Part shown: positions 1-64,000 of the stretch, one piece after another
How positions within the stretch are numbered: the stretch's first letter is position 1
How the letters are laid out: each line of letters begins with the position of its first letter
Origin: Propionibacteriales bacterium
Lineage (GTDB): Bacteria > Actinomycetota > Actinomycetes > Propionibacteriales > Nocardioidaceae
Direction: 5' to 3'
Length of the DNA stretch: 64,000 nt
NCBI GenBank assembly: GCA_026392465.1
Contig: JAPLCA010000008.1
Span: 124,001 to 188,000 of the forward strand
Position numbers and translations under genes: made by a program
Notes under the pieces: generated by a model
Seen by the model: the letters and a program-made list of their open reading frames with translations, nothing else
What the model was told of the DNA's origin: nothing
Database searches by the model: none

Positions 1-351
1 CCCGCCGGCGGCGCACTCGACCTGGTGCCACTGGTCCGCGTCGAGCGACGCGAGGTCGCACACGAGCACCTCGATCGACCCGCCGCACATCAGGCCGGGC
101 TCCAGCCAGTCGCCCGCGGCGTAGGTACGCCGTCTCGTCGGTCCTCCCGCGAGGACCTCCTCGCACTCGGCGACGAGCGCGCCCTCGACGCACCCGCCGG
201 AGATGCTGCCCACCACGCGACCCGTGTCGTCGACCGCGAGGGCCGCGCCCACCGCGCGCGGTGCGCTGCCGTGCACGGCGACCAGGGTGGCGACGGCGAC
301 GCGACGACCCTCGGTCGTCCAGGTGCGCAGGGTGGGGGCGATGTCGAGCAC
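1..351 (-). CDS. xdhC: XdhC/CoxI family protein, 3' truncated by window edge
   Basis: This gene is not in the ORF track as a reading frame of its own; I read it from the reverse complement. A GTG at 351 opens VLDIAPTLRTWTTEGRRVAV, and the motifs HGSAPRAVGAAL and GSISGGCVEGAL that follow are the N-terminal XdhC_CoxI signature. About 117 residues are visible before the window ends, so the C-terminal Rossmann part is missing. XdhC proteins insert or sulfurate the molybdenum cofactor of xanthine dehydrogenase. The gene runs divergently from guanine deaminase (guanine to xanthine), which fits purine catabolism. The GTG start has no clear ribosome binding site, so the exact start is uncertain. Confidence 0.85.
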   Translation of the reverse strand, partial: MLDIAPTLRTWTTEGRRVAVATLVAVHGSAPRAVGAALAVDDTGRVVGSISGGCVEGALVAECEEVLAGGPTRRRTYAAGDWLEPGLMCGGSIEVLVCDLASLDADQWHQVECAAGG

Positions 352-373
352 GGGACCAGGGTGCGGGACAAGT

Positions 374-414
374 GTTTCATCGCGGGGACGATGAAGAAAC
401 GCCCACGAAACACC
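374..414. promoter_or_regulatory. Candidate operator with GTTTCATCG motifs between xdhC and guaD
   Basis: The divergent spacer contains GTTTCATCG (374-382), its near inverted copy CGATGAAG (389-396) and a further ACGAAACACC (405-414). The same GTTTC(A/G)TC core occurs upstream of the ABC importer at 1010 and three times upstream of the dimethylamine operon at 24393-24437. Shared regulator binding is an inference from this repetition. Confidence 0.45.
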
Positions 415-459
415 CTCTTGCGACGATCGCGTCGCGGACCACGAGAGAGGGAGTCGACC

Positions 460-936
460 ATGGCCGACGAGCAGGACACGACGTGGCTGGCGCTGGCCGT
501 CGACCTCGCCACGCAGAACGTGGCGGAGGGCGGCGGACCCTTCGGGGCGGTGCTGGTCAAGGGTGACGAGCTGGTCGCCACGGGCCAGAACCGGGTCACG
601 CGCGACCTCGACCCGAGCGCCCACGCGGAGGTCGTCGCGATCCGTGCCGCGTGCCGCGCGATCGGCGACTTCTCCCTGGCAGGACTGACGTTGTACTCCT
701 CCTGCGAGCCGTGCCCGATGTGCCTGGCGACGTCGCTGTGGTCGCGTGTCGACCGGGTCGTGTTCGCCGCCGACCGCGACGACGCCGCCCGCGGCGGGTT
801 CGACGACCGCGAGTTCTACGAGCTCTTCTCGCGCGACCGTGCGACGTGGGGCACGACGGTCGAGGCGACCCGCACGGCCGACGCGTCGTCGCCGTTCGAC
901 GCGTGGCTCAGCCACGCCGCGCGCACGGCCTACTGA
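460..936 (+). CDS. guaD: Guanine deaminase (CDA-fold nucleobase deaminase)
   Basis: This 158-aa protein has the cytidine-deaminase-fold zinc site HAEV (His55, Glu57) and PCPMC (Cys85, Cys88). The ending GGFDDREFYELF ... SPFDAWLSHAARTAY matches the C-terminal segment of the bacterial guanine deaminase family (Bacillus GuaD type), which closes over the active site of the dimer. It should convert guanine to xanthine and ammonia in the cytoplasm. The ORF track starts at 25, but ATG 460 with GAGAGGGAG just upstream gives the family length. It is divergent from xdhC, whose client xanthine dehydrogenase would use the product. A tRNA adenosine deaminase is less likely because of the C-terminal match. 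Confidence 0.88.
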   Translation: MADEQDTTWLALAVDLATQNVAEGGGPFGAVLVKGDELVATGQNRVTRDLDPSAHAEVVAIRAACRAIGDFSLAGLTLYSSCEPCPMCLATSLWSRVDRVVFAADRDDAARGGFDDREFYELFSRDRATWGTTVEATRTADASSPFDAWLSHAARTAY

Positions 937-1009
937 GATTTACGCAGGCGTAATGCCACTGCGTCAGGAGCGGAACGCGACGCTCATAACGTCTCGGTCT
1001 GTAACGGGG

Positions 1010-1020
1010 GTTTCATCGTC
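1010..1020 (+). promoter_or_regulatory. GTTTCATCGTC motif upstream of the ABC importer operon
   Basis: GTTTCATCGTC lies about 40 nt before the substrate-binding protein start. It repeats the core found in the xdhC-guaD spacer and before the dmm operon, suggesting common control. A nearby GTAAC at 1001 gives some resemblance to GlnR boxes, but the spacing does not fit the known consensus. Confidence 0.4.
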
Positions 1021-1058
1021 AGCAGCGCACGCTGCTCGAGCCAGGGAGTACCACAGTC

Positions 1059-2126
1059 ATGAACCAGTCCATCCGCCGAGGAACCACTGCGCGCGTCGCC
1101 GCGGTGCTCTCGGCCGCCGCCCTCGCCCTGTCCGCGTGCGGCTCGAGCTCTGACTCCGCGGACGAGTCGTCGGGCGACGGCCTCGGAGACGTGACCGTCC
1201 AGTTCTCCTGGATCAAGAACGCCGAGTTCGCGGGCGAGTTCATCGCCGACAGCGCCGGCTACTACAAGGACGCCGGCCTCGGGAAGGCCACCTTCCTCGC
1301 CGGGCCGGTCGCCCAGGAGGAGATCGTCGCCACCGGCAAGGCCGACTTCGGCCTCAGCAACGCCGTCTCCACGGCCTCGGCGATCACCAACTCCGACTTC
1401 CCGCTCAAGATCATCGGCGCGACGTACCAGAAGAACCCCTTCTCGATCCTGTCGCTGGCCGACCAGGGCAACATCAAGACGCCGCAGGACCTCATCGGCA
1501 AGAAGATCGGCGTCCAGGACCCGAACCTCAGCCTCTTCAAGGCGTTCCTCGCCGCGAACGACATCGACGAGAAGGACGTGGAGATCGTCCCGAACGGCTT
1601 CGACGTCGCCCCGCTGGAGGACAAGCAGATCGACGGCCTCGTCGCCTACGTCACCAACGAGTCGCTGCTGGTCAAGAGCCACGGCTTCGACACGGTCGAC
1701 CTCTCCTTCGCCGACAACAACCTGCCGTTCGTCGCCGAGAGCATCATCACGACCGACGAGACGCTCGAGAAGAAGCCCGACTACGTCAAGGCGTTCCTCG
1801 AGGCCGAGATCCGAGGCTGGAAGGACGCGTGCGACGGCGAGGCCGGGTACGAGAAGGGCGCCAAGCTCGCCGTCGACACCTACGGCAAGGACATCGACCC
1901 GCCGCTCGAGCTCGACAAGGAGATCGCGCAGGCCAAGCAGCAGTGCGAGCTGCTCGTCAACACCGACGAGACCGCCAAGAACGGCATCTTCACGATCAGC
2001 GACGACCTGGTGCAGGCCAACCTGACGTCGCTCAAGGCGGCGGGCATCGACATCTCCGCCGACGACCTGTTCGACCTCGAGCCGCTGACCGAGCTGCTCA
2101 AGGAGAAGCCCGAGCTCGCCAAGTGA
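1059..2126 (+). CDS. ABC transporter substrate-binding lipoprotein (NMT1/THI5-like)
   Basis: 355 aa with a lipoprotein signal peptide: basic RR, a hydrophobic stretch and lipobox LSAC with Cys27. The mature part resembles NMT1/THI5/SsuA-type periplasmic binding proteins (an early [13 protein letters not shown] segment, then [13 protein letters not shown]). These proteins bind small planar or amine/sulfonate ligands such as pyrimidines, riboflavin precursors or taurine. ATG 1059 follows AGGGAG by 10 nt. It is the first gene of an SBP-ATPase-permease-permease operon placed after guanine deaminase, with the GTTTCATCG motif in its leader. A nitrogenous heterocycle is a reasonable guess for the ligand, but the sequence does not settle it. 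Confidence 0.85.
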
Positions 2127-2133
2127 GGACCGC

Positions 2134-2961
2134 GTGAGCAACCTGACGACGCCGGCCGGCGGTGGGGGCCTGACGGTCCCCACCGCCGGCACCGGCCTGC
2201 ACATCCAGGACCTGTCGAAGACGTTCTCGGTCGGACGCAAGGAGGTGGTCGCCCTCACGGACGCCACCCTGCACACCGACAAGGGCAGCTTCCTGTCGCT
2301 GCTCGGCCCGTCCGGCTGCGGCAAGTCGACCATCCTGCGCATCCTCGCCGGGCTCGAGAAGCCGACGAGCGGACGCGCGACCGTCGACGGCAAGTCGCCC
2401 ACCGAGCTGCGGCGCGACCACGAGCTCGGCATCGCCTTCCAGGACTCGGCCCTGCTGCCGTGGCGGTCGGTGGAGTCCAACATCCGCCTGCCGTTCCAGG
2501 TCTCGGGCGAGCAGCCGGACGACGCCCTGGTCAAGGAGCTGATCGCGCTCGTCGGCCTCGAGGGGTTCGAGAAGGCCAAGCCCGCCCAGCTCTCGGGCGG
2601 TATGCGTCAGCGGGTGTCCATCGCGCGCTCGCTGGTCGTCAAGCCCTCGGTCCTGCTGCTCGACGAGCCGTTCGGCGCGCTCGACGACATGACCCGTCAG
2701 CGGCTGAACGTCGAGCTGCTGCGGATCTGGACCGAGAAGCCCGCGACCACGCTCATGGTCACGCACGGCATCTCCGAGGCCATCTTCCTGTCGGACCAGG
2801 TGGCGGTCATGAGTCCGCGGCCCGGCCGCATCAAGGAGGTCATCGACGTCGACCTGCCGCGTCCGCGCGTGCCCGAGATGATGCGCACACCGGAGTTCCA
2901 CGCCCTGCACGACCAGGCCTCGGAGCTGCTGTTCGGCGCCGGCGGGGCGGCGGTCGAGTGA
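2134..2961 (+). CDS. ABC transporter ATP-binding protein (SsuB/TauB family)
   Basis: 275 aa. Walker [10 protein letters not shown] lies near residue 58, the Q-loop in [10 protein letters not shown], the signature [13 protein letters not shown] and Walker [13 protein letters not shown] near residue 173; the H-loop is VTHGISEA. This is the nitrate/sulfonate/taurine importer ATPase type. GTG 2134 sits 7 nt after the upstream stop with a GTGAGGA ribosome binding site. It energises import through the two permeases encoded next; its stop overlaps the next ATG by one base, so translation is coupled. Confidence 0.93.
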
Positions 2962-3764
2962 TGAGCACCTCCCTGTCGCTCTCCCCGGAGCGCACCAGGA
3001 CGCTCGAGATCGGCGCCGCGGGCCTCGTCGGCACGGTCGCGCTCTGGTGGCTCGTCGCGGCGACCGTGCTCGCCCGCTTCCAGGTGCCGACGCCGGGCGA
3101 GGTGCTCGCGACCTTCGCCGACCGCGGCTTCGACTACTACCGCACCGTCTTCTCCATCACCCTCGAGGAGTCGCTGTACGGCTACCTCGTCGGGGTCGCG
3201 CTCGCGCTGACCGTGGCCGTGCTCGTGCTGCTCGTGCCGTTCATCGAGCCCATCGTCATGCAGCTCGCCGTCATCACGTACTGCCTGCCCATCGTCGTCC
3301 TCGCGCCCATCCTCATCACCGTGCACGAGATCCCCGAGAAGGGCGGGCTGTCCGCGACCGCCATCGACCTCGCGGCCGTGTCGGTGTTCTTCACGACCGT
3401 CGTCGGCGCCGTGCTCGGGTTCCGCGCCGCCGACCAGGCGACGCTCGACGTCGTCGAGGTCTACGGCGGGAGCCGCCTGCAGCAGCTGCTGCGGGTGCGG
3501 GTGGTCGCCGCGCTGCCGGCGCTGTTCACGACGCTGCAGATCGCGGCACCGGCAGCCTTCCTCGGGGCGCTGCTCGGCGAGTACTTCGACCGGCACCTCG
3601 AGATCGGCGTCGGACCGTCGCTCATCCTCAGCCAGAACAACCGGGAGACGGCGCTCGCCTGGTCGCTCGGCATCGGCTGCGCCCTCGTCTCGGGCCTGGC
3701 CTACGCCCTGCTGGGGCTGCTCGGCCGCGTCGTGGCGCCGTGGTCGCGAGGTGCGGCCTCATGA
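2961..3764 (+). CDS. ABC transporter permease 1 (BPD_transp_1)
   Basis: 267 aa with about six hydrophobic segments and the EAA-type cytoplasmic loop VEVYGGSRLQQLLRVRVVAALPALFTTLQ, which docks on the ATPase. The ORF track starts in an artefactual upstream frame; ATG 2961 overlaps the ATPase stop (TGATG). This importer has two different permease genes, so a heterodimeric channel is likely, as in the riboflavin- or pyrimidine-type members of this group. Its stop overlaps the next start as ATGA. Confidence 0.88.
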   Translation: MSTSLSLSPERTRTLEIGAAGLVGTVALWWLVAATVLARFQVPTPGEVLATFADRGFDYYRTVFSITLEESLYGYLVGVALALTVAVLVLLVPFIEPIVMQLAVITYCLPIVVLAPILITVHEIPEKGGLSATAIDLAAVSVFFTTVVGAVLGFRAADQATLDVVEVYGGSRLQQLLRVRVVAALPALFTTLQIAAPAAFLGALLGEYFDRHLEIGVGPSLILSQNNRETALAWSLGIGCALVSGLAYALLGLLGRVVAPWSRGAAS

Positions 3765-4552
3765 GGGTCCTCACCGTCGCCCGCCCCCTGCTCACGATCC
3801 TCGTCGTGCTGGCCGCGACGATCGGCGCCTGGTACGCGCTCGTCACCCTCACGGGCGTCAGCGACCTCACCACCCGGCTGCCGCAGGACGTGATCGCCTA
3901 CCTGTTCACCGAGGACGACGCCGCCGCGAACCGCGCCGAGGTGCTCAGCGCGCTCGGCCAGACCGTCATCGACGCCGGCATCGGCTTCGTCGCCGGGCTG
4001 ACCGCGGCGTTCGTGCTCGCCACGGTGATGGTGCTCTGGTCCGGCGTCGAGGCGGCCACCATGCCCGTCGTCATGATCGTGCGCACCGTGCCGCTCGTGG
4101 CCCTCGCCCCGATCATCACCCTGCTGTTCGGCAACGGGTTCTGGTGCGTCGCGGTGATGAGCGGCATCGTCGTGCTGTTCCCGGCGCTCGTGAACATCGC
4201 GTACGGTCTGCGGTCGGTGACACCGCAGATGCACGACGTGGTCACGGTCTACGGCGGGTCGTCGTGGGACGTCATGCGCCGGGTGGCGTTCCCGACGGCG
4301 CTGCCGTCGATCTTCGCCGCCATCCGCATCTCGGTCCCGGGCGCCATCACCGGCGCGCTGATCGCCGAGTACTTCACCACGACCGACAGCGTCGGCAAGG
4401 CCGTCAACCAGGCCCTCGCGCTCTACCAATACGACAAGCTCTGGTCGCTCGTCGTCGTGGTCACGCTCGTCTCCGTGATCGGCTACGCCCTGGCGCAGTT
4501 GGCCGAGACGTTCGTGCTGGCGCGCTACGGCCGCAACGCCGGCCGCGCCTGA
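3761..4552 (+). CDS. ABC transporter permease 2 (BPD_transp_1)
   Basis: 263 aa, polytopic, with the EAA loop VTVYGGSSWDVMRRVAFPTALPSIFAAIR. ATG 3761 overlaps the stop of permease 1 (ATGA), so both subunits should be made in equal amounts. The second permease is clearly related to the first but not a recent duplicate, since only the loop and the ALIAEYF / ALLGEYF region look alike by eye. It is the last gene of the operon; a GC-rich hairpin follows. Confidence 0.88.
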   Translation: MRVLTVARPLLTILVVLAATIGAWYALVTLTGVSDLTTRLPQDVIAYLFTEDDAAANRAEVLSALGQTVIDAGIGFVAGLTAAFVLATVMVLWSGVEAATMPVVMIVRTVPLVALAPIITLLFGNGFWCVAVMSGIVVLFPALVNIAYGLRSVTPQMHDVVTVYGGSSWDVMRRVAFPTALPSIFAAIRISVPGAITGALIAEYFTTTDSVGKAVNQALALYQYDKLWSLVVVVTLVSVIGYALAQLAETFVLARYGRNAGRA

Positions 4553-4568
4553 CCCCACCTCCGCCCCG

Positions 4569-4606
4569 CCCGCACGTTGACGTGGGGCCCCACGCAAACG
4601 TGCGGG
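4569..4606 (+). terminator. Hairpin downstream of ABC importer operon
   Basis: CCCGCACGTT (4569-4578) pairs with AACGTGCGGG (4597-4606), and the loop holds a second palindrome, CGTGGGGCCCCACG. There is no T tract. It lies 17 nt past the operon stop and is a probable transcription end. Confidence 0.55.
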
Positions 4607-4667
4607 TCGGGCGGATGTTTGCGGTGGGGGGAGCCGGTGTGGGTGGGGCCCCACGCAAACGCTCTCC

Positions 4668-4727
4668 GCCGCCCACGGCCCGGCACCCCCGCTGTGCCCC
4701 CTGCCGCCCACGGCCCGGCACCCCCGC
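4668..4727. repeat. Two 25-bp direct repeats before the MFS gene
   Basis: An identical 25-mer beginning GCCGCCCACGGCCCGGCA occurs at 4668-4692 and 4703-4727, a 35-bp period. A GTGGGGCCCCACGCAAACG block is also present twice (around 4583 and 4646). The rest of the 210-bp spacer holds no gene. Confidence 0.8.
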
Positions 4728-4762
4728 CGGGGCACCCGACGGCCGGGCGCATACTGGGGCGA

Positions 4763-6058
4763 GTGAGCGCGACGACGAGACGAGGGCCGGTCGCCGTCTG
4801 GCTCACCGGCCTGTCGCTCTACTTCCTCGCCGTGTTCCACCGGTCGTCGCTGGCGGTGGCCGGCCTGGCCGCGACGGAGCGGTTCGGCATCTCGGCCGCC
4901 CAGCTGTCGACCTTCGTCATGCTCCAGCTCGTGGTCTACGCGGGCATGCAGATCCCCGTGGGGCTCCTGCTCGACCGGTTCGGGCCGCGCCGGATCCTCA
5001 CCGTCGGCGTGGTCGTGCTGACCCTCGCCCAGGCGACGTTCGCGCTCGCCGACTCCTTCGCCGTCGCGCTGGTCGCGCGCGTGTTCGTCGGCCTCGGCGA
5101 CGCGATGACCTTCGTGTGCGTCCTGCGCCTGGTGAACACCTGGTTCCCGTCGCGACGCATCCCGTTGGTCACCCAGCTCACCGGCGTCCTCGGACAGCTC
5201 GGCGCGCTCGTCGCCGCCGTGCCGATGACGTGGGCGCTGCGCGAGCTCGGCTGGACGCCCACCTACCTCGCGGCCGCCTCGCTCGGGCTGGTCCTGCTGG
5301 TGGTGCTGCTCGTCGTCGTGCACGACGAGCCCGGCTCGCCGCGGGTGCTCGGCGCGCCGCTGTCGTGGACGACGGTCCGCACCAGCCTGGCCGCGTCGTG
5401 GCGGCACCCCGGCACGCGGCTCGGCTTCTGGGTGCACTTCACGACCCAGTTCAGCGCGACGACGCTCGGCCTGCTGTGGGGCTACCCGTTCTTCGTCCGC
5501 GGCGAGGGACGCACGTCGGCCGAGGCGGGTGCCCTGCTCACCATCCTCGTGCTCGCCGTCATGGTCGCGGGCCCCGTGCTGGCGTGGGCGATCACGCGCG
5601 ACCCGTGGCACCGCTCGACGATCGTGCTGGGCATCGTCTGCTCCATCGTCACCGTCTGGACGGCCGTGCTCGCCTGGCCCGGCACCGCCCCCAGCTGGCT
5701 GCTCGTGCTGCTCGTCGTCGTGGTCGGCGTCGGCGGCCCGGCGTCCATGGTCGGGTTCGACCTCGGCCGCTCCTTCAACCCGCCCGACCGGCTCGGTGCC
5801 GCCACGGGGATCATCAACCAGGGCGGCTTCGTGGCGTCGCTGCTGCTCGTCGTCGCGATCGGCCTCGTGCTCGACTGGCGCACGCCGGGCGCGAGCACGG
5901 ACTACGCACCCGGGGCGTTCCGGTGGGCGATGTCGGCGCAGTACGTCCTGTGGGCGGTCGGCCTCACGCAGATCTGGCGCTACCGTCGCCGCACGCGCGC
6001 GCAGCTCCTCGCCGAGGACCCCGACGCACGCGAGCACTGGCGCGGCGGGCTCGCCTGA
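4763..6058 (+). CDS. MFS transporter
   Basis: 431 aa with about 12 hydrophobic segments and the MFS A-motif-like loop GLLLDRFGPRRIL between TM2 and TM3. The substrate is not evident. The ORF track begins at 4577 inside repeats; GTG 4763 is preceded by CATACT 7 nt upstream, which looks like a -10 element and suggests a leaderless message. It converges on the sarcosine-oxidase-type gene (10-bp gap), so a role in uptake of a methylated amine is possible only by proximity. Confidence 0.82.
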   Translation: MSATTRRGPVAVWLTGLSLYFLAVFHRSSLAVAGLAATERFGISAAQLSTFVMLQLVVYAGMQIPVGLLLDRFGPRRILTVGVVVLTLAQATFALADSFAVALVARVFVGLGDAMTFVCVLRLVNTWFPSRRIPLVTQLTGVLGQLGALVAAVPMTWALRELGWTPTYLAAASLGLVLLVVLLVVVHDEPGSPRVLGAPLSWTTVRTSLAASWRHPGTRLGFWVHFTTQFSATTLGLLWGYPFFVRGEGRTSAEAGALLTILVLAVMVAGPVLAWAITRDPWHRSTIVLGIVCSIVTVWTAVLAWPGTAPSWLLVLLVVVVGVGGPASMVGFDLGRSFNPPDRLGAATGIINQGGFVASLLLVVAIGLVLDWRTPGASTDYAPGAFRWAMSAQYVLWAVGLTQIWRYRRRTRAQLLAEDPDAREHWRGGLA

Positions 6059-6067
6059 CGCGACCGC

Positions 6068-7225
6068 TCAGCCCGCCAGCGCCGGGCGGCGCGGGTCGAA
6101 CAGCTCGACGGGGTGGTCGGTCGTGCCCGTGGTCGCGAGGTCGGCGAGGATCTCCCCGATCACCGGCACGAACTTGAACCCGTGGCCGCTGAACCCGCAC
6201 GCCACGCTCACCTGCGGGTGGCCGGGGTGCTGCCCGACGACGAAGTGCTCGTCGGGCGTCACCGAGTACAGGCAGGTCTTGGCCTGCACGACGGGTCGCC
6301 CGAGCAGCGGGAACAGCTCGCGGGCGCGCTCGAGCATCCGGTCGTTCTCCTCCTCGCGGACCACGCGGTCGATCGTCGCGGCGGTGGTCGGCGAGCCCAC
6401 GCGGAAGAACCCGAGCTTGAAGCCGCCGTCCGGGCCGTCCGTCATGGGGAAGCCGTAGATCTGGTGGTTGCCGTGCGTCTGCTCGATGTAGACGGGGTGC
6501 TGGGCGTCGCTCCACCGCTCGTACGGCACGGTGCTCGTGTCGGGCGTGAACCAGTGAAAGATCATCCGCTCGATCGACAGCGGCAGCCGCAGGTCGGCGA
6601 GGACCTCGGGCGCCCACGGGCCCGGCGAGACGACGAGCCGGTCGGCCCCGTAGCGACCGTGCGGCGTCATGACCTCGACGCCGCCGCCGGGCGTCGCGCC
6701 CCACCAGGTGACCGGCTCGCCGAAGCGCAGCGTCGCACCCTTGCGCGCCGCCACCTCGGCGTTCGCGACGACCGTCTCCTCCGGACGCACGTAGCCCGCC
6801 GCGGCCTCGTAGAGCGCGAGCGCGTCGGGGGCGGGCGACATCGACGGGAAGCGCTCGTGGACCTGCTCGGCGGTGAGCACCTCGTGGTCGAGCCCGTGCT
6901 CCCGCGCCGCGGCCAGGCTGCCGGCGAACGTCAGGCTCTCCGGGTCCCCGACGTAGATCCCGCCGCACAGTGTCATGAGGGAACGTCCCGACTCCTCTTC
7001 GAGCCGGCGGAAGCCGGCGTACGCCGACCGCAGGAGCGGCACGTAGGCGGCGTCCTCGAAGTAGGACTGCCGGATGATGCGGGTGCCGCCGTGGTGGGCG
7101 CCGTGCGCGTGGCCGGGGGTGTAGGTGTCCAGGCCGAGCACGGACGCACCTCGTTCGGCCAGGGAGTTGCAGGCCGCGGCGCCCATCGACCCGACTCCGA
7201 GCACGATGACGTCGTAGTGGTCCAT
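6068..7225 (-). CDS. Monomeric sarcosine oxidase / N-methyl amino acid oxidase
   Basis: 385 aa, the usual length for MSOX/SolA flavoenzymes. There is an N-terminal dinucleotide-binding GVGSMGAAA, then GGTRIIRQSYFED, and a C-terminal KTCLYSVTPDEHFVVG with Cys near residue 318, the family position for covalent 8-S-cysteinyl FAD. The GFSGHGFKFVPVIGE flavin motif follows. It should oxidise sarcosine or another N-methyl amino acid to the demethylated amine, formaldehyde and H2O2. It lies 30 bp behind the dimethylglycine/sarcosine dehydrogenase gene with its own GGAAGGA site, so it likely completes betaine degradation to glycine. N-methyltryptophan is an alternative substrate. Confidence 0.87.
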   Translation of the reverse strand: MDHYDVIVLGVGSMGAAACNSLAERGASVLGLDTYTPGHAHGAHHGGTRIIRQSYFEDAAYVPLLRSAYAGFRRLEEESGRSLMTLCGGIYVGDPESLTFAGSLAAAREHGLDHEVLTAEQVHERFPSMSPAPDALALYEAAAGYVRPEETVVANAEVAARKGATLRFGEPVTWWGATPGGGVEVMTPHGRYGADRLVVSPGPWAPEVLADLRLPLSIERMIFHWFTPDTSTVPYERWSDAQHPVYIEQTHGNHQIYGFPMTDGPDGGFKLGFFRVGSPTTAATIDRVVREEENDRMLERARELFPLLGRPVVQAKTCLYSVTPDEHFVVGQHPGHPQVSVACGFSGHGFKFVPVIGEILADLATTGTTDHPVELFDPRRPALAG

Positions 7226-7255
7226 GGCGGGATCCTTCCAGGAGGGGCGGACGGC

Positions 7256-9754
7256 TCAGCCGCGCAGCCGGGTCATCCGCGGGTCGACGATCGGCTCGGC
7301 GGTGACGGTCACCGGGTGCCGCACGCCGAGGTACTCGACGTCGAGGGCGGTGCCCACCGTCGACAGGTTGCTCGGCACCCACGCGTAGGCGATCGACGTC
7401 CCCGACGTGTAGCCCTGGTCGGCGCTGGTCACGTAGCCGACGACCGCGTCGCCGGAGCGCACCGGCTCGTGGCCGAGCAGCACCGTGCCGGGGTCGTCGA
7501 GGGTGAGGCACACGAGTCGCCGCGTGCTCGTGCGGGCGGCGAGCGCGGCGGCTCCCACCACGTCGCGTGCGCCGATCCGCACGGCGAACCCGAGACCGGC
7601 CTCGTCGGGCCCGTGCTCGCGGGTGACGTCGTGCCCCCACAGCCGGTAGCCCTTCTCCAGGCGCAGGCTCTCGAAGGCGCGGCGACCCGCGGCGACGATC
7701 CCGTGCTCGGCGCCGGCCTCCCACAGGACGTCCCACAGCCGGCCCCCGAACTCGGCCGGGGCGTAGAGCTCCCACCCGAGCTCCCCGACGTAGCTGAGCC
7801 GCATCGCGAGCACGGGGACGCCGGCGACGCGGAGGTGCTGTGCCGTGTAGTAGCGGAACGCCGCGTCGCTGACGTCGGTGTCGGTGAGCGAGGCCAGCAC
7901 GTCGCGCGAGCGCGGCCCCCACAGGCCGAGCCCGCAGTGCCCGGTGGTCACGTCGCTGACCTGCACGCCGCTGCCCTCGGGCAGGTGGGCCCGCAGCCAG
8001 TCCAGGTCGAGCGGACCGTTGACTCCCAGCTGGTACTCCTCCGGACCGAGCCGGGCCGCGGTCACGTCGGACAGCACCCCGCCGGACTCGTCGAGCAGCA
8101 GGCCGTAGACGACCTGCCCGACGGCGCGGTCGACGTCGCTGGTCAGCAGGCGGCGCAGGAAGGCGGTGGCGCCGGGGCCGCTGACCCGAGCACGGGGGAG
8201 CGGCGACATGTCGTGGAGCGCCACGCGCTCCCGGGTCGCGCGGGCCTCGGCCGCGGCGATCGGCGACCAGTGCCGCGCCGCCCACGCGTCACGGTCGTCC
8301 AGCCTCAGCGCGGGGTCGTCCGGGAGGGGCAGGTCGGCGTTCGCCTCGAACCACAGCGGCCGCTCCCAGCCCGACGCCTCGCCGAAGACGGCGCCCAGGG
8401 CGCGCTGCCGGTCGTGGAACGGCGGCGTCCGCAGGCCACGCATCCGCGCCGTCGACGCGCGCGGGTGCACGACGTCGTACACCTCGTCGTAGGCCTCGCT
8501 GGCCCGCTCGACCGTGTGCGCGTGGCTGACGACGGCCGGGTCGAAGCGGCGGAAGTCGAGCCCGTGCGTGTCGATGCCCGGGTCGCCCGTCGTCAGCCAG
8601 TCCGCGACGACCTGGGCCATGCCGGCCGACTGCGTCACCCAGATCGCCTGCGCGAGCCAGAGCCCCTCGACGCCCGGCACCGGGCCGAGCATCGGGCCGC
8701 CGTCGGGGGTGAAGGAGAAGATGCCGTTGAAGCTGCGGCCGACGTCGAGCGCGGCGTCGCGCAGCTCGGGCACGATCGTCTGCGCCTCCTTCCAGGTCGG
8801 CTCGTAGTCGTCGCGGGTGAACGGGTGCATGGCCGGGTGCACGCCGGTCGCGGCGAACTCGTCGGCGCTCGCGATCTGCGGGTCCTCGACCGGGAGCGGC
8901 CGGTGGTCGTAGGCGCCGATGGCGATCGTGGACCCCCACTCCCGCAGGTACATCCCGGCGTCCTGGTGGCGCAGCATGGGACGGACGACCTCCGTCGCCT
9001 CGTCGACGTGCGCGCGGCCGGCCAGCGGCTCGCTCCACCCGAAGCCGTGAGCCATCGGCATCATGGGCAGCTCGAAGCCGAGCAGGTCGCGCGCCAGGCC
9101 CGGCCCCCAGAGGCCGGCGGCGCTGACGACGACGTCGGCGCCGACGACCTCCGGCTCCGCGTCGGGCGCGGCAGGGACCGGCAGGACCTCGACCCCGGTG
9201 ACGCGCCCGCCCTTCGTCCGCAGCCCGACCACCCGCGTGAGCGGACGGATGGTGGCGCCCGCGGCCTCGGCGCGGCGGGCCTGCCACTGCACGGCCCGCA
9301 CACCCTTCACGACGGCGTCGGTGGGCGTGTGCAGCCCGCCGAGCACGGTGTCCGGGTCGAGCCCGGGCCACAGGGCGGCGCACTCGTCGGGTCCCACGAG
9401 TGAGGCCTCCACGCCCCAGGACGCCGCGAACCCGAGCCGCCGACGCAGCTCGCGCAGCCGGTCAGGGGTGCGCGCGATCTCCAGGCCGCCGACCCGCTTG
9501 CTCACCCAGGCGCCGTCGACGTCGAGCCCGTCGAGCTTGTCGAGCGTGCGCTGGGCCAGCAGGCTCATGACGCGGCTGCCGTTGGTCTGGAACACGAATC
9601 CGGGCGCGTGCGAGCTCGAGCCGCCCGTCTCGTAGAGCGGGCCCTGGTCGAGGACGGTCACCCGGCGCAGACCGCGCAGGGTCAGCTCGTCGGCGAGGGC
9701 GGCGCCGACGACGCCGAGACCGATGACGACGACGCGCGGCTGGGGGTAGGGCAC
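7256..9754 (-). CDS. GcvT-fused FAD dehydrogenase (dimethylglycine/sarcosine dehydrogenase family)
   Basis: 832 aa. An N-terminal DAO-type FAD domain carries VVVIGLGVVGAALADEL and SSSHAPG, where His49 sits at the position of covalent FAD attachment in dimethylglycine oxidase. It is followed by the FAO_M linker and a C-terminal GCV_T/GCV_T_C folate-binding half (LSYVGELGWELYAP, RAFESLRLEKGYRLWG). The family oxidises dimethylglycine or sarcosine and passes the C1 unit to tetrahydrofolate. The GTG start at 9754 has GGGAG upstream. A 17-bp palindromic operator lies 15 bp before the start, and an IclR gene is next. It is the first gene of an operon with the sarcosine-oxidase-type gene. Confidence 0.9.
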   Translation of the reverse strand: MPYPQPRVVVIGLGVVGAALADELTLRGLRRVTVLDQGPLYETGGSSSHAPGFVFQTNGSRVMSLLAQRTLDKLDGLDVDGAWVSKRVGGLEIARTPDRLRELRRRLGFAASWGVEASLVGPDECAALWPGLDPDTVLGGLHTPTDAVVKGVRAVQWQARRAEAAGATIRPLTRVVGLRTKGGRVTGVEVLPVPAAPDAEPEVVGADVVVSAAGLWGPGLARDLLGFELPMMPMAHGFGWSEPLAGRAHVDEATEVVRPMLRHQDAGMYLREWGSTIAIGAYDHRPLPVEDPQIASADEFAATGVHPAMHPFTRDDYEPTWKEAQTIVPELRDAALDVGRSFNGIFSFTPDGGPMLGPVPGVEGLWLAQAIWVTQSAGMAQVVADWLTTGDPGIDTHGLDFRRFDPAVVSHAHTVERASEAYDEVYDVVHPRASTARMRGLRTPPFHDRQRALGAVFGEASGWERPLWFEANADLPLPDDPALRLDDRDAWAARHWSPIAAAEARATRERVALHDMSPLPRARVSGPGATAFLRRLLTSDVDRAVGQVVYGLLLDESGGVLSDVTAARLGPEEYQLGVNGPLDLDWLRAHLPEGSGVQVSDVTTGHCGLGLWGPRSRDVLASLTDTDVSDAAFRYYTAQHLRVAGVPVLAMRLSYVGELGWELYAPAEFGGRLWDVLWEAGAEHGIVAAGRRAFESLRLEKGYRLWGHDVTREHGPDEAGLGFAVRIGARDVVGAAALAARTSTRRLVCLTLDDPGTVLLGHEPVRSGDAVVGYVTSADQGYTSGTSIAYAWVPSNLSTVGTALDVEYLGVRHPVTVTAEPIVDPRMTRLRG

Positions 9755-9768
9755 CCGAGCTCCCCTCT

Positions 9769-9785
9769 GTTGCGTTCAACGCAAC
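9769..9785. promoter_or_regulatory. Candidate IclR operator, copy 1
   Basis: GTTGCGTTCAACGCAAC is a perfect 17-bp palindrome (8-bp arms around one base) just upstream of the dehydrogenase GTG. GTTGC-N7-GCAAC recurs on the other side of the IclR gene at 10797. A further partial ACGCAACGAG follows at 9799. Confidence 0.7.
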
Positions 9786-9872
9786 AATGATCTGCAGGAC
9801 GCAACGAGCGTAGGACGGCTCACGCGTCGGGAGCAATGACGCCGGGCAGGTTTCACCTGTCCGTAACAGGGA

Positions 9873-10673
9873 TCAGTCGGCAGGTGCGGCCGGACGGTGG
9901 GCCGGACGCACGGTCCCCCAGCGCAGTCCCAGCTCCTCGGCGCCGTCGGCGAGGACGGCGGCGAGGTCGGCGAAGCCGGACGTCGGCATGCGGAAGTCCG
10001 GGGCGGTCACGGACAGGGCGGCCACGACCCGTCCGTCGACCCCGCGCACGGGGACGGCGACGGCGCAGGTGCCCGCCTCCCACTCGGCGTCGGCGCTGGC
10101 CCAGCCTCGGCGACGGACGCGGTCGAGCTCCTCCAGGAGGTCGTCCGGACGCGTGATGGTGCGGTCGGTGTAGCCCGCGAGCTCGGACTCGAGGACCCGC
10201 TGCAGCAGGGCGTCGCCCGCGTGGGCCAGGAGCACCTTGCCCGTCGACGTCGCGTGCAGCGGGGTCCGCTGGCCGACGTACTGGCGGGTGACCGCCACCA
10301 TCTGCGTGCCCATGGCCTGCGTGATGTTGACGGCGGAGACGTCGTCGAGGATCGCCACGTTCGTCGTCTCGTCGAGCCGGCGCGCCATGGCCTCGCACGC
10401 CTGCTGGGCGTCGCGCGCGAGGTCGATCCGCGCGCTCACGGCACCGGCGAGGCGCAGGACGCCGAGCCCCAGGCGGTACGCGCCGCGGTGCTCCACCTGC
10501 TCCACGAGGTGGCGGGCCTCGAGCGTCGCCAGCAGCCGGAAGGCGGTCGAGCGGTGCACGTCGAGCGCGCGGGACAGCTCGCTCACGCCGACGGTGCCCC
10601 CGTCGGCGAGCAGCTCGAGGATCGCGGCAGCGCGATCGACGGACTGGACGAGGCCGGCATCGGTGTCGTTCAC
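9873..10673 (-). CDS. IclR family transcriptional regulator
   Basis: 266 aa. The N-terminal winged helix-turn-helix is SVDRAAAILELLADGG ... VSELSRALDVHRSTAFRLLATLEARHLVE; the C-terminal IclR effector domain includes LHATSTGKVLLA and AVPVRGVDGRVVAALSVTAP. GTG 10673 follows GGAAGGA by a good distance; the track ORF that runs to 12197 is a read-through artefact. The gene sits between two catabolic transcription units, and both flanking spacers hold GTTGC-N7-GCAAC. It probably controls the betaine block, with betaine or an intermediate as effector. Confidence 0.92.
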   Translation of the reverse strand: MNDTDAGLVQSVDRAAAILELLADGGTVGVSELSRALDVHRSTAFRLLATLEARHLVEQVEHRGAYRLGLGVLRLAGAVSARIDLARDAQQACEAMARRLDETTNVAILDDVSAVNITQAMGTQMVAVTRQYVGQRTPLHATSTGKVLLAHAGDALLQRVLESELAGYTDRTITRPDDLLEELDRVRRRGWASADAEWEAGTCAVAVPVRGVDGRVVAALSVTAPDFRMPTSGFADLAAVLADGAEELGLRWGTVRPAHRPAAPAD

Positions 10674-10796
10674 GGCGGTCCTTCCGGTCGGGGCGGGCGG
10701 CTGTATTTCCGGCACGTGAAATGTTCGCCGACCGGCGCCTCGGCCCTTGACGCGGGGCGCGGCCGGTCTGCACCGTGTTGTGTATACAGAACGTGC

Positions 10797-10813
10797 GTTG
10801 CGCAAGAAGCAAC
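10797..10813. promoter_or_regulatory. Candidate IclR operator, copy 2
   Basis: GTTGCGCAAGAAGCAAC has the same 17-bp GTTGC-N7-GCAAC architecture as the site at 9769. It lies 29 bp before the Rieske ferredoxin start. A TGTATACA palindrome at 10781 lies just upstream and may be another half of the control region. Confidence 0.65.
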
Positions 10814-10842
10814 ATACACGATCCACCGAGGGAAGGGGAGCG

Positions 10843-11187
10843 ATGCTCCGGGTCTGCGCCATGACCGACCTCGTGCCCGGCGAGGGCCTGCGGATCGACA
10901 CCGTGGTGCCGCCCATCGCCGTCTTCCTCACCGAGGAGGGCACGGTCCACGCCATCGACGACACGTGCACCCACCAGGACGCGTCCCTCGCGGCCGGCTG
11001 GGTCGAGGACTGCCGGGTCGAGTGCCCGCTGCACGCCAGCACCTTCTCGCTGCTCACCGGCGACGTCGACGCGCAACCGGCCAAGAAGCCGGTCCGCGTG
11101 CACGCCGCGGAGGTGCGCGACGGCGAGGTGTGGGTCCGCCTGAGCACCGCCGCGCCGAACCTCCCGCCTGGGGTGACGTTCGCATGA
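10843..11187 (+). CDS. Rieske [2Fe-2S] ferredoxin, oxygenase component
   Basis: 114 aa with one Rieske motif: CTHQDASL followed by CPLHAS, the C-X-H...C-X2-H ligand set. Small soluble Rieske ferredoxins of this type shuttle electrons from a flavoprotein reductase to a terminal oxygenase. ATG 10843 follows GAAGGGGAG; the track ORF starts too early, inside the operator. The stop overlaps the reductase ATG (ATGA). It is the first gene of a three-gene oxygenase operon. Confidence 0.9.
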   Translation: MLRVCAMTDLVPGEGLRIDTVVPPIAVFLTEEGTVHAIDDTCTHQDASLAAGWVEDCRVECPLHASTFSLLTGDVDAQPAKKPVRVHAAEVRDGEVWVRLSTAAPNLPPGVTFA

Positions 11188-12413
11188 GCGACGTCGTCGT
11201 GGTCGGCGCCGGCCTGGCCGGCTTCCATACCGCCGCCGCGCTGCGCCGGCTCGGCCACCAGGGTGGCCTCACGGTGCTCGGCGCCGAGGAGCACGCCCCG
11301 TACGACCGCCCGCCGCTCTCCAAGGCCTTCCTCGGCGGCAGCCTGACCGCCGCCGACCTGGCCCTGGACGACCCCGACGCACCGCTCGACGTCGTGTGGG
11401 AGCGCGGCGTCCGTGTCGTCGGCCTCCAGGCGGGTGCCGCCGGTGCGCCGCACCGCGTGCTCCTCGCCGACGGCACCGACCGTCGCGCCGAGCACGTCGT
11501 CGTCGCCACGGGTGCCGACGCGGTCCGGCTCGGCGACCACATGCCCGGCGCGCACGTCCTGCGCACGATCGAGGACGCCGAACGGCTGCGCGCCGAGCGG
11601 CTCGCCGGGGCGCGGGTCGTCGTGGTCGGCGACGGCTTCGTCGCGCTGGAGGCCGCGTCGACCGTCGTGGAGCTCGGTGCGGCGTCGGTCGTGGTGGCGG
11701 GCCCTGAGGAGCGGCCGCTCGAACGCCGGTACGGACCGGAGCTCGCCGCGTCGCTGCTCGCACTGCATGCCCGGCGCGGTGTCGTGTGTCGGGGCGGCGC
11801 CCGGGCCGTCGCCGTCACGTCGGGGGCCGACGGTCGGGCCGCCGGCGTCATGCTGGCCGACGGCACGCACCTCGACGCCGACGTGGTGGTCGTCGGCATC
11901 GGTGCCCGGCCCGCGACGGCCTGGCTCGCCGGGTCGGCCGTCGTGCGCGACGCGACCGGGCACGTCGACTGCGACGCCCGCGGCGCGACGTCGGTCCCGG
12001 GGGTCTGGGCCGTCGGCGACTGCGCGCGCTGGAACGACGAGGTGCGCGGGCCGATGCGCTGCGCCGGCCACTGGCAGGACGCGCTCGACCACGCGGCCAC
12101 CGTCGCCGCTGCGCTCGTCGGCGCTCCCGCGCCGGCCGTCACCGAGCCGTACTGCTGGTCCGAGCAGCACGGCGTGATGGTCCAGGTGGCGGGCCACCTC
12201 GCCGGAGGCGAGCGGGCGACGGTGCTCGACGGCTCGGTCGACGGTGCGGACCTGCTGCTGCGCTACGACCGCGACGGCGAGGAGGTGGCCGTGCTCGGCA
12301 TGAACCGTCCGCGCGAGGTCACCCGCTGGCGCCGCTCCCGCCGCCCCCGTCCGGTCCCGACACCGCTCGTGGCGGCCGAGTCCGGCCCCACCCGATCCCT
12401 GGAGGACGCATGA
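11184..12413 (+). CDS. FAD/NAD(P)H ferredoxin reductase of Rieske oxygenase system
   Basis: 409 aa. Two Rossmann folds are visible: VVVVGAGLAGFHTAAALRRLG at the N-terminus for FAD, and ARVVVVGDGFVALEAAS in the middle for NAD(P)H. VWAVGDCARW is the conserved FAD motif of BphA4-like reductases, and a reductase C-terminal domain follows. It should pass electrons from NADH to the Rieske ferredoxin encoded just before. ATG 11184 overlaps the preceding stop; its own stop overlaps the oxygenase ATG. The 774-aa minus-strand shadow ORF over this gene is not real. Confidence 0.92.
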   Translation: MSDVVVVGAGLAGFHTAAALRRLGHQGGLTVLGAEEHAPYDRPPLSKAFLGGSLTAADLALDDPDAPLDVVWERGVRVVGLQAGAAGAPHRVLLADGTDRRAEHVVVATGADAVRLGDHMPGAHVLRTIEDAERLRAERLAGARVVVVGDGFVALEAASTVVELGAASVVVAGPEERPLERRYGPELAASLLALHARRGVVCRGGARAVAVTSGADGRAAGVMLADGTHLDADVVVVGIGARPATAWLAGSAVVRDATGHVDCDARGATSVPGVWAVGDCARWNDEVRGPMRCAGHWQDALDHAATVAAALVGAPAPAVTEPYCWSEQHGVMVQVAGHLAGGERATVLDGSVDGADLLLRYDRDGEEVAVLGMNRPREVTRWRRSRRPRPVPTPLVAAESGPTRSLEDA

Positions 12414-13546
12414 TCATCGACCAGCTCGACGCACCGCTGGAGGGCTCCCTGCGTCCGACGCTGCCCGGCCGGGTGTACACCGACCCCGAGCAGTTCGCCG
12501 CCGAGCAGGCCCAGATCTTCGAGCAGACGTGGTTCTGCGCCGTGGCGAGCTCCGACGTGGAGCGCGCGGGCGACTGGCGCACCGTCGAGATCGGCCGCGA
12601 GCGGCTGATCGTCTCCCGCAACCGACGCGGCGAGGCCCGGGCCTTCTTCAACGTCTGCCGGCACCGCGGCATGCAGGTCTGCACCGAGGAGTCCGGGTCG
12701 AGCCGGTCCTTCCAGTGCGGCTACCACGCCTGGACCTACGACCTCGACGGCGCGCTGGTCGCCGCGCCCAACTTGACGTCGATGCCCGACGTCGACCGGG
12801 CCACCTACAGCCTGCGGCGCGCGCACGTGCGCGAGTGGCTCGGCTACGTGTGGATCTGTCTGGCCGACGAGCCGCCGTCGTTCGAGGAGACCGTGCACGG
12901 CGAGGTCGTCACCCGGCTCGGGGAGCTGCACCACCTCGACAACTACGGCGTCGAGGGCCTCCAGGTCGCGCACCGCATCCGCTACGACGTGGCCGCCAAC
13001 TGGAAGCTCGTCGTCGAGAACTTCCAGGAGTGCTACCACTGCGCCACGATCCACCCCGAGCTCACCGAGGTGCTGCCGGAGTTCGCGGACGGGTGGGCGT
13101 CGCAGAGCGGCGTCAACCACGGCGCCCTGTTCGCGCCGGAGGTCGAGGGGTTCACCATCGACGGGTCGGCCGGCGCGCCGGCGATCCCCGAGATCGCCCC
13201 GGACCAGGACCGCCGCTACTACGCCATCACGATCCGGCCGAACGTGTTCGTCAACCTCGTCCCGGACCACGTGATCGTGCACCGCATGTTCCCGGTGGCC
13301 GCCGACCGGACGATCATCGAGTGCGACTGGCTGTTCCTGCCGGAGGTGGTGGCCGCGGGCACCGACGTCAGCAAGCAGGTGGAGCTGTTCGACCGCGTCA
13401 ACCGCCAGGACTTCGACGCGTGCGAGAAGACGCAGCCCACGATGAGCTCGCGGCACTACGTCGACGGCGGCGTGCTGGTCCCCGCCGAGCACCACATCGG
13501 CGTGTTCCACGACTGGGTCGCGGACCTGACCGGCCTGCAGCGCTGA
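12410..13546 (+). CDS. Rieske non-haem iron oxygenase, probable glycine betaine monooxygenase
   Basis: 378 aa. The Rieske centre is CRHRGMQVC ... CGYHAWTYDLDG (about residues 83-112). The mononuclear iron site is in VENFQECYHCATIHPEL near residue 203-217. Length and the YHxxxxHPEL arrangement fit the betaine/choline/stachydrine group (GbcA, BmoA, Stc2) rather than aromatic dioxygenase alpha subunits, and no beta subunit is present. With dimethylglycine and sarcosine enzymes in the adjoining operon, demethylation of glycine betaine to dimethylglycine plus formaldehyde is the best reading. Proline betaine or carnitine remain possible. ATG 12410 is preceded by GGAGGA and overlaps the reductase stop. 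Confidence 0.85.
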   Translation: MIIDQLDAPLEGSLRPTLPGRVYTDPEQFAAEQAQIFEQTWFCAVASSDVERAGDWRTVEIGRERLIVSRNRRGEARAFFNVCRHRGMQVCTEESGSSRSFQCGYHAWTYDLDGALVAAPNLTSMPDVDRATYSLRRAHVREWLGYVWICLADEPPSFEETVHGEVVTRLGELHHLDNYGVEGLQVAHRIRYDVAANWKLVVENFQECYHCATIHPELTEVLPEFADGWASQSGVNHGALFAPEVEGFTIDGSAGAPAIPEIAPDQDRRYYAITIRPNVFVNLVPDHVIVHRMFPVAADRTIIECDWLFLPEVVAAGTDVSKQVELFDRVNRQDFDACEKTQPTMSSRHYVDGGVLVPAEHHIGVFHDWVADLTGLQR

Positions 13547-13564
13547 GGGCCGGGGTCGGTCCGC

Positions 13565-14491
13565 TCAGACCTCGAAGGTGACGCCGGTCGCCTGCTCCGT
13601 CGCCGACCACAGGTCGCGGGCGAGCTGCTCGTCACGCGCCCAGCGCGTCATGCCCGCGATCACGGGGGCGCCGCGGGTGCCACCCAGCGACGCCGGACCG
13701 ACGTACTCGCCGCCGGTGAACGTCGGGTCGGTCGCGGCCCGCAGGCTCGGCAGCGCCCCGGCGGCAGCCGACTGGCTCGCCAGCGCCGACACCTGCTGCA
13801 CGACCGTGCCGAGGAACGGGTTGCCCATCGCCACGCCCGTCTTCTGCAGCTCGGTGCGTGCGAGGCCCGGGTGCGCGGCCGTGCTGAGGACGGCCTTCCC
13901 GCCGGCCTTCAGGCGGCGGTCGAGCTCGAGCGCGAACGACAGGTTGGCCAGCTTGGACTCCGCGTACGAGACCCAGCGGCGGTAGCGGCGCGGCGAGCCC
14001 TCCGGGGTCAGCGAGCGCAGGTCGATGCCCTTGGCCTGCAGGTGCGCCAGCGACGACACCGACACGACGCGGGCGTCGTCGGCGAGCAGCGGCCACACCT
14101 GCGCGGTCCAGGCGAAGTGGCCGACGTGGTTGGTGCCGATCTGCAGCTCGAAGCCGTCGACGGTCGTGCTGTACGGCGGGATCATGATGCCGGCGTTGTT
14201 GACCAGCACGTCGACCCGGTCGTGCCGCGAGCCCAGCTCCTCGGCCGCGCGTCGGACGTCGGCGAGGTCGGCCAGGTCGAGCGACAGCACCTCGACGTCG
14301 ACCTCCGGCAGCTCCTCGCGCAGCCGGGCGAGCGTGTCCTCGGCCTTCTGCGGGTTGCGTGCGGTGACCGTCAGTCCCGCGCCGGCTCGTCCCAGCTCGA
14401 GGGCGGTGTGGAAGCCGAGGCCCCCGGTGACGCCGGTGACGACCGCGCGCTTCCCGCTCAGGTCGGGGATGTCCTGCGTGCTCCAGCTCAT
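13565..14491 (-). CDS. SDR family oxidoreductase (retinol dehydrogenase-like)
   Basis: 308 aa. Cofactor loop VVTGVTGGLGFHTA, NNAGIM, active-site YAESK and PGLARTEL are all in place, as in the retinol dehydrogenase/protochlorophyllide reductase-like SDR group. The substrate is unknown. ATG 14491 gives the normal length; the track start at 14782 reads through intergenic repeats. It converges on the Rieske operon with an 18-bp gap and shows no clear functional link to it. Confidence 0.87.
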   Translation of the reverse strand: MSWSTQDIPDLSGKRAVVTGVTGGLGFHTALELGRAGAGLTVTARNPQKAEDTLARLREELPEVDVEVLSLDLADLADVRRAAEELGSRHDRVDVLVNNAGIMIPPYSTTVDGFELQIGTNHVGHFAWTAQVWPLLADDARVVSVSSLAHLQAKGIDLRSLTPEGSPRRYRRWVSYAESKLANLSFALELDRRLKAGGKAVLSTAAHPGLARTELQKTGVAMGNPFLGTVVQQVSALASQSAAAGALPSLRAATDPTFTGGEYVGPASLGGTRGAPVIAGMTRWARDEQLARDLWSATEQATGVTFEV

Positions 14492-14559
14492 GGGACGAAC
14501 CGTAGCCGCCCCACCCCCGCCCCGCCGGACGATCTCGCTGCTCGAGTAGCGACCGCCAC

Positions 14560-14965
14560 CGCTGGTCGAGTAGTCGGGCCAGGCGAGGAACGAGCCTGAG
14601 CCCGACGTATCGAGACCACTCTGAGCGGTCGCTGGGGGTTGACCCGCGCTGGGCCGTTGCCGGGTGGTCTCGATACGCAGGGACCTCGCAAGCTCGTCCC
14701 TGCTACTCGACCAGCGGAGGGTCTCGCTGGTCGAGTAGTCGACGCCGCGACGGAGGAGCGGGCGGCGACGTATCGAGACCACTCTGGGCCGTCGCTGGGG
14801 GTTGGCTCGCGCTGAGCCGTTGCCGGGTGGTCTCGATACGCGGCACGGAGCTCCTTCGTCGCCCGTGCCGCTACTCGACCAGCAGAACCCTCCGCTGGTC
14901 GAGTAGTCGGGCCGGGCGAGGGACGAGCCCGGGGCCGACGTATCGAGACCACTCCACGCCGACGC
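14560..14965. repeat. Nested inverted-repeat family, two full units and one half unit
   Basis: This fills the roughly 495-bp spacer 14492-14986, in which I see no gene. Each unit of about 155 bp runs CGCTGGTCGAGTAG, a variable arm, CGTATCGAGACCACTC, a conserved core around GTCGCTGGGGGTTG, GTGGTCTCGATACG, a second variable arm and CTACTCGACCAGCG. Full units are 14560-14716 and 14725-14884; 14893-14965 is a half unit. Variable arms are themselves hairpins (for example CAGGGAC...GTCCCTG). The same family is at 48211-48498. No transposase is linked; a non-autonomous element or structured spacer is likely. Confidence 0.85.
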
Positions 14966-14986
14966 TGGGGGGCGGGGCGACGAGGG

Positions 14987-15781
14987 TCAGAAGGTGACGG
15001 CCATCTGCTCGAGGACGCGGTGGGCGAGGTCGGTGTCGCCGCCCACCGCGACGTCGACCGCACCGGGGCGGCGACGTCCCGCGGCCAGCACGGCGAAGGC
15101 GTCGGACGTCAGCGTCAGGGTCGCGGTGGGGGAGTCGGGCACGCCGGGGCGGGCGCGGCCGTCGTCGCCGACCGTCGCGCCGACCTGCAGGACGATCGGA
15201 CCGGTGAGGTCCCACAGCACCGACGTGCCTGCCGTGGCGCCGACCTTCTTGCCCAGCACGAACGGCATGGCCGCGGCGAAGGTGTGGGTGGTGACGTGGG
15301 CACCCGCCGAGTCGAGGTTGCCCGGCCGGTCGACCGCGCGGCGCACGTCCTGCTCGTGGCACCAGACGTCGACGGTGCGGTTGCGCAGCATCGTCTCCCA
15401 CGTCCAGCCGACCCCGGCGGGCGTGTGCTCGGCGCGGGCGGTGGGGTCGTCCGGCAGCGCGTCGCCGAGCCGCGCGGCCCGGGTGTCCACGCTGCGCCGC
15501 AGCTCGTCGAGGACCTGCTCGCGCGTGAGCCCGCGCCGCGCCTCGACGCCGGCCTCCGTGTACAGCGACGCGATGCCGCCGGCCGAGGCCGTGGTGGGTG
15601 CCGCGTCGACCACGTGGCCTGCGGTGACGGCCTCGAGGTGCGCCAGGTGGGCGGCGACATCGGCGACGGTCCAGCCCGGCAGGTCGGTGGGCGTGGCCCA
15701 CGCGGCGTCGTCGAGCTCCTCGAGCAGGGCGATCGTGTCGCGGACGCTGGCCAGCCAGGCGTCGACGTAGGTCTGCAGCAT
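14987..15781 (-). CDS. Maleylpyruvate isomerase-like, mycothiol-dependent (DinB-fold) protein
   Basis: 264 aa. The N-terminal DLPGWTVADVAAHLAHLEAV stretch is the MDMPI_N/DinB-like helical bundle signature, with the metal-binding His at AAHLAH. Members in actinobacteria are probable mycothiol S-transferases or isomerases; the substrate is unknown here. Its ATG follows the stop of the upstream gene directly, with GGAGG overlapping that stop, so the two are translationally coupled. Confidence 0.8.
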   Translation of the reverse strand: MLQTYVDAWLASVRDTIALLEELDDAAWATPTDLPGWTVADVAAHLAHLEAVTAGHVVDAAPTTASAGGIASLYTEAGVEARRGLTREQVLDELRRSVDTRAARLGDALPDDPTARAEHTPAGVGWTWETMLRNRTVDVWCHEQDVRRAVDRPGNLDSAGAHVTTHTFAAAMPFVLGKKVGATAGTSVLWDLTGPIVLQVGATVGDDGRARPGVPDSPTATLTLTSDAFAVLAAGRRRPGAVDVAVGGDTDLAHRVLEQMAVTF

Positions 15782-16297
15782 TCAGTCCTCCAGGGTGCGC
15801 TTGCGTCGGGTCCACCAGGTCGCCACGGCGAGCGCGACGGCGACGGCGGCGGCGATCCAGGCGATGCCCGCGCCGTTGCGGGTGCGGTCGAGGAAGCCGT
15901 CGGCGACGGCCACGCGGTAGGTCGCGGCGTCGGCGGCGCGGTCCTTCGGCGTGCAGCGGACCGCGACCTGGTCCGATCCCTCGCGCTCGAAGGCGATGAG
16001 GTACCAGGTCGAGCCGTCCTGCGGCACGCGCAGGTCGATCGGTGCGTCCTCGAGCGTCACGGGCTTGGCGCCCTTGGCGGGCCCGGTGGCGGTGCAGGTG
16101 ACATCACGCTCGGGCTGGCGGACGTCGGTGAAGACGGCGAGCGAGGCGCCCCGGGCGTCGACCCGCTCGGTGAGGTTCTGCAGCGTCGCGTCGCGGACGT
16201 GGTCCCACGCGCCGGCTGCGACGACGGCCGAGGCCATCCACCCGCCGATGGCGAGCAGGAACGCCGCGAGGTACCACAGCGGGCTGGACAGACGCAC
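15782..16297 (-). CDS. Hypothetical two-TM membrane protein
   Basis: About 171 aa from the GTG at 16297; an alternative GTG at 16315 would add six residues. The N-terminal segment LWYLAAFLLAIGGWMASAVVAA and the C-terminal IAWIAAAVAVALAVATWW are membrane spans flanking a roughly 100-residue extracytoplasmic region. The tail RRKRTLED is basic. I do not recognise the family. It is cotranscribed with the maleylpyruvate isomerase-like gene that begins at its stop codon. Confidence 0.65.
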   Translation of the reverse strand: MRLSSPLWYLAAFLLAIGGWMASAVVAAGAWDHVRDATLQNLTERVDARGASLAVFTDVRQPERDVTCTATGPAKGAKPVTLEDAPIDLRVPQDGSTWYLIAFEREGSDQVAVRCTPKDRAADAATYRVAVADGFLDRTRNGAGIAWIAAAVAVALAVATWWTRRKRTLED

Positions 16298-16416
16298 CCG
16301 CTCACTCTGGCACACGCCGTGGCGCCGGTCGGGTCGGCCACGCGCGACGGCTTGACCGCGAGCTGTCGGAGGAGGACGTTGGGTCCCGCTAGTTGAACCT
16401 TCATCAAGGAGCTCCC

Positions 16417-16827
16417 ATGGACGAGGTCCTCCTCATCTCCCGCATCCTCTTCGCCTACCTCGTCATCGGCTCGGGCATCGGCCACCTGACGGCGACCGGC
16501 GCGATGGCCGGCTACGCCGAGTCGCGCGGTCTGTCCAACGCCAAGGTGCTCGTGCAGGTCAGCGGCGTGGCCCTGCTCGCCGGCGGCGTCTCGGTGCTGC
16601 TCGGCATCTGGGGCGACATCGGCGCCCTCGGCCTCGCGATCCTGCTGCTCGTGACGGCCGTGCTCATGCACGCGTTCTGGAAGGAGAGCGACCCCCAGGC
16701 CAAGCAGATGGAGATGGTCGCCTTCAACAAGAACGTCGCCCTGGCCGGCGGTGCGCTGGCGCTGTTCGTGATCCTGTCGAACGACTTCGCGCCCTACACG
16801 CTCACCGGCGCGCTCATCACCTGGTGA
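16417..16827 (+). CDS. DoxX-family membrane protein
   Basis: 136 aa, four hydrophobic helices (ISRILFAYLVIGSGIGHL, VSGVALLAGGVSVLLGI, LGLAILLLVTAVLMHAFW, ALAGGALALFVIL). The short length and pattern fit DoxX/DoxX-like proteins, which are linked to redox or thiol stress in actinobacteria. ATG 16417 follows AAGGA by 6 nt; the track start at 16393 is a TTG without a site. Its 3' end overlaps the convergent LysR gene by 11 bp. Confidence 0.75.
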   Translation: MDEVLLISRILFAYLVIGSGIGHLTATGAMAGYAESRGLSNAKVLVQVSGVALLAGGVSVLLGIWGDIGALGLAILLLVTAVLMHAFWKESDPQAKQMEMVAFNKNVALAGGALALFVILSNDFAPYTLTGALITW

Positions 16828-17737
16828 CGACGCGGGGCTGACGGGCCACGCTGGGGGCCTCGACGAGACGCTCCAGCACGAGGGCGAGCGGCGGCCACGT
16901 CGCTCGCCCTCGGCGCGTCCACAGGAGTGCGCGCATCGTGACGCCGGGGTCGTGGAACGGGACCACGGTCACGCCGTCGCGCGGACGACGCCAGAGCGGC
17001 AGCATCCCGACGCCGAGGCCGGCCACCACCAGGTCCTCGACGAGGTCGAGGCTGTCGGAGAGGTGCTCGACCCGCGGCTCGAAGCCTGCCATCGACGCCA
17101 CGACCCGCAGCACCTCCTCGTCGGCGGTGTTGCGCGAGTTGCCGATCCAGGCGCCGGCGGCGTGGCGACGCAGCAGGTCGGGCGCGGCGAGGTCGGTGGT
17201 CGGTGCCTCGGCCGTCGGCACGCCCAGCCCCCAGGGCGACCGCCACAGGGGCACTGACTCGACCGCGCGGTCGAGCGTGACGGGTGCGAGGTCGTAGTCG
17301 TAGGCGAGCGCGAGGTCGATCCGGTCCGCGAGGAGCGCCTCGCGGGCCTCGCCCGGCTCCAGCTCGTGCACCACGACGTGCACGGCGGGATGCGTGACGG
17401 CAAGCTCGGCCACCGCCGGCAGCAGGGTGGTGCGGATCGCCGTCGCGAAGCCGGCGACGCGCACCGTGCCCGCCGGCTCGGCGTCGGGGTCGAGGTCGGC
17501 GCGAGCGGCCTCGACGGCGGCGAGGATCGCGACGGCGTGGTCGGCCAGCCGACGTCCCGCGGGGGTGAGCCGCACCCCTCGGCCGTCCGGCTCGACGAGC
17601 GGCGTCCCCACCTCGCGGGACAGGGCGGCCACCTGCTGCGACACGGTGGAGGTGCTCGTCATCAGGACGTCGGCCACGGCCCGCATGGACCCGTGCCGGG
17701 ACAGCTCGAGCAGCACGGCGAGACGGTCGGTGTTCAC
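16817..17737 (-). CDS. LysR family transcriptional regulator
   Basis: 306 aa. N-terminal helix-turn-helix [45 protein letters not shown] followed by a LysR substrate-binding domain. It is transcribed divergently from the EamA exporter with a 68-bp spacer, the usual layout for a LysR regulator controlling a neighbouring exporter. The last codons overlap the convergent doxX gene. Confidence 0.9.
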
Positions 17738-17805
17738 CCGGCCATCGTCCCTGTTCTGCGGATGGTTCGTCTAGCATCGTCACGTGGACGTGGACGGACC
17801 GCCTC

Positions 17806-18696
17806 GTGTCTCCTGGTGCGGTGCAGCTCTCCTCCCCCTCCTCCACCCCCGACGTCGCCTCGCGCGGGGCGCTCATGGCGCTGGCGGCGATGACGTCGGT
17901 GCAGCTGGGCCTCGCCGTGTCCGTAGGCCTCTTCGACCGCATCGGGTCGGAGGGTGCGGCCTGGCTGCGACTGGCCTGGGCGGGCGTCATCCTCGCGCTC
18001 CTCGTGCGTCCCTGGCGTCGAGGCCTGAGCCCGGCCACGGTGCGGGCCTGCGTGGCGCTCGGCGTCGTCACCGCCGGCGTCACGATGCTGTTCATGGCGG
18101 CCGTCGCCCGACTGCCTCTCGGCACGGCGAGCGCGCTGGAGTTCCTGGGTCCGCTGTCCGTCGCGGTGCTGCGCGGGCGACGCGGCACGTGGGCGTGGCC
18201 CGCGTTGGCCGCTGCGGGCGTGCTGCTGCTGACGCAGCCGTGGAGCGGGGAGGTCGACGGTCGCGGCGTCCTCTACGCCCTCGGGGCGGGCTGCTGCTGG
18301 GCCGGCTACATCGTCCTCACGCAGCGCGTGGGTGACGCCGCCGACGGCATCGTGGGGCTGGGCGTCTCGATGCCGGTCGCCGGGCTGGTCGCCACGCTCG
18401 TGGCAGGACCGTCGACGATCGGCCACCTCGACGTCGAGCTGCTGGTCGTCGGCGTGGGCCTGGCGCTGCTGGTGCCCGTGGTCCCGTTCGCCCTGGAGAT
18501 GCTGGCGCTGAGGAGGCTCACGACGGCCGCCTTCGGGACGCTGATGTGCCTGGAGCCGGCGATCGCGCTGCTCGTCGGGCTCGTCGTCCTCGACCAGGTG
18601 CCGGACGTCGGAGCGGTGCTGGGCCTGGCCTGCGTGGTCGCGGCGGGCGTGGGCGCGACCCGGTCCGGTGGTCGGGCGCCCGCCCCCTCGGCCTGA
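17806..18696 (+). CDS. EamA/DMT family exporter (RhtA-like)
   Basis: 296 aa with about ten TM segments in two EamA halves; [24 protein letters not shown] is characteristic of the RhtA-type (threonine/homoserine exporter) subgroup. It probably effluxes an amino acid or other small metabolite. The track GTG 17806 or the GTG at 17818 could be the start; neither has a strong Shine-Dalgarno. The divergent LysR gene is the probable regulator. A strong hairpin follows the stop. Confidence 0.84.
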
Positions 18697-18707
18697 GCCC
18701 GACGCAC

Positions 18708-18745
18708 GACGAAGCCCCCGCCCTGGACCGGGCGGGGGCTTCGTC
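18708..18745. terminator. Bidirectional rho-independent-like hairpin
   Basis: A 16-bp perfect stem (GACGAAGCCCCCGCCC with its complement) around the 6-nt loop TGGACC sits between the convergent exporter and acyl-CoA dehydrogenase genes. It can serve both strands; there is no T run, as is common in GC-rich actinobacteria. Confidence 0.85.
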
Positions 18746-18766
18746 GTGGTGCCTGGTGCCGACGGC

Positions 18767-20644
18767 TCAGAAGGCCGCCTCGTCGAGCTCCATGATGCTG
18801 GCGTCGACGTTCTCGGCCATCGCGCGCTCGGCGGTGAGGCGGGGGAGCACGGTGCGCGCGAAGAACGACGCCGCCGCGACCTTGCCCTCGTAGAACGCCT
18901 TCTCCGAGCCCGTGGCGCCCTCGTCGAGCTTGGCCAGCGCGACCTCCGCGCCGCGCAGCAGCAGCCACGAGACGACGAGGTCGCCAAGCACGTAGACCAG
19001 GCGCGTCGTGTTCAGGCCGACCTTGTAGAGGTTCTTCAGGTCGCCCTTCTCGTCGGCCGGGTTGCTGGCCATGAGGTCGGTGAACGCGGCGCCAAGGATC
19101 GCCTGGGCGTCGTCGAGGCCGGTGGCGAGCAGCTCGCGCTCGACCTTGAGGCGGCCGTTGCCGGCCTCGCTCTTCACGAACTCGCCGACCTGCTCGGCGA
19201 GGTAGCCGATGGCGCGACCCTTGTCCTTCACGATCTTGCGGAAGAAGAGGTCCTGGCCCTGGATGGCCGTGGTGCCCTCGTAGAGCGTGTCGATCTTGGC
19301 GTCACGCACGTACTGCTCGATCGGGTAGTCCTGCAGGAAGCCCGAGCCGCCGAACGTCTGCAGCGACTCCGTGCCCAGCAGCACCCACGAGCGCTCGGAG
19401 CCGTAGCCCTTGACGATCGGCAGCAGCAGGTCGTTGACCGACTCCTCCAGCGACGCGTCCTCGCCGGACTCCGCCTTCTGCATGATCGCGTCCTGCCAGG
19501 TGGTCGTGTAGAACACGAGCGAGCGCAGGCCCTCGGCGAACGCCTTCTGGGTCATGAGCGAGCGGCGGACGTCGGGGTGGTGCGTGATGGTCACGCGCGG
19601 GGCGGTCTTGTCGGCCGCCTGCGTGAGGTCGGCGCCCTGCACGCGCTCCTTGGCGTACTCGAGGGCGTTGAGGTAGCCCGACGACAGCGTCGCGATGGCC
19701 TTGGCGCCGACCATCATGCGGGCGTTCTCGATGACGCGGAACATCTGGTTGATGCCGTCGTGCACCTCGCCGAGCAGCCAGCCCTTGGCCGGCTCGCCGC
19801 CACCGGTGGACGGGTCGCCGAAGGTGACCTCGCACGTGGTGGAGACCTTGATGCCCATCTTCTTCTCGACGTTGGTGACGTAGGCGCCGTTGCGCTCGCC
19901 GGTCAGCTCGCCGGTCTCGTGGTCGAAGTGGATCTTCGGGACGAGGAAGAGCGAGAGGCCCTTCGTGCCGGGGCCGCCGACGCCCTCGACGCCCACGGGA
20001 CGCGCGAGGACGAGGTGCATGATGTTCTCGCTCATGTCGTGCTCGGCCGAGGTGATGAAGCGCTTGACGCCCTCGATGTTCCAGGAGCCGTCCTCGTTCG
20101 GGTAGGCCTTGGTGCGGCCCGCGCCGACGTCGGAGCCCGCGTCGGGCTCGGTGAGCACCATGGTGGCGCCCCACTGGCGGTCGGTCATGAACGCGGCGAT
20201 CTTCTTGTCGCGCTCGGTGCCGTTCTCGAACACGATGCGCGCGAAGGCCGGGCCGGCCGAGTACATCCAGATGGGCGGGTTCGCGCCGAGCACGAACTCG
20301 CCGATCGCCCAGATGAGCGAGGAGGGGGCCTTCTGGCCGCCGAGCTCCTCGGGGACCTGCAGCCGCCACCACTCGGCGTCCATCCAGGCCTTGTAGCTCT
20401 TGGCGAAGGCGGGGTTCATGGTGACCGTCATCGCCTTCGGGTCGTAGACGGGCGGGTTGCGGTCGGAGTCCTCGAAGGAGGGTGCGAGGTCCTCGCGGGC
20501 CAGCCGCTCGGTCTCGACGAGGATGCTCTTCGCGGTGTCGAGGTCGAGCTCCTCGAAGGCTCCCTTGCCGAGGACGTCCTGGCGTCCGAACAGCTCGAAG
20601 AGGTTGAACTCGACGTCGCGCAGGTTGCTCTTGTAGTGGCTCAT
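18767..20644 (-). CDS. Acyl-CoA dehydrogenase, long FadE5-like type
   Basis: 625 aa, longer than the usual 380-400 because of an extra C-terminal helical domain. The sequence shows an N-terminal segment [19 protein letters not shown], the flavin region [17 protein letters not shown] and a [13 protein letters not shown] stretch, typical of the FadE5 group of actinobacteria. It catalyses the first step of beta-oxidation and passes electrons to ETF; an EtfD-like protein lies at 44.9-48.0 kb. ATG 20644. The promoter region holds a paired TACC/GGTA operator at 20690-20718. Confidence 0.9.
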
Positions 20645-20689
20645 GACTGCCTGTTCCTGGATCGAGGGTGCGGTGTCCGGTGCACACGT

Positions 20690-20718
20690 GTTACCGAAGA
20701 GTGCTACCGGCAGGTAAC
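20690..20718 (-). promoter_or_regulatory. Candidate operator of the acyl-CoA dehydrogenase gene
   Basis: GTTACC (20690) and GGTAAC (20713-20718) bracket the region, with TACCGGCAGGTA (20705-20716) as a tighter inner palindrome. On the minus strand GATACT at 20722-20727 resembles a -10, which would put transcription start inside the palindrome, as expected for repressor control, for example by a TetR-type lipid regulator. No such regulator is encoded nearby. Confidence 0.45.
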
Positions 20719-20804
20719 TTCAAGTATCCGCAGATGAGGGGCCTGACACAAGTCCGGGGGCACGACTCGTGCGTCACGTGGGCCGAGCGGCCTCCGCGCG
20801 CCGT

Positions 20805-21410
20805 TCAGCGGGACAGGTCGGGCACGAGGTCGACGACGCCGTGCAGGTCGTCGACGACGTGGTCGGCGCCCGCCGCGCGGAGCTCGTCGGGGGTGCACGG
20901 GCCGGTCGGCACGCCGATCCCGACGACGTCGGCCGAGCGGCACGCCTCCATGTCGTGCACGTGGTCGCCGACGTACGCGGCGACGCCGCGGGCGCGGAAC
21001 ACGTCGGCCTTGCCCTCGCGCCACACCTCGCCGACGACGTCGAGGTCGACCGCGAGGTGCTGGAGGTGCAGCGCGGCGTTGCGCCCGTTCTTGCCGGTGA
21101 CGACGAAGGCCTCGCCGCCCGCGTCGAGCACGGACTGCACGGCCTCCCGCGCCCCGGGGAGCAGCTCCACGCGCGGGATCGCCAGGTCGGGGTAGAGCGC
21201 GCGGTAGCGGTCGGCCATCGCGTCGACCTGCTCGGCGGGATACCAGTGGGAGAGCTCGACCTCGAGGGGCGGCCCGAGGCGCGAGGTGACCACGTCGGTG
21301 TCGATGAAGGTGCCGGTCTCCTGGGAGAGCGCCTGGAAGGTGGCGGCGATGCCGGGACGGGAGTCGACGAGCGTCATGTCGAGGTCGAAGCCGACGACGA
21401 GGCGGGTCAC
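20805..21410 (-). CDS. HAD-family hydrolase (phosphatase-like)
   Basis: 201 aa from GTG 21410; the track start is too far upstream. Motif I DLDMTLVDSR, a motif II/III region FVVTGKNGRNAALH, and motif IV YVGDHVHDMEACRSADV show a Cof/Gph-type haloacid dehalogenase phosphatase. Motif I has the nucleophile and acid as DLDMTL, and the cap is small. The substrate is unknown; phosphoglycolate phosphatase-like family members are common. It has no evident operon partner. Confidence 0.8.
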   Translation of the reverse strand: MTRLVVGFDLDMTLVDSRPGIAATFQALSQETGTFIDTDVVTSRLGPPLEVELSHWYPAEQVDAMADRYRALYPDLAIPRVELLPGAREAVQSVLDAGGEAFVVTGKNGRNAALHLQHLAVDLDVVGEVWREGKADVFRARGVAAYVGDHVHDMEACRSADVVGIGVPTGPCTPDELRAAGADHVVDDLHGVVDLVPDLSR

Positions 21411-21427
21411 GAGCCCGAGACTAACGA

Positions 21428-21466
21428 ACGCCGCCACCGGCGTCGGGGGAGCGTCGGTGGCGGCGT
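21428..21466 (-). terminator. 12-bp-stem hairpin between HAD gene and small membrane protein
   Basis: ACGCCGCCACCG (21428-21439) and CGGTGGCGGCGT (21455-21466) pair perfectly around a 15-nt loop. A second 9-bp hairpin (CCGTCGGTC/GACCGACGG) is at 21539-21561, 7 nt past the small ORF stop. Either could end the small-protein message. Confidence 0.55.
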
Positions 21467-21567
21467 GCGTGGGGCCCGGCGGTCGTGCCGGGCGGCAGGC
21501 GACCCGGCCGGGGCGTCGGGACCTGGCCGGGTCGGGGGCCGTCGGTCGCGAGGACCGACGGCGGGTC

Positions 21568-21681
21568 TCAGAAGCGCTGGACGGTCGGGATGCGGCCGTA
21601 CCCGTCGCGGGCGACGAGGTAGGCGGACTTGGTGACACCGACGGTGACGACGACGGCGCCGAGCACGGCGAGAGCGATCAT
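21568..21681 (-). CDS. 37-aa single-TM membrane protein (not in ORF track)
   Basis: I read MIALAVLGAVVVTVGVTKSA followed by YLVARDGYGRIPTVQRF and a stop. The first 16 residues form a membrane helix; the cytoplasmic-looking tail is basic and aromatic. ATG 21681 is preceded by GGAGG at good spacing. A TTGACA-like -35 lies on the same strand at 21741-21746. It is divergent from a LysR gene, so it may be the LysR target. The function is unknown; the strong ribosome site and hairpins after the stop argue it is real. Confidence 0.6.
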   Translation of the reverse strand: MIALAVLGAVVVTVGVTKSAYLVARDGYGRIPTVQRF

Positions 21682-21762
21682 GGGGGCCTCCTCGAAGGGG
21701 GGTGGGGACGAGCTGACGTGTCCATGGTGGCGCTGACGACTGTCAAGGACAAGCGAAGAGAA

Positions 21763-21779
21763 CTACATGTAACGTGTAG
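21763..21779. promoter_or_regulatory. Candidate LysR autoregulatory site
   Basis: CTACATGTAACGTGTAG, a perfect CTACA-N7-TGTAG palindrome, lies 9 bp before the LysR start and between the two divergent genes. The geometry resembles the T-N11-A LysR box. Confidence 0.6.
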
Positions 21780-21788
21780 CATCACTAC

Positions 21789-22703
21789 ATGGATGTCCGT
21801 CGCCTCATGGTTCTCAGGGAATTGTCGGAGCGGGGCTCGGTGGGCGCCGTCGCCGATGCGATGAGGGTCACACCCTCGGCGGTGTCGCAGCAGCTCAAGG
21901 CGCTCGAGAAGGAGGCCGGCTACCCGCTCGTCGAGCCCGCCGGGCGGGGTGTCGCGCTCACCGAGGCCGGGCGGGCGCTGGCACGGGCGGCCACCGACAT
22001 CGCCGTGGCCATCGAGCGGGCCGAGGGCGAGTGGCGGACGTTCATGGAGCAGCCGGCCGGGCGCGTCACGCTCGTGACGTTCCCGACCGGGGGCGAGATG
22101 CTGCTGCCCGGGCTGCTGACCAGGATGGCCGAGCGGCCCGACGTCGAGCTGGTGTGCACCGACACCGAGGACCCCGACGCCGTCGGCGACCTCACCGCCG
22201 ACCACGACGTCGTGCTGTCGGACTCGCCCACGACGTCGGCCGCGTGGCATGACCGCGGCCTGCAGGTGGTGCCGCTGATGAGCGAGCCGCTCGACGTGGC
22301 CCTTCCCCAGGACCACCCGCTCGCCCGCAAGGCGAACCTGTCGCCGCGCGACGTCGTGGGCGAGACCTGGATCGGCGTCCCGCCGGGCTACCCCTTCGAC
22401 CGCGTCCTCGAGCAGGTCGTGGTCGCGACCGGCCAGCCCGTGCAGGTCGCGCAGCGCTTCGCCGACAACGGCGTGGTCGAGGCGATGGTCGCGGGCGGGC
22501 ACGGCCTCGCGATCCTGCCGCGCTTCACGACGCGCGAGCACGGCAACGGCCTGGTGACCCGCCCCCTGCTCGGGGTCCGGGCTCGCCGTGAGATCTCCGC
22601 CGTCCTGCGCCCCGACCGCTTCGAGCGCCCCTCCGTCCGCCTCGTCGTCCAGGCCCTCCGTGAGGAGGCGCGCCTCGTCGCCGACGCCCACGGCGCCGCG
22701 TGA
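21789..22703 (+). CDS. LysR family transcriptional regulator
   Basis: 304 aa. The N-terminus MDVRRLMVLRELSERGSVGAVADAMRVTPSAVSQQLKALEKEAGYPLVEP is the winged helix-turn-helix; the remainder is a LysR effector domain. It may control the divergent small membrane protein and itself through the CTACA-N7-TGTAG site. Two large palindromes follow the stop codon, separating it from the convergent enoyl-CoA hydratase gene. Confidence 0.9.
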   Translation: MDVRRLMVLRELSERGSVGAVADAMRVTPSAVSQQLKALEKEAGYPLVEPAGRGVALTEAGRALARAATDIAVAIERAEGEWRTFMEQPAGRVTLVTFPTGGEMLLPGLLTRMAERPDVELVCTDTEDPDAVGDLTADHDVVLSDSPTTSAAWHDRGLQVVPLMSEPLDVALPQDHPLARKANLSPRDVVGETWIGVPPGYPFDRVLEQVVVATGQPVQVAQRFADNGVVEAMVAGGHGLAILPRFTTREHGNGLVTRPLLGVRARREISAVLRPDRFERPSVRLVVQALREEARLVADAHGAA

Positions 22704-22814
22704 GGGGAGATTCCCAGGTCGACCTGGGAATCTCCCCCACCGGGCACGGGAATCTCAGCCGAGCATGGAGAGCAAGCCGTGCGCGGATGAGATTCCCAGG
22801 CCGACCTGGGAATC
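22704..22814. terminator. Tandem GATTCCCAGG palindromes between convergent genes
   Basis: A perfect 34-bp palindrome (17-bp arms, centre GGTCGACC) starts one base after the LysR stop at 22704-22737. A second hairpin with GATTCCCAGG/CCTGGGAATC arms is at 22791-22814, and a lone GGGAATCTC half lies between them. The position supports a bidirectional terminator, but the shared sequence of the two copies also suggests a small repeat family. Confidence 0.7.
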
Positions 22815-22826
22815 CATCCCCGGTCG

Positions 22827-23579
22827 TCAGTCCTTCGCGAACCGCGCGGCGAAGCGCTCGAACTCCGGGCTCGACAGCGACTCCGCCTGGAACCGCGCCT
22901 CGACGTCGAGCGACGTGGCCGCGTCCGACGTCGCGGCGACGCGCACCGACTGCTTCAGGTGGGCCATGAGCGTGCGGTTGCGCTCGCACCAGCCGAGCGC
23001 GACGTCGCGCGCACGGCTCTGGGCGTCGTCGGCGAGCTCCTGGGCGATGCCGAGGCGCAGGGCGTCGTCGGCGCCGATGACCTCGCCCGCATACAGGGCG
23101 GCCGCCGTGTTCGCCGAGCCGATGCGCTGCGTCAGCATCCAGGTGCAGCCGCCGCCGGGGTGCAGGCCGATCTGGGTGAACGTCGGCCCGAAGCCGGCCT
23201 TCGGACCTGCGACGATCACGTCGCACGCCAGCGCGATGTTCAGACCCGCGCCCACCGCCGGCCCGTGCACGGCAGCGATCGTCGGGATCGCGAGGTCACG
23301 GATCGGCAGGAACGAGGTGTAGACCTTCATGAGGTGGTCGCGCAGCTCGTCGACGGGGCGTGACCGGTCGCCGAAGAGGTTCGTGACGTTCGCGCCGGAG
23401 CAGAACGCACGGCCCGCGCCGGTCACGAGCAGTGCGCGGGCGTGCTCGTCGGCCGCCACCGCGGCCACGGCGTCGCGCAGCTCGTCGAGCAGGGGCCAGT
23501 CGAGGGCGTTGAGCCGCTCCGGGTCGTTCAGCGTGATGGTCCGCAGCGGACCGTCGGACTGCAGCAGCACGAAGGACAT
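22827..23579 (-). CDS. Enoyl-CoA hydratase/isomerase family protein
   Basis: 250 aa crotonase fold: GAGRAFCSGANV (oxyanion hole region) and IAAVHGPAVGAGLNIALACDVIVAG. The hydratase glutamate region (GLHPGGGCTWMLTQRIG) has no Glu at the usual first position, so an isomerase or thioesterase-like specificity is possible. It probably acts in fatty-acid or CoA-ester degradation together with the acyl-CoA dehydrogenases in this window. ATG 23579. Confidence 0.85.
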   Translation of the reverse strand: MSFVLLQSDGPLRTITLNDPERLNALDWPLLDELRDAVAAVAADEHARALLVTGAGRAFCSGANVTNLFGDRSRPVDELRDHLMKVYTSFLPIRDLAIPTIAAVHGPAVGAGLNIALACDVIVAGPKAGFGPTFTQIGLHPGGGCTWMLTQRIGSANTAAALYAGEVIGADDALRLGIAQELADDAQSRARDVALGWCERNRTLMAHLKQSVRVAATSDAATSLDVEARFQAESLSSPEFERFAARFAKD

Positions 23580-23601
23580 GCGGGCACCGTAGCTGCCGGT
23601 G

Positions 23602-24291
23602 CTACAGGGCGTGCCGCACGACCTCCGCCATCGCGGCGTAGCCGCGGTCGTTGGGGTGGAAGCGGTCCTCGGCGAGGCGGCCCCGCCAGTCGCGCATGTG
23701 CGGCACGCGGAAGTCGGCCACGCGGATCGCGTTGCCGCGTGCGCGCGCGTCGACGACGCGGTTGAACGCGACCGCCGAGCGCTGGGGACCCGGCTGCGTC
23801 GCCACGACCGTGCCGCGCGGCACGGCGTCGAGCAGACGCTCCGTCGCGGCCGGCAGGCGACGGCTCCACCGCGGGCTCATGATGTCGTTGCTGCCGATCA
23901 GGAGGGTCACCAGGGCGACGTCGTGCCCGACGGCGCGCAGCCGCTCGAGGGCGGGGAGCTGGCGGTCCAGGACGTCCAGCACGCGCGCGCCGTTGAACGA
24001 CAGGTTGACCACCGCGACGTCGCGCAGGGCGGGCGGCGGGTCGGCGGCGAGCTGGCCCACCCATCCGCGGTCAGGTGCGCTCGCCCCGATGCCCTGGGTC
24101 ATCGAGTCGCCGAGGGCGATCCAGAGGGGCCGGCCCGACGCGAGGGCGCGACGGTTCGCGTCCTCCCACCAGCGCGCGTAGGGCTCGACCTGCTCCAGGA
24201 CGTGGCGGACGCCCGGCAGCACCAGCGCCAGCCTGGAGACCACCGGGCCCGGCGGTCGTCCGCTGAGGTTGGAGTACTCGAACGTCGTCAC
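23602..24291 (-). CDS. SGNH/GDSL-family hydrolase
   Basis: 229 aa from GTG 24291 (VTTFEYSNLSGRP); the ATG at 24408 would add an unlikely leader. Block I ALGDSMTQGIG has the nucleophilic Ser, block III IGSNDI and block V DRFHPNDRG carries the Asp/His pair. There is no signal peptide. These enzymes are esterases/lipases, and the substrate is not evident. It is 22 bp upstream of the enoyl-CoA hydratase gene on the same strand's opposite end, so cotranscription (hydrolase first, then hydratase) is plausible. Confidence 0.85.
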   Translation of the reverse strand: MTTFEYSNLSGRPPGPVVSRLALVLPGVRHVLEQVEPYARWWEDANRRALASGRPLWIALGDSMTQGIGASAPDRGWVGQLAADPPPALRDVAVVNLSFNGARVLDVLDRQLPALERLRAVGHDVALVTLLIGSNDIMSPRWSRRLPAATERLLDAVPRGTVVATQPGPQRSAVAFNRVVDARARGNAIRVADFRVPHMRDWRGRLAEDRFHPNDRGYAAMAEVVRHAL

Positions 24292-24392
24292 GCGCCCAGT
24301 GAACCAACCGGCTCCTTCCCACGCAGGTCGCGTGAGCGGCCTCACGGCCCCGGGAGACCTCGGAGACCAGAGGTTTTCGCGCAGGTCATGCC

Positions 24393-24437
24393 GACGAAAC
24401 ACCGCCAAAGTTTCATCGTAGGTAACAAAGTTTCGTC
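24393..24437 (+). promoter_or_regulatory. Triple GTTTC(A/G)TC motif upstream of dmm operon
   Basis: GACGAAAC (24393-24400, inverted) is followed by CAAAGTTTCATC (24406-24417) and CAAAGTTTCGTC (24426-24437). The two direct copies are exactly 20 bp apart, about two helical turns, which suits cooperative binding on one DNA face. The same core is found before the ABC importer and in the xdhC-guaD spacer. Confidence 0.55.
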
Positions 24438-24464
24438 ACAAGAATCAACGATCTGGAGGGTGCC

Positions 24465-24848
24465 ATGACCGCCGACACGCAGACCGTCACGTCCGTCCCA
24501 CCCTTCCGGGTGACCACGGACGGCCACAGCGGGCTGCCGCCGATGAACATCGGCAGCACGCTCGGCTTCATCGGCGACGTGTACGAGAACCCCGACGACA
24601 GCGTCATGTGCTCCGGCTACTTCGAGCTGCAGCACACGGACCAGCCGCTGGAGTACGTCTACGACTACGACGAGATGAAGGTCGTGCTCGAGGGCGAGCT
24701 GCACCTCGTGAACCTCGACACCGGGCAGGAGCTCGTCGCGCGCCGCCATGACGCGATCTTCTTCCCCCGGGGCTCGCGCATCGGGTTCAGCACGCCCGAC
24801 CGCGCGCTCGCCTTCTACACCGGCCACCGCGACGCGAGCCTGCTGTGA
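24465..24848 (+). CDS. Cupin-domain protein (EutQ-like) of the dimethylamine operon
   Basis: 127 aa. A small beta-barrel with DYDEMKVVLEGELHLVNLDTGQEL and AIFFPRGSRIGFS, similar to EutQ-type cupins; few of the canonical metal-binding His residues are seen. ATG 24465 is preceded by GGAGGG. It is the first gene of an operon with dmmA, a reductase and the DUF3445 oxygenase; its TGA overlaps the dmmA GTG. A sensor, chaperone or product-handling role is possible, but none is shown by the sequence. Confidence 0.75.
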   Translation: MTADTQTVTSVPPFRVTTDGHSGLPPMNIGSTLGFIGDVYENPDDSVMCSGYFELQHTDQPLEYVYDYDEMKVVLEGELHLVNLDTGQELVARRHDAIFFPRGSRIGFSTPDRALAFYTGHRDASLL

Positions 24849-25414
24849 ACCCGGCCCTCGAGCTCACCAGCGTCCCGGCGTGGGCGGTCCGGCCGTCGAC
24901 GCCGCCGTGCGACCCGGCCGCCACCGCGTGCACGGCCGTGGCCGTCGGGGCCGAGGCGGTCGACGTCGCGACCACCTGGCTCGCCGGTGCCGTCGCGCCC
25001 GGGCGTCTGCACGCCCTCGCCAGCACCGACGAGGCCCTCGCCGTGGTCGACGCCGAGCTCGCCGAGGCCCGCGTCGGCTGGCGGCTCCTGGTCGCCGGAC
25101 CGCTCACGGCCGTGCTCCCCCTGCGCGCCCGCGCCCTCGCCGGGGGCCTGGTCGACGCAGAGCTGTCGGTCGCCACCACGACCACCGACGACCTGCTCGT
25201 CACGTGCGCCCACTGCGCCGCGGTGACCTCGGCCCCCACCCACGTCGGGGGCGTCGTCCCCTGCGTCGGCTGCGACCGACGGCTCCTCGTGCACCACCAC
25301 GTCTCGCGCCGCCAGGGGACGTTCCTCGGCTACCAGGTCGACGCCGAACAGTGGGGGACGGAGCAGTGGGGGACGGGGCAGTGGGAGACGGAGCGGTGGG
25401 AGGAGGGGGCGTGA
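24845..25414 (+). CDS. dmmA: Dimethylamine monooxygenase subunit DmmA-like
   Basis: 189 aa. The C-terminal half carries two cysteine pairs (CAHC, CVGC) followed by LLVHHHVSRRQGTFLGYQVDAE, the zinc-ribbon-like end of DmmA-family proteins. It is an accessory subunit of the haem-dependent dimethylamine monooxygenase. The last 20 residues are a repetitive QWGTE/QWGTG/QWETE/RWEEG tail encoded by a 15-bp minisatellite that runs into the ribosome site of the next gene. Start GTG 24845 overlaps the cupin stop, and its stop overlaps the reductase GTG. Confidence 0.75.
   Translation: MNPALELTSVPAWAVRPSTPPCDPAATACTAVAVGAEAVDVATTWLAGAVAPGRLHALASTDEALAVVDAELAEARVGWRLLVAGPLTAVLPLRARALAGGLVDAELSVATTTTDDLLVTCAHCAAVTSAPTHVGGVVPCVGCDRRLLVHHHVSRRQGTFLGYQVDAEQWGTEQWGTGQWETERWEEGA
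25349..25408 (+). repeat. 15-bp coding tandem repeat at the dmmA 3' end
   Basis: About four copies of CAGTGGGGGACGGAG (25349, 25364, 25379, then a degenerate copy from 25394) encode five-residue repeats. The degenerate last unit supplies GGAGGAGGGG, the Shine-Dalgarno for GTG 25411. Confidence 0.85.
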
Positions 25415-26364
25415 GCACGAGCCTCTCCCTCGTGGTGGCGGCCGTCGACGACACCGTGCCCGGCGTGCGGTCGGTGCGGCTCGTCCGCCCCGACGGCGGT
25501 ACGCTGCCCGGGTTCACACCGGGCAGCCACGTCCTGGTGACGTGCGGACCGCCCGGCACCTCCGCCGTCGCCAACGCCTACTCCCTCACCGGCGACTCCG
25601 TCGCCCCGCGCGCCTACACGATCTCGGTGCTGCGCCTCGACGCCGGCCGCGGCGGCTCGCGCTGGGTGCACGCCCTGGCCACCGGCGACCGGGTCGAGGT
25701 GACGTCGCCGCGCTCGGCGTTCCCGCCCGTGCTCGCCGCGCGCCGGCACCTGCTCGTCGCCGGCGGCATCGGGGTCACCCCGATCCTGTCGCACCTGCGC
25801 AGCGCCGTGCGGTGGGGACGCGACGTCGAGGTGCTGTACGCGCACCGACCCGGCGCAGCGGCCCACCTCGAGGACCTGCGCGACCTCGCCGGCGACGCCC
25901 TCACCTGCCTCACCGACCGGACGGCGCTGGGCGACCACCTCGAGCGTCGCCTCGCCGACCAGCCGGTCGGCACCCACCTCTACACGTGCGGCCCGGCCGG
26001 GTTCATGGACACCGTCACGCTCGCCGCCCGACGTCTCGGATGGCCCGACGAGCGCATCCACGTGGAGCACTTCGGCGTCGACGACCTCGACCCCGGCGAG
26101 TCGTTCGAGGCCGTACTGCGCGCCTCCGGGCGGACCGTCCCCGTGCCGTCGGGCACGAGCCTGCTCGACGCGCTCGAGGGAGCCGGGCTGTCCGTGCCGA
26201 ACCTCTGCCGCCAGGGCGTGTGCGGAGAGTGCCGGGTGCGCGTCGCCGCCGGTACCCCGCTGCACCGCGACCTCGTCCTCAGCGACGCCGAGAAGGCCGC
26301 CGCCGACACGCTCCTGTGCTGCGTGTCGCGGGCCGCCGACGACCGACTGGAGCTCGACCTGTGA
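25411..26364 (+). CDS. PDR-type oxidoreductase (FMN, NAD, [2Fe-2S]) of dimethylamine monooxygenase
   Basis: 317 aa phthalate-dioxygenase-reductase layout: an FMN/FAD-binding barrel, an NAD domain (LLVAGGIGVTPILSHLR, YTCGPAGFMD) and a C-terminal plant-type ferredoxin with NLCRQGVCGECRV and a distal LLCCVS cysteine. It should carry electrons from NAD(P)H to the haem oxygenase encoded next, corresponding to the reductase subunit often called DmmB. GTG 25411 overlaps the dmmA stop (GTGA); its stop overlaps the next GTG. Confidence 0.88.
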   Translation: MSTSLSLVVAAVDDTVPGVRSVRLVRPDGGTLPGFTPGSHVLVTCGPPGTSAVANAYSLTGDSVAPRAYTISVLRLDAGRGGSRWVHALATGDRVEVTSPRSAFPPVLAARRHLLVAGGIGVTPILSHLRSAVRWGRDVEVLYAHRPGAAAHLEDLRDLAGDALTCLTDRTALGDHLERRLADQPVGTHLYTCGPAGFMDTVTLAARRLGWPDERIHVEHFGVDDLDPGESFEAVLRASGRTVPVPSGTSLLDALEGAGLSVPNLCRQGVCGECRVRVAAGTPLHRDLVLSDAEKAAADTLLCCVSRAADDRLELDL

Positions 26365-27353
26365 CCACCCAGCCCAGCGTGGACCGCGCCCTCGTCACCG
26401 GCTTCCCCTTCCCGTTCCCCACCGACCGCTACCGCTACACCACGAACGTCGAGCCGGCCCCTCGCGTCGTCGGCACCCCCGCCGGGCAGTGGGGCGCGAG
26501 CGTCGTCGACGTCGACGGCGAGTACCACCGCGAGTTGGTCGAGCGGGCCGCCGTCCTCGAGCGCGACCCCAGCCGCTACGCGGTGCTCGACCACATGGCG
26601 CCCGCCTGCTGGGACACGATGCTCACGCTCATGCGCGAGCTGGCGGCCACCTACCCCGACGTCATGAGCCTCGACGGCGACGGACCGTCGTACGTCTGGA
26701 CCAACCGGCTCCTCGACGTCGAGCAGCCGTTCACCTACGCCCGGCCGTCGACGCTGCCCGACGAGCCGCTGCGCTACGTCGCCGGACAGGTGCAGGAGGA
26801 CCTCGTGCTGCTCGACCAGCGCGACGGCGACCTCTGGGGCGACGCAGGCCTGGTGACGTTCGCCGCCGACTGGTCGTTCGGCTTCGACGTCGGCATGTCG
26901 TTCCTGGAGATCCACGGCCCCGTGCCGCGCCTGCGCGAGACCGGCGTCATCACCCGCGCCCGCGAGTTCATCATGCGGCTCCAGCCGGGTGCGCCGTACC
27001 GGCGCACGAACTGGACGCTCACGATCGGACGTCAGCTCGACGTCTCCACCGAGCGCTACCCCGAGTGGGGCCCGGACCGGCCGCGCATCCTCACCGTCGA
27101 CGACACGACCTTCGGGCGCGAGGTGCACCTGCGCACGGAGGTGCAGCACCTCGTGCGCCTCGAGGAGTCCGGCGCGGTGCTGTTCCTCATCCGCACCTAC
27201 CTGCTGCCGTTCGAGGAGCTGGCACGCGTGGAGCCGTGGCGGGCCACCACGGCGGCCGTGCTGGCCGACCTGCCTGACGACATCGCCGACTACAAGGGCG
27301 TCGCCGGCTACCGCGACCGCGCCGTCACCTGGCTGCACGCGCGCACGCCCTGA
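26361..27353 (+). CDS. DUF3445 haem-dependent oxidative N-demethylase (dimethylamine monooxygenase catalytic subunit)
   Basis: 330 aa. The sequence fits the DUF3445/HODM alpha-like family: an N-terminal FPFPFPTDRYRYTTNV, AADWSFGFDVGMSFLEIHGPVPRL, and RLQPGAPYRRTNWTLTI with RTEVQHLVRLEESGAVLFLIRTYLLP. Known members bind haem and oxidise dimethylamine to methylamine and formaldehyde; subunit naming differs between organisms, so I give no symbol. GTG 26361 overlaps the reductase stop. The neighbouring amtB-glnK genes would handle ammonia and methylammonium. Confidence 0.82.
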   Translation: MTTQPSVDRALVTGFPFPFPTDRYRYTTNVEPAPRVVGTPAGQWGASVVDVDGEYHRELVERAAVLERDPSRYAVLDHMAPACWDTMLTLMRELAATYPDVMSLDGDGPSYVWTNRLLDVEQPFTYARPSTLPDEPLRYVAGQVQEDLVLLDQRDGDLWGDAGLVTFAADWSFGFDVGMSFLEIHGPVPRLRETGVITRAREFIMRLQPGAPYRRTNWTLTIGRQLDVSTERYPEWGPDRPRILTVDDTTFGREVHLRTEVQHLVRLEESGAVLFLIRTYLLPFEELARVEPWRATTAAVLADLPDDIADYKGVAGYRDRAVTWLHARTP

Positions 27354-27368
27354 ACCCACCCCCCGACC

Positions 27369-27415
27369 CCGGACCGAACCCCGGTCCGGCGCGGCGTCCC
27401 GTCCGGGACGTCGCC
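27369..27415 (+). promoter_or_regulatory. Two adjacent hairpins between dmm operon and amtB
   Basis: CCGGACC/GGTCCGG (27369-27389) and CGTCCCG/CGGGACG (27395-27410) form back-to-back stems in the 91-bp spacer. They could end the dmm message or attenuate read-through into amtB. Confidence 0.5.
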
Positions 27416-27444
27416 ACCACCCCCACCCCCGAGGAGGTCTGTCG

Positions 27445-28686
27445 ATGACCGCAGCCGACGTGGCGTGGATGCTCGCCGCATTCGCCGTCGTCCTGATCAT
27501 GTTCCCCGGCATCGCGCTGTTCTACGGAGGCATGGTCGGGCCGAGGAACGCCCTGAACATGCTGATGATGTGCATGAGCACGCTTGCCGTCGTGTCCGTC
27601 CTGTACGTGCTCTACGGCCACGGCGTGGTCGTCGGCGACAGCCTCGGCGGCTGGCGCGTGATCGGCGACCCGCTGCAGCACCTGGGCTGGACGGGCATCT
27701 ACGACGATCCCGGCGACGGGTCGATCGTCGACCCCTACTGGTTCTCCTTCTACGTGCTGTTCGCCGCGATCACGGTCGCGATCGTCGCGTCGGCGGCGGT
27801 CGGGCGCATGAAGTTCTCCGCGTGGCTCGTGTTCTCGGGCGTGTGGCTGACGCTCGTGTACCTGCCCCTCGGCCACCAGGTGTTCGCGTTCGACGGCGAG
27901 GACACCAAGGGCGGCTGGCTGCGCAACGTGGTGCAGCTGCACGACTACGCGGGCGGGACGGCCGTGCACATGTCGGCCGGCTTCGGGGCGCTCGCGCTGG
28001 CCCTCGTGCTCGGCAGGCGTCGCACCGTGCAGATGCGTCCGCACAACCTGCCGATCGTCCTCGTCGGCGTCGGGATGCTGTGGATGGGCTGGATCGGCTT
28101 CAACGGCGGCACCGCCGGCGGGGCCAACTTCCTCGCCCAGTTCGCGATCATGTCGACGCTGCTCGCCGGGTGCACCGGCATGATCGGCTTCTGCCTGGTC
28201 GAGCGGCTGCGCGACGGGCACGCCACCACGCTTGGGATGTGCTCGGGCGTGATCGCCGGGCTCGTCGGCATCACCCCGTCGGCGGACGCCGTCGACGCGC
28301 TCGGTGCGCTGTTCGTCGGGTTCGCATCGGGCGCGGTGGTCGCGTGGGCGGTCACCTGGAAGTCGCGGCTCGGGATCGACGAGTCGCTCGACGCCTTCGC
28401 CGTGCACGGGATCGGCGGCATCGTCGGCTCGCTGTGCGTGGTGCTCATCGGCTTCGAGGGCTCGCCGGCCGGCATCCGCGGCGTCCTGCTCGGCGGCAGC
28501 TGGGACATCGTCTGGCGCGAGGTCGTGGGCATCGTGGTGGTGTCGGGCTACGCGTTCGTCGCGACGTACGTCATCGCGCGGGTGCTCGACCGGGTGATGG
28601 GCCTGCGGGCGCCGGAGGAGCACGAGCTCGAGGGCATGGACCTCACGCAGCACGCCGAGTCGGCCTACGACCTCGAGAGGACCTGA
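27445..28686 (+). CDS. amtB: Ammonium transporter
   Basis: 413 aa with 11 TM segments typical of Amt. The twin-His pore is visible as QLHDYAGGTAVHMSAG and DAFAVHGIGGIVGS; FNGGTAGGANFLAQFAIMST and the Phe gate region are present. It imports ammonium (and methylammonium). ATG 27445 follows GAGGAGG. glnK starts 2 bp after the stop, the standard amtB-glnK pair in which GlnK blocks the pore under nitrogen sufficiency. Its position behind the dimethylamine operon fits amine nitrogen scavenging. Confidence 0.95.
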   Translation: MTAADVAWMLAAFAVVLIMFPGIALFYGGMVGPRNALNMLMMCMSTLAVVSVLYVLYGHGVVVGDSLGGWRVIGDPLQHLGWTGIYDDPGDGSIVDPYWFSFYVLFAAITVAIVASAAVGRMKFSAWLVFSGVWLTLVYLPLGHQVFAFDGEDTKGGWLRNVVQLHDYAGGTAVHMSAGFGALALALVLGRRRTVQMRPHNLPIVLVGVGMLWMGWIGFNGGTAGGANFLAQFAIMSTLLAGCTGMIGFCLVERLRDGHATTLGMCSGVIAGLVGITPSADAVDALGALFVGFASGAVVAWAVTWKSRLGIDESLDAFAVHGIGGIVGSLCVVLIGFEGSPAGIRGVLLGGSWDIVWREVVGIVVVSGYAFVATYVIARVLDRVMGLRAPEEHELEGMDLTQHAESAYDLERT

Positions 28687-28687
28687 C

Positions 28688-29026
28688 GTGAAGCTCGTGA
28701 CCGCCGTCGTCCAGCCGCACCGGCTCGACGACGTCAAGGAGGCGCTGACCGGTCTCGGCATGGCCGGGCTCACCGTCACGGAGGTGTCGGGCCACGGCGC
28801 GCAGAAGGGGCACGCGGAGGTCTACCGCGGCGCGGAGTACCGCGTGGAGTTCCGGCCGAAGGTGCGCGTCGACGTCGTGGTCTCCGACGCCGACCTGGAG
28901 GCGGTGCTCGACGCGGTGACCGAGGCCGCCCGCACCGGTCGGATCGGCGACGGGAAGATCTGGGCGACGGACCTCGTGGAGGTCGTCCGGGTGCGGACGG
29001 GGGAGCGCGGTGAGTCGGCGGTCTGA
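28688..29026 (+). CDS. glnK: PII nitrogen signal protein
   Basis: 112 aa PII fold beginning MKLVTAVVQPHRLDDVKEAL. The T-loop is HAEVYRGAEYRVEF with Tyr51 present, the residue adenylylated in actinobacteria; RIGDGKIWATDLVEVVRVRTGE is the B/C-loop signature. GTG 28688 comes 2 bp after amtB. No glnD follows: the next gene is a tRNA, unlike the common amtB-glnK-glnD operon. Confidence 0.95.
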   Translation: MKLVTAVVQPHRLDDVKEALTGLGMAGLTVTEVSGHGAQKGHAEVYRGAEYRVEFRPKVRVDVVVSDADLEAVLDAVTEAARTGRIGDGKIWATDLVEVVRVRTGERGESAV

Positions 29027-29134
29027 CCGCCGCCCCGACCGACGGGAGTGAGGAGCGCGGCGTCGCCCGGGGGTCGGCGCCGCGCTCCCCTCGTCGCCCG
29101 CAGCGCCCAGGGTCGGGTACCTTGGGCGTCACCG

Positions 29135-29208
29135 GCCGATGTAGCTCAATGGCAGAGCGCTTGCTTCCCAAGCAAGACACGCGGGTTCGATTCCCGTCAT
29201 CGGCTCCA
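29135..29208 (+). tRNA. tRNA-Gly (CCC)
   Basis: The acceptor stem GCCGATG pairs with CATCGGC, the D-arm is TAGCTCAATGGCAGAGC, and the anticodon stem CTTGC/GCAAG encloses TTCCCAA with anticodon CCC. The T-arm contains GGGTTCGATTCCC. The discriminator T and CCA are encoded. The last 17 bases are repeated 93 bp downstream. Confidence 0.95.
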
Positions 29209-29284
29209 TCGCGCCGAAGGCGCTCTGTCGCCGATGCTCTCATCGAGTCGGGCCCCCTGTGCGGCGTAGGCGTCCAGCGTGGGA

Positions 29285-29301
29285 TCCCGTCATCGGCTCC
29301 A
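29285..29301 (+). repeat. Duplicate of tRNA-Gly 3' end (att-like scar)
   Basis: TCCCGTCATCGGCTCCA is identical to the last 17 nt of the upstream tRNA (29192-29208). tRNA 3'-end duplications are typical integration scars, but only 76 bp lie between the copies and no integrase is seen, so an excised element or tRNA remnant is likely. The rest of 29302-29416 holds GC-rich inverted repeats and no gene. Confidence 0.7.
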
Positions 29302-29416
29302 CGTCGCGGCCTGCTTCGACGACGTCATCACCCCCACCCAAGGGGCTCGCCCCAACTCAGCGTTGCGTTGGGGAGTCACCCTTCGGGTGGGGCCCCACCC
29401 CAAGGGCACCTGGGGG

Positions 29417-29770
29417 CTAGGCGGGGGTGGTGGCGCGGAGGAGGTCGGCGACGCGGTCCAGCGCGCCCGGGACGACGGAGTAGAAGGCCCACGTCCCGCG
29501 CTGCTCCCGGGAGAGGAGCCCCGCCTCCACTAGCACCTTGAGGTGGTGCGACACGGTCGCCTGGCTGAGCCCGACCGGGCCGGTGATGTCGCAGACGCAG
29601 GCCTCGCCGCCCTCGTGCGCCGCCACGAGCGACAGCAGCCGCACGCGGCTGGGGTCGGCGAGCGCCTTGAACGTGCGGGACAGCTCGACCGCCTCCTCGC
29701 GCTCGAGCGGCGTCGACGCCAGCGTCCCGCCGCAGGCCGAGGTCGGCGAGGGGAGCGGCGAGGAGGTCAC
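29417..29770 (-). CDS. arsR: ArsR family metalloregulator
   Basis: 117 aa winged-helix repressor. GEACVCDITGPVGLSQATVSHHLKVLVEAGLLSREQRG contains the CVC metalloid-binding pair next to the recognition helix, as in arsenite-sensing ArsR; a further Cys is near the N-terminus (SACGG). The GTG start at 29770 is only 8 nt after CATACT on the same strand, which suggests a leaderless message. It is divergent from acr3; the CATCGAC-N4-GTCGATG operator lies in the spacer. Confidence 0.9.
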   Translation of the reverse strand: MTSSPLPSPTSACGGTLASTPLEREEAVELSRTFKALADPSRVRLLSLVAAHEGGEACVCDITGPVGLSQATVSHHLKVLVEAGLLSREQRGTWAFYSVVPGALDRVADLLRATTPA

Positions 29771-29806
29771 CCGGCGAGTATGCCCCAGGACCCGCTACGC
29801 TCCCTC

Positions 29807-29824
29807 CATCGACGTCGGTCGATG
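29807..29824. promoter_or_regulatory. ArsR operator in the arsR-acr3 spacer
   Basis: CATCGACGTCGGTCGATG is a perfect 7-4-7 inverted repeat. TACGCT at 29796-29801 is a fair -10 for acr3, placing the start of transcription in the palindrome. The palindrome swallows the ATG at 29822, so that codon is unlikely to be the acr3 start. Confidence 0.75.
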
Positions 29825-29845
29825 TACCTTGTCGAAGGAGTGGAC

Positions 29846-30934
29846 GTGCAGCAGGAGCTCGGCACGACGTCGTCCGGCCCGGCACCCGTCGTGGAGCGGC
29901 TCTCGCGGCTCGACCGCCTGCTGCCGGTGTGGATCCTGCTCGCCATGGCGACCGGGCTCGTCCTCGGCCGCACGGTCGACGGGCTCGACGAGGCGCTCGA
30001 GGCGGTGTCCGTGGGCTCGGTCTCGCTGCCGATCGCGGTCGGCCTGCTCGTCATGATGTACCCGGTGCTGGCGAAGGTCCGCTACGACGAGACGTCGCGG
30101 GTCACCGGCGACCGCCGACTCCTCGCAGCCTCGCTCGTCCTGAACTGGGTCGTCGGCCCAGCCCTGATGTTCGCGCTCGCGTGGCTGTTCCTGCCGGACC
30201 TGCCTGAGCTGCGCACCGGGCTCGTCATCGTCGGCCTGGCGCGCTGCATCGCGATGGTGCTGATCTGGAACGACCTCGCCTGCGGCGACCGCGAGGCAGC
30301 CGCCGTGCTCGTCGCCGTCAACTCCGTCTTCCAGGTCGTCGCGTTCGGCGCGCTCGGCTGGTTCTACCTGCAGGCGCTGCCCGCCTGGCTCGGCCTCGAG
30401 ACCACGTCGGCGGAGTTCTCCTTCGCGGCCATCACCCTCAGCGTGGTCGTGTTCCTCGGCGTCCCGCTGCTCGCGGGCTGGGCCACCCGCACGCTCGGCG
30501 AGCGGGCCCGGGGACGCGACTGGTACGAGTCGAGGTTCCTCCCGCGGCTCGGACCGTGGGCGCTCTACGGTCTGCTCTTCACCATCGTCGTGCTGTTCGC
30601 GCTGCAGGGCGACGCCATCGTGAGCCGACCGCTCGACGTCGCGCGGGTCGCGCTGCCCCTGCTCCTCTACTTCGCCGTCACCTTCACGCTCGGGATGCTC
30701 CTCGGACGTGCACTGCGCCTGGGCTACGCGAAGACGGCGACGCTGGCCTTCACCGCCGCCGGCAACAACTTCGAGCTCGCCATCGCCGTGGCCGTCGGCA
30801 CCTTCGGCGTCACGTCCGGTCAGGCGCTCGCGGGCGTCGTCGGCCCGCTCGTCGAGGTCCCCGTGCTGGTGGGCCTCGTCCACGTCGCGCTCTGGGCGCG
30901 CCGCTTCCACCCCCACAAGGAGACCTCGCCATGA
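29846..30934 (+). CDS. acr3: Arsenite efflux transporter ACR3
   Basis: 362 aa with ten TM segments. The conserved GLARCIAMVLIWNDLACGDREAAAVLVAVNSVFQ contains the essential Cys of Acr3, and TAAGNNFELAIAVAVGTFG is the other family hallmark. It extrudes arsenite. I prefer GTG 29846 with GAAGGAG 5 nt upstream over ATG 29822, which lies in the operator. Its stop overlaps arsC (ATGA). Confidence 0.93.
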   Translation: MQQELGTTSSGPAPVVERLSRLDRLLPVWILLAMATGLVLGRTVDGLDEALEAVSVGSVSLPIAVGLLVMMYPVLAKVRYDETSRVTGDRRLLAASLVLNWVVGPALMFALAWLFLPDLPELRTGLVIVGLARCIAMVLIWNDLACGDREAAAVLVAVNSVFQVVAFGALGWFYLQALPAWLGLETTSAEFSFAAITLSVVVFLGVPLLAGWATRTLGERARGRDWYESRFLPRLGPWALYGLLFTIVVLFALQGDAIVSRPLDVARVALPLLLYFAVTFTLGMLLGRALRLGYAKTATLAFTAAGNNFELAIAVAVGTFGVTSGQALAGVVGPLVEVPVLVGLVHVALWARRFHPHKETSP

Positions 30935-31332
30935 GCCGCGCCCGACCCACCGTCCTGTTCGTCTGCGTCCACAACGCCGGTCGCTCGCAGATGGCCGCCG
31001 GCTTCCTGCGCGAGCTCGGCGGCGACCAGGTGGAGGTCCTGTCGGCCGGCTCCACGCCCGCCGACGAGGTGAACCCCGTGGCCGTAGCGGCCATGGCCGA
31101 GCTCGGCATCGACATCGCCGGCGAGCAGCCGAAGGTCCTCACCGACGACGCCGTCGTCGCGGCCGACGTCGTCGTGACGATGGGATGCGGCGACGAGTGC
31201 CCCTTCTACGTGGGCAAGCGGTACGAGGACTGGGTGCTCGACGACCCCGCGGGGCAGGGCATCGACGCCGTCCGCCCCATCCGCGACGAGGTCCGCAGCC
31301 GGGTCGAGCAGCTCCTCGCCTCGCTGGTCTGA
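30931..31332 (+). CDS. arsC: Arsenate reductase (LMW-phosphatase fold)
   Basis: 133 aa. CVHNAGRSQMAAGF is the P-loop nucleophile motif, and TMGCGDECPFYVGKRYEDW holds the second and third redox cysteines of the thioredoxin/mycothiol-coupled ArsC class. It reduces arsenate to arsenite for ACR3. ATG 30931 overlaps the acr3 stop. The ars operon ends here; the next gene starts 50 bp on. Confidence 0.93.
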   Translation: MSRARPTVLFVCVHNAGRSQMAAGFLRELGGDQVEVLSAGSTPADEVNPVAVAAMAELGIDIAGEQPKVLTDDAVVAADVVVTMGCGDECPFYVGKRYEDWVLDDPAGQGIDAVRPIRDEVRSRVEQLLASLV

Positions 31333-31382
31333 GCGACGGACACAGGGATGCGCCCGACCCCCGCCGCTGCCAGGGTGAGGGG

Positions 31383-32189
31383 ATGAGCACCCCCGACGTC
31401 GCCGTCATCGGCGGATCCGGCTTCTACACGTTCCTAGACGATCCCGAGCAGGTCGACGTGGACACCCCCTACGGACCGCCGTCGGCACCCGTGTCCGTCG
31501 GCCAGGTCGGGGACCGCACGGTCGCGTTCCTGCCGCGGCACGGCGCCGACCACCGCTACCCTGCGCACCGGGTGCCGTACCGCGCGAACCTGTGGGCGCT
31601 GCGCTCGCTCGGCGTCCGCCAGGTGCTCGCGCCGTGCGCCGTCGGCGGGCTGCGGCCCGAGCTGGGGCCCGGCAGCTTCGTCGTGCCCGACCAGCTGGTC
31701 GACCGCACCAGCGGCCGCCTGCAGACCTACTACGACTCCGGCGCGGTGCACGTCTCGTTCGCCGACCCCTACTGCGAGCGCCTGCGCGGCCACCTCCTCG
31801 ACGGCCTGGCCGACCACGCGCCCACCGACGGCGGTGCGATGGTCGTCATCGAGGGTCCGCGCTTCTCCACGCGCGCCGAGTCGCGCTGGTACGCCGACCA
31901 GGGCTGGGCCGTGGTCAACATGACCGGCCACCCGGAGGCGGTCCTGGCCCGCGAGCTGGCGCTCTGCTACGCCACCGTCGCGCTCGTCACCGACCACGAC
32001 GCAGGCGTCGACGACGGTGCTGGTGGTCACGGCGAGTCCGTCAGCATGGAGGCCGTCTTCCAGGTGTTCCGCGAGCACACCGACACGCTCAAGTCGACCC
32101 TCGCGACCGTCGTCGGCAGCCTCGGCGAGCGCGACTGCGCGTGCGGCTCCGCCGTCGACGGCATGACGCTGCCGTTCGAGCTGCCGTGA
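31383..32189 (+). CDS. mtnP: S-methyl-5'-thioadenosine phosphorylase
   Basis: 268 aa, normal length. AVIGGSGFY, LPRHGADHRYPAHRVPYRANLWAL, IEGPRFSTRAESRWY, NMTGHPEAVLARELALCYA and TDHDAG are all MTAP/PNP-II motifs; Asp in TDHDAG is the residue selecting 6-aminopurines. It cleaves methylthioadenosine (or 5'-substituted adenosines) to adenine and a ribose-1-phosphate. ATG 31383 lies close behind GAGGGG, 50 bp after arsC. Its stop overlaps the epimerase GTG. In arsenosugar pathways a related phosphorylase acts on arsenic-substituted adenosine, which makes this position notable. Confidence 0.9.
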   Translation: MSTPDVAVIGGSGFYTFLDDPEQVDVDTPYGPPSAPVSVGQVGDRTVAFLPRHGADHRYPAHRVPYRANLWALRSLGVRQVLAPCAVGGLRPELGPGSFVVPDQLVDRTSGRLQTYYDSGAVHVSFADPYCERLRGHLLDGLADHAPTDGGAMVVIEGPRFSTRAESRWYADQGWAVVNMTGHPEAVLARELALCYATVALVTDHDAGVDDGAGGHGESVSMEAVFQVFREHTDTLKSTLATVVGSLGERDCACGSAVDGMTLPFELP

Positions 32190-33241
32190 GGGTCCTGCTC
32201 ACCGGCGCCGCCGGGTTCATCGGCTCCCGCATCGACCGGCGGCTCGCCGAGCGTGGGCACGACGTGGTCCGCCTCGACGCCTACCTGCCGATGGCCCACG
32301 GGCCCGGCGCGCGCGACACCGCACCCGACGACGTGCACCTGCTCGACCTGCGCGATGCAGGCGAGGCGGAGCTCGACGCCGTCCTCGACGGGATCGACGT
32401 CGTGTGCCACCAGGCGGCGATGGTCGGCAACGGCGTCGACGCGCAGGACCTGCCCGACTACGCGGCGCACAACGACCTCGGCACCGCCCGGCTCCTCGCG
32501 GCCATGGCGCGCGCCGGGGTCGTCCGTCTGGTGCTCGCGTCGTCGATGGTCGTCTACGGCGACGGCCGCTACGACTGTCCCGAGCACGGCGACGTGCCGC
32601 CCGCGGTACGCCGCGAGGACGACCTGGCGGCCGGTCGCTTCGACCCGCGGTGCCCCGTCTGCGGCGGCGACGTCACGTGGCGCCGGGTCACCGAGGACGC
32701 GCCGATCCGTCCGCGCACGTCCTACGCGGCCTCGAAGATCGCGCAGGAGTACTTCGCCGACGCCTGGTGCACGCTGCAGTCGGGCCGCGCCGTGGCCCTG
32801 CGGTACCACAACGTCTACGGTCCAGGCATGCCCGCGGACACCCCGTACTCGGGCGTGGCGGCGATCTTCCGGTCGGCGCTGGAGCGCGGCGAGGCGCCGC
32901 GCGTGTTCGAGGACGGCCAGCAGGTGCGCGACTTCGTGCACGTCGACGACGTCGCGCTCGCGAACGCGCTCGCCGTCGAGACCGTGGCTGAGCACCCGGT
33001 GGGCGTCACGCCCTACAACGTCGCCTCGGGACGGCCGTTCACCATCGGCGACATGGCCCGCGTGCTCGCCGCGGCGGTCGACGGACCCGAGCCGGTGGTC
33101 ACCGGCGACGCCCGCGTGTTCGACGTCCGGCACGTCCTCGCCTCTCCCGACAAGGCGGCAGAGGGGCTCGGCTTCCGCGCCGAGATCGCGCCCGAGGACG
33201 GCATCGCGCGGCTGGCCACCGACCCGCTCCGACGTCGCTGA
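32186..33241 (+). CDS. NAD-dependent epimerase/dehydratase with zinc-ribbon-like insert
   Basis: 351 aa extended SDR. The N-terminal GAAGFIGSRIDRRLAERG binds NAD, SYAASK carries the catalytic Tyr/Lys, and RYHNVYGPGMP and VRDFVHVDDVA are nucleotide-sugar epimerase motifs. Between residues about 130 and 170 an insert has CPEHG and CPVCGG, a likely zinc ribbon, as in dTDP-rhamnose 4-epimerase-like proteins. It probably epimerises a nucleotide sugar. GTG 32186 overlaps the mtnP stop, an unusual pairing of a nucleoside phosphorylase with a sugar epimerase. Confidence 0.85.
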   Translation: MRVLLTGAAGFIGSRIDRRLAERGHDVVRLDAYLPMAHGPGARDTAPDDVHLLDLRDAGEAELDAVLDGIDVVCHQAAMVGNGVDAQDLPDYAAHNDLGTARLLAAMARAGVVRLVLASSMVVYGDGRYDCPEHGDVPPAVRREDDLAAGRFDPRCPVCGGDVTWRRVTEDAPIRPRTSYAASKIAQEYFADAWCTLQSGRAVALRYHNVYGPGMPADTPYSGVAAIFRSALERGEAPRVFEDGQQVRDFVHVDDVALANALAVETVAEHPVGVTPYNVASGRPFTIGDMARVLAAAVDGPEPVVTGDARVFDVRHVLASPDKAAEGLGFRAEIAPEDGIARLATDPLRRR

Positions 33242-33293
33242 CCGTGACGTCGTGGCCCAGGATCGGCCGGATCCAGGGCCACAACGTCACGGT
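33241..33293. terminator. Long near-perfect inverted repeat between convergent genes
   Basis: 18-bp outer arms (ACCGTGACGTCGTGGCCC against its complement, one mismatch) enclose a second inverted repeat around GATCGGCCGGATC. It starts at the last base of the epimerase stop and lies before the convergent membrane-protein stop. Confidence 0.75.
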
Positions 33294-33309
33294 CAGGGGA
33301 GGGTGGGCG

Positions 33310-34653
33310 TCACCAGCGGGTGATGAGCAGGGTCTGGGCGAGGAGCGCGACCACGACCTGCGACGCGAGCAGTGGACGCTGCCAGCGGTCGGGGAGCAGC
33401 GCCGGCACTGCCACCACCCAGATCGTGAACGGCAGCCAGATCCGCTCGACCTCCGCCTTGCTCATGCCCGACAGCGTCGCCAGCGCGATGGTGGTGAGGC
33501 CACCGGTCGCGAGCACCGCGAGGGGCACGCGGCGCCGGACGGCGTCGGCGGTCGCCGGGAACGCGGCCCACACCGCCAGGCCGGCCGTGCACGTCCACGC
33601 GGCGAGGTTCGCCCACACCCAGTAGCCGTAGGAGCGCTCCGACGCGATGCCGTCGTAGTAGCGCTCCCGCAGCACCGGGTACGCCTCCCACCAGTGGAAG
33701 CCGAATGCCGAGAAGACCGCCGTCACCACGAGGGCGCCGCCCAGTGCCCACGGCAGCGCCCACCAGCCGAGCCCCGGCGGCCTCCCGCGCTCGCGTGCAC
33801 CTCCGCGGCTCGAGGCCGCGAGCCAGAGCACCGTCAGGGCGAGGACGCCGAGCAGCACCAGGCCGTACGACAGGTAGACGCACCAGCCGAGCAGCAGCCC
33901 GGCGGCGACGCCCTGCGCCCAGCCGCGCGGTCCGCGCGACGTCGCCGCGCGTGCCAGCAGGTACAGGCCCCAGGCGGCCACGGCGGCGAAGTACCAGTCG
34001 GCGCTGACGCCCGCCCACACCACGAGCGGCGCGAGCGCGAGCCACGGCGCGGCCCGACGCGCCAGGTCGCGGCTGCCGAGCAGGTCGAGCGTCAGCAGCA
34101 CGGCGGCCACGGACGTCGCGCCCACCGTCACCACGACCATCGCGATCCAGAACGGGTCCTGGACGCCGAGCCGGTCGAGCAGCACGAACGAGAGCAGCGC
34201 GCCCGGTGGGTGCCCGGCCACGTGCGTGTGCCAGTTGTCGGGCGCCGACGACGGGATGCGCTCGACGAACTCCCGCAGCATCGCGGGGACGTCGCGCACG
34301 GTCTGCGCGTCGTGCGGGTACTCGCTGGTGCGGCCGTACACGCGCGCGAACCCGTAGCGGCCGTCGCTCAGCCCCAGTGCGCACGTCCAGAGCCATCCCG
34401 CGAAGGTCGTCAGCACCACCACCGCCCGCCAGGGCAGCTCGAGGCACAGCCGCGGCAACGCCGACCACAGCAGCACCCCGGCCGCCACCGCCACGAGCAC
34501 GAGCGGGTCGAAGCGCGGACCCCACCACGCGTGCAGCGGCGGGAAGTGCACGCGCACGTCCTCGTCGAGCAGCAGCGGCACGACCATGGCCGCGACGACG
34601 AGCACGAGTCCGACGAGCGCCGACACGACGGCCGGACGGGGACGGACCTGCAT
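33310..34653 (-). CDS. Polytopic membrane protein, possible GT-C-type glycosyltransferase
   Basis: 447 aa with about 11-12 TM helices. After TM3 there is a large loop with GYGFARVYGRTSEYPHD-like sequence and DNWHTHVAGHPPGALLSF, the kind of acidic/His loop seen in GT-C mannosyltransferase-like proteins of actinobacteria. No donor or acceptor can be assigned. ATG 34653 is sound. It is divergent from the GT2 operon with an 84-bp spacer, so both may contribute to one glycan. Confidence 0.65.
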   Translation of the reverse strand: MQVRPRPAVVSALVGLVLVVAAMVVPLLLDEDVRVHFPPLHAWWGPRFDPLVLVAVAAGVLLWSALPRLCLELPWRAVVVLTTFAGWLWTCALGLSDGRYGFARVYGRTSEYPHDAQTVRDVPAMLREFVERIPSSAPDNWHTHVAGHPPGALLSFVLLDRLGVQDPFWIAMVVVTVGATSVAAVLLTLDLLGSRDLARRAAPWLALAPLVVWAGVSADWYFAAVAAWGLYLLARAATSRGPRGWAQGVAAGLLLGWCVYLSYGLVLLGVLALTVLWLAASSRGGARERGRPPGLGWWALPWALGGALVVTAVFSAFGFHWWEAYPVLRERYYDGIASERSYGYWVWANLAAWTCTAGLAVWAAFPATADAVRRRVPLAVLATGGLTTIALATLSGMSKAEVERIWLPFTIWVVAVPALLPDRWQRPLLASQVVVALLAQTLLITRW

Positions 34654-34737
34654 GCCGCCACGCTAGCCCGACCCCGTCCGCCCCGCAGGGCCGCTGGTTG
34701 GCGTGCGGGGTCGCGTCATCGCCCGTAGTTTCGAGGC

Positions 34738-35406
34738 ATGGTCGATGCCGGTGTGACGTGCGACGTGGTGGTGCCGTGTCGCGACGAGGCGGCGGCCCTG
34801 CCCCTCGTCCTCGCCGACGTCCCCGACGGCCTGCGGGTCGTCGTGGTCGACAACGGCTCCACCGACGGCACCGCCGACGTCGCCCGCTCGCTGGGCGCCG
34901 TCGTGGTGCACGAGTCCCGTCCCGGCTACGGCGCCGCCGTGCACGCGGGCGTCGAGGCGGCCGAGGCCGAGTACGTGGCCGTGATCGACGGCGACGACTC
35001 GATGCGGCTCGCCGACCTCCTGCCGATGCTCGACGCCGTGCGCACCGAGGGCGTCACCATGGCCGTGGGTCGACGCCGGCCGGTCGCCCGCGGCGTCTGG
35101 CCCTGGCACGCACGCGCCGGCACGCTCGCGCTCGCCACCTGGATCCGCCGCTCGAGCGGGTTCGGCATCCACGACCTCGCGCCCATGCGGGTCTGCCGCC
35201 GCCAGGACCTGCTCGACCTCGACGTGCGTGACCGCCGCTTCGGGTACCCGCTCGAGCTCATGGTCAAGGCGTCCCGTGCGGGCTGGACGGTCCGCGAGCT
35301 CGACGTCGAGTACCGACCGCGCGCGGCCGGCACGCGCTCGAAGGTGTCGGGGTCGGTCAAGGGCACGGCCCGGGTCGTCCAGGACTTCGCGAAGGTGCTC
35401 CGATGA
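34738..35406 (+). CDS. Glycosyltransferase family 2
   Basis: 222 aa GT-A fold: CDVVVPCRDEAAALPLVL, VVDNGSTDGTADVAR and the DxD-type IDGDDSMR. Only a short C-terminal part follows, with no membrane anchor. Such enzymes transfer sugar from a nucleotide or dolichyl/polyprenyl donor. TAGTTT at 34726-34731 is a fair -10, 6 nt before the ATG, so the message is probably leaderless. It starts a five-gene operon in which each gene overlaps or nearly abuts the next. Confidence 0.9.
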   Translation: MVDAGVTCDVVVPCRDEAAALPLVLADVPDGLRVVVVDNGSTDGTADVARSLGAVVVHESRPGYGAAVHAGVEAAEAEYVAVIDGDDSMRLADLLPMLDAVRTEGVTMAVGRRRPVARGVWPWHARAGTLALATWIRRSSGFGIHDLAPMRVCRRQDLLDLDVRDRRFGYPLELMVKASRAGWTVRELDVEYRPRAAGTRSKVSGSVKGTARVVQDFAKVLR

Positions 35407-36098
35407 CGCCCGCGCCGCTCGAGCCGCCCTCGACGGGTCCCGTGCTCCTCGTGGTCGCCAAGGCGCCCGTGCCCGGGCTCGCCAAGACGCGGCTCGGCCG
35501 CGTGGTCGGGCCCGACGCCGCCGCCGACGTGGCCGCGGCCGCCCTGCTCGACACCCTCGACGCCGTGCAGGCCGCGCGCGCGGTGACGGGCTGGCCCGTC
35601 GTCGTCGCGATGACCGGCGACGTCGACGCCGCCGCCCGCGGCAGCGACGTCCGCGCCGCCCTCGAGCGCACCATCGTCGTACCGCAGCGCGGTGACGACT
35701 TCGGCGAGCGGCTCGCCCACGCCCACGCCGACGCAGGGGTCCACGGTCGCGGCACGGTGCAGATCGGCATGGACACCCCCCAGGTGGCACCCGACGACCT
35801 CCTGGCCGCCGGCGACGCCGTGGCCGAGGGGCGCCAGGTGCTCGGCCCCGCCGACGACGGTGGCTGGTGGCTGCTCGGCCTGCCCGACCCGCACCGCGCC
35901 GACGCCCTGCGCGACGTGCCGATGTCGCGCGACGACACCGGCGAGCTGACCCGTGCCGCCCTCGGCGACGTCGAGCTGCTGCGCGCGCTGTGCGACGTCG
36001 ACGAGTGGCCGGACGCGCAGGCCGTGGCGAGCAGCCTCCCGGGGTCGCGGTTCGCCGCGTCGGTGGACCGGTCCACGACGGCAGGAGCAGAGGCATGA
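35403..36098 (+). CDS. DUF2064/TIGR04282-type nucleotidyl- or glycosyl-transferase-like protein
   Basis: 231 aa. VLLVVAKAPVPGLAKTRLGRVVG is the nucleotide-sugar-pyrophosphorylase-like N-terminus of DUF2064; IGMDTPQVAPDDLL and LGPADDGGWWLLGL follow. The family is named from radical-SAM/arsenosugar clusters as transferase 1, but its reaction is not proven in general. ATG 35403 overlaps the GT2 stop, so the pair likely works as a unit. The arsenic resistance genes 4 kb upstream make the arsenosugar link worth testing. Confidence 0.85.
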   Translation: MTPAPLEPPSTGPVLLVVAKAPVPGLAKTRLGRVVGPDAAADVAAAALLDTLDAVQAARAVTGWPVVVAMTGDVDAAARGSDVRAALERTIVVPQRGDDFGERLAHAHADAGVHGRGTVQIGMDTPQVAPDDLLAAGDAVAEGRQVLGPADDGGWWLLGLPDPHRADALRDVPMSRDDTGELTRAALGDVELLRALCDVDEWPDAQAVASSLPGSRFAASVDRSTTAGAEA

Positions 36099-36730
36099 GC
36101 CTGGACGACGCCACGTTCGACGCGGTCTTCACGTCCGACGACTCGCGGCTCGTCGACGACGCCGGTGTCGAGGAGCACCTCGCGGTGCACCGCTGGGCGG
36201 CGGACGCGGACGACGCCGACCACGCACTGTTCGTCGACCCGTGCTCCGGCCCGACGCTCGACCTCGGCTGCGGGCCCGGGCGCCTGGTGCACGCCCTCCT
36301 GCTGCGCGGGGTCGACGCGCTGGGCGTCGACACGTCGCGCGCGGCCCTGGGGCTCGCGAAGGCTCGTGGCTCGGTCGTGCTGCGCCGCGACGTCTTCGAC
36401 CGGCTCCCGGGCGAGGGACGGTGGCAGCACGCGCTGCTGGCCGACGGCAACATCGGCATCGGCGGGCGTCCGGCGCGGCTGCTCCGGCGGGTGGGCGAGC
36501 TCGTCGCGCCCGGCGGCTCGGTGCTCGTCGAGGTGCGCGAGAGCGGGGGCATCCTGCAGGAGACCCGGCGCCTGCTCGTCGACGGCCGCCTCGGTGCGCC
36601 GTTCGCGTGGGCGGTCGTCGGGCTCGACGCCGTCAGCTACCTGGCCGACCGCGCCCACCTCGTCCACACCCGCACGCTGCAGGCGGACGGTCGCTGGGTG
36701 GCCGAGCTGCACCGACCGGCCAGGGGCTGA
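36095..36730 (+). CDS. Class I SAM-dependent methyltransferase
   Basis: 211 aa. Motif I LDLGCGPGRLVHALLLRG near residue 52, then GVDTSRAALGLAKARG and the post-motif LLADGNIGIGGRPARLLRRVGELVAPGGSVLVEV. The N-terminus DDATFDAVFTSDDSRL is not one I recognise. ATG 36095 overlaps the DUF2064 stop. A sugar or sugar-lipid may be methylated, given the neighbours; the sequence does not show the acceptor. Confidence 0.85.
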   Translation: MSLDDATFDAVFTSDDSRLVDDAGVEEHLAVHRWAADADDADHALFVDPCSGPTLDLGCGPGRLVHALLLRGVDALGVDTSRAALGLAKARGSVVLRRDVFDRLPGEGRWQHALLADGNIGIGGRPARLLRRVGELVAPGGSVLVEVRESGGILQETRRLLVDGRLGAPFAWAVVGLDAVSYLADRAHLVHTRTLQADGRWVAELHRPARG

Positions 36731-36735
36731 GGACC

Positions 36736-37896
36736 GTGCGTCTGCCCCGGGTCGAGGACTTCGAAGCCCGCGCGCGGGGACCGCGGCTCACGGCGCGGGT
36801 CGGCACCTGGCTCGGGGTGGCGTTCGGGGTCTGCTTCCTCACCGGGATGTGGAGCCACCTCCAGTACGACCCGCCGGCGTGGGCGCCGATCGGACCCCGG
36901 CCCACGTCGCTCTACCGGTGGACGCAGGGCCTGCACGTGGCCACGGGCATCGCCTGCGTGCCGCTGCTGCTGGTCAAGCTGTGGTCGGTGTTCCCGCGAC
37001 TGTTCGCGCGTCCCCCGGCCGGCCTCCGCCGCCTCGCCCTGCACGCGCTCGAGCGCTGGTCCATCGCCGTCCTCGTGGCCTCGGCGCTGTTCCAGCTGGT
37101 GACCGGGCTGCTCAACGTCGTGCAGTGGTACCCGTGGTCGTTCTCGTTCCGGCCGGCGCACGAGGCCGTGGCCTGGGTCGCGATCGGCAGCATCCTGGTG
37201 CACGTGGCGGTCAAGCTGCCGGTGGTCCGCCAGACCTTCGCCCCCGAGGACACCGAGGACGGCGATGGCGACGGCGACGGCACCGGCGCCGAGCGTGCCG
37301 GTGCTCCGGGGCGGCGCGCGGTGCTGGCGACCGCGCTCGGTGCCTCGGCCGTGGCGACCGTGCTCACCGTCGGGCAGAGCGTGCCGTGGCTGCGACGCGT
37401 GTCGGTGCTTGCCGTACGCGACGGGACGGGACCGCAGGGGCTCCCGATCAACCGCACCGCCCGCGCCGCTGGTGCCGTCGACGCCGCCACCGACGCCGAC
37501 TTCCGGCTCGAGGTCGTGCACGGCGACCGCCGCGTCACGCTGAGCCGGGCGGAGCTCGCGGCCCTCCCGCAGCGCACGCACCGGCTGCCCATCGCCTGCG
37601 TCGAGGGGTGGAGCCGCAGCGCGACGTGGACCGGCGTGGCCGTGCGCGACCTGCTCGAGCTGGTCGGGGCGCCCGCGGCGTCCACGGTGCGCGTCACGTC
37701 GATGCAGACCCGGGGCGCCTTCGCGCGCAGCGAGCTGCCCGCCGTGTTCGTCGAGGACCACCGCACGCTGCTCGCGCTCGAGCTCGAGGGCGAGCCGCTC
37801 GACCTCGACCACGGCTTCCCGTGCCGCATCATCGCGCCCAACCGGCCCGGCGTGCTGCAGACCAAGTGGGTGCGGACGCTGGAGGTCCGCGCATGA
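36736..37896 (+). CDS. Membrane-anchored molybdopterin (sulfite oxidase-fold) oxidoreductase
   Basis: 386 aa. The N-terminal half has about four TM helices resembling a cytochrome b561-type domain, with His in TRWTQGLHVATGIA and PAHEAVAWVAIGSILVHVAVKLP as possible haem ligands. After an acidic linker (EDGDGDGDGTG) and another TM segment comes a molybdopterin domain with IACVEGWSRSATWTGV (Cys ligand) and LDHGFPCRIIAPNRPGVLQTKWV. It may be a periplasmic-facing reductase/oxidase wired directly to the membrane. GTG 36736 lies 5 nt after the methyltransferase stop. The substrate is unknown. Confidence 0.82.
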   Translation: MRLPRVEDFEARARGPRLTARVGTWLGVAFGVCFLTGMWSHLQYDPPAWAPIGPRPTSLYRWTQGLHVATGIACVPLLLVKLWSVFPRLFARPPAGLRRLALHALERWSIAVLVASALFQLVTGLLNVVQWYPWSFSFRPAHEAVAWVAIGSILVHVAVKLPVVRQTFAPEDTEDGDGDGDGTGAERAGAPGRRAVLATALGASAVATVLTVGQSVPWLRRVSVLAVRDGTGPQGLPINRTARAAGAVDAATDADFRLEVVHGDRRVTLSRAELAALPQRTHRLPIACVEGWSRSATWTGVAVRDLLELVGAPAASTVRVTSMQTRGAFARSELPAVFVEDHRTLLALELEGEPLDLDHGFPCRIIAPNRPGVLQTKWVRTLEVRA

Positions 37897-38315
37897 GGAC
37901 GGCTCGTCTGCTCCTCGCGCTCCCCGGGGTGGCCGCCATCGTCTGGGGCGTCCTCCTGCTGCTCGACCGGCCCGACGGCCTGGTGTCCGTGCTCGTCTGG
38001 GCCGGGGGCGCGGTGCTCGTGCACGACCTCGTCGTGGCACCGCTCACCGTCGTCGTCGGCCTGGGGCTCGGTCGGCTCCTGCCACCGGCCACGCGCGCCC
38101 CGACCCTCCTGCTGCTCGCCGGCTGGGCCCTCGTGACGGTGGCGGTCTCCGCCGTGCTGTCGGGCCAGGGTGGCAAGCCCGACAACCCGACGCTGCTCAC
38201 CGGCCACTACGGACTCGCCTGGGGCGTCCTGTCGCTCCTCGTGGCCGTCGCCCTCGCCGTGCTCGTCGTCACCGGCGTCCGGCGGGAGCGTCGCCGTACG
38301 TCCGCGCCCTCCTGA
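37893..38315 (+). CDS. Four-TM hypothetical membrane protein
   Basis: 140 aa, nearly all hydrophobic: LLLALPGVAAIVWGVLLLL, LVWAGGAVLVHDLVVAPLTVVVGLGLG, LLLLAGWALVTVAVSAVLSG and GVLSLLVAVALAVLVVTGV, with a basic C-terminus. I do not recognise the family. ATG 37893 overlaps the molybdopterin oxidoreductase stop, so it may be a partner subunit. It is the last gene of the GT2-DUF2064-methyltransferase operon. Confidence 0.7.
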   Translation: MRTARLLLALPGVAAIVWGVLLLLDRPDGLVSVLVWAGGAVLVHDLVVAPLTVVVGLGLGRLLPPATRAPTLLLLAGWALVTVAVSAVLSGQGGKPDNPTLLTGHYGLAWGVLSLLVAVALAVLVVTGVRRERRRTSAPS

Positions 38316-38332
38316 TGGGTTAGGTTGCTGCC

Positions 38333-38908
38333 GTGCTGCTGAGCGACCGCGACATCCTGGCCGAGATCGACGCCGGACGGGTGAGCCTGGACCCCTTCGA
38401 GCGCTCCATGATCCAGCCGTCGAGCATCGACGTGCGACTCGACAAGTTCTTCCGCGTCTTCGACAACCACAAGTACCCGCACATCGACCCGGCCGCCGAC
38501 CAGTCCGACCTCACGCGCCCCGTGGAGGTGGCCGGCGACGAGACCTTCGTGCTGCACCCCGGCGAGTTCGTCCTGGGCTCCACCTTCGAGCTCGTCACCC
38601 TGCCCGACGACGTGGCGGCGCGCCTGGAGGGCAAGTCCTCCCTCGGCCGCCTCGGGCTGCTGACGCACTCCACCGCGGGCTTCATCGACCCGGGCTTCTC
38701 CGGCCACGTGACCCTCGAGCTGGCCAACGTCGCGACCCTGCCGATCAAGCTCTACCCGGGCATGAAGATCGGCCAGCTCTGCTTCTTCCGGCTGACGTCC
38801 GCCGCGGAGCACCCGTACGGGTCCGCCGCGTACGGCTCCCGGTACCAGGGCCAGCGCGGCCCGACGGCGTCGCGGTCGCACGCCAACTTCCACCAGACGA
38901 GCATCTAG
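38333..38908 (+). CDS. dcd: dCTP deaminase (probably bifunctional dCTP deaminase/dUTPase)
   Basis: 191 aa, full length. Motifs [47 protein letters not shown] and [12 protein letters not shown] are those of Dcd; the mycobacterial homologue of the same length both deaminates dCTP and hydrolyses dUTP. It supplies dUMP for thymidylate synthesis. GTG 38333 is 6 nt after TAGGTT, a good -10, so the message is leaderless. Confidence 0.95.
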
Positions 38909-38927
38909 ACCCGAAGCACGAGCCAGC

Positions 38928-39836
38928 ATGTCGCTACCCCTGACCATCAGTCCCGAGGTCTCCGACGCCCTCGCCGCCGGCCGGCCGGTCGTGGCGCTGG
39001 AGTCGACGATCATCTCCCACGGCCTGCCGCGCCCGGACAACCTCCACGCCGCGCACCGCTTCGAGCAGCAGCTGCGCGACGCGGGTGTCGTGCCGGCGAC
39101 CATCGCCGTGCTCGACGGCCAGCTCAAGGCCGGTCTCACCGGCCCCGAGCTCGAGCGGATCGCGTCGGAGGACGTGCCCAAGCTGAGCATGCGCGACCTC
39201 CCGGTCGTGCTCGCCCGTGGTGGCAGCGGGGCGACGACGGTCGCGGCGACGTCGTTCGTCGCCGACCACGCCGGCGTGCGGGTCTTCGCCACCGGCGGGC
39301 TGGGCGGCGTGCACCGCGGGGCCGGCACGTCGTTCGACGAGTCCAACGACCTGAAGGTGCTCTCGGAGGTGCCGATCACCGTGGTGTCCGCGGGCGTCAA
39401 GTCGGTGCTGGACATCGGCGCGACCCTGGAGCGGCTCGAGACGCTCGGCGTGACCGTGCTCGGCTACGGCACCGACGAGTTCCCGAGCTTCTGGCTGCGC
39501 TCCTCGGGCGAGCCGCTGGACTGGGTGGTGCCCGACGGTCCGGCCGTCGCCGGCGTCATGGAGGCGCGCGAGCAGCTGGAGCTGTGCTCGGCGATCGTCG
39601 TGGCCAACCCGCTGCCGTTCGACCAGCAGCTCGACCCCGACCTGCACGACCGTGCTCTCACCGAGGCGCTGCGGCGGTGCGAGGAGAAGGGCATCGAGGG
39701 CAAGGAGGTGACGCCGTTCCTGCTCTCGACCATCGTCGAGCTCACGGAGGGCGACAGCCTCGCCGTCAACCTGCGGATCGTCGAGAACAACATCCGGGTG
39801 GCAGCCGAGATCGCCACCGCCTGGGCGGAGCTCTAG
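38928..39836 (+). CDS. psuG: Pseudouridine-5'-phosphate glycosidase
   Basis: 302 aa. ALESTIISHGLPRPDN, LARGGSGATTVAAT, VFATGGLGGVHRGA and VVANPLPFDQQLD match the PsuG/indigoidine synthase A-like family; the lysine in the KSVLDIGATLE segment and metal-binding Asp are in place. It cleaves pseudouridine-5'-phosphate to uracil and ribose-5-phosphate. The partner kinase gene starts 3 bp after the stop, giving a complete pseudouridine salvage pair downstream of dcd. Confidence 0.93.
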   Translation: MSLPLTISPEVSDALAAGRPVVALESTIISHGLPRPDNLHAAHRFEQQLRDAGVVPATIAVLDGQLKAGLTGPELERIASEDVPKLSMRDLPVVLARGGSGATTVAATSFVADHAGVRVFATGGLGGVHRGAGTSFDESNDLKVLSEVPITVVSAGVKSVLDIGATLERLETLGVTVLGYGTDEFPSFWLRSSGEPLDWVVPDGPAVAGVMEAREQLELCSAIVVANPLPFDQQLDPDLHDRALTEALRRCEEKGIEGKEVTPFLLSTIVELTEGDSLAVNLRIVENNIRVAAEIATAWAEL

Positions 39837-39839
39837 CCC

Positions 39840-40736
39840 GTGACGGTGCTCGTCGTCGGCGACGTGGTCGACGACATCAGCGTGCGACCGCTCACCGAGG
39901 TCACGCCCGCCAGCGACACGCCCGCCACCATCCGCATGGCCCCCGGGGGCTCCGCCGCCAACGTCGCGGCGTGGCTCGGCGAGCTCGGCGTGCCGACCCG
40001 CTTCGTTGGGCGGGTCAGCGCCGACGCCGTCGAGCGGCACGCGGCGGCCCTCGCCGCGCACGGCGTGGACGCGCGGCTCGTGGGCGACCCGGACCTGCCG
40101 ACCGCGACGATCCTGCTGCAGCTCGACGACGCCGGCGAGCGGACGATGTTCGTCGACCGTGGCGCGAACGGGCGGCTCGCGCCCGGCGACGTCGCGGACG
40201 ACGCGTGGGACGGCGTCACCTGGTTGCACCTGACGGGGTACTCCTTCTTCGACGAGGGCACCCGCTCGACGGCGCTCGGGCTCGTGGCGCAGGCGCGGGC
40301 GCGTGGCGCCGGCGTGAGCGTCGACCCCAGCACCGTCTCCTTCCTGCGGGCGTGCGGCGGGCCGACCTTCCTCGACTGGGTCGACGGGGCCGACCTCGCG
40401 TTCCCGAACCTCGACGAGGCGCGGGTGCTCGTCGACGCACGAGGACCGCAGATCGACCTCGACCACCTGGCCACCCGCTTCGGCGGCGTCGTGGTGACGC
40501 TCGGGTCCATGGGCGCGGCCTTCCTCGGCGACGTCGACGGTGTCGAGCACCGGGAGCAGGTCACGGCCCCACGGACCGCCGTCGTCGACACGACCGGCGC
40601 GGGCGACGCCTTCGCAGCCGGGTTCCTGGCGTGCTGGCTGCGCCCGGGTCCCCGTGACGTGCGCGGGGCGCTCGAGTCGGGCCGGGCCGTGGCCGAGCGG
40701 TGCATCGCCCTGCGGGGTGCGCGGCCGCCGGCGTAG
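39840..40736 (+). CDS. psuK: PfkB-family carbohydrate kinase, probable pseudouridine kinase
   Basis: 298 aa ribokinase fold: the N-terminal MAPGGSAANVAAWLGELG, a mid TIL-type region and the C-terminal DTTGAGDAFAAGFLACWL anion-hole motif with catalytic Asp. Position 3 bp after psuG indicates pseudouridine as substrate. GTG 39840. Without the neighbour it could only be called a PfkB kinase. Confidence 0.85.
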   Translation: MTVLVVGDVVDDISVRPLTEVTPASDTPATIRMAPGGSAANVAAWLGELGVPTRFVGRVSADAVERHAAALAAHGVDARLVGDPDLPTATILLQLDDAGERTMFVDRGANGRLAPGDVADDAWDGVTWLHLTGYSFFDEGTRSTALGLVAQARARGAGVSVDPSTVSFLRACGGPTFLDWVDGADLAFPNLDEARVLVDARGPQIDLDHLATRFGGVVVTLGSMGAAFLGDVDGVEHREQVTAPRTAVVDTTGAGDAFAAGFLACWLRPGPRDVRGALESGRAVAERCIALRGARPPA

Positions 40737-40880
40737 TACCCAGGCGACTGATTCCGTAGCCCGATCGAGTCATTTCGGGTCTCTTCGTGATTATTTATCG
40801 GTGTCCGACTTCGGTTCCCGTCATCCGTGCGGTTGTATCGAGGTGGGGCCGTCCAGGGGTAGGCCCCAGAGGAGGACACC

Positions 40881-41213
40881 GTGTCGATCGTGCCGATGTC
40901 GCGACGTGGCGACCGTGCCACCCGTCGTGAGCGCCGCGCGCGTCCGGCCGGTGTCCTCGACGGCAGCGTCCACGTCGCCGCCGCGGATCACCGGGTCTAC
41001 GTCCTGGCCTACTACCGCTCGCCCGAGGCTGCGCGGGACGCCCGCGGCGGCGTCGTGACCACGTGGGCCGACCACGCGAGCGCGCCCGACCAGGTCACGC
41101 TCACCGCACCGGGCCCCGGCCCCTGGTACGTCAGCGTCCTCGAGCGCCACGAGGGCCCCGACGGCTTCACCTTCGCCGCCGGCGTCGAGGCACTCCCGCT
41201 GCTGCCCGCCTGA
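40881..41213 (+). CDS. Hypothetical protein, 110 aa
   Basis: GTG 40881 is preceded by GGAGGA. The protein begins SIVPMSRRGDRATRRERRARPAG, a basic stretch, then a beta-rich body (GVLDGSVHVAAADHRVYVLAYYR ... PGPWYVSVLER). It has no TM segment or known motif that I recognise. The 144-bp spacer before it is unusually AT-rich for this genome (TGATTATTTATCGG), so it may be a regulated promoter. Confidence 0.6.
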   Translation: MSIVPMSRRGDRATRRERRARPAGVLDGSVHVAAADHRVYVLAYYRSPEAARDARGGVVTTWADHASAPDQVTLTAPGPGPWYVSVLERHEGPDGFTFAAGVEALPLLPA

Positions 41214-41244
41214 ACCCCGGGCGTCCGGCTGCCATGCTGGGCAC

Positions 41245-41997
41245 GTGAGCGGACCGGTGGGATGGCGGCGTGACCCGCGTCGACGTGCCGCGGTCGCCGT
41301 CGGCGTGCTCGGCGTGCTCCTGGGCGGGCTGATGGGCTGGATCGTCGTGGCACCGGAGAGCACCGGCGTGACCTTCCCCGACGGGAGCGTCGCGTCGGAG
41401 GGGGAGACCCGCACGGTGCCGGGCGGTGGGTCCTACGCGTTCCTGCAGACGCAGGCGGACGGCGAGACCCCGGTCGCGTACGACCCGTGCACGCCCGTGC
41501 GGGTCGTGGTCAACGAGCGGCTCGCGCCCGACGACGCCGACGCGGTGCTCGAGCGGGCCGTCGCCGAGGTGCGCGAGGCGTCGGGGCTCGACGTCACGGT
41601 CGTGGGCCGCACCGACGACCCTCCGCAGACGCACCTCGACGACCCCGAGGACGGCGACGGCTGGCGTCCGGTGCAGGTCAGCTGGACGGACGCCGACGAG
41701 GTCGAGGAGCTCGAGGGTCGGGTGGCCGGCCTCGGCGGCAGCACCTGGATCGAGCGCGACGGGGTGCGGCGGTACGTGACCGGCGAGGTCATGCTCGACG
41801 CGCCCGACCTCGTCGACGGCGGCAGCGGCGGCGAAGTCGCCACCGGGGTGCTCATGCACGAGCTCGCCCACGTGCTGGGGCTCGACCACGTCGACGACCT
41901 CGGCGAGCTCATGCACCCCAGCAGCCCCCGCTCCTCCTGGGGCCCGGGCGACCGCGCCGGCCTCGCCGCCCTCGGCGACGTCCCCTGCGCCACCTGA
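41245..41997 (+). CDS. Matrixin-like zinc metalloprotease, membrane-anchored
   Basis: 250 aa. An N-terminal basic region and the TM helix AAVAVGVLGVLLGGLMGWIVV anchor an extracellular domain. HELAHVLGLDHVDD is the metzincin HExxHxxGxxH zinc site, followed by the Met-turn ELMHPSS. It is a probable secreted-side protease; the substrate is unknown. GTG 41245. Confidence 0.82.
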   Translation: MSGPVGWRRDPRRRAAVAVGVLGVLLGGLMGWIVVAPESTGVTFPDGSVASEGETRTVPGGGSYAFLQTQADGETPVAYDPCTPVRVVVNERLAPDDADAVLERAVAEVREASGLDVTVVGRTDDPPQTHLDDPEDGDGWRPVQVSWTDADEVEELEGRVAGLGGSTWIERDGVRRYVTGEVMLDAPDLVDGGSGGEVATGVLMHELAHVLGLDHVDDLGELMHPSSPRSSWGPGDRAGLAALGDVPCAT

Positions 41998-42091
41998 CCC
42001 CGCCCCTCTTCGCAGCGGGGGACGATCCTCCTTCACCACTTCATGCTGAGCTTCCTTCACCACCTCCTCTTCCTCGCCTTCGACGAGGTAG

Positions 42092-42410
42092 CAGAACGAC
42101 ACCCCGTACCCCGATCTCGATCGGACCCCAGCTGACGGCGACGACGTCGACGAGGCACTGCCGGCGGCTCTGGAGATCATCGATCGAGCCAGCAAGCTCA
42201 TGGCGGTCATGCCGCCCTACCCACCAGAACCCCGGGCACCCCGTGCGCCCTCGGAGTGGCGCAGCTGTACGCCGGCAGGCTGCGTGATGGGAGAGGAAAC
42301 CGTCCAAGAGCCCCGAACGCTGCGATTCGTGGTCAGAAGCACGCGCGTAGCCCTACTCTCGTCACAGGATGCGCTTGAGTTCCCAGGCGCGCAGCTCGAA
42401 GGGCGGACCG
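42092..42410 (+). other. Spacer with a possible decayed reading frame
   Basis: The 411-bp stretch 42000-42410 has no convincing gene. An open frame without a start (NDTPYPDLDRTPADGDDV followed by DEALPAALEIIDRAS) reads like protein and may be a remnant, since it has a stop at 42089-42091 just before it. Base composition here is a little lower in GC than in the neighbours. Low confidence. Confidence 0.2.
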
Positions 42411-43655
42411 ATGACTCGACGCAAGAGGTGGGTTTCAGCAGCGCTGGCCGCAGCGACCGTGGCAGCCGTGGGCGGCATCGCCTGGTCCGCCGGCGCCACC
42501 CCGTTCCGCAGCGCTCCCGACGGGCCCGACAAGCCCGCCCTCGAGCAGACCCCGAAGTTCGAGGCCAGTGACGGGCCCACGGCCTCCAAGGCTCAGCAGG
42601 AGCTCGCGGAGCGGATCACCTCCCTGAGCGTTCCCCCGAACGGCCAGAAGACAGACCCGCTCGGTCTCCCCGTGACTCTGCGGCTGGGCATCATCGGATT
42701 CACCGGCACGGCCGCCGAGGGCTACACGATGATCACCGGCGCCGGCGCAGACACCGACGCGCTACGCCAGAAGGTCCTGACCGGGCTCCCCGCCGAGGCC
42801 GCCAAGAACCTGTCCACCAAGCAGTCCGACGTGCCCACCTCGGCCCTCACAGCGGCGTGGACCCAGGTCGCCAAGGCCGAGTGGAGAACCACTCCCTCGA
42901 GCTGGTCCATGGACCTCGACCCAGCCACCGCCACGATCCTCGTCACCGTCTCCCAGCTCACCGACACCGAGACCGCCGCACTGCGCAAGGCCGGCAACGG
43001 CCTGGTGACCATCAAGACCAACCCGACCATCTCCCGCGCCTCCCGCACCTACGACCTCGAACCGCACTGGGGCGGAGCCCGCATCACCCGCGCGAACGCG
43101 GCATGCAGTGCCGGGTGGACGGCCAGGGGAAAGTCGACCGGCACGCTGTACTCCGTCACGGCCGGCCATTGCGGTTCGAACGGCACCCACTGGTCTTCCA
43201 CCGTCTTCTACGGCGAGCTCACCGGCAAGGAGGACTACCCCGACTACGACCAAGCCCGCCTCAAGGACTCGACGTACACCAGCCGGCTCTACACCGACGG
43301 CCAGGACAACTTCGAGACCCGCAAAGCCACCAGCGCGAAGGACGGCTACATCGGCGACCGAATCTGCCAGTCCGGCGCCACGTCGAGCTCGATCTGCGGC
43401 ATCCGGACTGTAGCGTTCGACTCGCGCTTCTGCGACGAAGCCGGCTGCACCACCTACCTGGGCCGCGGCATCAAGGACAACGCACTCGCTGCGCAAGGCG
43501 GCGACAGCGGCGGGCCGGTCTACTACCGCAACACCGAACTCCCTCGAGCAGACATCCGAGGACTCGTCGTCGCCGGCGGATACGAAGACCTCTGGTGGGA
43601 GCGCTACGCCTCCATCTCCAACCACCTCAACGTCAATGCCGTCGTCGCCGACTAA
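42411..43655 (+). CDS. Secreted chymotrypsin-like (S1, streptogrisin-type) protease with pro-region
   Basis: 414 aa from ATG 42411 (MTRRKRW); the track start is 14 codons too early. A signal peptide/TM (VSAALAAATVAAVGGIAWSAG), then a pro-region of roughly 170 residues with a streptogrisin-like inhibitor domain, then the protease with the triad in TAGHC (His253), DYDQARL (Asp278 or 280) and GGDSGGP (Ser366). Four Cys around the active site can form two disulfides. It is a probable degradative exoenzyme. Codons end in A or T more often than in neighbours, so horizontal acquisition is possible. Confidence 0.9.
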   Translation: MTRRKRWVSAALAAATVAAVGGIAWSAGATPFRSAPDGPDKPALEQTPKFEASDGPTASKAQQELAERITSLSVPPNGQKTDPLGLPVTLRLGIIGFTGTAAEGYTMITGAGADTDALRQKVLTGLPAEAAKNLSTKQSDVPTSALTAAWTQVAKAEWRTTPSSWSMDLDPATATILVTVSQLTDTETAALRKAGNGLVTIKTNPTISRASRTYDLEPHWGGARITRANAACSAGWTARGKSTGTLYSVTAGHCGSNGTHWSSTVFYGELTGKEDYPDYDQARLKDSTYTSRLYTDGQDNFETRKATSAKDGYIGDRICQSGATSSSICGIRTVAFDSRFCDEAGCTTYLGRGIKDNALAAQGGDSGGPVYYRNTELPRADIRGLVVAGGYEDLWWERYASISNHLNVNAVVAD

Positions 43656-43665
43656 CCCACCACCC

Positions 43666-43860
43666 GTGAAGACCTTCGACGACCACTTCGGCGTGTTCGC
43701 CACGGCTGCGCTCACCGCCACCGCCGTCGGCTACGTCGGCGACGACCAGACCGCCGACGGCGCCTACATCGTCGCGGACGCCGTCGCCCTCTACGTCGTT
43801 TGGGCCAGCTTCATCCGCCCCCGGCTCACACGACCAACCCCAGACGCCACCACAAACTGA
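43666..43860 (+). CDS. Small hypothetical membrane protein, 64 aa
   Basis: GTG 43666 opens KTFDDHFGVFATAALTATAV followed by GYVGDDQTADGAYIVADAVALYVVWASFIRP, with two hydrophobic stretches. It begins 10 bp after the protease stop. The track start at 43636 overlaps the protease and lacks a site. No family is recognised, and there is no clear ribosome binding site. Confidence 0.4.
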   Translation: MKTFDDHFGVFATAALTATAVGYVGDDQTADGAYIVADAVALYVVWASFIRPRLTRPTPDATTN

Positions 43861-43863
43861 CCC

Positions 43864-43962
43864 ATGAATGTCGGGTATCTCGCGATCCTCGCGCCGTTCA
43901 TCCTGGGACTGCTCGTGCACGCCAGGACCCCGGGACGGCGACCCCGTCGCCCCTCATCGTGA
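43864..43962 (+). CDS. Tiny hydrophobic peptide, 32 aa (not in ORF track)
   Basis: ATG 43864 comes 3 bp after the preceding stop and encodes MNVGYLAILAPFILGLLVHA plus a short basic tail. One TM helix is predicted by eye. With the 64-aa gene before it, it forms a pair of small membrane proteins behind the secreted protease. It may be an unrelated chance ORF. Confidence 0.3.
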   Translation: MNVGYLAILAPFILGLLVHARTPGRRPRRPSS

Positions 43963-44075
43963 GGGCCCAGAGGGCGAGCCTGCTGCCGGGTCGGATGTGG
44001 CTGCTGGGGAAGCTCGCGGTGGTCGGACCGGCGTTTCTGGCCCGCGAACGTCACGCTCAGGGGGAGCATCGAGCC

Positions 44076-44819
44076 ATGACGAGTCCGACCCAGATCGCCG
44101 ACGGCGTGCACGTCGCCACCGGGACCGACGTCAACTGGCTGATCCTGCAGGACGGTGACGCGCTGACGGTCATCGACACCGGATACCCCGGCGACGCCGA
44201 CCGGCTCGACGCGTCGGTGCGGGCGCTCGGCCGCGAGCCCGGCGACGTCGCCGCCGTGCTCGTGACCCACGCCCACGTCGACCACGTGGGCAGCATCGAG
44301 CGCTGGTGGCAGGACCACGGCGTGCCCGTGCTGGTGCACGAGGACGAGCTGGCGAACGTGCGCGGGGAGCGGCACGAGTCGGCCACCCCGCTCGACGTCG
44401 CCCGCCGGGCCTGGCGACCCCGCACGGCGCTGTGGGCCGCGCGCATCACGCGGGCCGGCGGCACGGCGCACGTGACCGCCCCGCACGCGCGGACGTGGAC
44501 GGGCGAAGGTCCGCTCGACCTGCCCGGCCGACCCGTCCCCGTCCACACCCCGGGCCACACCAGCGGGCACACGGCGTTCCTGCTGCCCGACGCGGGCGTG
44601 CTCGTGACGGGCGACGCGATCGTGACCGCCCACGCCACCACGTCGCGTCGTGGTCCGCAGCAGCTGCCCGGCTTCTTCGCCACCGACCCGACGCTCGCCG
44701 CCCGCTCCCTCGAGCGGTTCCGCGACCTCGACGCCGACACGATCGCCCCCGGGCACGGACCGGTCTGGCAGGGCCGCCCCACCGACGCCGTCGACCTCGC
44801 CCTCGCGCCTCAGCGGTAG
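44076..44819 (+). CDS. Metallo-beta-lactamase-fold hydrolase
   Basis: 247 aa from ATG 44076. THAHVDHVGS is the HxHxDH zinc motif, with later His in HTPGHTSGHT and the metal-bridging Asp in VTGDAIV; the terminal APGHGP follows. Likely substrates are thioesters, lactones or sulfur-containing compounds; nothing decides. AGGGGGA lies upstream. It is followed by a strong bidirectional terminator. Confidence 0.88.
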   Translation: MTSPTQIADGVHVATGTDVNWLILQDGDALTVIDTGYPGDADRLDASVRALGREPGDVAAVLVTHAHVDHVGSIERWWQDHGVPVLVHEDELANVRGERHESATPLDVARRAWRPRTALWAARITRAGGTAHVTAPHARTWTGEGPLDLPGRPVPVHTPGHTSGHTAFLLPDAGVLVTGDAIVTAHATTSRRGPQQLPGFFATDPTLAARSLERFRDLDADTIAPGHGPVWQGRPTDAVDLALAPQR

Positions 44820-44829
44820 CCGAGACGAC

Positions 44830-44862
44830 GAGAGGGCGCCCGCAGCGTGCGGGCGCCCTCTC
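44830..44862. terminator. Bidirectional terminator hairpin
   Basis: A 15-bp perfect stem (GAGAGGGCGCCCGCA and complement) with a 3-nt GCG loop lies between the convergent hydrolase and EtfD-like genes. Confidence 0.88.
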
Positions 44863-44880
44863 GGCCAGGTGACTCCGCCG

Positions 44881-47800
44881 TCAGGCCTTCGGCTCCTCGT
44901 CGTCCTTCGCCAGCTCGGTCGCGGCCTCCGTGACGCCCTGGCCCGACGGGTTCGCGTCGCTCAGCGGCGCCACGTCGTCGGACTCCGGGTCGGGGTTCGG
45001 CGCATCCTCCACCGCCACGACGTCCGACGGTGCAGCGGACGGTGCGGACTCCTCGGGCGTCGACGCCTGCGCCGTCGGCTCGGTGGCGACGTCGTCGACG
45101 CCGGCCGCGTCGGCTTCCTCCTCGCGGGCGTCGCCGTCGACGGGCGCGTCCTCGGCGGGAGCGGGGGTGTCGGCCTCGGCCGGCGACTCCTCGCCACCCT
45201 CGGGCACCGACTCGACCTCCGGGTCGACGGCGTCGCCCGGCTCCGGCTCCGGGTCCGGCGTCGGGGCGCCAGCCTCGTCCGACGTGGCCCTGCCCTCGAG
45301 GTCACTGCCCTCGACGGCACCGGCCGCGTCGGCCTCCTCCTCGCGGGCGTCGCCGTCGACCGGCTCGTCCTCGGCGGGAGCGGGGGTGTCGGCCTCGGCG
45401 GGCGACTCCTCGCCGCCCTCGGGCACCGACTCGACCTCAGGGTCCACCGCGTCGCCCGGCTCGGGCTCCGGGTCCGGCGTGGGCTCGTCGGCGGCCGCGC
45501 TGGCGGTGGAGGCCTCGACCGCTTCGTTGCCGGGCGCCTCGCCGGCCTCGCCACCGGTGCCGGCCGCGTCGCCCTTCTCGTCGACGTCGACGTTGTGCTG
45601 CGCCGCCACCTCGGCGTCGGCCTCGGCGGAGGCCGGAGCCGGGTCGTCCTTCGGCGCCTCGGCCGGCTCGTCGGTGCCCTGCGGGTCCTCGTGCGCGTCG
45701 GCAGCGGGCGCGGCGTCCTCGGTGTCGCTGATCGACGCCGGGTCGGCCTCGTCCTTCGCGTCCGGCTCGGCCTCGGTGGCAGCGGCCGCAGCCGTCGCCT
45801 TCTCGGCCTCCTCGACCACGGCTGCGTCGTCCTCGGCCGTCGGCTCCTCGGGGCGCTTCACGGCCGCGAGCAGCATCTGCGCGACGTCGAGCACCTCGAC
45901 CTCCTCGCGCGCCTCGCCAGCCGCCTGCTGGGCGGTCAGGCCGTCCGACAGCATGACGCGGCAGAACGGGCAGCCCACGGCGATCTGGTCGGCACCGGTG
46001 GCCACGGCCTCCTGGGTGCGGTTGACGTTGATCCGCGAGCCGAGGTTCTCCTCCATCCACATGCGCGCACCACCGGCCCCGCAGCAGAAGGAGCGCTCGG
46101 AGTTGCGCGGCATCTCGGCGAACTTCGCGCCGGGGATGACGCTGAGCAGCTCGCGCGGCGCCTCGTACACCTGGTTGTGACGGCCCAGGAAGCACGGGTC
46201 GTGGTAGGTGATCGTCTTCTCCGGCTCGGCCGACGCCGCGGCGCCCGCCTTCGGGGCGACCGGCTTCAGCCTGCCCTCGCGCACGAGCCGGTTGAGCAGC
46301 TGCGTGTGATGCACGACCTCCAGCTCGACGCCGAACTCGGCGTACTCGTTCTTGAGCGAGTTGAAGCAGTGCGCGCAGGTGGAGACGACCTTCTTGGCCT
46401 TCGTCTCCTTCAGCACCTCGGAGTTCTCCATGGCCAGCTGCATGAAGACGATCTCGTTGCCGGCGCGACGTGCCGGGTCACCCGTGCAGGTCTCGCCGTC
46501 GCCGAGGATGGCGAAGTCGACGCCCGCGGTGTGCAGCAGCTCCGCGACGGCCTGCGTGGTCTTCTTCGCGCGATCCTCGAACGCACCGGCGCAGCCCACC
46601 CAGAACAGCCACTCGACCTCGTCGAGGCTCTCCACGTCGACGCCGACCTGCTTGACCTCGAAGTCGAGGCCCTTGGTCCAGTCGAGGCGGTTCTTGGGGT
46701 TCATGCCCCACGGGTTCCCCTTGCGCTCCAGGCCCTTGAAGATGTTGTTCAGCTCGGCCGGGAAGTTGCTCTCGACGAGCACCTGGAAGCGGCGCATGTC
46801 GTCGATGTGGTCGACGTGCTCGATGTCGACGGGGCACTGCTGGACGCAGGCGCCGCAGTTCGTGCACGACCACAGGACGTCGGGGTCGATGACGCCGTAC
46901 ATCTCCTCGTCGCCGATGAGCGGGCGCTCGACCTCCTTCTGCTGCTCCTCGGTGCGCTCGTCCTCGGGCACCGACAGCGCCGGGATCTTCGCGTAGGCGT
47001 GCTCGCGCAGGCCCATCATCAGCAGCTTCGGGCTGAGCGGCTTCTCGGTGTTCCAGGCGGGGCACTGGCTCTGGCAGCGGCCGCACTCGGTGCACGTCGT
47101 GAAGTCGAGCAGACCCTTCCAGGAGAAGTCCTCGACCTTGCCGACGCCGAGCTTCTCGAAGTCCTCCTCCTCGAGGTCCTCCATCTTCTCCAGGTCGAGC
47201 GGCTGGCCGTTGACGAGGATCGGCTTGAGGCCGCCGAGGGCCGTGCCACCGTCGGACTCGCGCTTGAACCAGATGTTCGGCCAGGCGAGGAAGCGGTGCC
47301 AGGCGACGCCCATCGTCAGGTTGGTGGAGATGACGAGCAGCCAGATCATGGCCGAGACGACCTTGATCATCGCGATGGTGACGATGATCGTCTCCAGCGT
47401 CTCGACGTTCTCCTCGCCCGTCGGGTAGAGGTTGCCGAAGAACTGGGCGATCGGGAAGTGGAACCCGCTCGCGTACTTGCTGCCCTGGGCCTCCAGCAGG
47501 TTGTACTCGGCGCCGCGGATGAACAGGATCGCGATGCTCTCGAGGAACACCATGAACTCGACGAAGTACGCCTGGCCCTGGCGGGACCCGAAGAACCGGC
47601 TCTGGCGGCCGAGCTTGCGCGGGTGCTTGACCTGGCGGTAGATCGCGAGCGGGATGATCGCGAGCGCGCCGAGCAGGCCGATGAACTCGCTGAACCACTC
47701 GTAGAGGAAGAAGTGACCGATGAGCGGCCACACGAACTCGGGGTCGAACAGCTGGACGAAGCCCTGGGCGACGGCCGAGCTGAGCACCAGGAACGCCGCG

Positions 47801-48024
47801 TAGGCGAACCAGTGGAGGATGCCGACCCAGGTCCACTGGAGCATCCGGGTGTGGACGAACGTCTCCTTCAGCATGTTCACCGTGCGCGCGGCCGGGTCGT
47901 TGGTGCGACCGGGCGCGGGTCCACCGGCGCGCACGACGGCGGTCATGCGGCGCACGGCGATGACCGTGACGGGGATCGTGATGGCCGTGACGGCCAGCGA
48001 GACGATGATCGCGACGAGCTGCAT
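44881..48024 (-). CDS. etfD: EtfD-like membrane iron-sulfur oxidoreductase with long acidic tail
   Basis: 1047 aa. Five or six N-terminal TM helices hold a HdrE/NarI-like haem domain; then two [4Fe-4S] motifs CTECGRCQSQCP (about residue 311) and CTNCGACVQQCPVD (385), and two CCG cysteine-rich domains (VGCAGAF ... CAHCFNSLKNEY; HDPCFLGRHNQVY ... CCGAGG). This is the architecture of mycobacterial Rv0338c/EtfD, which passes electrons from ETF to menaquinone in fatty-acid oxidation. Residues after about 725 are an acidic Ala/Glu/Asp/Pro tail with a roughly 54-residue internal duplication, longer than I expect in the family. The stop is just before a shared terminator. Confidence 0.87.
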   Translation of the reverse strand: MQLVAIIVSLAVTAITIPVTVIAVRRMTAVVRAGGPAPGRTNDPAARTVNMLKETFVHTRMLQWTWVGILHWFAYAAFLVLSSAVAQGFVQLFDPEFVWPLIGHFFLYEWFSEFIGLLGALAIIPLAIYRQVKHPRKLGRQSRFFGSRQGQAYFVEFMVFLESIAILFIRGAEYNLLEAQGSKYASGFHFPIAQFFGNLYPTGEENVETLETIIVTIAMIKVVSAMIWLLVISTNLTMGVAWHRFLAWPNIWFKRESDGGTALGGLKPILVNGQPLDLEKMEDLEEEDFEKLGVGKVEDFSWKGLLDFTTCTECGRCQSQCPAWNTEKPLSPKLLMMGLREHAYAKIPALSVPEDERTEEQQKEVERPLIGDEEMYGVIDPDVLWSCTNCGACVQQCPVDIEHVDHIDDMRRFQVLVESNFPAELNNIFKGLERKGNPWGMNPKNRLDWTKGLDFEVKQVGVDVESLDEVEWLFWVGCAGAFEDRAKKTTQAVAELLHTAGVDFAILGDGETCTGDPARRAGNEIVFMQLAMENSEVLKETKAKKVVSTCAHCFNSLKNEYAEFGVELEVVHHTQLLNRLVREGRLKPVAPKAGAAASAEPEKTITYHDPCFLGRHNQVYEAPRELLSVIPGAKFAEMPRNSERSFCCGAGGARMWMEENLGSRINVNRTQEAVATGADQIAVGCPFCRVMLSDGLTAQQAAGEAREEVEVLDVAQMLLAAVKRPEEPTAEDDAAVVEEAEKATAAAAATEAEPDAKDEADPASISDTEDAAPAADAHEDPQGTDEPAEAPKDDPAPASAEADAEVAAQHNVDVDEKGDAAGTGGEAGEAPGNEAVEASTASAAADEPTPDPEPEPGDAVDPEVESVPEGGEESPAEADTPAPAEDEPVDGDAREEEADAAGAVEGSDLEGRATSDEAGAPTPDPEPEPGDAVDPEVESVPEGGEESPAEADTPAPAEDAPVDGDAREEEADAAGVDDVATEPTAQASTPEESAPSAAPSDVVAVEDAPNPDPESDDVAPLSDANPSGQGVTEAATELAKDDEEPKA
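45101..45480 (-). repeat. Two about-160-bp direct repeats inside the EtfD-like tail
   Basis: 45101-45261 and 45320-45480 are near-identical, 219 bp apart. They encode TPDPEPEPGDAVDPEVESVP followed by a shared EGGEES/ADTPAPAED/DGDAREEEADAAG stretch, in frame. The copies differ at a few third positions and at E versus A, so they are a somewhat aged duplication. Confidence 0.9.
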
Positions 48025-48149
48025 GGAGCCTCAATCCTTGGTGCGACGACCGTGACAGTGGGGGTGACACTAGCCCCTCGCGTTCTCGTCCGCGGGGTAA
48101 GGCCACCCTGATCCTGCAGGTCAGCGGTCGGTTACCGGTGGGTAGGTAC

Positions 48150-48181
48150 AGCCTAACCCGCGCGGCGGACCTCTGTCCGCC
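48150..48181 (-). promoter_or_regulatory. Probable etfD promoter with upstream palindrome
   Basis: On the minus strand TAGGCT (complement of 48150-48155) is a good -10 for a start about 110 nt before the gene. GGCGGACCTCTGTCCGCC (48164-48181), a perfect 7-4-7 palindrome, lies immediately upstream of it, where an activator or repressor might bind. Confidence 0.45.
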
Positions 48182-48210
48182 GGTATGAGCGGTTCGAGGT
48201 CACGCAGGTA

Positions 48211-48498
48211 TCGCTGGGGGTTGGTCCGCGCTGATCTGTTGCCGGGTGGTCTCGCTCCGTCGCGGCTACGCCCCCTGTGCGACGGCTCCATCGCAGGGAC
48301 CTCGCAAGCTCGTCCCCGCTACTCGACCAGCGAAAGGTTTCGCTGGTCGAGTGCCTCCACGAGCGCCAGCGAGGGGAGGTGTATCGAGACCACTCCAAGC
48401 GTTCGCTGGGGGCTGGCCCGCGCTGATCCGTTGCCGGGTGGTCTCGATACGCCGTCACGAGCTCGCTGGCGCTCGCCGTGACGGCTACTCGACCAGCG
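48211..48498. repeat. Nested inverted-repeat family, second locus (half plus full unit)
   Basis: Same family as at 14560-14965. A half unit 48211-48332 starts at TCGCTGGGGGTTGG and ends CTACTCGACCAGCG; a full unit 48341-48498 has GTATCGAGACCAC, GTGGTCTCGATACG and a terminal CTACTCGACCAGCG that provides the stop codon and last codons of the MFS gene. Apart from this the 460-bp spacer 48025-48484 holds only the etfD promoter. Confidence 0.85.
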
Positions 48499-49690
48499 GA
48501 GGGGGGCGGACCTCGGACGCCCTGTCCGGGCGGGGGCGCTCGGTGGGGACGAGGGGGAGGGCCAGCAGGGGGAGCGCGGCGACGAGGCCGAACGCCCACC
48601 CGTACCCGGCGCCGGCGATGAGCACGCCGACGACGGGCGGCACGGCGGCGCTGACGAGGTACTGGCCGGTGTTCTGCACGCCGAGCGCCTTGCCCGACCA
48701 CCACGGCCCGGCCCGTTCGGCGACGGCCGTGAACGCGAGCCCGTTGTCGGCCACGGTGACGACGCTGGCGACGACGACGAGCACCACCGCGATCGGTGTC
48801 GGCTCGAGGAGACCGAGCGCCAGCATCGCCGCGGCGGCGGCGAGCGCGACGACGCGCATCGGGCCGAGCCTGCTGCCGGCCCGGTCGGACCACCACCCGA
48901 CGCCGACGCGTCCCGCCGACCCGAGCAGCTGGGTGACGGCCACGAGCGCGCCCGCGGCCGGCGCGGACCAGCCGCGCTCGGCGATCAGCCAGGTCAGCAT
49001 GAACGTCCACACGGTGAACTGGGGGACGACGAGCAGGGCCGACGCCGCGTGGATGCGCAGCAGCGACGCGTCGCCGGCGTAGGGGCTGGCGGTCTCGCCG
49101 TCGCGCAGGGCGTCGGCGCGGTCCCGGCGGGGCGGGTCGACGACGAGCACCGCACAGGCCACGAGGGTGACGGCGTTGATCGCGGCGATGGTCAGCAGCG
49201 TGGTGCGCAGGTCGGTCGCCTCGACGAGCGTCGGGACGAGGACGGCGGCGAGGCCGACGCCGAGCGGCAGCGCGGCCTGGCGGATGCCCATGGCGGTGCC
49301 GCGTCGTTCCGGGGGGAACCAGCCCACGACGAGCCGACCGCTGGCGGCGTTGGAGCTGGCGACGCCCACGCCGGCGACGAACCAGCAGGCGGCGAGCGGG
49401 AGGTAGCCGTCGGCGAACGCTGCTGCGGCGCTGCCCGCGGTGGTGACGACGAGGCCGAGCGTGAGGGTGAGTCGTTCACCCCAGCGGTCGACGACGATCC
49501 CCCACCCCACGAGCGAGACGGTGGTGCCGAGCAGCGAGGCCGACGCGAGGGCGCCCGCGTGCCCGAGGGTCAGTCCGCGGTCGCGGGTGAGGAACGGAAT
49601 GAGCGCGACGGCCGCGTTGGCGGCGACCGTGCCTGCGACCTGCGCGAGCATGCCGACCCCGAGCATCAGCCATCGGTTCGGGGACGCCAC
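48485..49690 (-). CDS. MFS transporter
   Basis: 401 aa with 12 TM helices. VDRWGERLTLTLG is the loop 2-3 motif, GRLVVGWFPPERRGTAMGIRQAALPLG is typical of oxalate/nitrate-type or drug MFS exporters. The C-terminal PPPLVE and its TAG stop are encoded by the end of an intergenic repeat, so the natural gene end may have been replaced. The substrate is unknown. ATG 49690. Confidence 0.86.
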   Translation of the reverse strand: MASPNRWLMLGVGMLAQVAGTVAANAAVALIPFLTRDRGLTLGHAGALASASLLGTTVSLVGWGIVVDRWGERLTLTLGLVVTTAGSAAAAFADGYLPLAACWFVAGVGVASSNAASGRLVVGWFPPERRGTAMGIRQAALPLGVGLAAVLVPTLVEATDLRTTLLTIAAINAVTLVACAVLVVDPPRRDRADALRDGETASPYAGDASLLRIHAASALLVVPQFTVWTFMLTWLIAERGWSAPAAGALVAVTQLLGSAGRVGVGWWSDRAGSRLGPMRVVALAAAAAMLALGLLEPTPIAVVLVVVASVVTVADNGLAFTAVAERAGPWWSGKALGVQNTGQYLVSAAVPPVVGVLIAGAGYGWAFGLVAALPLLALPLVPTERPRPDRASEVRPPPLVE

Positions 49691-49739
49691 CGTTCCATGG
49701 TGGGCCCCCGCCGACGGGGCCGCGCGGCCGGGTCGGATG

Positions 49740-50285
49740 TCAGTCGAGGGCGCCGACGTGCGCCAGCGCCTGGCGCACGAGGGTGCCGCGGCCGCCCTCC
49801 ATCTCGTCGAGCACGAGCGGGCCGAGCACCTCCTGCGGCGTCATCCAGGTGAGCTCGAGGGCGTCCTGGCGAGGGTTGCACTCACCGGTGACGGGCACGA
49901 CGTAGACGAGCGCGACAGCGTGCTGGCGCGAGTCGTGCAGCGGGGTGACGCCGGGGAGCGGGAAGTACTCGGCGACCGTGAACGGGACGATCGAGGCGGG
50001 CAGCTGCGGGAAGGCGGTGGGCCCGAGGTCCTTCTCGAGGTTGCGCAGGAGCGCGTCGCGCACCGACTCGCCGTGGGTGACACGACCCGAGACGAAGGTG
50101 CGGGTCATCGCCCCGGTCGTGGCGGAGCCGCGGAGCAGCAGGCCGACGTGCTCGACGCGACCGTGGGCGTCGACCCGGACGGGGATGCCCTCCACGTAGA
50201 GGATCGGCACCCGGGAGCGGGTCTCCTCGAGGGCGATCTCGGAGAGCCAGCCGGGGTTCGGGTCGGGGGTGCGGACGGACGCCAT
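49740..50285 (-). CDS. Nudix-fold protein, DUF4916 type
   Basis: 181 aa from ATG 50285 (MASVRTPDPNPGWLS) with GGGAGGA upstream; the track start at 50366 is too early. The Nudix box is degenerate: GRVTHGESVRDALLRNLEKDLG, where the usual REUXEE glutamates become RNLEKD. Such proteins may have lost or altered hydrolase activity. It lies 52 bp behind the GPP34 gene on the same strand, so they may share a message. Confidence 0.78.
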   Translation of the reverse strand: MASVRTPDPNPGWLSEIALEETRSRVPILYVEGIPVRVDAHGRVEHVGLLLRGSATTGAMTRTFVSGRVTHGESVRDALLRNLEKDLGPTAFPQLPASIVPFTVAEYFPLPGVTPLHDSRQHAVALVYVVPVTGECNPRQDALELTWMTPQEVLGPLVLDEMEGGRGTLVRQALAHVGALD

Positions 50286-50337
50286 GGCCACATCCTCCCT
50301 CATGGTCCCCGGCGACCGCGCCGCCGAGGTCGCGGCG

Positions 50338-50988
50338 TCAGGTGTTGATCGCGCCCAGGACGGCACTCGTCCCGATGACGGCGGTCATGGCGTTCTGCGC
50401 GTCCTGGATCACCTGGCGGACACCGTCGCTCGCCCAGTCGCCCTCGGCCACGACCTTCGCCCGCGCCTTGGCGGCCTTGACGTCGCGACGGTCCACGACG
50501 ATGCCGAGGTGGCCGATGGCCAGCAGCAGCCCCACCAGCGGCCCCGTCGTCTCGTCGGCGGGCTGCTGCTGCAGCAGGACGGCGCGCAGCCGCGCGACCA
50601 GGTCGTCGCGGTGCACGGGGTCCCCGACGTCGTACCGCTCGAGCAGCAGGCGCCGCTGGCGGCGGAGCGCGCCGGCGGTCTCGAGATCGGCGAGCAGGAC
50701 CTTGCGCTGTCGGCGGCCGAGGCGGGAGATGGTGCTCTTCGGCGTGAGCCGACCCTGCTGCCAGACCCGCGCGAAGGCGGCCTGGAGCGATGGGTCGGCC
50801 ACGGGCGTGCGGTCGACGACCTCGACGCGCGCCTTGCGTCCTGCGCCGACCAGCCGCAGTCGTCCGAGCAGCACCAGGTCGATGAGCGCGGCCCCACCGA
50901 GCGCGGGCTCGGTCGCCGTCGTCGCGAGCCGCACCCGGCCCGTCCGCGGGTCGGTCGCGACCAGCAGGAGGTCCTTCGCGACGGTCAT
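50338..50988 (-). CDS. GPP34 (GOLPH3/Vps74-like) family protein
   Basis: 216 aa. MTVAKDLLLVATDPRTGRVRL followed by ALGGAALIDLVLLGRLRL and LTPKSTISRLGRRQRKVLLADLETAGALRRQRR match the GOLPH3/Vps74 fold, which binds phosphoinositides in eukaryotes. Bacterial versions are common in actinobacteria and have no established role. A GTG/ATG start near 50988 is acceptable. The DUF4916 gene follows. Confidence 0.85.
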   Translation of the reverse strand: MTVAKDLLLVATDPRTGRVRLATTATEPALGGAALIDLVLLGRLRLVGAGRKARVEVVDRTPVADPSLQAAFARVWQQGRLTPKSTISRLGRRQRKVLLADLETAGALRRQRRLLLERYDVGDPVHRDDLVARLRAVLLQQQPADETTGPLVGLLLAIGHLGIVVDRRDVKAAKARAKVVAEGDWASDGVRQVIQDAQNAMTAVIGTSAVLGAINT

Positions 50989-51068
50989 GGCCCCAGCGTA
51001 GGCGCCCGCGCTCCACGACGACGGTCGCTCATGAACCAGCGGCGAACGGGTAAGCGACGGACGGGAGA

Positions 51069-51098
51069 CCCCGGCGGTTTGGCCAGAAGCCGCCGGGG
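51069..51098. terminator. Hairpin in spacer 50989-51158
   Basis: CCCCGGCGG (51069-51077) pairs with CCGCCGGGG (51090-51098) around a 12-nt loop. It lies between the divergent GPP34 and ankyrin genes; it may be a leader structure rather than a terminator. Nothing else is seen in the spacer. Confidence 0.4.
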
Positions 51099-51158
51099 CC
51101 GCCCTTCCGAGGCGGGTCGCGGGATGCGCGGACGCCGGCGTCGTCCTACGGTCGCGAC

Positions 51159-51557
51159 ATGAGCGCCACCGCCGACGGCTCCCCCCTCGACCCGCGCGCG
51201 GTCGAGCTCGCGCAGTCCCTGCTCGACGACGCCCGGGAGGGACGCACGGAGCGGCTGGCGGCCCACGTGGACGCCGGGGTGCCCGTCGACCTGACCGACG
51301 CGTCGGGCAACACCGCCCTGATGCTCGCCGCCTACCACGGCCACGCCGACACCGTCGCCGCGCTGGTGCAGCGCGGTGCGAGCGTCGACGCCCTGAACGA
51401 CCGGGGGCAGAGTCCGCTGGCCGGTGCCGTGTTCAAGGGCGAGGACGACGTCGTGCGCGTGCTCCTCGAGGCCGGCGCCGACCCTGACGCGGGTCACCCG
51501 ACCGCTCGCCAGACCGCCGAGATGTTCGGCCGCACCGACCTCGTCGGACCCGCCTGA
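51159..51557 (+). CDS. Ankyrin-repeat protein
   Basis: 132 aa with about three ankyrin repeats: GNTALMLAAYHGHADTVAALVQRGASVD and GQSPLAGAVFKGEDDVVRVLLEAGADPD, after an N-terminal helix pair. It has no other domain or signal peptide, so it is an intracellular protein-binding module. It is transcribed divergently from GPP34. Confidence 0.88.
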   Translation: MSATADGSPLDPRAVELAQSLLDDAREGRTERLAAHVDAGVPVDLTDASGNTALMLAAYHGHADTVAALVQRGASVDALNDRGQSPLAGAVFKGEDDVVRVLLEAGADPDAGHPTARQTAEMFGRTDLVGPA

Positions 51558-51777
51558 GCGCATCGGCCCGACCCGTCCCCGCTCCCCACGAGTAGCAGCC
51601 TCCGGTCCGGTCCGGAGCGTTTTCCCCACATCGTCACGAAATTGTTCGTCGCGGCAACAAACGTAACGTCGTGGGGTCCGCGGACGCGTCCTGCGTGAAA
51701 CGCGATCCCTCCAGGCTGGGCGCGCGAGCCGTGCCACCCCCTGGGCGCGGTCGCCGAACACGAGGGAGACACCACCT

Positions 51778-54700
51778 GTGCACGCATCCATGCGACGGGT
51801 CGCCGGCGGTCTGCTGACCGCCACGCTGACCGCGACCTTCCTGGGAGCCCTGGGCACCACGAGCGCCCTCGGCGCCACCGTGGCGTCGGGCTCCGACTTC
51901 AGCGTCGATCGCGCTCCGGGCGGCTACGCCGTCACGCTCGAGCTCGACGCCCCCCTGCCCGTCAAGGACGACGCCCCCACGCTCGTCGTCGACGGCAAGG
52001 AGATCGGCATCGCCACCGAGTCGCTGAAGGGCGACACGCTCACCGTGCTGACCAGCGACCCCGCCGTCGCCGACGCGACCAGCGTCGAGGCCGGCTGGGC
52101 GAGCCGCAGCGCCTCCGCCAAGGCCGAGCGCACCGGCGAGGTGGCCCAGCCCGAGGAGCTCGCCGACCCCTCCACCCTGGAGACGCTCGACGCGAACCCC
52201 GCCTCGACCGGCTCCTACGAGTACACGCAGGCCGACTACGACTTCGGCACGCAGTCCGTCGCGCTCGCCAACATCGGCGGCGTGCGCGGTGAGATGCAGG
52301 GCCGGCTCTACCTGCCCAAGACGGGCGGGAAGCGCCCCGTCGTCCTGCTGCTGCACGGGCGCCACTCCACCTGCTACGCCGAGGGCAGCTCCAGCGCGTC
52401 GCTCGCGTGGCCGTGCTCGGGCACGCGCCCGCTGTCGATCCCGAGCTACGCCGGCTACGACGGCACCGGGCAGGCCCTCGCGAGCCACGGCTACGCCGTC
52501 ATCTCGATCTCGGCCAACGCCGTGAACGCGAACGACAACCCGCGCTCGCCCGACCAGGGCGCCCAGGCGCGCGGTCAGCTGGTCCTCGACACGCTGTCGC
52601 TGCTGCGCAAGGCCGACGCCGGGCAGCCGGTGACGCTGCACGACGACGCCCGCGACCTCGACGTCACCCTCGACGACGCGCTGCAGGACCCGCTCACCGC
52701 GGCCGACCTGCAGGGCCGCTTCGACCTGTCCGAGGTGGGCCTCATGGGCCACTCGCGTGGTGGTGAGGGCATCACCTCGGCGGCGACGCTCAACGCGGCG
52801 CTCGACGAGCCGTTCGGCATCAAGAGCCTGCTGCCGCTCGCGCCGGTCGACTTCGGCCGCATGACCGTGCCGAACGTGCCGCTCAACGTCGTCCTGCCGT
52901 ACTGCGACGGCGACGTGTCGAACCAGCAGGGTCAGCACATGCTCGACGACTCGCGCTACGCGTTCGACGACGACGCGCTGCGGGCCGGCACGTGGGTCAT
53001 GGGCGCGAACCACAACTTCTTCAACACCGTCTGGACGCCCGGGAAGTTCCCGGCCGGCGTCAGCGACGACTGGGGCGCCACCTCGACGAACCAGACCTGT
53101 GGTCCGGTCCCGGCTGTCGCCGCGACGTCGATCCGCCTGTCGGCCGACGCGCAGTACGACCTCGGCACCGCGTACATGGCCGGCTGGTTCCGGCTGACGC
53201 TCGGTGACGAGAAGCAGTTCCTGCCCATGTTCGACGGCTCGGGCACGCGCCCGGAGGTCGTCGGGAACGCCGACGTCCGCACCGTCACGACCGCGCCCTC
53301 GTCGGCGCGCTCGACCCTGACGTCGTTCGAGTCGACCAGCTCGCTCGTGCGCACGTCGGGACTGGCCACGGCGCAGCCCTGCGCGAGCCTGGCGGGTCGC
53401 ACCATCCCGGCCGCGGCTCCCGCCTGCTCGACGCTCGCGTCGTCGCAGGTGCCGCACTGGACGCCCGCCAGCAACGGCGGCAACGTGCCCGCGACACCTG
53501 TCACCCGGTTCACCTGGACCGGCGACACGGGTGCCGTGCTGGTGACGGTGCCGAAGGCCAAGCGCGACGCGAGCGGCTTCGACCGGCTGTCGCTGAAGGT
53601 GGCCGCCGACGAGACCGTCGTGACCGGCACCGACCTGACCCTCGCGGTCAAGGACGGCTCCGGCGTGACGTGGTCGTCGAAGGTCTCGGCGCTCAACCCG
53701 TACGCCCTCGTGCGCATGCCGGCACCCTCGGACTCGACGACGACGGTGCTCAAGAAGATCGTGCTGCAGCAGGTGAACGTGCCGGTCTCGGCGCTGAAGG
53801 ACGCCGGGCTCGACGTGGCCGACGTGCGGGAGGTGCGGCTGACGGCCGCGACCGGCGCGGACGCCACGACCACCGGCGCGGCGTACCTGTCCGACCTCGC
53901 GTGGGAGTCGTCCTCGCTCGGGACGCCCACCGTGAAGAAGGAGAACACCGTCAACGTGTTCGCCACGGCCGTCGAAGAGGGCGCCTCGGCCGGCACCGCC
54001 GACGTGGGGGTCTACCTGGCGCAGCCCGCGACCGAGCCGGTCGTCGCGTACGTCAGCGTCCTCGGCTCCACCACGGGCCGCGGCGGCATCGCGATGGAGA
54101 AGGTGACCTTCGCGCCAGGCGAGACGTGCAAGGTCGTCACCGGGTCGATCCTCGGCGACAGCCTGGCGTCGACGTCGGCGAGCACGGCGGTCAAGGTCTC
54201 GGCGATCAACACCTCCGGTGCCGTCATGGGTGCCAAGGCGTTCGGCTACCTCACGGTCCGTGAGGACGACGGCGTCACCGGCTCGGCCGTGGCACTGCCG
54301 CCGGTGGGCGCGCAGGGCGACCCGTGCGACGAGCTGGCTCGCTCGACCGAGGTCGGCGCCGTCACGGTCGACGACCCGACGCCCGCTCCGGGTGGTGCGG
54401 TCACGCTGACCGCGTCGGGCTACCGGTCCGGCGAGGGCGTCACGTTCTCGCTCGGCTCGAGCACGCTCGGCACCGCGATCGCCGACCCGTCCGGGGTGGC
54501 CGTGCTCAGCGCGACCGTCCCGGCCGACTTCGCCATCGGCGAGGCGGGCGTCAAGGCGGTCGGCGCGGGCTACGGCCTCACGTCGACCGTCTCGCTCGAG
54601 GTGCTGACCGAGACGTCCACGGAGTTGGCGATCGACCCGGAGCTCCCGGCGATCAACCAGCCCGTGACGCTGACGGCCACGGTCACGGGCGGCGACGGCG

Positions 54701-55461
54701 GCACCGTCACCTTCGCCGACGGCGACACGGTGCTCGGCACGTCGGTGGTCGAGAACGGCACGGCCACCCTCGCGGTGCCGGGCTTCAAGGCCGGCTCGCA
54801 CGAGCTGGTCGCGTCGCTCGCGAAGACGGCGACCGCGCAGGCGTCGCAGTCGGGTGCGGTCTCGTTCACGCTCACCAAGGGTGCCTCGACGATCGCGCTG
54901 GTCATGGCGTCGGCGCAGAGCACCTTCGGCTCCCCGTTGGAGGGTGCCGTGGCGGTCGCCGGGGCCGACGAGGGCACGGTGACGGTCACCGTCGCCGGCA
55001 CTCCGGTGACGGTGGCGCTCGACGCGCAGGGCACGGGACGCTTCCAGCTCCCGGCCACGCTGAAGGTCGGCTCGCACACGGTGAGCGCGGTCTTCGACGG
55101 CACGGACGAGGTCGAGGCGAGCGGCACGGCCACGGCCGACGTCACCGTCGTGAAGCGGGGGACGACGACGGTCACGAACGCGACGTCGTCGGTCAAGCGG
55201 AGTGCGACGTACCGGGTGCGTGCGACGGTCTCGCCGACCGTGGCGGGCGTCGCCCCGTCGGGCGTCGTGCGGGTGTACGTCAAGGCGCCGGGCGCCAAGT
55301 CGTTCACCTGGGCCACGACGGTGCGCCTGTCCGGTGGCACGGTCGTGACCACGCTGAAGGCGCCGAGGACGAAGGGCACGCTGTCCGTCCGCACGGTCTA
55401 CGCGGGCGACGGCTCCTTCACCGGCAGCACCAGCGCGACGAAGGGGGTGCGCATCCGCTGA
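51778..55461 (+). CDS. Large secreted alpha/beta-hydrolase-like protein with Ig-like repeats
   Basis: 1227 aa. A signal peptide (MRRVAGGLLTATLTATFLGALGTTSALGA) precedes an alpha/beta-hydrolase domain with PVVLLLHGRHSTCYAEG and the nucleophile elbow GHSRGG near residue 323; Cys pairs suggest disulfides. After about residue 860 come three or four bacterial Ig-like (Ig_3/Big_5) repeats (SGYRSGEGVTFSLGSSTLG; TVTGGDGGTVTFADGDTVLG). It may be an extracellular esterase with an adhesive tail. GTG 51778 follows GAGGGAG; the ATG at 51790 is possible. No cell-wall sorting signal is visible. Confidence 0.85.
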   Translation: MHASMRRVAGGLLTATLTATFLGALGTTSALGATVASGSDFSVDRAPGGYAVTLELDAPLPVKDDAPTLVVDGKEIGIATESLKGDTLTVLTSDPAVADATSVEAGWASRSASAKAERTGEVAQPEELADPSTLETLDANPASTGSYEYTQADYDFGTQSVALANIGGVRGEMQGRLYLPKTGGKRPVVLLLHGRHSTCYAEGSSSASLAWPCSGTRPLSIPSYAGYDGTGQALASHGYAVISISANAVNANDNPRSPDQGAQARGQLVLDTLSLLRKADAGQPVTLHDDARDLDVTLDDALQDPLTAADLQGRFDLSEVGLMGHSRGGEGITSAATLNAALDEPFGIKSLLPLAPVDFGRMTVPNVPLNVVLPYCDGDVSNQQGQHMLDDSRYAFDDDALRAGTWVMGANHNFFNTVWTPGKFPAGVSDDWGATSTNQTCGPVPAVAATSIRLSADAQYDLGTAYMAGWFRLTLGDEKQFLPMFDGSGTRPEVVGNADVRTVTTAPSSARSTLTSFESTSSLVRTSGLATAQPCASLAGRTIPAAAPACSTLASSQVPHWTPASNGGNVPATPVTRFTWTGDTGAVLVTVPKAKRDASGFDRLSLKVAADETVVTGTDLTLAVKDGSGVTWSSKVSALNPYALVRMPAPSDSTTTVLKKIVLQQVNVPVSALKDAGLDVADVREVRLTAATGADATTTGAAYLSDLAWESSSLGTPTVKKENTVNVFATAVEEGASAGTADVGVYLAQPATEPVVAYVSVLGSTTGRGGIAMEKVTFAPGETCKVVTGSILGDSLASTSASTAVKVSAINTSGAVMGAKAFGYLTVREDDGVTGSAVALPPVGAQGDPCDELARSTEVGAVTVDDPTPAPGGAVTLTASGYRSGEGVTFSLGSSTLGTAIADPSGVAVLSATVPADFAIGEAGVKAVGAGYGLTSTVSLEVLTETSTELAIDPELPAINQPVTLTATVTGGDGGTVTFADGDTVLGTSVVENGTATLAVPGFKAGSHELVASLAKTATAQASQSGAVSFTLTKGASTIALVMASAQSTFGSPLEGAVAVAGADEGTVTVTVAGTPVTVALDAQGTGRFQLPATLKVGSHTVSAVFDGTDEVEASGTATADVTVVKRGTTTVTNATSSVKRSATYRVRATVSPTVAGVAPSGVVRVYVKAPGAKSFTWATTVRLSGGTVVTTLKAPRTKGTLSVRTVYAGDGSFTGSTSATKGVRIR

Positions 55462-55475
55462 CCCGCTGAGCGCGC

Positions 55476-55514
55476 CGACGGGCGTCCGGTCCACCACGGA
55501 CCGGGCGCCCGTCG
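55476..55514 (+). terminator. Terminator hairpin after secreted hydrolase gene
   Basis: The stem CGACGGGCG/CGCCCGTCG encloses a second stem CCGGTCC/GGACCGG. It starts 15 nt after the stop codon. Confidence 0.8.
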
Positions 55515-55587
55515 TCCGTCCCGCTCCGTGCCCCGGCGGAGGCTAGTGTCGACGTGACGCAGTCCAGGGGCCGGAGGGGAGCGGGAC

Positions 55588-55986
55588 GTGGGGCGGTTCG
55601 GGAGCAGGGTCGCCGACCCGAGGGCGTGGGTCGTGGAGCTCGGCCCCGACGAGGATGCGCTCGCACCGGCGGCCGTCGTCGGGACGGAGCAGGAGGCGTT
55701 CGAGCTCCTGAGCGAGGCGCACGCCCGGGCACCCCACCTGCACAACGTGGCCCACGACTGGCCCTTGCGGTCCGGCTCGCCGCTCGCGCCGGGGGAGCGT
55801 CGCGGGGTGCACGTCGTGCTCGGCGCCGACGGGACCTGTGAGGTGTTCGACGACGAGGCCGCGGCCGGTGCCGCCGCGCGGCAGGTCGCCGACCGGGCGG
55901 ACGGCCGTCCTCCCGGCGCCCCGCCCGTGGTGAGCGGGGAGACCGGCACGTGGCTGGTGGACCTTGACGGCGCCGGTTCCCGCTAG
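55588..55986 (+). CDS. Hypothetical protein, 132 aa
   Basis: GTG 55588 is preceded by GGAGGGGAG, and TAGTGT at 55544-55549 is a plausible -10. The protein MGRFGSRVADPRAWVVELGPDEDAL ... VHVVLGADGTCEVFDDEAAAGAAARQVADR shows no known motif and no TM. Its 3' end overlaps the -10 of the TPP-riboswitch transcript, so it precedes but is not part of that operon. Confidence 0.65.
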   Translation: MGRFGSRVADPRAWVVELGPDEDALAPAAVVGTEQEAFELLSEAHARAPHLHNVAHDWPLRSGSPLAPGERRGVHVVLGADGTCEVFDDEAAAGAAARQVADRADGRPPGAPPVVSGETGTWLVDLDGAGSR

Positions 55987-55995
55987 GCTGGTCCC

Positions 55996-56088
55996 ACCAC
56001 GACAGGGGAGCGCCACGCAGAGGGCGCTGAGAGTGCGGAGAAGCCGCAGACCCTTGAACCTGCTCCGGTTAGCACCGGCGAAGGGAGT
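55996..56088 (+). promoter_or_regulatory. TPP riboswitch (THI element)
   Basis: The sequence shows GCGCTGAGAGTGCGG, then ACCCTTGAACCTG, GGTTAGCACCGGCG and AAGGGAG, the conserved core of the thiamine pyrophosphate aptamer. TAGGCT at 55984-55989 is a fitting -10 about 10 nt before the aptamer. It stands directly before the ECF transporter; the AAGGGAG strand of P1 is next to the ATG, so ligand binding probably blocks translation initiation. Confidence 0.95.
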
Positions 56089-56092
56089 CACG

Positions 56093-56731
56093 ATGAGTAG
56101 TTCTGCATCCACGCGTCCGTCCACCGACCTGGGGTCGGCGTTCCGGTACCGCACCGTCGACCTGGTCACGATCGCGACGCTCGCCGTCGCCCTCGGGGTC
56201 ACCTTCTGGGTCTGGGGCAAGGCCTACGCCGGCATCAGCGCCCTGGCGGTCTTCTCCTTCCCGCCGTCCGTCGGCGCGCTGGCCGGGCCCTGGCTGCTCG
56301 CCGGCGTCGTCGCCGGCCTGATCGTCCGCCGCCCGGGTGCCGCGCTCGCGACCGAGCTCGCCGCCGCTGCGGTGTCGGCGCTCGTCCCCGGCGGCACGGA
56401 GTGGGGTCTGAGCGTGCTCGCCTCGGGCCTCGTGCAGGGCCTGGGCGCCGAGCTCGTCCTCGCGCTGTTCCTGTACCGACGGTTCTCGCTCGGCGTCGCC
56501 GTCCTGGCCGGTGCCGGAGCCGGTGCCTTCGGCTCGGTCTACGAGTGGTTCGCCTACTACGAGGGCGTCTTCTCCGGCACGGACCGCCTGATCCACCTCG
56601 CGTTCTTCGCGCTGTCCGGCGCGGTCGTCGCCGGCGCCGGCGGCTGGCTGCTCGTGCGCGCCCTGGCCCGCGCCGGGGTGCTCGACGCCTTCGGCCCCGG
56701 CCGCGAGCTGCACGAGCGGAACGCGGTCTGA
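56093..56731 (+). CDS. ykoE: ECF transporter S component, YkoE type (thiamine precursor)
   Basis: 212 aa, six TM helices: ISALAVFSFPPSVGALAGPWLLAGVVAGLIVRRPGAAL and the long hydrophobic stretch around FGSVYEWFAYYEGVF. YkoE family S components bind hydroxymethylpyrimidine or thiamine. The TPP riboswitch immediately upstream and the ATPase and T component downstream support this. ATG 56093 follows AAGGGAG. Confidence 0.9.
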   Translation: MSSSASTRPSTDLGSAFRYRTVDLVTIATLAVALGVTFWVWGKAYAGISALAVFSFPPSVGALAGPWLLAGVVAGLIVRRPGAALATELAAAAVSALVPGGTEWGLSVLASGLVQGLGAELVLALFLYRRFSLGVAVLAGAGAGAFGSVYEWFAYYEGVFSGTDRLIHLAFFALSGAVVAGAGGWLLVRALARAGVLDAFGPGRELHERNAV

Positions 56732-58140
56732 GCGACCTCCGGCCAGGTCAGGTCCGCGTCGAGGGCCTGACCTGGCGCCCGCTCGGTCGTCGCCACCCGG
56801 TCGTCGCCGGTCTCGACGTGCGCGTCGACCCCGGCGAGCGGGTGATGCTGCTCGGCCCGAGCGGCGCGGGGAAGTCCACGCTGCTCCACGCGCTCGTCGG
56901 CGCCCTCGGCACCACGTTGTCGGGCGACCTGACCGGCACGGTCGAGGTCGGCGGGGTCCTCGGCTTCGTCCCCCAGGCACCGGGCGACGCGGTGGTGGCC
57001 GAGCGGATCGGCCGCGACGTCGCCTTCGGGCCGGAGAACCGCGCCCTCGCCCGACCGGAGATCTGGGCCCGTGTCGACCGCGCCCTGGCCGACGTCGGCC
57101 TGACCTACGGCCGGGAGCACCCGACGTCGGCGCTCTCCGGCGGCGAGCTGCAGCGTCTGGCCCTCGCCGGAGCCTTGGCCGTCGAGCCCGACGTGCTGCT
57201 GCTGGACGAGCCGACGTCGATGCTCGACCCCGACCACGCCGCGTCGGTGCGCGAGGCCGTGCGCCGGACCGTGGCCGCCCGCGGTGCCACGCTGCTGGTC
57301 GTCGAGCACCGCATGGGTCCGTGGCTCGACCTCGTCGACCGGGTGCTGGTGCTCGGGCGCGACGGCGCCCTCCTGGCCGACGTGTCTCCCGACGTGCTCG
57401 TGAGCGACCACGGCGAGGCGATGGGTCGGCTCGGGCTGTGGATGCCGGGCCTGCCCGCGCCCACGCCCCTGGAGGTCGATCCCCGGCTGGTCGCGCCCGC
57501 CTCGCGGGCGACGTCCGTGGTGGCGCAGGACCTCGTCGTCGACCTGACCAGCCGGTCGATGCGCGGCGTCGCGCGGACCCGCGCGCTCGACGGCGTGCAC
57601 GCCCGGCTCGACCCCGGGCGGCTCGCGGCCGTCACGGGGCCGAGCGGTGCCGGCAAGTCGACGTTGCTCGCCGCGCTCGGTGGCCTGCTCGTGCCGACGT
57701 CGGGAACCGTGTCCCCCTCACGTCACCGGCTCCGCAGCCGGGAGCTGGCGGCACAGGTCGGCTGGGCGTCACAGGTCCCCGAGCACGGGTTCGTCGCCGC
57801 GACCGTGCGCGAGGAGGTCGCGCTCACCGCCGGCCGGACCGGGCGCACCGTCGACGTCGACGCCCTGCTGGACGTCGTCAGCCTGGGTGCGCTGGCGTCC
57901 ACGCACCCGTTCCGGCTCTCGGGCGGCGAGCAGCGACGGGTCTCGATGCTGACGGCCGTCGCCCACCGTCCGGAGGTCGTGCTGCTCGACGAGCCGACCG
58001 TGGGTCAGGACCGGGACACGTGGGCGGCCGTGGTCGGGCTCGCGCTCGCCGCGGCGGGCGAGGGCGCCGTGGTCGCCGCGGCCACCCACGACGCCGACGT
58101 CGTCGACCTGGCGGCCGAGCGGGTGGAGGTGGCCCCATGA
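56728..58140 (+). CDS. ykoD: ECF transporter double ATPase (EcfA-EcfA fusion, YkoD type)
   Basis: 470 aa with two ABC domains: Walker A GPSGAGKST near residues 43 and 303, signatures LSGGELQRL and LSGGEQRRVSM, Walker B LLLDEPTSMLD and LLDEPTVGQD. No ATG, GTG or TTG is available near the expected start; CTG 56728 overlaps the YkoE stop (CTGA) like the ATGA couplings elsewhere, so a CTG start is probable. It powers the ECF importer for the thiamine precursor. Confidence 0.9.
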   Translation: MSDLRPGQVRVEGLTWRPLGRRHPVVAGLDVRVDPGERVMLLGPSGAGKSTLLHALVGALGTTLSGDLTGTVEVGGVLGFVPQAPGDAVVAERIGRDVAFGPENRALARPEIWARVDRALADVGLTYGREHPTSALSGGELQRLALAGALAVEPDVLLLDEPTSMLDPDHAASVREAVRRTVAARGATLLVVEHRMGPWLDLVDRVLVLGRDGALLADVSPDVLVSDHGEAMGRLGLWMPGLPAPTPLEVDPRLVAPASRATSVVAQDLVVDLTSRSMRGVARTRALDGVHARLDPGRLAAVTGPSGAGKSTLLAALGGLLVPTSGTVSPSRHRLRSRELAAQVGWASQVPEHGFVAATVREEVALTAGRTGRTVDVDALLDVVSLGALASTHPFRLSGGEQRRVSMLTAVAHRPEVVLLDEPTVGQDRDTWAAVVGLALAAAGEGAVVAAATHDADVVDLAAERVEVAP

Positions 58141-58826
58141 GACGCGTCCTGGCTCGGACGAACCCGCTGGCCCTGATGTGGATCGGGGTGGCGGCACTGC
58201 TCGGCTCCTTCGCCGTCCGCGACCTTCCGTCCGCCGTCGCCGCGGCCACGGGGTGGGCCCTTGCCGGCCTCCTCGTCCTGCCGTCCTGGCGCTACCCGGT
58301 GGCGTGCCTCGCACTGTGCGGCGTGTCCGCGGGTCTGGTGGCCTACTCGGCCTGGCGGCTCGGCAACCCCGACCACGCGCCGGTGGCGGCGCTGCGGATC
58401 CTGGTGCTCGCCTGGCCGGGGGCGGTGGTCGTCGCGTTCGTCGACCTGTCCGACCTGGGGGACGAGCTCGCCCAGCGGCTCCACCTGCCCGATCGTCCGG
58501 TGGCGGCCTTCGTCGCGTCGCTGCAGCGGGTGTCCGGCTTCGGCGTGACCCTGCAGCAGGTGCTCCGCGCCCGCCGCGTGCGCGGCGCGGGTCCGCACGG
58601 TCCGGCGTCCGCAGTGCGGCACGCCGGGTCGGTCACCTTCGCCATGCTGGCCGCCGCGCTGCGCGACGCCGGGCGGACGTCGATCGCGATGGACGCCCGC
58701 GGGTTCGCGACCGCGACGCGACGGACCTGGGCCCAGGGGGTGCCATGGACCGTGCGCGACACCGCCGTCGTCGTGGTCGCGACCCTGCTGGCGCTCGTGC
58801 CCGTGGTCGCACGCGTCCTGACGTAG
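58137..58826 (+). CDS. ykoC: ECF transporter T component (EcfT/YkoC)
   Basis: 229 aa, five TM helices. The Ala-Arg-Gly-type coupling motifs are RARRVRGAG and AMDARGF, both needed to dock on the two ATPase halves. ATG 58137 overlaps the ATPase stop (ATGA). It completes a TPP-riboswitch-controlled YkoEDC importer. Confidence 0.9.
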   Translation: MRRVLARTNPLALMWIGVAALLGSFAVRDLPSAVAAATGWALAGLLVLPSWRYPVACLALCGVSAGLVAYSAWRLGNPDHAPVAALRILVLAWPGAVVVAFVDLSDLGDELAQRLHLPDRPVAAFVASLQRVSGFGVTLQQVLRARRVRGAGPHGPASAVRHAGSVTFAMLAAALRDAGRTSIAMDARGFATATRRTWAQGVPWTVRDTAVVVVATLLALVPVVARVLT

Positions 58827-58859
58827 GTCGCGGGGGTGCACAAAGCGGACGAGGTCGTC

Positions 58860-58887
58860 TAGGCTGCGAACTAAGCAAGCGCTTAGT
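58860..58887 (+). promoter_or_regulatory. Promoter and operator of the MaoC operon
   Basis: TAGGCT (58860-58865) is the -10. ACTAAGCAAGCGCTTAGT (58870-58887), a 7-4-7 perfect palindrome, covers the expected transcription start. This layout is typical of TetR-family repression of lipid catabolism; the regulator gene is not in the window. Confidence 0.7.
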
Positions 58888-58923
58888 CGTCGCCCGAGGG
58901 CGACCTGTCCCGGAGGTAGTCCC

Positions 58924-59382
58924 ATGGCCCGCGTGTTCGACAGTCTCGACGACTTCAAGGCAGCTGCCGGGCAGGAGCTCGGCACCAGCGACTGGGTCAC
59001 CGTGACGCAGGAGCAGATCAACACCTTCGCCGACGCCACCGGCGACCACCAGTGGATCCACGTCGACCCCGAGCGCGCCGCGTCCGGCCCGTTCGGCGGC
59101 ACGATCGCCCACGGCTACCTGACGCTGTCGCTGCTGCCGGTGTTCTCGGAGAACATCTACGCGGTCAACGGCCTGGCCATGGGTGTGAACTACGGCGCCA
59201 ACAAGGTGCGCTTCCCGAACCCGGTCCCCGTCGACTCGCGGCTGCGCGCGACGGCGACGCTCAAGGAGACGAGCGACATCCCGATCGGCACCCAGGCCGT
59301 CATCACGTTCGTCGTCGAGCGCGAGGGCGCGGAGAAGCCGGTCTGCATCGCCGAGGTCGTCTACGTGATGGCGGCGGCCTGA
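58924..59382 (+). CDS. MaoC-family (R)-specific enoyl-CoA hydratase
   Basis: 152 aa single hot-dog domain. FADATGDHQWIHVDPERA with GPFGGTIAHGYLTLSLLP is the hydratase-2 motif with catalytic Asp and His. GGAGG lies just upstream. It is followed immediately by an acyl-CoA dehydrogenase and an SDR gene, so it likely acts in one CoA-ester degradation route. Confidence 0.9.
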   Translation: MARVFDSLDDFKAAAGQELGTSDWVTVTQEQINTFADATGDHQWIHVDPERAASGPFGGTIAHGYLTLSLLPVFSENIYAVNGLAMGVNYGANKVRFPNPVPVDSRLRATATLKETSDIPIGTQAVITFVVEREGAEKPVCIAEVVYVMAAA

Positions 59383-59383
59383 C

Positions 59384-60610
59384 ATGCACTTCGCCTTCGA
59401 CGAGACCACCACGGAGCTGATCGCGAAGCTCGAGGCCTTCATGGACGAGGCCGTCTACCCGGCCGAGGCCGAGGCCGCCGAGCAGATCGAGGCCCTCTAC
59501 GCCGAGGACCGCTGGGACCCGCCGGCCGTACTGGACAGCCTCAAGGCCGAGGCGCGCGAGCGCGGCCTCTGGAACTTCTTCCTCGCCGGCCACCCGGAGC
59601 GCGGCGGCCTGACGAACCTGCAGTACGCGCCGCTCGCCGAGATCACGGGTCGCTCCATCCAGCTCGCGCCCGCCGCGCTCAACTGCGCCGCGCCCGACAC
59701 GGGCAACATGGAGGTGCTGACCATGTTCGGCACCCCGGAGCAGAAGGAGCAGTGGCTCGAGCCGCTGCTGGAGGGCGAGATCCGCTCGGCGTTCGCCATG
59801 ACCGAGCCCGACGTCGCCTCCTCCGACGCCACCAACATCGAGCTGTCGATCGTGCGCGACGGCGACGAGTACGTCATCAACGGTCGCAAGTGGTGGATCA
59901 CCGGCGCGATGAACCCGAACTGCCGCGTCTTCATCGTCATGGGCAAGACCGACCCGTCGGCCGAGCGGCACCGCCAGCAGTCGATGATCCTCGTCCCGCG
60001 CGACACCCCCGGCCTCGAGGTCGTGCGCGGCATGCACGTGTTCGGCTACCACGACCGCGACCACGGCGGCCACGCCGAGCTGCGGTTCACCGACGTCCGC
60101 GTGCCCGCGACGAACCTCATCGGCGGCGAGGGCGAGGGCTTCGCGATCGCGCAGGCGCGGCTCGGGCCCGGGCGCATCCACCACTGCATGCGCTCCATCG
60201 GCATCGCCGAGCGCGCCGTCGAGTACATGTGCGAGCGGGCGCTGAGCCGCACCACCTTCGGCAAGCCGATCGCCCAGCAGGGCGTCGTGCAGGACTGGAT
60301 CGCGGAGTCGCGCGTGCGGCTGGAGCAGCTGCGCCTGCTGACGCTCAAGACCGCGTGGCTCATGGACACCGTCGGCAACCGCGGGGCCCACAAGGAGATC
60401 CAAGCGATCAAGATCGCGACGCCGCAGACGGTCGAGTGGATCCTCGACAAGGCCATCCAGGTGCACGGCGCGGGCGGTCTCAGCCAGGACTTCCCGCTCG
60501 CGGAGATGTTCGCCGGCATCCGCACCCTGCGCTTCGCCGACGGCCCCGACGAGGTGCACAAGGCCTCCCTCGCCCGTGCCGAGCTGAAGAAGTACGCGGC
60601 TCGCGGATGA
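59384..60610 (+). CDS. Acyl-CoA dehydrogenase
   Basis: 408 aa standard ACAD: FAMTEPDVASSDATNIELSI flavin loop, WWITGAMNPNCRVF, and the C-terminal IQVHGAGGLSQDFPLAEMFAGIRTLRFADGPDEVH that marks the ACAD10/11-like subgroup. It oxidises an acyl-CoA and donates electrons to ETF. ATG 59384 comes 1 bp after the hydratase stop. Substrate chain type is not predictable. Confidence 0.9.
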   Translation: MHFAFDETTTELIAKLEAFMDEAVYPAEAEAAEQIEALYAEDRWDPPAVLDSLKAEARERGLWNFFLAGHPERGGLTNLQYAPLAEITGRSIQLAPAALNCAAPDTGNMEVLTMFGTPEQKEQWLEPLLEGEIRSAFAMTEPDVASSDATNIELSIVRDGDEYVINGRKWWITGAMNPNCRVFIVMGKTDPSAERHRQQSMILVPRDTPGLEVVRGMHVFGYHDRDHGGHAELRFTDVRVPATNLIGGEGEGFAIAQARLGPGRIHHCMRSIGIAERAVEYMCERALSRTTFGKPIAQQGVVQDWIAESRVRLEQLRLLTLKTAWLMDTVGNRGAHKEIQAIKIATPQTVEWILDKAIQVHGAGGLSQDFPLAEMFAGIRTLRFADGPDEVHKASLARAELKKYAARG

Positions 60611-60623
60611 GGGTGGTACGACG

Positions 60624-61445
60624 ATGAAGGTGCAGGGCGCGGCTGCCGTCGTCACGGGTGCGGCCGGCGGCATCTGCCTCGCGGTGGCGCGGGCGCTGCT
60701 CGAGCGCGGTGCCGCCTCGGTCGTGCTGGCCGACCTCGACGGCGACCGGCTCTCCGACGCGGCCTCCGCGCTGGGCGAGGAGTTCGGCGAGCGGGTGCTG
60801 CACCGGGCGGCCGACGTGACGGCGGAGATCGGCGTCGCCGCCGTGCTGCAGACGTCGCCGACTCCCGTCGACCTCTACGTCGCGAACGCCGGCGTGTTCC
60901 AGGGGTTCGGGCTCGACGCGTCGCCGCAGGACTGGGCGGCGTCGTGGGAGGTCAACGTGATGGCGCACGTGGCGGCGGCGCGGGCGCTCGTGCCGCAGTG
61001 GTTGGAGCGGGGCGCGACGGACGGCCCGGCGGGCTGCTTCGTGAGCGTGGCGTCGGCGGCGGGCCTGCTGACCCAGCTGGGCTCGCCCACCTACTCGGTG
61101 ACCAAGCACGCCGCCGTCGGCTTCGCGGAGTGGCTGGCGGCCACCTACGGCGACCGCGGCGTCCAGGTGACGACGGCATGCCCGATGGGCGTGCGCACGG
61201 CGATGCTCGAGGAGGGCGAGACCTCGACCGACGCCGACGCGCGCCTCGGCATGCGGGCGGTCACGTCGGCGGGCGAGGCGCTCGACGCGTCCGACGTCGC
61301 CGCCACGATCCTCGACGCGGTCGAGGCCGGCCGCTTCCAGGCCCTGCCCCACCCCGAGGTCGCCACGATGTGGGCCCAGAAGGCGTCCGACCCCGACCGC
61401 TGGGTCGCCGGCATGCAGCGCTACCGCCGCACCCTCGAGTCCTGA
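60624..61445 (+). CDS. SDR family dehydrogenase
   Basis: 273 aa. The glycine loop is VTGAAGGICLAVA, in which the last Gly of the usual TGxxxGIG is Cys; VANAGV, SVASAAG and the catalytic YSVTKHAA are normal. PGxxT is replaced by CPMGVRTAML. It is probably a hydroxyacyl-CoA or alcohol dehydrogenase in the MaoC/ACAD operon, 13 bp downstream of the dehydrogenase. Confidence 0.85.
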   Translation: MKVQGAAAVVTGAAGGICLAVARALLERGAASVVLADLDGDRLSDAASALGEEFGERVLHRAADVTAEIGVAAVLQTSPTPVDLYVANAGVFQGFGLDASPQDWAASWEVNVMAHVAAARALVPQWLERGATDGPAGCFVSVASAAGLLTQLGSPTYSVTKHAAVGFAEWLAATYGDRGVQVTTACPMGVRTAMLEEGETSTDADARLGMRAVTSAGEALDASDVAATILDAVEAGRFQALPHPEVATMWAQKASDPDRWVAGMQRYRRTLES

Positions 61446-61495
61446 ACCCCACCCCGCCCCCACCCACCCCCACCCACCCCCGCCATCCCCGATCC

Positions 61496-61562
61496 CCGCG
61501 TTTTGCGGACTTGGTGACGGTTTCCGCCGGACAAACCGTCACCAAGTCCGCACAACGCGGGG
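61496..61562. repeat. 29-bp-stem inverted repeat after the lipid operon
   Basis: The left arm ends GACTTGGTGACGGTTT and the right arm begins AAACCGTCACCAAGTC; 29 paired bases with a single mismatch around a 9-nt CCGCCGGAC loop. It lies 51 bp after the SDR stop, following a C-rich CCCCCACCCA tract. A terminator is possible, but the length suggests a small inverted-repeat element. Confidence 0.75.
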
Positions 61563-61611
61563 AGGGGCCGAGGGTGTGGGGTGGGCGGGCGGGGTCGGTA
61601 GGGTCGCGGCC

Positions 61612-61995
61612 ATGAAGATCGGACCCGGCCTCGTGGTGCCCGCCCTCGCCGAGCTCGTCGTGCTGGCGCTCTACGTCACCGACGTGCTGGGCGACGTCCC
61701 GTGGCCCGACGGCTTCGTCCTGCCGGGGCGTGTCCTGCTCGTCGTGGCGGCCCTCGTCGTCGCCGGCATCTGCTACCAGGCGTGGGCGACGGTCACCGCC
61801 GAGCAGCGCACCCCGCTGGTGCACGCCGCGGCCGCTGCGTCGCTGGTCGGCGGGGCCGCGCTGACGTCGGCCGTCTTCTCCGCGCCCGAGGGCGCGCTGC
61901 TCGGCGCGCACGCCCTCGCGACGCTCGGCACGGCCGCGCTCGTCGCCGCCGTCGTCTGCCACCAGATGACGACCGCCCGCCGCAGCCTCGGCTGA
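61612..61995 (+). CDS. Small hypothetical membrane protein, 127 aa
   Basis: ATG 61612 is 7 nt after TAGGGT, a plausible -10, so the message may be leaderless. Four TM helices: GLVVPALAELVVLALYVTDVLG, VLLVVAALVVAGICYQAW, LVHAAAAASLVGGAALTSAVF, ALATLGTAALVAAVVCHQM. I do not recognise the family. It is followed by a strong terminator shared with the convergent phoX-like gene. Confidence 0.68.
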   Translation: MKIGPGLVVPALAELVVLALYVTDVLGDVPWPDGFVLPGRVLLVVAALVVAGICYQAWATVTAEQRTPLVHAAAAASLVGGAALTSAVFSAPEGALLGAHALATLGTAALVAAVVCHQMTTARRSLG

Positions 61996-62032
61996 GTCGC
62001 CGCCGCACGACGCAGACCTCGCCTCTGACGCG

Positions 62033-62067
62033 ACGACGCCCCGCCCGTGACCCGGGCGGGGCGTCGT
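62033..62067. terminator. Bidirectional terminator hairpin
   Basis: A 15-bp perfect stem (ACGACGCCCCGCCCG with its complement) and 5-nt TGACC loop lie between the convergent membrane-protein and phosphatase genes. Confidence 0.88.
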
Positions 62068-62086
62068 GCTCGGCGCCGGTGGGAGA

Positions 62087-64000
62087 TCAGGCGCCGATGT
62101 CGCCGCCGTCCTTGCGTCGCACGAGGGCGATCGCCGGACGGGGCAGGGAGGTGCCGCCGTCGGGCCAGTGGGACGCCGGCGCGTCCGCGGTGGCGCCGTC
62201 CTTCTCGCCCGGGTGCTGGACGCAGACCAGGACGCGCTTGCGCTGCACGACGGGACCGCAGGTCTCCGCACCGAACGGCACCGTGAGGAACTGACGGGTC
62301 AGGCCGCGGTCACGACCCTCCACCGCCACGCCGAACAGGCCGTCGTTCGAGCCGAGCGCGTTGCCGTCCGTGGAGATCCACAGGTTCCCGTGCCGGTCGA
62401 ACGCGACGTTGTCGGGGCAGGAGATCGGCGAGACCTGCGACTTGTCGTAGCCGCCGAAGTACGTCGACGCGTCGTTCGGGTCGCCGCACACGAGCAGCAG
62501 GTTCCACTCGAAACGGGTCGACGCGCTGTCGTTGCGACGCTCCGTCAGCTCCAGCACGTGGCCGTTCTTGTTGGCCTTGCGCGGGTTGGCCTCGTCGGGG
62601 CCGGCCTTGCCGGACGCGCCGCGGTTGGAGTTGTTCGTGAGGGCGACGTAGACCTTGCCGCTCACGGGGCTCGGCTCGACGTCCTCCGGACGGTCCATCT
62701 TGGTGGCGCCCACCTGGTCGGCGGCCAGGCGCGTGAACAGGAGCACCTCCTCGGCGGTGAAGCCCTGGACGAACGAGCGGTCGCCGCTCACGAGCGGGAT
62801 CCAGGCGCCGGAGCCGTCGAACTGCCCGTCCTTGGGCAGCGTGCCGGAGCCGTCAATCTGCGCGGACGGCGAGTCGCCGGTGAGGCGGGCGACGTAGAGC
62901 GTGCCGTGGTCCAGCAGCGTGTCGTTGTGACGCTTCGCGGCGCGCGAGGTGCCCTTCTTGACCTTGTCGCGCGAGACGAACTTGTAGAGGTAGTCGAAGC
63001 GCTCGTCGTCGCCCATGTAGACCGCGACGCGACCGTCCTTCGTGATCCGCGGCGTCGCGGCCTCGTGCTTGAAGCGGCCGAGGGCGGTGCGCTTGCGCGG
63101 CGTCGACGTCGGGTCGTAGGGGTCGATCTCGACGATCCAGCCGAAGCGGTTGACCTCGTTCGGCTCGACGGTCAGGTCGAAGCGCTCGTCGAACTTCTCC
63201 CACTGGCGGGTGGTCGCGTTGCCGGACACGCCGTAGCGGGCGAGCCGCTGGGCCGTCGTCGGGTCGGTGACCTGGGCCGCGTTGGCGAAGTACTGGTTGA
63301 AGTTCTCCTCGGCCGTCAGCCAGGTGCCCCACGGGGTGGTGCCGCCGGCGCAGTTGTTGAGCGTCCCCAGCACCGTGCGGCCCCTCGGGTCGGCCTTGGT
63401 GCGCACGAGCGCGTGGCCGGCGACCGGACCGGTGAGCACGAACCGCGACTGCGTGTGGAAGCGGCGGTTGAGGCGGTGCCCGACGACCGGCTTGAGCGAG
63501 CCGGAGCGGGTCTCCTGCACCGTGACGACCGACAGGCCGTGCGCGGCCCACGACGTCTCGACCTGCTCCTTGGTCGGGTTGGCCGCGTCGTAGCCGGGGT
63601 ACATCATCTCCTCGGTCGTGTACTCGTGGTTGGCCACGAGCAGCTGCGTGCCGCGGGCGAGCGGCAGCAGGGCGAGGAAGTCGTTGTTGAAGCCGAACTG
63701 GCGACGCTGCGCCGCGCCGCTCTGGGTGGTCGGCGACCAGCGCGGCGAGTCCTTGAACAGCGGGTCGCCCCAGCGGATCACGACGTCCTGCGTGTAGCCC
63801 TCGGGGACGCTGACGGCGTCGGCGGTGTTGGGCGCGACCGGACGGAACCGCAGGCCGAGCGGGCCCTTCTTCACGGTCGAGGAGGCGGGACCGCCCTTCG
63901 CGGCGGGCAGGCTGACGGGGGCGGCGGCCACGGGGCCGGCGAACGCGGCGGTGGCGGCGGTCGCGGCACCGATGACGGCACCGGCGCGCAGCACGCCGCG
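62087..64000 (-). CDS. phoX: PhoX-family (DUF839) alkaline phosphatase, 5' end beyond window
   Basis: 637 residues are visible; the start lies outside the window. The sequence RGVLRAGAVIGAATAATAAFAG at the window edge looks like the end of a Tat signal peptide. VPEGYTQDVVIRWGDPLF, NNDFLALLPL, NCAGGTTPWGTWLTAEENFNQYF and VAFDRHGNLWISTD are PhoX/DUF839 hallmarks with Ca/Fe-binding acidic residues. It is a secreted phosphomonoesterase for phosphate scavenging. Confidence 0.9.
   Translation of the reverse strand, partial: RGVLRAGAVIGAATAATAAFAGPVAAAPVSLPAAKGGPASSTVKKGPLGLRFRPVAPNTADAVSVPEGYTQDVVIRWGDPLFKDSPRWSPTTQSGAAQRRQFGFNNDFLALLPLARGTQLLVANHEYTTEEMMYPGYDAANPTKEQVETSWAAHGLSVVTVQETRSGSLKPVVGHRLNRRFHTQSRFVLTGPVAGHALVRTKADPRGRTVLGTLNNCAGGTTPWGTWLTAEENFNQYFANAAQVTDPTTAQRLARYGVSGNATTRQWEKFDERFDLTVEPNEVNRFGWIVEIDPYDPTSTPRKRTALGRFKHEAATPRITKDGRVAVYMGDDERFDYLYKFVSRDKVKKGTSRAAKRHNDTLLDHGTLYVARLTGDSPSAQIDGSGTLPKDGQFDGSGAWIPLVSGDRSFVQGFTAEEVLLFTRLAADQVGATKMDRPEDVEPSPVSGKVYVALTNNSNRGASGKAGPDEANPRKANKNGHVLELTERRNDSASTRFEWNLLLVCGDPNDASTYFGGYDKSQVSPISCPDNVAFDRHGNLWISTDGNALGSNDGLFGVAVEGRDRGLTRQFLTVPFGAETCGPVVQRKRVLVCVQHPGEKDGATADAPASHWPDGGTSLPRPAIALVRRKDGGDIGA

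What the first reader, a model, noticed from the sequence alone, without database searches (positions are those of the whole stretch)
31383..38315. Candidate undescribed pathway: mtnP-epimerase pair next to a GT2-DUF2064-methyltransferase-molybdopterin oxidoreductase operon
A methylthioadenosine phosphorylase overlaps a zinc-ribbon nucleotide-sugar epimerase. Divided from them only by a GT-C-like membrane protein is an operon of GT2, DUF2064, methyltransferase, a b561-like/molybdopterin oxidoreductase and a 4-TM protein. The start/stop overlaps are tight, which argues for one pathway. DUF2064 (TIGR04282) is associated with arsenosugar and radical-SAM clusters in other bacteria, the ars operon is adjacent (29.4-31.3 kb), and a phosphorylase acting on 5'-substituted adenosine would fit, but ArsM and ArsS are absent. 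Alternatively the set makes a modified glycan or lipid-linked sugar with a redox step outside the membrane. I know of no described pathway with this complement.
Basis: partly seen in the sequence, partly recalled or inferred. Interest (0 to 1): 0.75.

Follow-up and report, generated by a model that had tools for sequence, protein, structure and literature searches.

The report
Methylthio-sugar capping operon beyond mycobacteria
These eight genes look like a soil-bacterium version of the pathway that tubercle bacilli use to put an unusual sulfur sugar on their surface, with extra genes for a methylation and a redox step, so the pathway appears far more widespread than the one organism group in which it has been described.

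Summary
Window 31383-38315 encodes MTA phosphorylase, an SDR epimerase, a GT-C-type membrane protein, GT2, DUF2064, a methyltransferase, a b-heme/molybdopterin oxidoreductase and a 4-TM protein, mostly with 4-bp overlaps. The set is conserved as one cluster, often permuted, in the genus, three other families of its order and across Actinomycetia: of 28 class-level loci holding GT-C and GT2, all 28 hold DUF2064. In 39 near-complete genomes of the genus, DUF2064 and oxidoreductase co-occur perfectly (24/0/0/15); MTAP misses once.

The arsenosugar reading fails: no ArsM or ArsS above cut-off, TIGR04282/04283 below cut-off. The core matches the Mycobacterium locus whose M. tuberculosis genes MtxS (Rv0539) and MtxT (Rv0541c) build the methylthioxylose (MTX) cap of lipoarabinomannan. 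Relatives lack arabinan synthases, so the acceptor differs.

New: a methyltransferase and an MsrP-like oxidoreductase plus 4-TM protein (apparently Rv0218-Rv0219) track this locus even 0.4 Mb away. I propose a methylated methylthio-pentose cap with outside sulfoxide redox control. The sugar's identity is inferred; the genome lacks spermidine synthase.

The parts
31383..32189 (+). S-methyl-5'-thioadenosine phosphorylase (MTAP); predicted first step, 5'-(methylthio)adenosine to (methylthio)ribose-1-phosphate
   Evidence: NF005876 425 bits (cut-off 306), TIGR01694 290 (cut-off 275); co-occurs with the cluster in the genus
32186..33241 (+). extended SDR nucleotide-sugar epimerase with Cys-rich insert; predicted ribo to xylo (C3) epimerase
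   Evidence: Pfam Epimerase 151 bits; YxxxK and C131, C156, C159 invariant in 15 relatives; 58-61% identical to the Mycobacterium cluster protein
33310..34653 (-). GT-C type integral membrane glycosyltransferase, MtxT-like
   Evidence: no Pfam/NCBIfam family; AlphaFold model best matches arabinosyltransferase AftA and then mainly OST/PMT GT-C enzymes, low TM-score; 41-45% identical to the Mycobacterium cluster proteins
34738..35406 (+). GT2 polyprenyl-phosphate sugar synthase, MtxS-like
   Evidence: Pfam Glycos_transf_2; profile matches dolichol-phosphate mannose synthase 5mlz and ArnC-type enzymes; 55-57% identical to the Mycobacterium cluster GT2
35403..36098 (+). DUF2064, GT-A/CofC-like; predicted nucleotidyltransferase that activates the pentose-1-phosphate
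   Evidence: PF09837 95 bits; TIGR04282 111 bits, below cut-off 134; profile matches 3cgx, a putative nucleotide-diphospho-sugar transferase, E=5e-22; KTR, GMDTPQ and DGG motifs conserved
36095..36730 (+). class I SAM methyltransferase; predicted to methylate a cytoplasmic sugar intermediate
   Evidence: Pfam Methyltransf_25; fused to DUF2064 in L041, L043, L049, L054
36736..37896 (+). b-type cytochrome (4 TM) fused to a sulfite-oxidase-family molybdopterin domain, MsrQ-MsrP-like; predicted extracytoplasmic redox of the thioether/sulfoxide
   Evidence: Oxidored_molyb 86 bits; H67, H142, H156, RR193-194 in 18/18 and C288 in 17/18 relatives; CVEGWS against CVEAWS of MsrP 1xdq; fold matches to sulfite oxidases and MsrP
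37893..38315 (+). 4-TM partner protein, follows the oxidoreductase in nearly all relatives (Rv0219-like)
   Evidence: no family; 4 predicted TM segments; adjacent to the oxidoreductase

Best explanation
The eight genes are an mtx-type pathway: they make a 5-modified pentofuranose from a 5'-substituted adenosine, load it on polyprenyl phosphate and add it as a cap to a surface glycan. Proposed steps: (1) MTAP splits 5'-methylthioadenosine into 5-methylthioribose-1-phosphate; (2) DUF2064 activates it to a nucleotide sugar; (3) the SDR enzyme epimerises it (ribo to xylo); (4) the methyltransferase adds a methyl group to a cytoplasmic intermediate; (5) the GT2 (MtxS-like) transfers the sugar to polyprenyl phosphate; (6) after flipping, the GT-C enzyme (MtxT-like) transfers it to an extracytoplasmic glycan; (7) the b-heme/molybdopterin enzyme with its 4-TM partner, MsrQ-MsrP-like, sets the methylthio/sulfoxide state of the cap from the quinone pool. 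Shown here: homology, conserved linkage, co-occurrence, and absence of salvage (MtnA) and arabinan (Emb) genes. Taken from the literature on M. tuberculosis: MtxS makes the polyprenyl donor, MtxT transfers it, and MTA is the precursor. Inferred: steps 2, 3, 4 and 7, and that the sugar in this organism carries sulfur. The acceptor is unknown and is not lipoarabinomannan.
For: Synteny: MTAP-SDR-GTC-GT2-DUF2064-MT-oxidoreductase-4TM, also permuted, in about 28 genomes of the order and in Mycobacterium and other actinomycete families. Mycobacterium loci such as L105 carry MTAP-SDR-x-x-GT2-DUF2064-GTC between menA/fabH and menE/pitA/menB, the order I recall for Rv0533c-Rv0548c; MtxS=Rv0539 and MtxT=Rv0541c by PMC8780516; MTA as precursor by PMC11127046. 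Identities to the slow-grower mycobacterial proteins: MTAP 58-62%, SDR 58-61%, GT2 55-57%, DUF2064 52-53%, GTC 43-44%. Co-occurrence: MTAP/DUF2064 24/0/1/14 and DUF2064/oxidoreductase 24/0/0/15 in the genus; GTC/oxidoreductase 107/13/1/28 in Mycobacterium, Fisher P about 3e-19. MtnA absent from the own genome and from every cluster-bearing genome of the genus, so MTR-1-P has no salvage route. Oxidoreductase resembles MsrP, whose group is thought to act as reductases, MsrP itself on methionine sulfoxide (PMC7759655); both MTX and its sulfoxide MSX occur on M. tuberculosis LAM (PMC8531672).
Against: The own genome lacks spermidine synthase (PF01564), the usual source of MTA, so the substrate could be 5'-deoxyadenosine and the sugar a 5-deoxy-pentose without sulfur. 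No product is known from any of these organisms outside M. tuberculosis. [quoted passage not shown] M. tuberculosis H37Rv itself was not retrieved; the Rv equivalence rests on remembered gene order plus named relatives. Fisher P values ignore shared ancestry. The oxidoreductase scores far below NCBI's MsrP cut-off (26 against 207 bits).
Confidence: 0.74

Rival explanations
1. Same pathway logic, but the sugar comes from 5'-deoxyadenosine (radical-SAM by-product): a 5-deoxy-pentofuranose cap. The methyltransferase and oxidoreductase then act on something else.
For: No spermidine synthase in the genome; MTA and 5'-deoxyadenosine are handled by related enzymes (PMC6302742); no MtnA.
Against: The homologous Mycobacterium locus makes a methylthio sugar; an MsrP-like enzyme with an invariant three-His b-heme domain fits a sulfur substrate; other MTA-forming reactions were not searched for.
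Confidence: 0.15
2. Organoarsenic (arsenosugar) pathway: the phosphorylase acts on 5'-deoxy-5'-dimethylarsinoyl-adenosine, and DUF2064 and GT2 make an arsenosugar.
For: TIGR04282/TIGR04283 carry 'arsenosugar biosynthesis' names and hit the DUF2064 and GT2 weakly; ars genes lie upstream.
Against: ArsM and ArsS absent from the genome; both family scores below cut-off, as for the Mycobacterium DUF2064 (114 bits); no ars genes beside most relatives' clusters.
Confidence: 0.02
3. MTAP and the epimerase are separate housekeeping genes that happen to lie beside a glycan operon.
For: Some relatives carry MTAP elsewhere (G014, G035); the Streptomyces-like loci L112-L115 have no MTAP within 10 kb.
Against: Presence of MTAP tracks presence of DUF2064 in the genus (24/0/1/14); SDR lies in 25/27 order-level and 24/28 class-level clusters; MTAP and SDR move with the cluster in permuted arrangements.
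Confidence: 0.06
4. The oxidoreductase and 4-TM pair is a general envelope methionine-sulfoxide or quinone-linked redox enzyme, not specific to the sugar.
For: Fold and motif shared with MsrP, which repairs proteins; L042, L044, L045 and L048 carry the pair away from the other genes.
Against: Presence tracks GT-C in Mycobacterium (107/13/1/28) even when 0.4 Mb apart, and tracks DUF2064 in the window genus without exception among near-complete genomes.
Confidence: 0.2

Closest known systems
Methylthioxylose (MTX) capping pathway of M. tuberculosis lipoarabinomannan (MtxS Rv0539, MtxT Rv0541c)
   Same: MTAP, SDR epimerase, GT2, DUF2064 and GT-C gene set in the same neighbourhood in Mycobacterium; polyprenyl-phosphate donor and GT-C transfer reported
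   Different: No arabinan/LAM genes here; additional methyltransferase, molybdo-b-heme oxidoreductase and 4-TM protein in the cluster, and a two-component system in many relatives
MsrPQ periplasmic methionine sulfoxide reductase
   Same: Molybdopterin sulfite-oxidase fold, CVExWS motif, b-heme membrane electron donor
   Different: Heme domain and Mo domain are one polypeptide; twin arginines sit between them; far below NCBI's MsrP cut-off; linked to a sugar pathway
Arsenosugar clusters with TIGR04282/TIGR04283
   Same: Phosphorylase + DUF2064 + GT2 logic acting on a 5'-modified adenosine (the phosphorylase part from memory)
   Different: No ArsM or ArsS; family scores below cut-off
PRPP-based three-component pentofuranose systems (PMC11127046)
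   Same: Lipid-linked pentofuranose and GT-C transfer outside the membrane
   Different: Donor made by GT2 from an activated pentose rather than by a UbiA-type PRPP transferase; MTAP in the cluster

Membership tests
MTX-type capping pathway | MTA phosphorylase in or tracking the cluster | tested here: met
MTX-type capping pathway | GT2 polyprenyl-phosphate sugar synthase homologous to that of the Mycobacterium locus | tested here: met
   55-57% identity to the cluster GT2 of named mycobacteria, conserved synteny
MTX-type capping pathway | GT-C transferase homologous to that of the Mycobacterium locus | tested here: met
   profile of the window family finds 120 of 149 Mycobacterium genomes, full-length hits mostly below 1e-125; low-confidence fold match to GT-C enzymes
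MTX-type capping pathway | SDR epimerase and DUF2064 in the same cluster | tested here: met
MTX-type capping pathway | MTA available as precursor | tested here: inconclusive
   no spermidine synthase in the genome; other MTA sources not searched
MTX-type capping pathway | acceptor is mannose-capped lipoarabinomannan | tested here: not met
   PF04602 absent from G000 and all relatives searched, control C. glutamicum positive
MTX-type capping pathway | product is 5-deoxy-5-methylthio-xylofuranose | not testable with these tools
   needs NMR or LC-MS of the glycan
Arsenosugar biosynthesis | ArsM arsenite methyltransferase | tested here: not met
   best 57.7 bits against cut-off 263
Arsenosugar biosynthesis | ArsS radical SAM protein (TIGR04167) | tested here: not met
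   24.3 bits against cut-off 300
Arsenosugar biosynthesis | TIGR04282 and TIGR04283 above curated cut-off | tested here: not met
   111 against 134 and 38 against 182
MsrP (YedY) sulfoxide reductases | sulfite-oxidase fold with CVExWS Mo-ligand motif | tested here: met
MsrP (YedY) sulfoxide reductases | NCBI MsrP equivalog cut-off (NF003767) | tested here: not met
   25.9 against 207 bits
MsrP (YedY) sulfoxide reductases | separate MsrQ heme partner | tested here: not met
   4-TM His-containing domain is fused at the N-terminus
Universal methionine salvage | MtnA present downstream of MTAP | tested here: not met
   no MtnA in the own genome; none above cut-off in the genus

The most novel reading that the evidence does not exclude
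Actinobacteria widely decorate surface glycans with a methylated methylthio-pentose whose sulfur is switched between thioether and sulfoxide outside the cell by a dedicated molybdenum enzyme of the type of M. tuberculosis Rv0218/Rv0219, which would be the first redox enzyme known to me for a glycan sulfur and would tie an orphan gene associated with meningeal tuberculosis to the MTX/MSX cap of lipoarabinomannan.
Probability: 0.38. Interest if true: 0.85.

Novelty: new variant of a known kind. Interest (0 to 1): 0.72.

Why it matters
A 2024 PNAS paper (PMC11127046) says it is unclear whether MTX addition exists outside lipoarabinomannan assembly; these genomes say the gene set does, in many actinomycete families, some without arabinan genes. 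That makes the question testable in harmless strains. It names candidates for steps that I found unassigned: DUF2064 as activating enzyme, the SDR as epimerase, and the Mo/b-heme protein as the enzyme behind MTX and MSX. The MTX epitope is used as a tuberculosis-specific diagnostic target, so wide distribution of the genes bears on specificity. Rv0218, linked to meningeal tuberculosis in a genome study (PMC5800017), would gain a concrete biochemical hypothesis.

Tried and rejected
Arsenosugar pathway: rejected on ArsM, ArsS and family cut-offs. Housekeeping MTAP in methionine salvage: rejected for this genus because MtnA is missing and MTAP tracks the cluster. PpgS assignment of the GT2: 61.5 bits against cut-off 370. 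The named-genome scan returned 80 mycobacterial loci but not M. tuberculosis itself, and I recognised no H37Rv genome among 388 held Mycobacterium genomes, so Rv numbers rest on recalled gene order and papers. The primary MTX biosynthesis paper (Angala 2017, PMC5357196) is not held; later papers that cite it were used. The GT-C model has modest confidence (pLDDT 67) and low TM-scores. Weak GT-C matches in some families (L218-L221, L223, L224) lie in other neighbourhoods and were not counted as cluster members. I did not build trees, so co-occurrence P values are not corrected for ancestry.
Full report
OBSERVATION. The MTAP is above two curated equivalog cut-offs. The GT-C-like protein matches no Pfam or NCBIfam family.

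CONSERVATION. I fetched about 20-kb neighbourhoods around homologues of the oxidoreductase and clustered all called genes. In the window's genus the order MTAP-SDR-(two-component system)-<GT-C-GT2-DUF2064-methyltransferase-oxidoreductase-4TM is the rule. In another set it is permuted to oxidoreductase-4TM-MTAP-SDR-<GT-C-GT2-DUF2064-methyltransferase. In three other families of the order the same genes recur in other orders. In L041, L043, L049 and L054 DUF2064 and methyltransferase are one protein. In L049, which lacks the window-type GT-C, a GT87 protein follows the DUF2064-methyltransferase fusion.

CO-OCCURRENCE. Among 39 genomes of the genus at least 90% complete, DUF2064 and the oxidoreductase are both present in 24 and both absent in 15; MTAP differs once. 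MTAP is therefore not a housekeeping gene in this genus. MtnA is absent from the own genome; the only two matches in the genus (G009, G037) are weak, below cut-off, and in genomes without MTAP. So the ribose-1-phosphate that MTAP makes has no salvage route.

LINK TO A KNOWN PATHWAY. The GT-C profile found homologues in 116 of 297 Actinomycetia genomes, with E-values near 1e-130 in one genus of mostly 5-6.5 Mb genomes. One of its loci shows fabH-menA-MTAP-SDR-<x-x-GT2-DUF2064-<GT-C-<menE...pitA...menB (L105; the flanking gene names are my reading of the protein sequences), the order I recall for Rv0533c-Rv0548c of M. tuberculosis. A named scan returned M. persicum, M. szulgai, M. gordonae and others with this order, and M. 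neoaurum, M. litorale and others with the full eight-gene cluster. Papers state that MtxT (Rv0541c) transfers methylthioxylose to the mannose caps of lipoarabinomannan, that MtxS (Rv0539) forms the decaprenyl donor (PMC8780516), and that the precursor is methylthioadenosine (PMC11127046). Identity of the window proteins to slow-grower mycobacterial ones is 43-62%.

WHAT IS DIFFERENT. No arabinan synthase (PF04602) is found in the genome or in any relative searched, while the control C. glutamicum is positive. The acceptor is therefore unlikely to be lipoarabinomannan. The methyltransferase, oxidoreductase and 4-TM protein are extra. In Mycobacterium the oxidoreductase is inside the cluster in some species and about 0.4 Mb away in others, yet its presence follows the GT-C: 107 both, 13 GT-C only (two of them remnants in 3.3-Mb genomes), 1 oxidoreductase only, 28 neither. 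The distant copy, with the 4-TM gene behind it, lies between hydrolase/MaoC-like/acyl-CoA dehydrogenase genes and an esterase/wax-synthase pair (L205, L206), which I recognise from memory as Rv0216-Rv0221; Rv0218 is described as a multi-TM protein with a molybdopterin domain (PMC5800017).

HOW THE REDOX STEP MAY WORK. The protein has four TM helices with three invariant histidines (H67, H142, H156), an invariant twin arginine (R193-R194) and a sulfite-oxidase domain with C288 in the motif CVEGWS. E. coli MsrP (1xdq) has CVEAWS, and Foldseek lists both sulfite oxidases and MsrP. A review holds that the MsrP group likely acts as reductases fed by a membrane cytochrome (PMC7759655). Both methylthioxylose and its sulfoxide occur on M. 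tuberculosis lipoarabinomannan (PMC8531672). A fused MsrQ-MsrP-like enzyme reducing (or oxidising) the cap sulfur is the simplest reading; direction and substrate are inferred.

DUF2064. The profile matches 3cgx, annotated as a nucleotide-diphospho-sugar transferase, and CofC weakly. Acting as nucleotidyltransferase on the pentose-1-phosphate explains why phosphorylase and epimerase are its partners. This is inference.

WEAK POINTS. The genome has no spermidine synthase, so MTA must come from another reaction, or the substrate is 5'-deoxyadenosine. An MTX-dependent antibody is reported not to bind fast growers or other bacteria (PMC6258851), although many fast growers carry the genes; an extra methyl group or another acceptor could explain that. 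The methyltransferase is missing next to the mtx genes in the slow-grower loci, so it is probably not needed for MTX itself. H37Rv was not retrieved, so Rv numbers are by recalled order.

VERDICT. One conserved pathway; core of a known kind (MTX-type capping); a new, wider variant with a methyltransferase and a redox module; product and acceptor unknown.

Noticed in passing
window 24465-27353, with 6068-9754 and 12410-13546: Methylamine/betaine-type catabolic genes: DmmA-family subunit, ferredoxin reductase, HODM alpha subunit-like protein, DAO-GcvT fusion enzyme, Rieske oxygenase weakly like GbcA, followed by what look like an ammonium transporter and a PII protein.
   Followed up: partly
L205 8483-10951, L206 8423-10260: In slow-growing mycobacteria the oxidoreductase and 4-TM pair (apparently Rv0218-Rv0219) lies about 0.4 Mb from the mtx genes; L205 keeps the methyltransferase directly upstream of it.
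   Followed up: yes
G423 and G454 (3.3 Mb Mycobacterium genomes): GT-C survives only as fragments with stop codons and no full-length oxidoreductase is found, as expected for reduced genomes of the M. leprae type.
   Followed up: no
L037, L043, L052-L054, L056-L058, L061, L062, L065, L066, L071-L074, and about half of the clusters among L105-L124 and L207-L224: A two-component system (response regulator, usually with histidine kinase) is embedded in many of the clusters but not in the window; it may regulate the capping.
   Followed up: partly
L105 13551-15221 and 11442-13262: Slow-grower mtx loci hold a DUF7937 membrane protein and a 606-aa protein without family between epimerase and GT2, positions recalled as Rv0537c and Rv0538.
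   Followed up: no
L049 14713-16101: A GT87 protein follows the DUF2064-methyltransferase fusion in a locus without the window-type GT-C, suggesting a different acceptor.
   Followed up: partly
window 38333-40736: dCTP deaminase gene starts 17 bp after the 4-TM gene, followed by PsuG-like and PfkB-like genes; this order is kept in many relatives.
   Followed up: no
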